Source: a virus
IMG/VR virus record: IMGVR_UViG_3300025168_000847
Location: 1-20,816 of that record
Reading direction: 5' to 3' (one strand)
Length of the DNA stretch: 20,816 nt
Shown: piece after piece, positions 1 to 20,816 of the stretch
Position numbering within the stretch: position 1 is the stretch's first letter
Layout: every line of letters begins with the position of its first letter
The notes under the pieces: model-generated
Database searches by the model: none
What the model was told of the DNA's origin: nothing
Seen by the model: only the letters and a program-made list of their open reading frames with translations
Position numbers and translations under genes: made by a program

Positions 1-1
1 C

Positions 2-535
2 GACAATAATGGATTCTTGATTAAGTTTTCAGATGCTGATGAAGTTGATGGAACTAAAATGGGTATCATTAAATTTTTTAGTCGAGACACGCATACTATA
101 TATGTGCCTAGAATAACTATGTACTGGGATAACAGCACTTTTACAACAGGATCGTTGTCAGCGGTTAACTTAGACTCATATTTAACTTATAGCAAGACAA
201 AACCAACGTATAAAGATACAGATATAACTAAGATTAGAATATATGCAAGAGATAAATACCCACAAAAATCTCCAACCAATTTGTTTCCAACCGAAACAGT
301 AAAATTTTTACCTACTACTACATATTATGCAATACGCGATGCGGCTACAGATGAGTACATTATTCCGTTTGATAATATTTATAATAAAGTAAGTTGCGAT
401 AGCACAAGTAATTTTATACATGTAGACATGAATAGTTTTATGCCAGAACGTTATTACCGCATAGAATTAAAAATTGAAGATGGATTTACCGAAGAATGTA
501 TCGACGACGAAATTTATTTTAAAGTAGTTAGATAA
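2..535 (+). CDS. Putative virion appendage protein, 5' end missing
   Basis: The reading frame is open back to base 2 with no ATG before the window edge, so the gene starts upstream. The TTG at 17 lies inside the conserved-looking run NNGFLIKFSDADE and is not a credible start. About 178 residues remain. There is no signal peptide, membrane segment or enzyme motif; the sequence is rich in Tyr, Thr, Asp and aromatic beta-strand patterns, as in phage tail or baseplate beta-sandwich proteins. It ends in TAATG, sharing one base with the next gene, so the two are probably translationally coupled. The structural role is inferred from position at the head of a run of tail-type genes and from composition. 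No specific family is recognised. Confidence 0.6.
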   Translation, partial: DNNGFLIKFSDADEVDGTKMGIIKFFSRDTHTIYVPRITMYWDNSTFTTGSLSAVNLDSYLTYSKTKPTYKDTDITKIRIYARDKYPQKSPTNLFPTETVKFLPTTTYYAIRDAATDEYIIPFDNIYNKVSCDSTSNFIHVDMNSFMPERYYRIELKIEDGFTEECIDDEIYFKVVR

Positions 536-1479
536 TGGCAATAGACAAAATACAAAGTAATGCATTAGATCCAGTAAAATTACAACAAACATCTAAATAT
601 ATTAAAGGTGGTTTAACTGTTGTTTCAAATAATACTGATATTGTTCCTCGTGATGAAAATGGAAATATTATAGTACAAGATGGATCATACATGGTTATTG
701 AAACTAATTCATTTAACATAAATAACAATACAATGTTAAAAGTTTTAGATACCCAATTTAATTACTTTAAATTTCCTGCACAAGTTGTTGAAATTGATGA
801 CGATGATATAGACATTAATGTTGATGATTTACAAGTCGAACAAGACACAATTTATGCAAGATATGCACCAATTGAAAATTTACGTTTATCTGATCCAATT
901 GGACCTAATGGATATCAACCGTCAAGACCAGTTGAATTAGAGTTTAATAAAGTAGTTCGCGGTATTGCACAAGAAACATCAAATCGATATACTATTACAG
1001 ATGAAATAAAAAGTTCTGGAGTAGATTTAAGATTCCGAGTTAAAATAGAACATCGATTCGATCGCCCAGACCCCGGAGATGGAGTAGCATATTTCTTTGT
1101 ATCAAGAGAAGGACCTGATCAGAGTTTACAAAAAGATTATCTTGGACCGTTTGCTAATACATCTGACCGGTATCCTGAAAGATATGGCAGTATAGGACAA
1201 TATCAAGTACAAACATTAAATGTAGATCGAGTTATAACAAACGATCAATTTGATATTGGGGATACATTCTTTATTTCGGCTATTGGAGATCCTAATTCAG
1301 AATTTAGATTCCATACTATTAATTCTGTACAAACATATTGGACTATAACTGATGCATCGAAAAATGTTGATGTATGGAATCGAGAAACAACATCTACAAC
1401 GTCGCAAACTGTATTTGAAGGCGCCGCTTTTGCAGAAGAATTAACTGAAACTGCTCAAAATACAATCAGAGATAGATAA
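535..1479 (+). CDS. Hypothetical virion structural protein (314 aa)
   Basis: The start ATG overlaps the previous stop by one base (TAATG), and the stop again overlaps the next start in the same way, so three genes form a coupled set. I do not recognise the family. An acidic Asp-rich stretch (EIDDDDIDINVDD, about residues 84-96) is followed by a beta-rich region with many Asn, Thr and aromatic residues, and by an Ala/Glu/Thr-rich C-terminal tail. There is no signal peptide, membrane helix or catalytic motif. Context and composition suggest a tail, baseplate or fibre-connector component. The coding call is secure because the frame is long, open and tightly joined to its neighbours; the role is inference only. 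Confidence 0.7.
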   Translation: MAIDKIQSNALDPVKLQQTSKYIKGGLTVVSNNTDIVPRDENGNIIVQDGSYMVIETNSFNINNNTMLKVLDTQFNYFKFPAQVVEIDDDDIDINVDDLQVEQDTIYARYAPIENLRLSDPIGPNGYQPSRPVELEFNKVVRGIAQETSNRYTITDEIKSSGVDLRFRVKIEHRFDRPDPGDGVAYFFVSREGPDQSLQKDYLGPFANTSDRYPERYGSIGQYQVQTLNVDRVITNDQFDIGDTFFISAIGDPNSEFRFHTINSVQTYWTITDASKNVDVWNRETTSTTSQTVFEGAAFAEELTETAQNTIRDR

Positions 1480-4400
1480 TGAGTTTAACACAATATAAAA
1501 ATATCGATCAAATATTAGAAGCAAAAAATTCTTTGTCGGCCAATCGAATTGATAAAACTCAATTACAAACTATAAATACTAGTTTTAAAAATCCAATAAC
1601 TTTTAATAACGACATTGTTAATAAATCTACAGTAGAATTTCATATTTATTCTAGAGAAACATGGATAACGGGACAACATAAAAATCAATCGTTAGAACAA
1701 ACTCCAACGTTTTATAACTCAGTTACTAAAAAACAAATAAGTTTTGATTCACAACCATATGTTTTAGATATAAATCAACAAGTAGAAAATTTAAAATTAA
1801 ATGGCGGAACATATCGTATTGTAGTTAACTTTTTTGAAAACTTAATTGGAGGTTATGAACAACAACATTTACGGATAGACGAAATATCACCAGACCGTAC
1901 CGAACTTCGTTTACGTGCGATAGATTCGGAAGATATTAATTTTGTAGAACAAATAACAAATTATATTGAAACAGTAAATCAAACAAGTAATAGAGGAAAT
2001 TTCCAAAGTTATTTGTTAAACTTTAGTAGAAATAACTGTGTGCAATTTGTTAATAGTGTTGTTATTGGAGAATATCTATATGTAAAATTATATGAGCCAC
2101 TTCCTGTTGATATTGAACAAAATTTTAAATGTTGGGTTGTTAAAGAATTAAAACCATCATATATTGACAATATTAATATAGATCCAATAATACAACCTGA
2201 TTCTGTTAATATATTAAGTGGACCAAATTGGCAAGCAAATTATTCATATAATACTTCTACCGAAACAGGATTACAAAATTGGACGGATTTATTAGGTTCA
2301 TCAACATCAACGTCACAACAAATTGTAGATAGATTCTTTTCTGGTAGTTTATCTGGAATGAAATTAAATATAGATTATTCTGATTTTAATAATTTTATAT
2401 TTTATAGTTCAGCTACCGAACGTTTGAATAATTTTAAATATAAATTAAGTTTAATTGAATATTATACATCACAAAGTTTAGTATTAACTGGAATATCTGG
2501 TAGTGATTCTACGACAAATGCACAAGATTTTACAAATTTAAAAACTTCATTAATTGGAGGATTTGACAACTTTGAACAGTATTTATATTATGAATCATCT
2601 TCAAAATTAACAACTAATTTAATTCCTTTAGAAAATGCAAATGTATCAAGTGTAACGGGTAGCTATATTCAACCAATACCAAAAACTAATTCCACTATTC
2701 CATATGCATTATATTCTATAACATCAAGTCAATTCGAAACTTGGTTTAATGGAGCAATTGAATCTTCGTCATTATATGACACGTTAAATGAAAATTCTTT
2801 AATACGAACAGTACCAGAACATATACAATTGAAATCTGATAGTGTAGATTTAACAACGTTTGTTAACATGTTAGGACATCATTATGATATACTATATACG
2901 TATATTAATCATATGACTAAAATTAATAAACGAGAAGAAAATCCTAAATTAGGTATGCCAGATGAATTATTATATTCAGTAGCAAAACAATTTGGATGGA
3001 ATTTAACTAATGGAAAACAAGGACAAAAGCTTTGGGAATATACATTAGGAACATCAGAAACTGGTGTGCCGCTCACCGGATCTAATTCTATAGGAGATCC
3101 ATCTGTTTCTGGAGAAAAATCTACATATACAATATGGCGTAGAATTATAAATAATTTACCATTATTATTAAAGTCTAAAGGAACTAAACGAAGCGTACAA
3201 GCATTATTATCTTGTTATGGAATACCACAATCATTAATGACCATTAATGAATATGGCGGACCAAGATTAGAACGTGCTCCTGTATATGAAAAACTTAATT
3301 TTGATTACGCATTAGATTTAATCAATAATACAGCTGGAACAGTTATTGTTAATTATTCTGAATCAATTAATACTGTAGAATTACGCTTTCGAACCGATGA
3401 TGTTATAAAAACTCCATCTATGCCTAGTACTATGAATTTATTTACAATTGGAAGTAATACTGTTACATTGGATTATACAAGTGGAACGATTGGAACAATT
3501 CAAATTAATGGTACTGGAAGTAATAATATTGAATTATTCGATGGTGGCTATTTAACTACTATGTTACGTACTAATGGTGATAAATTAGAATCTATAACAA
3601 AAAAATCTAAATACGGTAAAATTATAGCAGCTGTGTCTGCTTCTGCAACTGCATCTTTTGATTTTGAAAGCACGTTAACATTAGGTGGTGTTACTGGAGG
3701 TAGTCGATTATTAGGACAACTTCAAGAATTACGTTTATGGAGTTGTAGTTTAGAAGAATCGGCATTTAATAATCATGTAAAAGCTCCAGCTGCGTATGAT
3801 GGAAATATAGATGCATATGATGAATTATCATTTAGGATACCATTAACGCAAAAAATTAATCACGCAATAACAAGTAGTTTAACCGGTGTACAGCCAAGGT
3901 CTTCTGCCGTTTCTGCATCATTTGCCAATTGGACTAATAATACTCCATATGACTCAATTGAAGAAACATATTATTATGATGGTATATCATTAGCTGCAGG
4001 GACATTTGATGACAATAAGATACGTTTAGAAGATAATGAATTGGTTGGATCGTTAGATGTTAAAACTAGAGCAGAGCGTAGTCAATTTGATAAAGCTCCG
4101 TTAGATAGTGCAAAATTAGGTGTATATTTTTCTCCACAAACTATGATTGATGAGGATATTATAGCACAATTAGGATTTAAATCATTAGATGATTATATAG
4201 GAGATCCGGGAGATACTAATAGTAAATCATATCCTGATTTGATTTATGAAGCAAGCAAATATTGGAAAAAATACAGTCAAAGTAATGATATGAATGCATA
4301 TATTAGAATATTTACACTATTCGATTTATCATTCTTTAAACAGTTAGATCAATTATTACCTGCCCGAGTAAATAAATTAACTGGATTATTAGTTCAACCT

Positions 4401-4982
4401 AATGTATTAGAAAGAAGTAAAGATGTTATTTTACCAGAAGTTCAAAGATTTAATGATACATATAATTCGTTAATACCAGAAGTACAACCTACAGCATCAG
4501 CTGATTATTTACAGTATATCGGAGAAGTTCCAGGTAAAGTTTTAACAATAAATGCTGAAGATGACGATCAGTGGCAAGCATATTTAACAGCTTCCCAACA
4601 ACAAAAATATGGAGGAACAACATATTCATATATTAGTTTAATTAGATCTGGAAGTACGTATATTACTTCATCTACCCCATTTTGGAGAAGTGAAGCAATA
4701 CTACCTTCGATTACATCTTCTAATTTATCTACATTTAAACAAGTAACAGAAATACTACCTACTACGTCTGCTAGTTTATCTGCTGCGGAGGTTCAAGATT
4801 ATTTACCAACTGGTATAAATAATCAGAAATATAATGGTACAAAAATGACAAGTAGAGATTTTAATATAGCATCACGTCAAACTATAGATGGTGGAGCTGT
4901 TGTAGAATTCCGTAAAGCTAATGCAAATCAATTAATATATACTAATCAACTAGGAACACAAGGTAGTTTTATATTAACGTAA
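1479..4982 (+). CDS. Large tail/baseplate structural protein with LamG-like domain (1167 aa)
   Basis: This is the largest gene in the window; its start is fixed by a TAATG overlap with the gene before. The N-terminal third carries a segment (GGTYRIVVNFFEN, then ISPDRTELRLRA, roughly residues 109-150) of a type I associate with structural proteins of marine T4-related phages. The middle contains MPDELLYSVAKQFGW (about 495-510). Residues about 610-770 look like a concanavalin/LamG jelly roll, ending in the typical strand GQLQELRLWSCSLEES. The C-terminal part is Ser/Thr-rich with a Tyr- and Gln-rich region. It probably forms part of the baseplate or a side fibre and may bind carbohydrate through the LamG-like domain. 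Domain calls are by eye; the exact virion position is not known. Confidence 0.7.
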   Translation: MSLTQYKNIDQILEAKNSLSANRIDKTQLQTINTSFKNPITFNNDIVNKSTVEFHIYSRETWITGQHKNQSLEQTPTFYNSVTKKQISFDSQPYVLDINQQVENLKLNGGTYRIVVNFFENLIGGYEQQHLRIDEISPDRTELRLRAIDSEDINFVEQITNYIETVNQTSNRGNFQSYLLNFSRNNCVQFVNSVVIGEYLYVKLYEPLPVDIEQNFKCWVVKELKPSYIDNINIDPIIQPDSVNILSGPNWQANYSYNTSTETGLQNWTDLLGSSTSTSQQIVDRFFSGSLSGMKLNIDYSDFNNFIFYSSATERLNNFKYKLSLIEYYTSQSLVLTGISGSDSTTNAQDFTNLKTSLIGGFDNFEQYLYYESSSKLTTNLIPLENANVSSVTGSYIQPIPKTNSTIPYALYSITSSQFETWFNGAIESSSLYDTLNENSLIRTVPEHIQLKSDSVDLTTFVNMLGHHYDILYTYINHMTKINKREENPKLGMPDELLYSVAKQFGWNLTNGKQGQKLWEYTLGTSETGVPLTGSNSIGDPSVSGEKSTYTIWRRIINNLPLLLKSKGTKRSVQALLSCYGIPQSLMTINEYGGPRLERAPVYEKLNFDYALDLINNTAGTVIVNYSESINTVELRFRTDDVIKTPSMPSTMNLFTIGSNTVTLDYTSGTIGTIQINGTGSNNIELFDGGYLTTMLRTNGDKLESITKKSKYGKIIAAVSASATASFDFESTLTLGGVTGGSRLLGQLQELRLWSCSLEESAFNNHVKAPAAYDGNIDAYDELSFRIPLTQKINHAITSSLTGVQPRSSAVSASFANWTNNTPYDSIEETYYYDGISLAAGTFDDNKIRLEDNELVGSLDVKTRAERSQFDKAPLDSAKLGVYFSPQTMIDEDIIAQLGFKSLDDYIGDPGDTNSKSYPDLIYEASKYWKKYSQSNDMNAYIRIFTLFDLSFFKQLDQLLPARVNKLTGLLVQPNVLERSKDVILPEVQRFNDTYNSLIPEVQPTASADYLQYIGEVPGKVLTINAEDDDQWQAYLTASQQQKYGGTTYSYISLIRSGSTYITSSTPFWRSEAILPSITSSNLSTFKQVTEILPTTSASLSAAEVQDYLPTGINNQKYNGTKMTSRDFNIASRQTIDGGAVVEFRKANANQLIYTNQLGTQGSFILT

Positions 4983-4996
4983 AATTCAGTTGAAAT

Positions 4997-5010
4997 ATAT
5001 TTATATAAAA
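4997..5010 (+). promoter_or_regulatory. Intergenic AT motif, possible late promoter (copy 1)
   Basis: ATATTTATATAAAA lies in the 43-base gap before the gene at 5026. It matches copies before 9278 and 17743 exactly and those before 7091, 14836 and 20222 with one or two changes. If the box acts like a -10 element, transcription would begin near 5011, leaving a short leader with AAAGG (5012-5016) as ribosome binding site. TTTATATAAA inside it is a perfect palindrome, and the minus strand reads TATAAATA. Confidence 0.45.
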
Positions 5011-5025
5011 TAAAGGTAAAACAAT

Positions 5026-5691
5026 ATGGGATATTTAAATAATAGTAGTGTAACTGTAGATGCAATACTTACGTTAAAAGGTCGTGAGTTATTAGCAAAA
5101 GGCGGCGATGCTTTTAAAATTACACAATTTGCAGTTGGTGACGACGAAATTGATTATACACTATGGAATCCAGATCATCCATTAGGAACAAGTTATTATG
5201 GTACAATTATAGAAAATATGCCAATTACAGAAGCTATTCCTGATGAAACACAAGCATTAAAGTATAAATTAGTAACGTTGCCTAAACAAACAACAAATAT
5301 ACCAGTAGTATCAGTAGGAAATAATTCTATTATACTTCCTGGTCCAGGTACGAGTGCTATAATTTCACCTAATACAGCTAATTTGCAAGGCGGAAATGCT
5401 AACTTAGGATATACTGCAATATTGTCTGATTCATCAGTTGCTGATTTAGCTGTTACTAGAGCATTACAAACTTCAGTACTTCCTACCGTTCCTAGATTTA
5501 TTGGAGATAATGAAGATGCACAAAGTGTTGCTGCAGCAGGATTTAGTTTTAGAATTGCAGCTAAAACATTATTAGTTGAATCTAAAACTGCTACTATAAC
5601 TATTATAGGAAATGAAACTGGTGGGGCTACTACTATTAATTTAACAGTAAATAAAGCTTCAACCGCAACAATATCAAATTCTGCTTCGTAA
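5026..5691 (+). CDS. Conserved-type phage virion structural protein (221 aa)
   Basis: The start ATG has a reasonable ribosome binding site, AAAGG at 5012-5016, and a repeated AT motif further upstream. The N-terminus (VDAILTLKGRELLAKG followed by FKITQFAVGDDEIDYTLW, about residues 11-47) is a pattern I associate with a small structural protein common in marine T4-related phages, with no proven role that I can name. The rest is hydrophobic and beta-rich (Ala, Thr, Ile, Val), suggesting an all-beta domain in a tail or baseplate assembly. There is no signal peptide or membrane helix. It lies 43 bases after the 1167-aa gene and 11 bases before the next gene. The structural assignment is inference from family resemblance and position. 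Confidence 0.7.
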   Translation: MGYLNNSSVTVDAILTLKGRELLAKGGDAFKITQFAVGDDEIDYTLWNPDHPLGTSYYGTIIENMPITEAIPDETQALKYKLVTLPKQTTNIPVVSVGNNSIILPGPGTSAIISPNTANLQGGNANLGYTAILSDSSVADLAVTRALQTSVLPTVPRFIGDNEDAQSVAAAGFSFRIAAKTLLVESKTATITIIGNETGGATTINLTVNKASTATISNSAS

Positions 5692-5702
5692 AATAGGAAA
5701 AT

Positions 5703-7031
5703 ATGAAAACAATTAAACAATTAAAAAAACAACAACGTTTAAGCGTAGTACCGCGTAGACAAAATCGTGCAGTTGCTTCGAGTAGGACAAATTCTAGAGA
5801 TGATGATCCGGTACAGCAACGTGATAGAGATGGAAATCCTGTTTCTTCTGCAGCTACTACTAATCGACTCAATGATCAAGTACAACAATTAGCTGAGCAG
5901 TTAGCTCAAGAGATTATTGCTGAGCAACAACAAACTCAAATTTTGGCTCGAAATGGTCGTACGTTTACTAAATTTGATACTGTAAATGACGTTATCGACA
6001 ATCAAACAGAAACAGTTACCGCAGGACTATGGAGTAATAATGTAGCTAGCTTAACTACATATTTTTCTTCATCTACACAAACAGATTCACAACGTAAATA
6101 TTATGTTGATGTATTTAATGGAAATCCTGCGACAACAGGAAATGAATGTCAATTTTCTATTGCATATGGACATGCATTAGGAAGTGGTTCTGACTCACAA
6201 GGTCAACTTAACGATTCACCTTCCAAAGCAATTTATTCACAATATAGACAACTTTTATTGAACCCAACTGATACAAGATTTACCACTGCTGGATCTGGGA
6301 GCACAGATCATATATATGTGGTTAATTTTAAACGTAACAGATTAAAAGAACGATTAGATGCTGGAAATTTTGAATTGCCTTTGGCATCGATGTCTGCTTC
6401 TTTAGATAGTAACGCAACAGGTAGTAATGTAGCAGTAACAGGAAGTGGACCTGTATTTACTTTGATTGATGATTCTTCTTTAAATGCTCAAGGTACATTA
6501 GGAGATTCTGGTAGAATATATAATATAGTATCTGGTTCTATTAATAGTGGTGTATTTAGTCCAACTGCTCCCGTTTATTATGGATTAGCATATCCAGATT
6601 ATGGTACATTGATATTAGACGGAAAAATGTTAGATCAACAATTAAATTTCCAAACAAATAGCGGTTCTAGTTCAGAAGGTAATAATCATTTCCGATTGTT
6701 CCATTCTGTTTCAGGATCGGCCGGATTTACGAATCCCGAAACAGCTGATCCATATGGATTCTTAGCACGTAATTCTGAAAAAGTTACTAGTACTCATTAT
6801 TTTGTAAGAATTAAAAATGCTGAATATAATTTTTCAAATAATCCTTCATTTACAACTGGTAGTGACGGTTTAATTCAGCAATCTACATTTATTGGAGATC
6901 CGAAGGTATATATTACAACCGTTGGGTTATATAGTAATCAGCAAGAATTATTAGCTGTAGCTAAATTATCTAAACCATTATTAAAGTCATTCCAGCGCGA
7001 AGCATTAATTAGAGTAAAATTAGATTTTTAA
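5703..7031 (+). CDS. Tail/baseplate-associated structural protein (442 aa)
   Basis: An AGGA at 5695-5698 precedes the ATG. The N-terminal 50 residues are strongly basic and look disordered (Lys, Arg and Gln rich), followed by a Gln/Glu-rich predicted coiled coil (about residues 55-80, LNDQVQQLAEQLAQEII). The remainder is a Ser/Gly/Thr-rich beta region. The last 40 or so residues (VYITTVGLYSNQQELLAVAK) closely resemble the C-terminus of the 538-aa protein encoded next, so the two share an assembly module. A strong hairpin terminator follows the stop. Coiled coil plus beta domains and neighbours suggest a baseplate or fibre-attachment protein; the precise role is unknown. Confidence 0.7.
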   Translation: MKTIKQLKKQQRLSVVPRRQNRAVASSRTNSRDDDPVQQRDRDGNPVSSAATTNRLNDQVQQLAEQLAQEIIAEQQQTQILARNGRTFTKFDTVNDVIDNQTETVTAGLWSNNVASLTTYFSSSTQTDSQRKYYVDVFNGNPATTGNECQFSIAYGHALGSGSDSQGQLNDSPSKAIYSQYRQLLLNPTDTRFTTAGSGSTDHIYVVNFKRNRLKERLDAGNFELPLASMSASLDSNATGSNVAVTGSGPVFTLIDDSSLNAQGTLGDSGRIYNIVSGSINSGVFSPTAPVYYGLAYPDYGTLILDGKMLDQQLNFQTNSGSSSEGNNHFRLFHSVSGSAGFTNPETADPYGFLARNSEKVTSTHYFVRIKNAEYNFSNNPSFTTGSDGLIQQSTFIGDPKVYITTVGLYSNQQELLAVAKLSKPLLKSFQREALIRVKLDF

Positions 7032-7056
7032 TATTAATACGTATTTTAACCTCGTT

Positions 7057-7070
7057 ATATTTATATTAAA
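7057..7070 (+). promoter_or_regulatory. Intergenic AT motif, possible late promoter (copy 2), inside the hairpin
   Basis: ATATTTATATTAAA differs by one base from the copies at 4997 and 9263. It forms the upper stem and loop of the terminator-like hairpin. If used as a -10 type box, the transcript would start near 7071 and lack the left arm of the hairpin. Confidence 0.4.
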
Positions 7071-7074
7071 TGTA

Positions 7075-7080
7075 GCGAGG
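7075..7080 (+). promoter_or_regulatory. Shine-Dalgarno site located in hairpin right arm
   Basis: GCGAGG, with GAGG at 7077-7080, lies 10 bases before the ATG at 7091 and is the best Shine-Dalgarno match near this start. It is also paired in the 3' arm of the 7048-7082 hairpin. In read-through RNA it would be masked; in RNA started inside the gap it would be free. Confidence 0.45.
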
Positions 7081-7090
7081 TTTTACTATT

Positions 7091-8707
7091 ATGTCTGAAA
7101 CAAGAATAGACAATGAAGATATATTTGAAGGATTATATCCAGAAGTATTTAAAAAAATAGATTCTGCAGATATTCAAATCAATCCTTTTCAAGCACATAA
7201 AACATTTACTGTTTTGAGTGGTAGTGCTACAAGTAGCATGTTACCTTTACAAGGCATTTATATTGATGAAACAAATTTACCTGCATTAGAAACAGAATTA
7301 ATATTTAATGATGCTGCTAATATTGATGGTAGTTTGCAAAGTGTATCATATTTTTCAATTAATCATTTATTTTATAAAAACAAAAATCAACCTTATAATA
7401 ATTTTGGACAAACTAATCTAAATTTTATAAAAAAGTTTTTATATGAAACTGCTAGTATATTTTCTTTTCCTCAAAATAAAGTTGGCGAAGGAATAAAATT
7501 ATCATCATTTACTTTATCAGTTCCAAATACTGCTTCATTAACATCTGACAGATATGGAAATATTAATGATAGTGCATTTGATACTGCATCAATTATTAAT
7601 CAGTTAAAATTTTATGAAGGATTCAATGAATATTTTGATACTAGTAGAATTGATTATGAAACTAAAGGAACAGGTATAACATATATACCTGGAGTAGTTG
7701 CGTCTAATGGACAACAATTACCAATGGGCTTGTCTGCTCAATTTAATAAATTTGGATATATTCAAACTAACTTGCAAGGAGAGTATAATCGAGACTCAGA
7801 TTATGCGATATCAATGTTTATTAGTGGAGCTGCAGATTCAGCTGAATCTTCCTTCGATCGAATAATAATTACAAAAGCTAGTAGCAGTCTTACGTTACCT
7901 TCAGATTTAGAAAAAGAAAGTCAATATCCATTTAGATTAGAATTAAGTGGTAGCAATCAACTTAAATTTAGTATACAAGGATCTCCAACATACCGATCCA
8001 TGATAACGTCTTCAGCAGAAGTTTCTAGTTCGTGGACTCATGTTGTTTGTCAAAAAACTGGTAGTGTAATGCAGATGTATATAGATGGAACTTTGCACAA
8101 TTCAACTACTAGCACGTTATTAGAAAACACACAACATCCTTTAAGTGCTAGCGCTAGAATAGATAATCCATATGATTTATGTATAGGAGGACTTGTTGAA
8201 GGTCAATCTAGAATTAATTATAATGGACAACTTGATGAAGTTAGAATATATAATAAAGCATTGAATGCTACAGAAGTTGGATATTTATCCGATCGGACGG
8301 AGGGAGGGACTTTTTCACAAACTCCAGTTGTAGGTAATATTTTTGAAAAACAAGGAATAGGAGTCATTTCTACAATTGATTATAGATATCATAGTATGAT
8401 AAATTATCCATTTACTGCTTCATATAAAAGCACGGTTACACTGTATGAATTAGGAGTAGTAGCTCGTTTAAGTCAAGGTGATTTTAATATGTCTACAAAT
8501 GTTACATTGACAAAAGATGATAATCAATCATATCGAGGATTTGTCTCTGGTAGTGATTTTGCACCATATGTAACTAGTATTGGTTTGTATAATGACTCAG
8601 GACAATTATTGGCAATCGCAAAACTTGCACAACCTATACGTAAGCGCAATGATATAGATGTGAATTTCCTAGTAAGAATTGATTTAGATAAAAAGTTGGT
8701 TAAATGA
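7091..8707 (+). CDS. Tail structural protein with LamG/concanavalin-like lectin domain (538 aa)
   Basis: The start has GAGG 10 bases upstream. Residues about 210-400 look like a LamG/concanavalin jelly roll: YAISMFISG, then SSSWTHVVCQKTGSVMQMYI, and the diagnostic strand GQLDEVRIYNKALNATEV near residues 378-395. Such domains in phage tails usually bind sugars or decorate fibres. The last 50 residues (PYVTSIGLYNDSGQLLAIAK) repeat the C-terminal module of the preceding 442-aa protein. There is no signal peptide or catalytic motif. The stop overlaps the next start by four bases (ATGA), so the kinase-like gene behind it is probably translated by coupling. It is likely a baseplate-proximal or fibre protein; the LamG call is fairly secure, the virion location is inferred. 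Confidence 0.75.
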   Translation: MSETRIDNEDIFEGLYPEVFKKIDSADIQINPFQAHKTFTVLSGSATSSMLPLQGIYIDETNLPALETELIFNDAANIDGSLQSVSYFSINHLFYKNKNQPYNNFGQTNLNFIKKFLYETASIFSFPQNKVGEGIKLSSFTLSVPNTASLTSDRYGNINDSAFDTASIINQLKFYEGFNEYFDTSRIDYETKGTGITYIPGVVASNGQQLPMGLSAQFNKFGYIQTNLQGEYNRDSDYAISMFISGAADSAESSFDRIIITKASSSLTLPSDLEKESQYPFRLELSGSNQLKFSIQGSPTYRSMITSSAEVSSSWTHVVCQKTGSVMQMYIDGTLHNSTTSTLLENTQHPLSASARIDNPYDLCIGGLVEGQSRINYNGQLDEVRIYNKALNATEVGYLSDRTEGGTFSQTPVVGNIFEKQGIGVISTIDYRYHSMINYPFTASYKSTVTLYELGVVARLSQGDFNMSTNVTLTKDDNQSYRGFVSGSDFAPYVTSIGLYNDSGQLLAIAKLAQPIRKRNDIDVNFLVRIDLDKKLVK

Positions 8708-9249
8708 TACGATTAAAGAATATATTGTTAGAATTAAAAGATCAAGATGTATCTAGACTATTAGATAAAATTAATAACAATGAATATCGTTTTTTTGATC
8801 AAGGAGACAACGGACGTGTATATGAAATAGACGGAGAAGATAAATTATTTAAAATAACTACAGAGACAGATGAATATAAGGTGGCTACAGTTATTGTAGG
8901 CCGATTTGATGAATTTAGCACTTTTATTCCAGTATATTACGTTGACAATAATCAGCAGTTGTATATAATGGCAAAAGCATCAAAATTATCTGGATCTGAT
9001 TTGAATAATATTAATCAGTTTATGAATTCATATAAACAATATGCTCGAGAACGAGGCGGAGAAGTTTCTATTTTTGATTTTTTAGATGCAGACGGAGCAA
9101 GAAATGCTGATCAAGAATTAGTTTCATTTTTACGGGCATTGCAGACTGATATTGGAAAAATGGGTATCATGGATTTAGATTTAGATTTAGATTTTAAAAC
9201 AGACAATGTTATGCGTTGGCAAAGTAGATTAGTATTAATTGATTGGTAA
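8704..9249 (+). CDS. Minimal protein-kinase-like protein with possible capsid-targeting leader (181 aa)
   Basis: The ATG overlaps the preceding stop (ATGA). After the leader MIRLKNILLE, a kinase-like N-lobe is visible: a glycine-loop pattern GDNGRVY (34-40), then a candidate ATP-anchoring Lys50 in LFKIT. Near the end, D163-x-K-x-x-N168 matches the kinase catalytic loop, and D180 in LVLIDW matches the metal-binding Asp of the DFG position. The protein stops one residue later, so no activation segment or normal C-lobe follows; about 180 aa is far shorter than the usual 250 or more. The first ten residues, ending in Leu-Leu-Glu, resemble T4 capsid-targeting peptides cut by the prohead protease, which would make this a packaged protein. 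The kinase fold is a moderately confident visual call; activity and target are unknown. Confidence 0.65.
   Translation: MIRLKNILLELKDQDVSRLLDKINNNEYRFFDQGDNGRVYEIDGEDKLFKITTETDEYKVATVIVGRFDEFSTFIPVYYVDNNQQLYIMAKASKLSGSDLNNINQFMNSYKQYARERGGEVSIFDFLDADGARNADQELVSFLRALQTDIGKMGIMDLDLDLDFKTDNVMRWQSRLVLIDW
9172..9195 (+). repeat. Hexanucleotide tandem repeat (GATTTA)x3 + GATTTT inside kinase-like gene
   Basis: Four consecutive 6-base units encode DLDLDLDF (residues 157-164), directly before and including the candidate catalytic Asp163. Gain or loss of a unit keeps the frame and changes the number of Asp-Leu pairs in the catalytic loop region. Confidence 0.8.
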
Positions 9250-9262
9250 ATTTTTAAAAATG

Positions 9263-9276
9263 ATATTTATATAAAA
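9263..9276 (+). promoter_or_regulatory. Intergenic AT motif, possible late promoter (copy 3)
   Basis: ATATTTATATAAAA is identical to the copies at 4997 and 17730. It ends one base before the ATG at 9278, in a 28-base gap without a Shine-Dalgarno sequence. Confidence 0.45.
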
Positions 9277-9277
9277 G

Positions 9278-10066
9278 ATGATAAAATTGAAAGACATATT
9301 AAAAGAAGGTAAGGACACTCCAAAAAAACCTGTACAGGGGATTGATTGTTATAAATGGATAACTGGGTTCGTAAATGGAACGTATCAAGTAAAATCAACT
9401 GATCTTACGCCTGCAGAGCAAGGTGTATATACTTTAAAATTTTCTATATCTGATAAAAGTCAATTAAAAGATTTTTGCGATGGTAAATCTGATTTATCAA
9501 TTAATTGTTCAATTGTTGAAAAAACTAAAAGTGATCCAAAAAGTGTTGATCCACTCAGTGTTGTTAATAATATACAATTAGTATTTAGACATTATGATGT
9601 TAAATCATATGATGACGCAGATGCACAAGAAATAGGCAAAGATAAATTATTATGGAAATTTGTTATTGCTTCAGCTAAATATAACGGTGATACTTTTACG
9701 ATAGATGGAAATTTATCTGATAATATATTTGATACTACTGCAAACAATACTTCTAATCTTACTAAAACAATTTGTGAGCTTATACTTGATTATTTAATAT
9801 GGTATGCAATTAAACAAAAAAAGATATTAAAATATACTAAGGGTAATGATGCTGAAAATAACGTGTATTATGACAAACATGCTAGAAATTATCGTGTAAT
9901 AACAAATACATATGGTACGCAAGAAGAGTATCCAGTAATTGCTACTGTCGGCAAACAAGTTACTGATCAAGGAAAAGGAACAAGTTACGGAGTACCAGAA
10001 AAAACTCTAGATCAAAGATCCCGAGAAATGGGCGGCGGTAGTTATTATCATCCCGGTAAAATTTAA
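9278..10066 (+). CDS. Unknown protein with possible capsid-targeting leader (262 aa)
   Basis: I do not recognise the family. The N-terminus MIKLKDILKE is closely similar to the start of the preceding protein (MIRLKNILLE) and ends in Leu-x-Glu followed by Gly, the pattern cut by T4-type prohead proteases. Removal would leave about 252 residues. The mature part mixes helices and strands, has a hydrophobic helix-like segment (TICELILDYLIWYAI, about 165-180) and ends in a Gly/Ser/Tyr-rich tail. Two pairs of features suggest kinship with its neighbour: the leader and the position. The start is fixed by that leader; there is no Shine-Dalgarno site. It is possibly an internal head protein injected with the DNA, by analogy with T4 internal proteins. 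The function is unknown. Confidence 0.65.
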   Translation: MIKLKDILKEGKDTPKKPVQGIDCYKWITGFVNGTYQVKSTDLTPAEQGVYTLKFSISDKSQLKDFCDGKSDLSINCSIVEKTKSDPKSVDPLSVVNNIQLVFRHYDVKSYDDADAQEIGKDKLLWKFVIASAKYNGDTFTIDGNLSDNIFDTTANNTSNLTKTICELILDYLIWYAIKQKKILKYTKGNDAENNVYYDKHARNYRVITNTYGTQEEYPVIATVGKQVTDQGKGTSYGVPEKTLDQRSREMGGGSYYHPGKI

Positions 10067-10081
10067 TAATAAAAGTTATAT

Positions 10082-10564
10082 ATGAAACGAAATCATTGGC
10101 ACACTGCTGGTAGTAAAAAACGTCAAGCAGCTTATAAATACGGTTATAAATCAGGATTAGAATTAACTGTAGCAGAACAAATTAAATCAAACGATTATGA
10201 TGTAAATTATGAAACTGAAATTATTCATTATACTGTTCCAGAATCCAAACATAAATATACACCAGACTTTGTGTTCACAAAAAAGAATGGCGAATTAATG
10301 TATATTGAAACTAAAGGTCGTTGGACAGCTATAGATCGTAAAAAAATGAAACATGTATTGCAGTGTAATCCTACTATGGATATACGAATAGTGTTTCAAA
10401 ATCCAAATCAAAAAATATCAAAAGCCAGCAAAACTACATATGAAGCGTATGCAAACAAGATGGGTATTGCTAATGTAGCAAAAAAAGAAATACCCGTTGA
10501 ATGGATGGCGGAATGTTTGAAGCCAGGCGAAAAAGCACAAGATCCGAAACGTTTTTTTGTATAA
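10082..10564 (+). CDS. T7 endonuclease I-like Holliday-junction resolvase
   Basis: The 160-aa product resembles T7 gp3 endonuclease I (149 aa) along most of its length. That enzyme is a dimeric nuclease that cuts branched DNA and resolves recombination or replication intermediates before packaging. Landmarks are SGLE with Glu27 (T7 Glu20), YTPDF with Asp62 (T7 Asp55), and the ETKG strand with Glu76 and Lys78 (T7 Glu65 and Lys67). Further matches are the DRKK, DIRIVF and IPVEWM segments. By ungapped alignment to the T7 sequence as I remember it, the position of T7 Glu35 is Asn42 here, with Glu44 two residues on. The N-terminus is basic. It stands just upstream of the non-coding gap and the primase and recombination genes, which fits a DNA-processing role. 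Confidence 0.9.
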   Translation: MKRNHWHTAGSKKRQAAYKYGYKSGLELTVAEQIKSNDYDVNYETEIIHYTVPESKHKYTPDFVFTKKNGELMYIETKGRWTAIDRKKMKHVLQCNPTMDIRIVFQNPNQKISKASKTTYEAYANKMGIANVAKKEIPVEWMAECLKPGEKAQDPKRFFV

Positions 10565-10567
10565 GGT

Positions 10568-10595
10568 TTGATTTGTGAAAAAAAAATAATATATT
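10568..10595 (+). promoter_or_regulatory. Sigma70-like promoter candidate at the left end of the 187-base gap
   Basis: TTGATT (10568-10573) and TATATT (10590-10595) are separated by 16 bases that include a run of nine A. They match the -35 and -10 consensus at four and five of six positions. In such AT-rich DNA chance matches are common, so this is a weak call. It would transcribe the downstream hairpin and the primase gene. Confidence 0.25.
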
Positions 10596-10647
10596 CATTA
10601 AAATGATGTTAATTATTTAAAATGATTGATTCAGACTTGAATTGATC

Positions 10648-10679
10648 GTTAGACCATATATGTAATATATGTGTCTGAC
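10648..10679 (+). other. Strong hairpin in non-coding gap (possible RNA element)
   Basis: The left arm 10648-10661 pairs with 10665-10671 and 10673-10679 over 14 positions (13 Watson-Crick, one G-U), with a single bulged T at 10672 and the loop GTA. No T-run follows, so it is not a standard terminator. TCAGAC at 10631-10636 could pair instead with GTCTGA at 10673-10678, giving an alternative fold. It may be an untranslated-leader structure, an RNA processing site or part of an origin. Confidence 0.55.
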
Positions 10680-10701
10680 TATAATTAATTATAATAATAT
10701 T

Positions 10702-10727
10702 ATTAATTGGATTAATTGGATTAATTA
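10702..10727 (+). repeat. Short direct repeats ATTAATTGG in the gap before the primase gene
   Basis: Two full copies (10702-10710, 10711-10719) and a third with eight bases, the last changed (10720-10727), stand head to tail in a very AT-rich tract. The layout recalls small iterons or a DNA-unwinding tract but is too short to prove either. Confidence 0.6.
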
Positions 10728-10743
10728 CAGTTATTTCTTATTA

Positions 10744-10749
10744 TATAAT
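10744..10749 (+). promoter_or_regulatory. TATAAT -10-like box before the primase start
   Basis: A perfect TATAAT ends two bases before the ATG at 10752. The -35 region at 17-base spacing (TTAATT, 10721-10726) is weak. If active it would give an almost leaderless mRNA. The AT-rich background makes a chance match possible. Confidence 0.25.
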
Positions 10750-10751
10750 AT

Positions 10752-11696
10752 ATGCAAAATCTTAAATTACTACAGTTACTGGAATCTGTCTTAGGTAAAG
10801 GTAAATCTACATCTGGTAATAACGTTGCATTTTTCTCCCCATTTACTTCACATTATAAACCTAAATTAGAAATAGACATCAACACAACAAGCGAAGGTCA
10901 AAATGCCTGGCACTGTTGGATATCTGATAAAAAAGGTAGAAGTATAAACAGTTTATTTAAACAAATGAACTTGGGTAAACAATACTTTGAACAATTATCT
11001 CGCATAATTAAGTCGGCAAAATATAAAAACTTTGACAATGAAGTTAAACATGTAGAAACAATATCACTGCCCGAAGAATATGTTCCATTATGGAAACACA
11101 AAAAGACTCCTGACTTTCGCAATGCTGTTGCATATCTAAAACGACGAGGTGTTACTATATTTGATATATTAAAATATCGTATAGGATATTGTGAGCGAGG
11201 AGAGTATAGTGGCAAAATTATTATTCCTAGTTATGATTGTAACGGACAATTGAATTATTTTGTAAGTAGAGCATTTTATAATGCTGATAAATATAAACAC
11301 AAGAATCCAAAGGTAAGCAAAGATATTATAGGATTTGATTTGCTCATCAATTGGGAAGAACCAATAGTACTTTGCGAAGGGTCATTTGATGCAATTGCAA
11401 TAAAAAGAAATGCAATACCATTATTTGGTAAAATTATACAACCTCAACTACAGAAAAAGATTATTGAAAAACGAGTCAAAGACATTTACATATGTTTAGA
11501 TGCTGACGCCATTCGCAATGCATTGAGTATTGCAGAACGATTTATGGGTGAAGGATTAAATGTATATTTTATAGAATTAAAAGAGCAAGATGCATCCGAT
11601 TTAGGATTTCATCGTATAACAGAAATTATAGAACAAACCGGAGTAATGACATTTGAACAACTAATGCAACTCCGAATGGGTATTTTATGGAAATAA
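10752..11696 (+). CDS. DNA primase-like TOPRIM protein (T4 gp61-like)
   Basis: The 314-aa product is close to the length of T4 gp61 (about 340 aa), the primase that makes RNA primers for lagging-strand synthesis with the gp41 helicase. The TOPRIM domain shows the glutamate motif IVLCEGSFDAIA (Glu209) and the DxD motif ICLDADA (Asp250, Asp252). The N-terminal domain has the layout of a CHC2 zinc-binding primase domain (FFSPFTSH at 27-34, WHCWISDKKG at 53-62), but most zinc ligands are replaced: Ser and Thr stand where Cys is usual, and Cys55 is followed by Ser58 rather than a second Cys. The gene overlaps the recombination gene by 10 bases in another frame. Helicase and other replisome genes are not in the window. 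A primase-derived TOPRIM protein with another role remains possible. Confidence 0.8.
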   Translation: MQNLKLLQLLESVLGKGKSTSGNNVAFFSPFTSHYKPKLEIDINTTSEGQNAWHCWISDKKGRSINSLFKQMNLGKQYFEQLSRIIKSAKYKNFDNEVKHVETISLPEEYVPLWKHKKTPDFRNAVAYLKRRGVTIFDILKYRIGYCERGEYSGKIIIPSYDCNGQLNYFVSRAFYNADKYKHKNPKVSKDIIGFDLLINWEEPIVLCEGSFDAIAIKRNAIPLFGKIIQPQLQKKIIEKRVKDIYICLDADAIRNALSIAERFMGEGLNVYFIELKEQDASDLGFHRITEIIEQTGVMTFEQLMQLRMGILWK

Positions 11697-14600
11697 AAAA
11701 AGCTGATAAAATTTATCATATATCCGACGTGCATATTCGTACGTTGAAACGTCACAAAGAGTATCGGCATGTATTTGAAAACATGTTTGATTATATTAAT
11801 AAAACTAAAACTGAAAACAGTATAGCAGTAGTTACTGGAGATATTGTTCATAGTAAATTGGACATGTCCCCCGAATTGATTAGAATGCTTACTGATTTCT
11901 TTCGAGGATTCAATATTCCTACAATTGTTATTCTTGGTAATCATGACATGAATCTAAACAATTTATATCGTGAAGATGCATTGTCTCCGGTATTGGATAT
12001 GATTGCTAATGACAACATTGTTTTTATAAAAGACAACGGTACTTTTGATTTTGCTGGAATAACTTGGAATCATATGGCTGTCGACGTTGAGCCTGCTCAA
12101 TACACAAAAGGCAAAGACATTGTAACAGACAACTTAAAGATTGCATTACATCATGGTGCTGTGCATTCTGCAAAAACAGATATAGGATATGAAATATCTA
12201 ATGAGCATGTTACTACTGACTTGTTTTCCGGACACGACATGACACTACTAGGTGACATTCATAAGCCGGCTCAATTCTTAACTGAAACTATTGCATACCC
12301 TGGTTCACTTATACAACAAAATCATGGCGAAGCATTAGATCACGGAATACTTGTTTGGGATGTAGAAACTAAAAAAGCTGAATTTGTAGAAATACACAAT
12401 GATTATGGATATGTAACTATAGAAACAGAAGGCTCTCAAATTGTCAAGTCACCACATCGAATGCCTAACAAGCCCAGAATAAGAATCAAGTTCAATGAAA
12501 CTAGTGCATCAGACATGAAACGATTGGTTACCATGATTCGTAAAAAATACAATGTTCAAGACATTACCATACAACGAACTATATCCGCACAAAACAATGC
12601 TGAGTCTGGAACTATTACAATTGGCAATGTTCGAGACGTTGAATATCAAAACACTTTGTTAACTGAATTTATTAACACTAAATTTCCACAAGCAACTACA
12701 GATGAGTTAGATGCAATACGACATATTAATCGATCTATTAATTCTAAACTACCAGCAGTTGAATCAGTACGTCATATAACATGGCATCCGGTCTCATTTG
12801 AATTTGACAACATGTTTTCATATGGCGCTGGTAACAATGTAGACTTCAATAAAATGAGTGATGTCTGTGGTTTATTTGCTGCAAATACAAGTGGTAAGTC
12901 AAGTTTATTAGATGCTATAACATATACTATATTTGACAAATGCAGTAAAACAAGCAAAGCTCATGAAGTGTTAAACAATAAAAAGTCTAACTTTCGTGGA
13001 GTGTTTAAATTTAAAATGAATGATGTTCTTTATACAATTGAACGAGTTGGCACCAAGAAAAAAGACAACCATGTAAAAGTGGACGTTAACTTTTATACCG
13101 AAACAGAAAATCTAAATGGTGATGAACGAAGTGACACAAATAAAAGTATACGTCGTTATTTAGGAACATACAATGATTTTATTTTAACTGCATTTTCACT
13201 TCAAGCAGATAATAATAATTTTATAGAAAAATCACAACGTGAAAGAAAAGACTTGTTATCTCAATTTTTAGACATTACTGTATTTGAACAACTTTATCAT
13301 TTAGCAACAGACGAAATAAAAGAAACAGCAGGACGACTTAAAGCATTTAAGAAAACTGATTTTGCAGAAACAATAACATCTGCAGATGCCGTTATTAATA
13401 ACAACGAAAAACTAATTGCAGATACGAATAAAAAAGAATCAGACAAACAAACCGACAGAAACACATTACAAGATTCTATAGTACAACTAATTGAAACAAA
13501 ACAACCTACAAGTTATGAAGGTGATGATATTAAAATATTACAGAAAACTGAAACTAATTTAACTGAAAAAATAGAAAAGCTTCAAGAGACAATCGAAGAA
13601 ACAGAACAAACAATTTTAGGATATCAAGATAAAATTGATAATATAGAAGAGACAATTGCAATACAAAATTACAATGTTGATAACTTAAAAGACAAAGATA
13701 AACAATTAACTGATAACGAATTTAAAATTGACGGTTTATGGGAAGAACAAAAAAAACAACAAAGAATAGTAAATGATAAGCAAACGAAAATTGAACATCT
13801 TGAGACGCACAAATATGACCCAAATTGTGAATACTGTGTGTCTAACGTTTTTGTGCAAGACGCAATTCAAGCAAAGAACGAGATTGACCAAGATAGAAAA
13901 ATATTAACAGGTATTGAAGATAATATTGAATTAAATAAAATTTTACAAAATAGTTTAACTGTATATCGAACGCAACTTACTGAATATAATGAATCAAATA
14001 GTAATATTGACACATATAAAAATAAAATTGAAATATATGAACTACAACTTCAGATTCATGAAAATGATCTTCAAACTAAAGAAACAGAATTAGAAAACAA
14101 CATAGAACGACAAGAATCGTTTAAAAGAAATAAATCTGCTATTGTTTGGAATAAAGCTGTTGATAAAAACATTAATGACTGTAAAGGTAAAATTGATACA
14201 ATCTCCGGTCAGATAAAAACACTTCAAGATCAAATAAAAACCAATCATGGAGAAATACAAGTTGCTAAAACCAAGAAAAAGACAGCATTAGAACAATTGG
14301 AAACATACCAACAATTGGAAATAGAATATAAAGCATATGAATATTATTTAAAATCAGTTAAACGAGATGGTATTCCATATGAATTAATATCAAAGGCAAT
14401 TCCTAAAATAGAATCAGAAATAAACAATGTTTTAAATCAAGTAGTAGATTTTAACATGGTTATGAACACCGATGGTAAAAATATTAATGGATATATTATA
14501 TATGATCAAGAAAATTATTGGCCATTAGAATTAACGAGTGGTATGGAAAGATTTATATCTAGTTTAGCAATACGTATAGCACTTATCAATGTTTCTGCTT

Positions 14601-14809
14601 TGCCTCGTCCTAATTTTATAGCAATCGATGAAGGATGGGGCAGTTTAGATGCAGAACATATTTCAGCAGTTAGCAATCTATTTGATTATTTCCGAACTAA
14701 ATTTGACTTTTCAATTATTATATCTCATGTAGACACAATGCGTGATATGGTAGACAATTTAATAGAAGTAAACAAAACTGACGGATACAGCCAGATTCTT
14801 CATGTTTGA
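11687..14809 (+). CDS. Fused Mre11 nuclease-Rad50 ATPase (SbcD-SbcC / gp47-gp46 type)
   Basis: One 1040-aa frame carries both subunits of the recombination nuclease that resects DNA ends. Mre11 part (about 1-340): D14-V-H16, G51-D52, G84-N85-H86-D87, H155-H156 and G189-D-I-H192, the usual metallophosphoesterase metal ligands. Rad50 part (about 365-1040): Walker A-like AANTSGKSS with Lys404, Q-loop FSLQADNN, long Lys/Glu/Gln coiled coils (about 560-890), zinc hook C714-E-Y-C717, signature TSGMERF (951-956), Walker B FIAIDEGWGSLD (Asp981, Glu982) and H-loop ISHVD (His1014). Each motif stands in the right order. T4, T5 and bacteria make these as two proteins. The frame is open across the junction (about 340-365) with no sign of a frameshift. 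The start overlaps the primase stop by 10 bases; no Shine-Dalgarno is visible, so coupling is likely. Confidence 0.92.
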   Translation: MEIKKADKIYHISDVHIRTLKRHKEYRHVFENMFDYINKTKTENSIAVVTGDIVHSKLDMSPELIRMLTDFFRGFNIPTIVILGNHDMNLNNLYREDALSPVLDMIANDNIVFIKDNGTFDFAGITWNHMAVDVEPAQYTKGKDIVTDNLKIALHHGAVHSAKTDIGYEISNEHVTTDLFSGHDMTLLGDIHKPAQFLTETIAYPGSLIQQNHGEALDHGILVWDVETKKAEFVEIHNDYGYVTIETEGSQIVKSPHRMPNKPRIRIKFNETSASDMKRLVTMIRKKYNVQDITIQRTISAQNNAESGTITIGNVRDVEYQNTLLTEFINTKFPQATTDELDAIRHINRSINSKLPAVESVRHITWHPVSFEFDNMFSYGAGNNVDFNKMSDVCGLFAANTSGKSSLLDAITYTIFDKCSKTSKAHEVLNNKKSNFRGVFKFKMNDVLYTIERVGTKKKDNHVKVDVNFYTETENLNGDERSDTNKSIRRYLGTYNDFILTAFSLQADNNNFIEKSQRERKDLLSQFLDITVFEQLYHLATDEIKETAGRLKAFKKTDFAETITSADAVINNNEKLIADTNKKESDKQTDRNTLQDSIVQLIETKQPTSYEGDDIKILQKTETNLTEKIEKLQETIEETEQTILGYQDKIDNIEETIAIQNYNVDNLKDKDKQLTDNEFKIDGLWEEQKKQQRIVNDKQTKIEHLETHKYDPNCEYCVSNVFVQDAIQAKNEIDQDRKILTGIEDNIELNKILQNSLTVYRTQLTEYNESNSNIDTYKNKIEIYELQLQIHENDLQTKETELENNIERQESFKRNKSAIVWNKAVDKNINDCKGKIDTISGQIKTLQDQIKTNHGEIQVAKTKKKTALEQLETYQQLEIEYKAYEYYLKSVKRDGIPYELISKAIPKIESEINNVLNQVVDFNMVMNTDGKNINGYIIYDQENYWPLELTSGMERFISSLAIRIALINVSALPRPNFIAIDEGWGSLDAEHISAVSNLFDYFRTKFDFSIIISHVDTMRDMVDNLIEVNKTDGYSQILHV

Positions 14810-14823
14810 TATTTATTAATAAA
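14809..14823 (+). promoter_or_regulatory. Intergenic AT motif, variant copy 4
   Basis: ATATTTATTAATAAA starts in the last base of the recombination gene stop codon and lies 12 bases before the ATG at 14836. It keeps ATATTTAT but differs in the 3' half, so it is the weakest of the six copies. Confidence 0.3.
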
Positions 14824-14835
14824 GTGTAACAATCA

Positions 14836-17712
14836 ATGGAACGTAAAGAAGCTGTATATAAAGGTTTAGAATTTATACCTGTTTTTTATGAAGATCCTTC
14901 ATTAACATCACCAGATTATTTTCAAATATCAGAATTTCCTACAAAATTAACTGCAGGTAAAAATTTATTCAAATTACGAGGACACCCAACTAATTTAACT
15001 ACAGGCGGCGCATTAGGTATTGAAGTTTTAGATTATAACGGAGATCCTATATACACTGAAGTTGTAGATTTTATCGATGAAGATAAGAGCCGTGTTATTG
15101 CAATTTATATTTATGAAGACACATCCCCAGGCGATTGCACAGTAACATTAGTTGCAGAAGCTTCTGTAATCGAAGGTGTACCAACTCCACAAGAATATCA
15201 AGGACGTGTTAATATACGATGGTCCAGAACAACACCTGTTAATCCTAATATTTCTAATAATTCAGAAATAATTTTTGAAACATTACCAGATGTTACTATA
15301 CGAGAACAAGTAGGAGTACAATTGGATCGTACATATTCAAATGGTCAATTTCCAACATATGGCACTGGTAGAGCTACACTATATACATATAACGGACAAC
15401 CTGCAGTTGAAATAGTAGGAGCAACTCTTACTACTGACATGAAAACTGGAACTATTACAGTTGCGTCTCCTATAAATCCTACTCCTACACCGGAGTATCC
15501 GGTTGTTACAACGCCTTATGTGTCTACGATAAAAAAGATATTAACTCCAACTACAGCATTGTTAGACAAAGAGTATACGGTTCTAAGTAGCGAAAGTATA
15601 TTTCCACATACGTATAGTTCATTTGAACCTAGTGCATATTCAATAACATATGAAGCTACGCCTACATATACTGAAACAGAAAATTCACAATCATATGCAT
15701 ACATAGAAGTTAAAGATTTAGAACCTGCAACTGGCGATGTTAACAGAATAAAAGTATATACTAATAATAAAGGAACAGCCGGAACGTTTGAATTAGTTAA
15801 TGATGTTGAACTAGAAGAAACAGAAATATTTGTTCCTAGTACATCTTCATTGTTTCCCGATGTAAGTATTGGTGAATTAAAATCTCAAAGTACAATTGAT
15901 ACATATTGGGAAGGACATACATATTTTGGTAATACTGAAACTACTGCGCCAAATTTACCATATACAGTAACTAATATCGATGCAGCTGTATTTATTAGAT
16001 CAACAGCAGATATTAGTCCCAAAAATCACGTTTTAACATTTCAAAATAAATCAGCATATAATGGAGTATTCGTTAAAGACTCAGCATATAAAGTTACATT
16101 TGATGCACATGGACAAAAATCATCATTTAGTAATTTTGTTGATCCTGTACTTGCTGTTTATATGTCTGGTAGTGCATTTGATTATGATCCAACCGATCTT
16201 TTAAATCAAGAATTACCAGTAACATTAGGCAAACGTGTTGGTGAAATTCGTATTGACGCAGATAGTCAAGTAATACTTGACCAAACGTTTAGTTTTAATG
16301 CAGATAATACAGGCAATGGATCTATAATATTTGTAGTAGAAGGTGGCGCATTCAACGTTGCGGATATTCATGTTACATCTGACAATGATGCCGGATATAC
16401 TCCTAATTATAACAGAATAAAAACATTTATTGAAACTACTCATAAAATAGACAACCAAATATCATTTAAATTAGAATATTATAATGTCGATGGTGTTGCA
16501 AGTAAACAAGTAACATTTGTTAACAATCTAGATTGGGAAGGTGGTAATCGTTATGTAGACGGTGATTTTTCAATGCTTACCGGGTCTTTATATGTAGCAG
16601 ATTCAATAAACAGTGGAGTAGCTATAACAGGAAATGCTGGAACTGGTTTTATTAGATCATTAGGATATCAAGGATTTGAATCTGGATTTCCTGGCTTTTT
16701 GCTTTTTAGTGGATCTGCATTAGCAGGTAGTGCCGGAACGAAAGGCGGAGTTGATTATAGTGGAGTTGGATTAGAATTATATGCACATACTGGTAGCTAT
16801 TTTAGATATTCAACCACAGACTCAGAAATAGATGTTCGCACCGATAAATTCTTTTTTGGTAATATTAGTGGATCGTTTATAAGTGGTAGCAATGGATTAC
16901 TTCAAATATCTTCAAGTTTATTTTCTGTAGACCCACAAGGTAATATTACATCGAGTGGGGGAACTATTGGCGGTAGTATTATAACAGCTACTACATTAAA
17001 GTCAAATATTAATTTATCTTCTCCAGACAGTGCACCATCGTTTCAAATTAATTCTGGAGGAGCAATATCTGGATCTGATTTATACGTACGAAAAGTATTT
17101 GAAAACCCCGGCAGTGGTGCTAATCAAAAATTCGAATTAATAGACACCGTTATTGGAAAAACAATTGCAAGAAATATTGGACGACAAATAGTATCCGATA
17201 CAACAGAATATGAAAGAAAAAATGTTGATGATAATGGTACATTTAACACAGTAAAATCATATGTAGCTACATTACTACCTTTCGAAGACACAATATTAAT
17301 ATATGCTGATATACAAGGATTTAATTTAGATTCTGCAGGAGCTACTACATGTTCTCCTGACGCTAAGTTTACTATTGCACGATCTGTAACTGGATCATTT
17401 ACGAACTCTGCTACCAATGGTTATGATGAATGGGAAACTGCAGATGATATGAAAACATTTAATCTGGGATCGATATCAGAAAGTGATAATTACAAAACAT
17501 TTTCAGCTGGACCGGGAACACAAGAAGGAGAATACGATGTTGACTCCGCAGATCAAGCTTGTCAAGTAAAAATTGATCTGCAACTTATGGTAGATACAAG
17601 TACTGGGGACCAATCTAATAATAAAGGAATAAAAATAAAAAATATATCTATAATTGCTACATCGGGCTTCGGAGCAACGTTTGCTGGGTCTATTAATCCA
17701 ATTACGAGATAA
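14836..17712 (+). CDS. Long tail fibre / receptor-binding-type protein (958 aa)
   Basis: There is no enzyme motif. The N-terminal part (about 1-330) is made of beta-sandwich-like segments with many Thr, Pro and Tyr (KLTAGKNLFKLRGHPTNLTT, PNPTPTPEYPVV type runs), suitable for repeated Ig-like domains. The middle to C-terminal part (about 570-770) is dominated by Gly-Ser-rich beta repeats such as GYQGFESGFPGFLLFSGSAL and ISGSNGLLQISSSLFSVD, typical of trimeric fibre shafts in marine phages. A distinct beta-rich C-terminal domain (about 780-958) could be the receptor-binding tip. No chaperone-type cleavage motif was recognised. It has no clear Shine-Dalgarno site but a variant of the AT motif upstream. 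Receptor binding is inferred from architecture and from the late-type gene context. Confidence 0.7.
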   Translation: MERKEAVYKGLEFIPVFYEDPSLTSPDYFQISEFPTKLTAGKNLFKLRGHPTNLTTGGALGIEVLDYNGDPIYTEVVDFIDEDKSRVIAIYIYEDTSPGDCTVTLVAEASVIEGVPTPQEYQGRVNIRWSRTTPVNPNISNNSEIIFETLPDVTIREQVGVQLDRTYSNGQFPTYGTGRATLYTYNGQPAVEIVGATLTTDMKTGTITVASPINPTPTPEYPVVTTPYVSTIKKILTPTTALLDKEYTVLSSESIFPHTYSSFEPSAYSITYEATPTYTETENSQSYAYIEVKDLEPATGDVNRIKVYTNNKGTAGTFELVNDVELEETEIFVPSTSSLFPDVSIGELKSQSTIDTYWEGHTYFGNTETTAPNLPYTVTNIDAAVFIRSTADISPKNHVLTFQNKSAYNGVFVKDSAYKVTFDAHGQKSSFSNFVDPVLAVYMSGSAFDYDPTDLLNQELPVTLGKRVGEIRIDADSQVILDQTFSFNADNTGNGSIIFVVEGGAFNVADIHVTSDNDAGYTPNYNRIKTFIETTHKIDNQISFKLEYYNVDGVASKQVTFVNNLDWEGGNRYVDGDFSMLTGSLYVADSINSGVAITGNAGTGFIRSLGYQGFESGFPGFLLFSGSALAGSAGTKGGVDYSGVGLELYAHTGSYFRYSTTDSEIDVRTDKFFFGNISGSFISGSNGLLQISSSLFSVDPQGNITSSGGTIGGSIITATTLKSNINLSSPDSAPSFQINSGGAISGSDLYVRKVFENPGSGANQKFELIDTVIGKTIARNIGRQIVSDTTEYERKNVDDNGTFNTVKSYVATLLPFEDTILIYADIQGFNLDSAGATTCSPDAKFTIARSVTGSFTNSATNGYDEWETADDMKTFNLGSISESDNYKTFSAGPGTQEGEYDVDSADQACQVKIDLQLMVDTSTGDQSNNKGIKIKNISIIATSGFGATFAGSINPITR

Positions 17713-17729
17713 TGTATTTAACAAACAAC

Positions 17730-17743
17730 ATATTTATATAAAA
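17730..17743 (+). promoter_or_regulatory. Intergenic AT motif, possible late promoter (copy 5), touching the start codon
   Basis: ATATTTATATAAAA is identical to copies 1 and 3. Its last A is the first base of the ATG at 17743. As a -10 box it would place transcription start at or within the start codon. Confidence 0.45.
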
Positions 17744-20205
17744 TGAATAAAACTACAGTACTTTTTCCAGGCGGGTTTAAACCAATCACCGGTGCCCATT
17801 TAGCATTAGCCCAACGCTATGCAAATTCTTCTAATGTAGAACGAGTAATTATGCTCATAGGACCAAAAGAAAGAGACGGTGTAAGTCGTGCTGATAGTGA
17901 TGAAATATTCAGATTAATCAACAACAACTCTAAAATTGAACTCCGTGCTACAGATTTTAACAGTCCTATAATGGCTGCGTATGAGTTCCTCTTTGCATTA
18001 CCAGAAGACGATGCTGGAACATATGCAATGGCAGCTTCTAAAAAAGGAGATGATTACGCCAGAACATTGAGTTTTGCTGGAAATGTAGAAAAATATAAAA
18101 CAGTTGGAGACAAGAAAGGTAGAAAAATTCCTGCAGGCGTAGAAGTGAATCCATTAGAGATTGATGTAGATCCATTAACATATAGCACCGGAGAACCTAT
18201 TTCCGCCAGCACTATACGACAAGCAATCGCTAACAATGACTACGAAACATTTGCAGCATCATATCCAGGAACAAAACCGGCAGTTTTAAAAAATATATGG
18301 CAAATGCTAACCGGAGTACAAGAGTCAATGTTTAGCAAATCTTGGTGGGGCAATCAATTAGCAGAAGATGTCGATGAAGTAGCAGAAGGGTATCAAACTA
18401 CTAAAATGGCTAAGTCTCACGACAAAAAAATAAAAAAATTAAGAAAACATTTAGATCGTAGTCGCGGAGAAGAATTTACATATGATTTTGCTAATTTTGG
18501 TAAAACTGTGTTTGGTGCACCATTATATGAAAATTATATTACGCGTGATGAATTAAAATCTATAGAACCAACCGTAGACAGATTTTTTAAACGGTATGGT
18601 ATAGATGTAGATTTTCAAGGCTATGCAACACATTTTATGGATAGATTAAATGATCCTAGAAATGAAGGAACAATTACATTAGACGATTTAGAAAATTTAT
18701 TTTTAGATTTATCATCAGAATACGGAGAAGAAATAGTTCAACAAGTAATGAAAGGTAATCCATCAGCAGTAACATCAGATTATCAATTTGACGTTCCTAT
18801 TCATATGCCATTTCAATTACACTTCGATCAAAGTTTAGGACAAATCAAATTAATTCCTAGAACAGTTAAGTCGCAACGACGACCATGGAGATCAAATAAT
18901 CCGCAAGATAAAATATATACAATAGAAAACGTATTAACAGAAGGCGGTGCTGCAGGCCATATGAATCATCCGTACGACTCTCACGGATTAACTTTTAATG
19001 ATATGAAAGAAATAGTATCCAGAGCATTAGAAGGACGCCTTGACATGGAAGAAGCTGTTACTGAAAAGACAGACGGACAAAACATTCAAGTTACTTGGAA
19101 GAACGGCCGGCCTGGATTTGCTCGAGGTATTAAAACCAGACTCAATCCACTTACACCTGATGAAATCGTTGCTGAGTTTGAAGCAAAATATCAAAAGTCA
19201 ATAGAAGCTAATGGCGTTAAAGGAGCAGAAGGATATAAACTAGTAGTAGATGCATTTCGTGCTACTGCAGAAGATTTAACTGCATCGTTAAGCAAACTGT
19301 CAAAAGAGACACTTATGCGTATATTTAAAAACGGTAAAGTGTTTGCTAACATGGAAATTATATATCCTGCTACTACCAATGTTATTGCATATGAACAAGC
19401 AGTGCTTCAATTTCACAATCTAGTTGAATATGATGATAAAGGCAAAGTAATTGAAACTGATTTAACTGGTGGCACTATGCTTCAACAAGTAATACAAGAT
19501 GCAAATGCTCATATGCAAAATACATTTTCATTTATTCCTCCTAACAAATTAAAATTGGGTCGTATAGAAGACTTTGAAGATCAACAAGCGGCATTCTTTT
19601 CTGAAATAGACAGTTTAAAAGATCAATTTGGACTTAAAGAAACAGACCAAGTATCTGAATATCACAGAGCATGGTGGAAAGATGTCGTACGAGAACAAGC
19701 ATATCAATTAGATTATGCTATACCAAAAGATGTTTTAGAAATACTAACTAATCGTTGGGCATTCAATGATAAGTCTACCAGAATAAACAATGTAGTCAAA
19801 ATGATAGACAATGAAGCATATTCACAATGGGTGTCCGCATTTGACAAAAAAGACTTCAAGGTATATCAAAAACAAAATATAGAACCTTTTGAATCTATAT
19901 TTTTAAAACTTGGTGCGGTGGTATTGAAAAACATAAAAAACTATTTAGCAGTAAGTCCAGATAAAGCAGTTAGACAAATTAAAAAAGATTTGATGTCACT
20001 GATTAAAGATTTACAAACATCAGACAATCCTGACACACTTAAAAAATTAGAAACACAATTAAAGAAAATAGAACGAATGGGTGGCTTTGATACTATAGTC
20101 CCAATAGAGGGTATAGTATTTACATATGGTGGTAACACATACAAGCTAACTGGGTCGTTTGCTCCGGTAAATCAGATACTAGGAGTGTTAAAATACGCAA
20201 GGTAA
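17743..20205 (+). CDS. Fusion of NMN-adenylyltransferase-like and KxDG ligase-like nucleotidyltransferase domains (820 aa)
   Basis: The N-terminal domain (about 1-185) has the Rossmann-type nucleotidyltransferase marks: FPGGFKPITGAH with T16-G-A-H19 in place of HxGH, and ISASTIR (153-159) matching the ISSTxxR motif of NadM, CoaD and cytidylyltransferases. A middle region (about 200-395) is unrecognised and partly basic and helical. The C-terminal domain shows the covalent nucleotidyltransferase pattern of DNA and RNA ligases: EKTDGQ with candidate nucleotidyl-Lys442, FANMEIIYP (Glu538, motif III), IEGIVF (Glu789, motif IV) and YKLTG (Lys801, near motif V). VLTE400-GG between the halves looks like a prohead-protease site. 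The start fits the first beta strand; no Shine-Dalgarno is seen. NAD metabolism plus RNA or DNA repair is a possibility; the substrate is unknown. Both domain calls are by motif only. Confidence 0.75.
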   Translation: MNKTTVLFPGGFKPITGAHLALAQRYANSSNVERVIMLIGPKERDGVSRADSDEIFRLINNNSKIELRATDFNSPIMAAYEFLFALPEDDAGTYAMAASKKGDDYARTLSFAGNVEKYKTVGDKKGRKIPAGVEVNPLEIDVDPLTYSTGEPISASTIRQAIANNDYETFAASYPGTKPAVLKNIWQMLTGVQESMFSKSWWGNQLAEDVDEVAEGYQTTKMAKSHDKKIKKLRKHLDRSRGEEFTYDFANFGKTVFGAPLYENYITRDELKSIEPTVDRFFKRYGIDVDFQGYATHFMDRLNDPRNEGTITLDDLENLFLDLSSEYGEEIVQQVMKGNPSAVTSDYQFDVPIHMPFQLHFDQSLGQIKLIPRTVKSQRRPWRSNNPQDKIYTIENVLTEGGAAGHMNHPYDSHGLTFNDMKEIVSRALEGRLDMEEAVTEKTDGQNIQVTWKNGRPGFARGIKTRLNPLTPDEIVAEFEAKYQKSIEANGVKGAEGYKLVVDAFRATAEDLTASLSKLSKETLMRIFKNGKVFANMEIIYPATTNVIAYEQAVLQFHNLVEYDDKGKVIETDLTGGTMLQQVIQDANAHMQNTFSFIPPNKLKLGRIEDFEDQQAAFFSEIDSLKDQFGLKETDQVSEYHRAWWKDVVREQAYQLDYAIPKDVLEILTNRWAFNDKSTRINNVVKMIDNEAYSQWVSAFDKKDFKVYQKQNIEPFESIFLKLGAVVLKNIKNYLAVSPDKAVRQIKKDLMSLIKDLQTSDNPDTLKKLETQLKKIERMGGFDTIVPIEGIVFTYGGNTYKLTGSFAPVNQILGVLKYAR

Positions 20206-20218
20206 TATTTATATTAAA
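20205..20218 (+). promoter_or_regulatory. Intergenic AT motif, possible late promoter (copy 6)
   Basis: ATATTTATATTAAA is identical to copy 2. It begins in the last base of the preceding stop codon and ends three bases before the ATG at 20222. Confidence 0.4.
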
Positions 20219-20221
20219 TAA

Positions 20222-20816
20222 ATGGATAAAAGCATGGCAAAAAACGAAACAAAGCATAAAAGCAAATACACTGCGCCAAAGGATATGGCAAAGTCTGAAA
20301 AACCAGAAGTACGATCTGATCTTAAAGATTATATAAAAGACATAGTTAAAGATTGTATGTGGGAATTTTCCGGCGAATTGAATGCCGGTCCTAGAAAAGA
20401 TGATAAGTGGTCTGATGATAAAACATATCCATTTGTTCACAATCATACTCATGACGGAGACAAACATGAAAGTGCTGATATGGTGCCAGATCGTAAAGAT
20501 GCTGACAATGCATATCCAATTAAAATGATGCAAGATGGTGATCCTAAAATGGCTGCCCATGCAAAAAAATCTTTTGAAAAAAATATAGAGAAAGATGCAG
20601 AAGATTATCTTGAAACAATGTCTCAACGTGATACTGGCAAAAAGCTTAAAGAAAATATAGAAAAATTATCTGAATCACAAAAAGAAAAACTTGTGAGAAT
20701 GTATGTGCGAAATAAAATTGTTAAAGTTTTACAAGAACAAGCAGCACCGACAGAAGATCCAATAGCTGATCCAATGGCTGATCCAATGGCTGATCCTTCT
20801 GCAGCACCAACGCCTG
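20222..20816 (+). CDS. Charged, repeat-bearing protein, 3' end beyond the window
   Basis: The frame is open from the ATG at 20222 to the window edge (198 codons and one base) without a stop; an in-frame ATG at 20234 is an alternative start. The product is very rich in Lys, Asp, Glu and Met, with helical, coiled-coil-like stretches (DLKDYIKDIVKD, about residues 34-45; KLSESQKEKLVRMYVRNKIV, about 147-166). It also has an unusual His/Asp cluster, HNHTHDGDKHE, near residues 73-83 that might bind metal. After VLQE-Q (about residues 170-173) comes a low-complexity Pro/Ala tail with a DPMA repeat. Composition recalls phage scaffold or prohead core proteins, and LxE sites would fit, but this is inference. 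I do not recognise a family. Confidence 0.6.
   Translation, partial: MDKSMAKNETKHKSKYTAPKDMAKSEKPEVRSDLKDYIKDIVKDCMWEFSGELNAGPRKDDKWSDDKTYPFVHNHTHDGDKHESADMVPDRKDADNAYPIKMMQDGDPKMAAHAKKSFEKNIEKDAEDYLETMSQRDTGKKLKENIEKLSESQKEKLVRMYVRNKIVKVLQEQAAPTEDPIADPMADPMADPSAAPTP
20756..20791 (+). repeat. 12-base tandem repeat encoding DPIA/DPMA
   Basis: Three head-to-tail units of GATCCAATRGCT (20756-20767, 20768-20779, 20780-20791), followed by a diverged fourth unit starting GATCC, encode DPIA-DPMA-DPMA-DPSA in the last, incomplete gene. In-frame slippage could vary the copy number. Confidence 0.85.

Follow-up and report, generated by a model that had tools for sequence, protein, structure and literature searches.

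Phage counter-defences under discussion include RNA repair directed against anticodon nucleases and the maintenance of NAD (PMC7824862, PMC9503650). The ATP-dependent RNA ligases (T4 Rnl1 and Rnl2, archaeal Rnl3, fungal Trl1) have a common fold, the motif I sequence EKxDGxN followed by a conserved Arg, the Glu of motif III, the EG of motif IV, and the first Lys of motif V. Phage NAD-salvage enzymes of the NadM/NadR kind, such as the NMNAT-Nudix protein NatV of KVP40, are built around a HIGH-superfamily adenylyltransferase, and every phage with NadM is reported to possess NadV as well (PMC9503650). T4 internal proteins and Alt have a capsid-targeting sequence and are cleaved by gp21, and prohead proteases of the T4 type cleave after Glu (PMC5694885). 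Iyer et al. 2017 (PMC5512222) describe polyvalent proteins as multi-enzyme polypeptides encoded among late genes, with modular gain and loss and predicted injection with the DNA, and the authors attribute their processing to zincin metallopeptidases; text searches of that source found neither a ligase domain nor a HIGH adenylyltransferase as a component. In cyanophages DUF6267, listed as being of unknown function, adjoins a cytidylyltransferase that has been detected in virions. The locus described here has features in common with all of these systems.

The window is the whole stretch of viral DNA that was analysed, 20,816 nucleotides long, and it contains one open and complete reading frame in which an adenylyltransferase (NTase) and an RNA-ligase-like domain are joined. 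The features of this precursor are given below, with a slash marking each predicted cut.

17743..20205, + strand: precursor ORF, 820 residues, consisting of NTase, linker, middle module, and RNA-ligase-like domain
17743..18345, + strand: HIGH-superfamily adenylyltransferase (NMNAT/CoaD-like), residues 1-201, recognized by the motifs GGFKPxxxAH and ISxxxxR and by profile matches
18358..18366, + strand: possible cleavage site LAE208/D at the end of the NTase, the weakest of the three, its P3 Leu being conserved in alignment A1 and most members having Glu at P1
18523..18531, + strand: predicted prohead-protease site LYE263/NYITR before the middle module, with Leu or Ile at P3 in 27 of 27 distinct relatives and a highly variable P2
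18532..18930, + strand: optional middle module, residues 264-396 (about 264-397), with a conserved His-Arg-Asn-Arg helix and a C-terminal Thr; absent in the relative L022
18934..18942, + strand: predicted prohead-protease site LTE400/GG before the ligase-like domain, [LI]xE/GG being found in 59 of 61 non-redundant relatives of the Glu type
18943..20202, + strand: RNA-ligase-like covalent nucleotidyltransferase domain, residues 401-820, with K442xDG, R461, E538, E789G, and K801, recognized by AlphaFold2 and Foldseek

The motifs named in the initial annotation (T16-G-A-H19, I153-S-A-S-T-I-R159, K442-T-D-G445, E538, E789-G790, and K801) are all present where it placed them, and the NTase and the KxDG domain do lie in one chain. 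In an alignment of 13 members, H19, S154, R159, K442, D444, G445, E538, E789, G790, and K801 are invariant. A scan of viral contigs with six short peptides recovered 83 relatives of the protein, and scans with the C-terminal domain alone gave at least 591 and at least 587 confirmed stretches. Relatives are encoded by at least 590 IMG/VR stretches, and a chance origin of the motifs is therefore excluded. Despite its size the family is unannotated, with no match in NCBIfam for the 820-residue protein. Single-sequence searches of Pfam, PHROGs, and the PDB with the complete protein gave no ligase signal, and none of the Pfam matches was significant.

The relatives' contigs are affiliated with the T4 supergroup. 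A gp23-type capsid protein is found in nine of ten and an S77 prohead protease also in nine of ten, and the large terminase gene is located shortly downstream of the gene in relatives. The 20.8-kb fragment that forms the window lacks the S77 protease gene, which is present in the relatives' contigs. Where bacterial genomes gave matches, these probably come from phage contigs, or from prophages, within MAGs. In one relative the NTase part is spread over two overlapping frames (L112:4336-4626 and 4539-6218), due to a frameshift or an assembly error. Elsewhere in the window, positions 11687-14809 encode a Mre11-Rad50 fusion of 1040 residues with a gp47-like part (Metallophos, E 5e-11) and a gp46-like part (SMC_N, weak), which are two genes in S-PM2. 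Also encoded in the window are a T7-type phage endonuclease I (10082-10564, E 5e-34) and, at 7091-8707, a Laminin_G_3 lectin-domain protein (E 1.4e-15).

The predicted structure of the C-terminal domain points to a relationship with ATP-dependent RNA ligases. The AlphaFold2 model has a mean pLDDT of 92 and a pTM of 0.89, and its best match in a Foldseek search of the PDB is T4 RNA ligase 1 with ATP (E 1.1e-3, probability 0.93). The top 27 or so matches consist of ATP-dependent RNA or tRNA ligases and an archaeal/Aquifex relative, with T4 Rnl1, Rnl2, Rnl3, and Trl1 among them, and RNA or tRNA ligases make up almost the whole of the first 30. The covalent nucleotidyltransferase that had been annotated at the C terminus thus has a predicted ligase-type fold, and comparison of the modelled residues 401-820 with ligases places this fold among the RNA ligases. 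The Foldseek E-values are only about 1e-3 and the global TM-scores are low, probably due to a helical insert, some 150 residues long, that separates motif IIIa from motif IV. The C-terminal RNA-binding domain is absent.

Sequence conservation in the domain is strong, and part of it is peculiar to the family. In an alignment of 81 diverse ligase-like domains, in which adding 393 gives the ORF residue numbers, the invariant residues are E441, K442, D444, G445, R461, E538, E789, G790, and K801. T803 and G804 are invariant too, so that motif V reads KxTG throughout the 81 members, and the two-lysine motif V (KxK) of ATP-dependent RNA ligases is not found. The full motif V stretch, KxTGxFxPxNQ, and the start of the domain, GGxxGHxxH, are also invariant. 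The family therefore resembles the ATP-dependent RNA ligases in predicted fold and in all of the motif residues given above for them, but it differs in the helical insert, in motif V, in its invariant N terminus, in scoring under the Pfam gathering threshold, and in having a HIGH NTase as a near-obligate companion. PF09414 (RNA_ligase) matches 17 of the 81 members (best E 5.8e-4), while every other Pfam family matches two at most; the best PF09414 score shown is 20.5 bits, below the curated cut-off of 27 bits. The commonest PHROGs match by far is phrog_562 (T4 Rnl1), with 12 of the 81. A search of the PDB with the ligase-like profile (HMM to sequence) gave chance matches only, and consequently the ligase assignment depends on the fold and on weak matches of individual members. 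With hhalign, motif I (EKxxGxN) alone was aligned to T4 Rnl2, without significance. T4 DNA ligase gp30 was considered as a relative and gave no hhalign match. Taken from sequence comparison and modelling, this appears to be a previously undescribed RNA-ligase-like family that is common in marine T4-type phages.

NAD-dependent ligases (LigA) have an NMN-binding Ia domain before the catalytic lysine, for which more than about 40 residues are needed. The folded domain here begins at residue 401, about 40 residues ahead of K442, and no LigA is found among the 50 PDB fold matches listed. Use of NAD by the ligase, as proposed in the initial annotation, is not supported, since the matches are ATP-dependent RNA ligases and the residues before K442 are too few for a Ia domain.

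The N-terminal domain belongs to the HIGH superfamily of adenylyltransferases. It contains both GxFxPxxxxH and S/TxxxxR, with H19, S154, and R159 conserved. A profile made from 26 members (A6) finds CoaD (phosphopantetheine adenylyltransferase; 3nd5, E 2.6e-7) as the best PDB match, with NadD (5llt, E 5.9e-6) and NMNAT (9x6f, E 3.7e-5) also among the relatives, which agrees with the earlier assignment to a NadM/CoaD type. The NTase matches phrog_395 (cytidyltransferase) with an E-value of 0.0045. A sister type with the sequence GRFQP, from related precursors, is closest to the archaeal NMNAT MJ0541 (E 1.3e-5) and matches NCBIfam NMNAT models, with all scores below the model cut-offs; several members pass the Pfam cut-off for CTP_transf_like. 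The substrate cannot be read from the sequence, as the type found in this ORF seems closest to CoaD and the GRFQP type to NMNAT. In contrast to the phage NadM/NadR salvage enzymes, there is neither a Nudix nor a kinase fusion, and NadV is absent from all ten of the relatives' contigs examined, so that NMN would need another source.

The pairing of the two enzymes is conserved far beyond this phage, and a functional link between them is therefore likely. According to an HMM search of 172 ORFs whose 5' end is intact, the NTase precedes the ligase-like domain in 139, follows it in 25, and is not detected in eight. Two of these eight do carry an NTase (L167 and L179), and two others have one in the adjoining gene (L180 and L081, the NTase and ligase-like domain being separate genes in the latter). 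After reduction to 80% non-redundancy, an NTase is present in 53 of 57 decidable ORFs (30 before, 23 after), compared with 0 of 119 other long ORFs. The pairing occurs with two NTase subtypes. Stand-alone ligase-like proteins are found in L142, L183, and L219. Overall the pairing suggests a tighter link than would be expected of two independent counter-defences.

A similar pair of enzymes is found in cyanophages. In a Foldseek search of BFVD, the ligase-like domain matches S-PM2d138 (591 residues; E 3.5e-4, probability 1.00). This protein (L415:40486-42261) is a fusion in which DUF6267 (PF19782, E 1.6e-111) is joined with a CTP_transf_like domain, and a search with the fused protein gave 201 records with a query coverage of 80% or more. 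In the cyanophages listed, DUF6267 (T4-GC71) and the cytidylyltransferase T4-GC190 are mostly encoded by adjacent genes. DUF6267 has invariant KxDG, EG, and late Lys residues, which are motifs of covalent nucleotidyltransferases. These motifs, the fold, the partner NTase, and the occurrence in T4-like phages are common to the DUF6267 pair and the present family, whereas the former is usually two adjacent genes and the sequence profiles have no significant match (hhalign probability 1%). PF19782 is also not among the families listed for the ligase-like domain. Common descent of the two families is suggested by the modelled fold only.

The residues around the start of the ligase-like domain suggest how it may be released. 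Of 79 non-redundant members, 61 have a Glu immediately before the invariant Gly-Gly; P3 is Leu or Ile in 59 of these 61, and the P2 entropy is 2.7 bits. In ten of the 79 the preceding residue is the start Met of the gene itself, and no cleavage is needed in these relatives because the gene starts with M-GG. Five have an internal in-frame Met at this position (14 loci in all), and one has a Val codon with a sequence like a ribosome-binding site upstream. Only two of the 79, L167 (Ser) and L102 (Cys), have neither Glu nor a start codon. An AGGAG-type site with proper spacing precedes 12 of the 14 internal ATGs, compared with 9.7% of control internal Met codons, indicating that a second, shorter product may be made from the same gene. 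Lys-Glu near the internal starts is mostly encoded as AAGGAG. Loci with AGGAG and an internal in-frame ATG just before the ligase-like domain are L187, L190, L194, L210, L212, L216, L217, L226, L227, L229, L230, and L139.

Cleavage by a protease, the start of the gene itself, and an internal restart thus all seem to lead to one Gly-Gly N terminus, and the AlphaFold2 model is disordered up to this point. Because either [LI]xE/GG or a start codon precedes it, the ligase-like domain probably matures as a separate protein. Cleavage sites of the same kind are found in T4 gp23 (FLTE/A) and in the relatives' own major capsid proteins (LISE/A, LLRE/A, LLKE/A). The linkers of the ORF have [LI]xE at LAE208, LYE263, and LTE400, and the last of these is at a domain border; the S77 protease that would cut there is found in the relatives' contigs. 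Counted over the whole region upstream of the ligase domain, [LI]xE is only modestly enriched (81 versus 47 for the reversed motif), and the case for cleavage therefore depends on the two aligned sites. Action of the two domains as one chain, which the initial annotation had suggested, is doubtful given the predicted LTE/GG site between them and the internal starts in relatives.

The linkers of the precursor also gain and lose modules. L022 has no middle module although it is 94-97% identical on either side, and in phage Melnitz this module is a separate, stand-alone protein. Its AlphaFold2 model is poor (pLDDT 63); from the conserved residues, a BECR-type RNase is a possible guess. The modules gained or lost among relatives are HNH-like, protein-kinase-like, HAD-like, P-loop kinase/zeta-like, and zinc-protease-like. 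Among the sister precursors, L247 has a CCA-adding/poly(A) polymerase head (E 1.5e-29), L145 a P-loop kinase/zeta module, L111 a HAD-like domain, and L138 a weak match to Pol-beta-like NTases. The L247 precursor (513-6239, on a Flavobacteriales MAG contig) is 1909 residues long and has a ParB-like region and a GRFQP NTase between its head and the ligase-like domain. The linkers are an insertion hot spot, with HAD-like inserts in L025 and L111, HNH-like inserts in L053 and L102, a kinase-like insert in L063, a P-loop/zeta insert in L145, and an insert that is SGNH-like by eye in L120. The HAD insert was considered as a relative of the T4 Pnkp phosphatase, and its sole PDB match is a phosphoserine phosphatase (E 0.46), so that such a relationship is not proposed.

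Evidence from other phages is consistent with packaging of the NTase in virions. In S-SM1, mass spectrometry of virions detected T4-GC190, a core cytidylyltransferase of cyanophages (PMC3037559), and virions of S-SCSM1, S-CBWM1, S-SZBM1, and S-CREM2 likewise gave NMNAT-like proteins or cytidylyltransferases (PMC9602691, PMC10665884); these are homologous cyanophage NTases rather than proteins of this clade, and co-purification is a possibility to which the authors draw attention (PMC10665884). The S-SCSM1 protein starts with MKSFLQFLKE/A, which resembles a capsid-targeting leader. Like the polyvalent proteins, the precursor has several disparate enzymatic domains in one polypeptide in a late-gene setting, but its processing is predicted to involve prohead-protease LxE sites and internal restarts. 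The LxE motif and packaging with a gp23-type capsid and S77 protease are shared with T4 internal proteins and Alt, while here several enzymes are strung together in one precursor. In the window, the proteins encoded at 8704-9249 and 9278-10066 start with MIRLKNILLE and MIKLKDILKE, which are like capsid-targeting leaders with LxE, and they are candidate packaged proteins. The first of these is kinase-like by eye and has no Pfam match.

The best explanation, to which we give about an even chance, is that the ORF encodes a precursor of RNA-repair and NAD-maintenance enzymes that are packaged in the virion of a marine phage of the T4 supergroup and injected. A gp21-like (S77) prohead protease would cut after LTE400 during head maturation, probably also after LYE263, and perhaps after LAE208, freeing a ligase-like enzyme with an N-terminal Gly-Gly. 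The capsid would retain all of the pieces, which would then pass into the host along with the DNA. Using ATP, the ligase-like enzyme would adenylylate K442 to lysyl-AMP and rejoin RNA ends, probably those of tRNA, left by host anticodon nucleases. From NMN and ATP the NTase would produce NAD or another dinucleotide, either to offset a loss of NAD or to assist the repair. The CCA-adding module of L247 points to RNA repair as well, and the P-loop kinase of L145, the HAD-like domain of L111, and the weak Pol-beta-like match of L138 belong to the same context. The points against this explanation are the KxTG motif without a second Lys, Foldseek E-values of about 1e-3, the near-obligate pairing, the genes that start with M-GG, and the absence of Glu or a start codon in L102 and L167.

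The pairing could instead reflect one pathway, in which the NTase would join AMP to a phosphorylated small molecule, pX, to give A5'pp5'X, for example NAD or dephospho-CoA. This AppX would serve the ligase-like enzyme as AMP donor, or its pX would be transferred by that enzyme to a nucleic-acid end, recycling of NAD and NMN being one version. Such a pathway would account for near-obligate pairing in both orders (53/57 against a background of 0/119) and with two NTase subtypes, and for a second KxDG family, DUF6267, that is fused to its partner in S-PM2 and adjacent to it in many cyanophages. The match of the GRFQP-type NTase to NMNAT also favors it. T4 RNA ligase 1 can use AppX, which counts as further support. 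We consider it rather unlikely. Against it, the predicted cleavage or restart parts the enzymes (even though they could still cooperate), the 50 PDB fold matches listed include no NAD-dependent ligase, there is no room for a LigA Ia domain, and the NTase, of unreadable substrate, is closest to CoaD in this ORF. A single-chain, self-recharging end-joining enzyme, in which NAD adenylylates K442 and the fused NTase turns the released NMN back into NAD, was the proposal of the initial annotation. In its favor, the two domains are genuine and share an ORF, and the fusion is kept even where their order is reversed. The fold matches to ATP-dependent RNA ligases, the LTE/GG site or restart between the domains, the stand-alone proteins of L142, L183, and L219, and the separate genes in L081 and in most of the cyanophage DUF6267 pairs listed all argue against it. 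This is the least likely version, and we regard it as very improbable.

It is also conceivable that the KxDG domain does not ligate nucleic acids but transfers adenylyl or other nucleotidyl groups to host proteins or to small molecules, and that it is delivered like T4 Alt. The invariant KxTGxFxPxNQ in place of KxK, the missing C-terminal RNA-binding domain, and the 150-residue helical insert would fit this, and polyvalent virion proteins often modify host proteins (PMC5512222). The relatives that can be recognized, whether from the fold or from weak profile matches, are nevertheless RNA ligases, and the partner modules include an RNA-end enzyme, so that a host-modifying function seems a poor prospect. 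A broader proposal is that both KxDG families, the present one and DUF6267, each form, together with a HIGH adenylyltransferase, a two-step pathway that is delivered by the virion. The NTase would make A5'pp5'X, for example NAD, and the ligase-like enzyme would use this compound at infection to adenylylate the ends of RNA or DNA or to decorate them, being freed in the present family with its obligatory Gly-Gly by way of a protease site, gene start, or internal start. We offer this tentatively and think it unlikely.

The reading as injected RNA-repair and NAD-maintenance enzymes suggests that such enzymes are delivered ready-made at infection, ahead of phage gene expression, and that the prohead protease may serve as a polyprotein-processing enzyme. 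It ties an RNA-ligase-like family almost without exception to the NMNAT-like class that has been reported in cyanophage particles. It would also provide a first functional lead for the cyanophage pair T4-GC71/T4-GC190 (DUF6267 and cytidylyltransferase).
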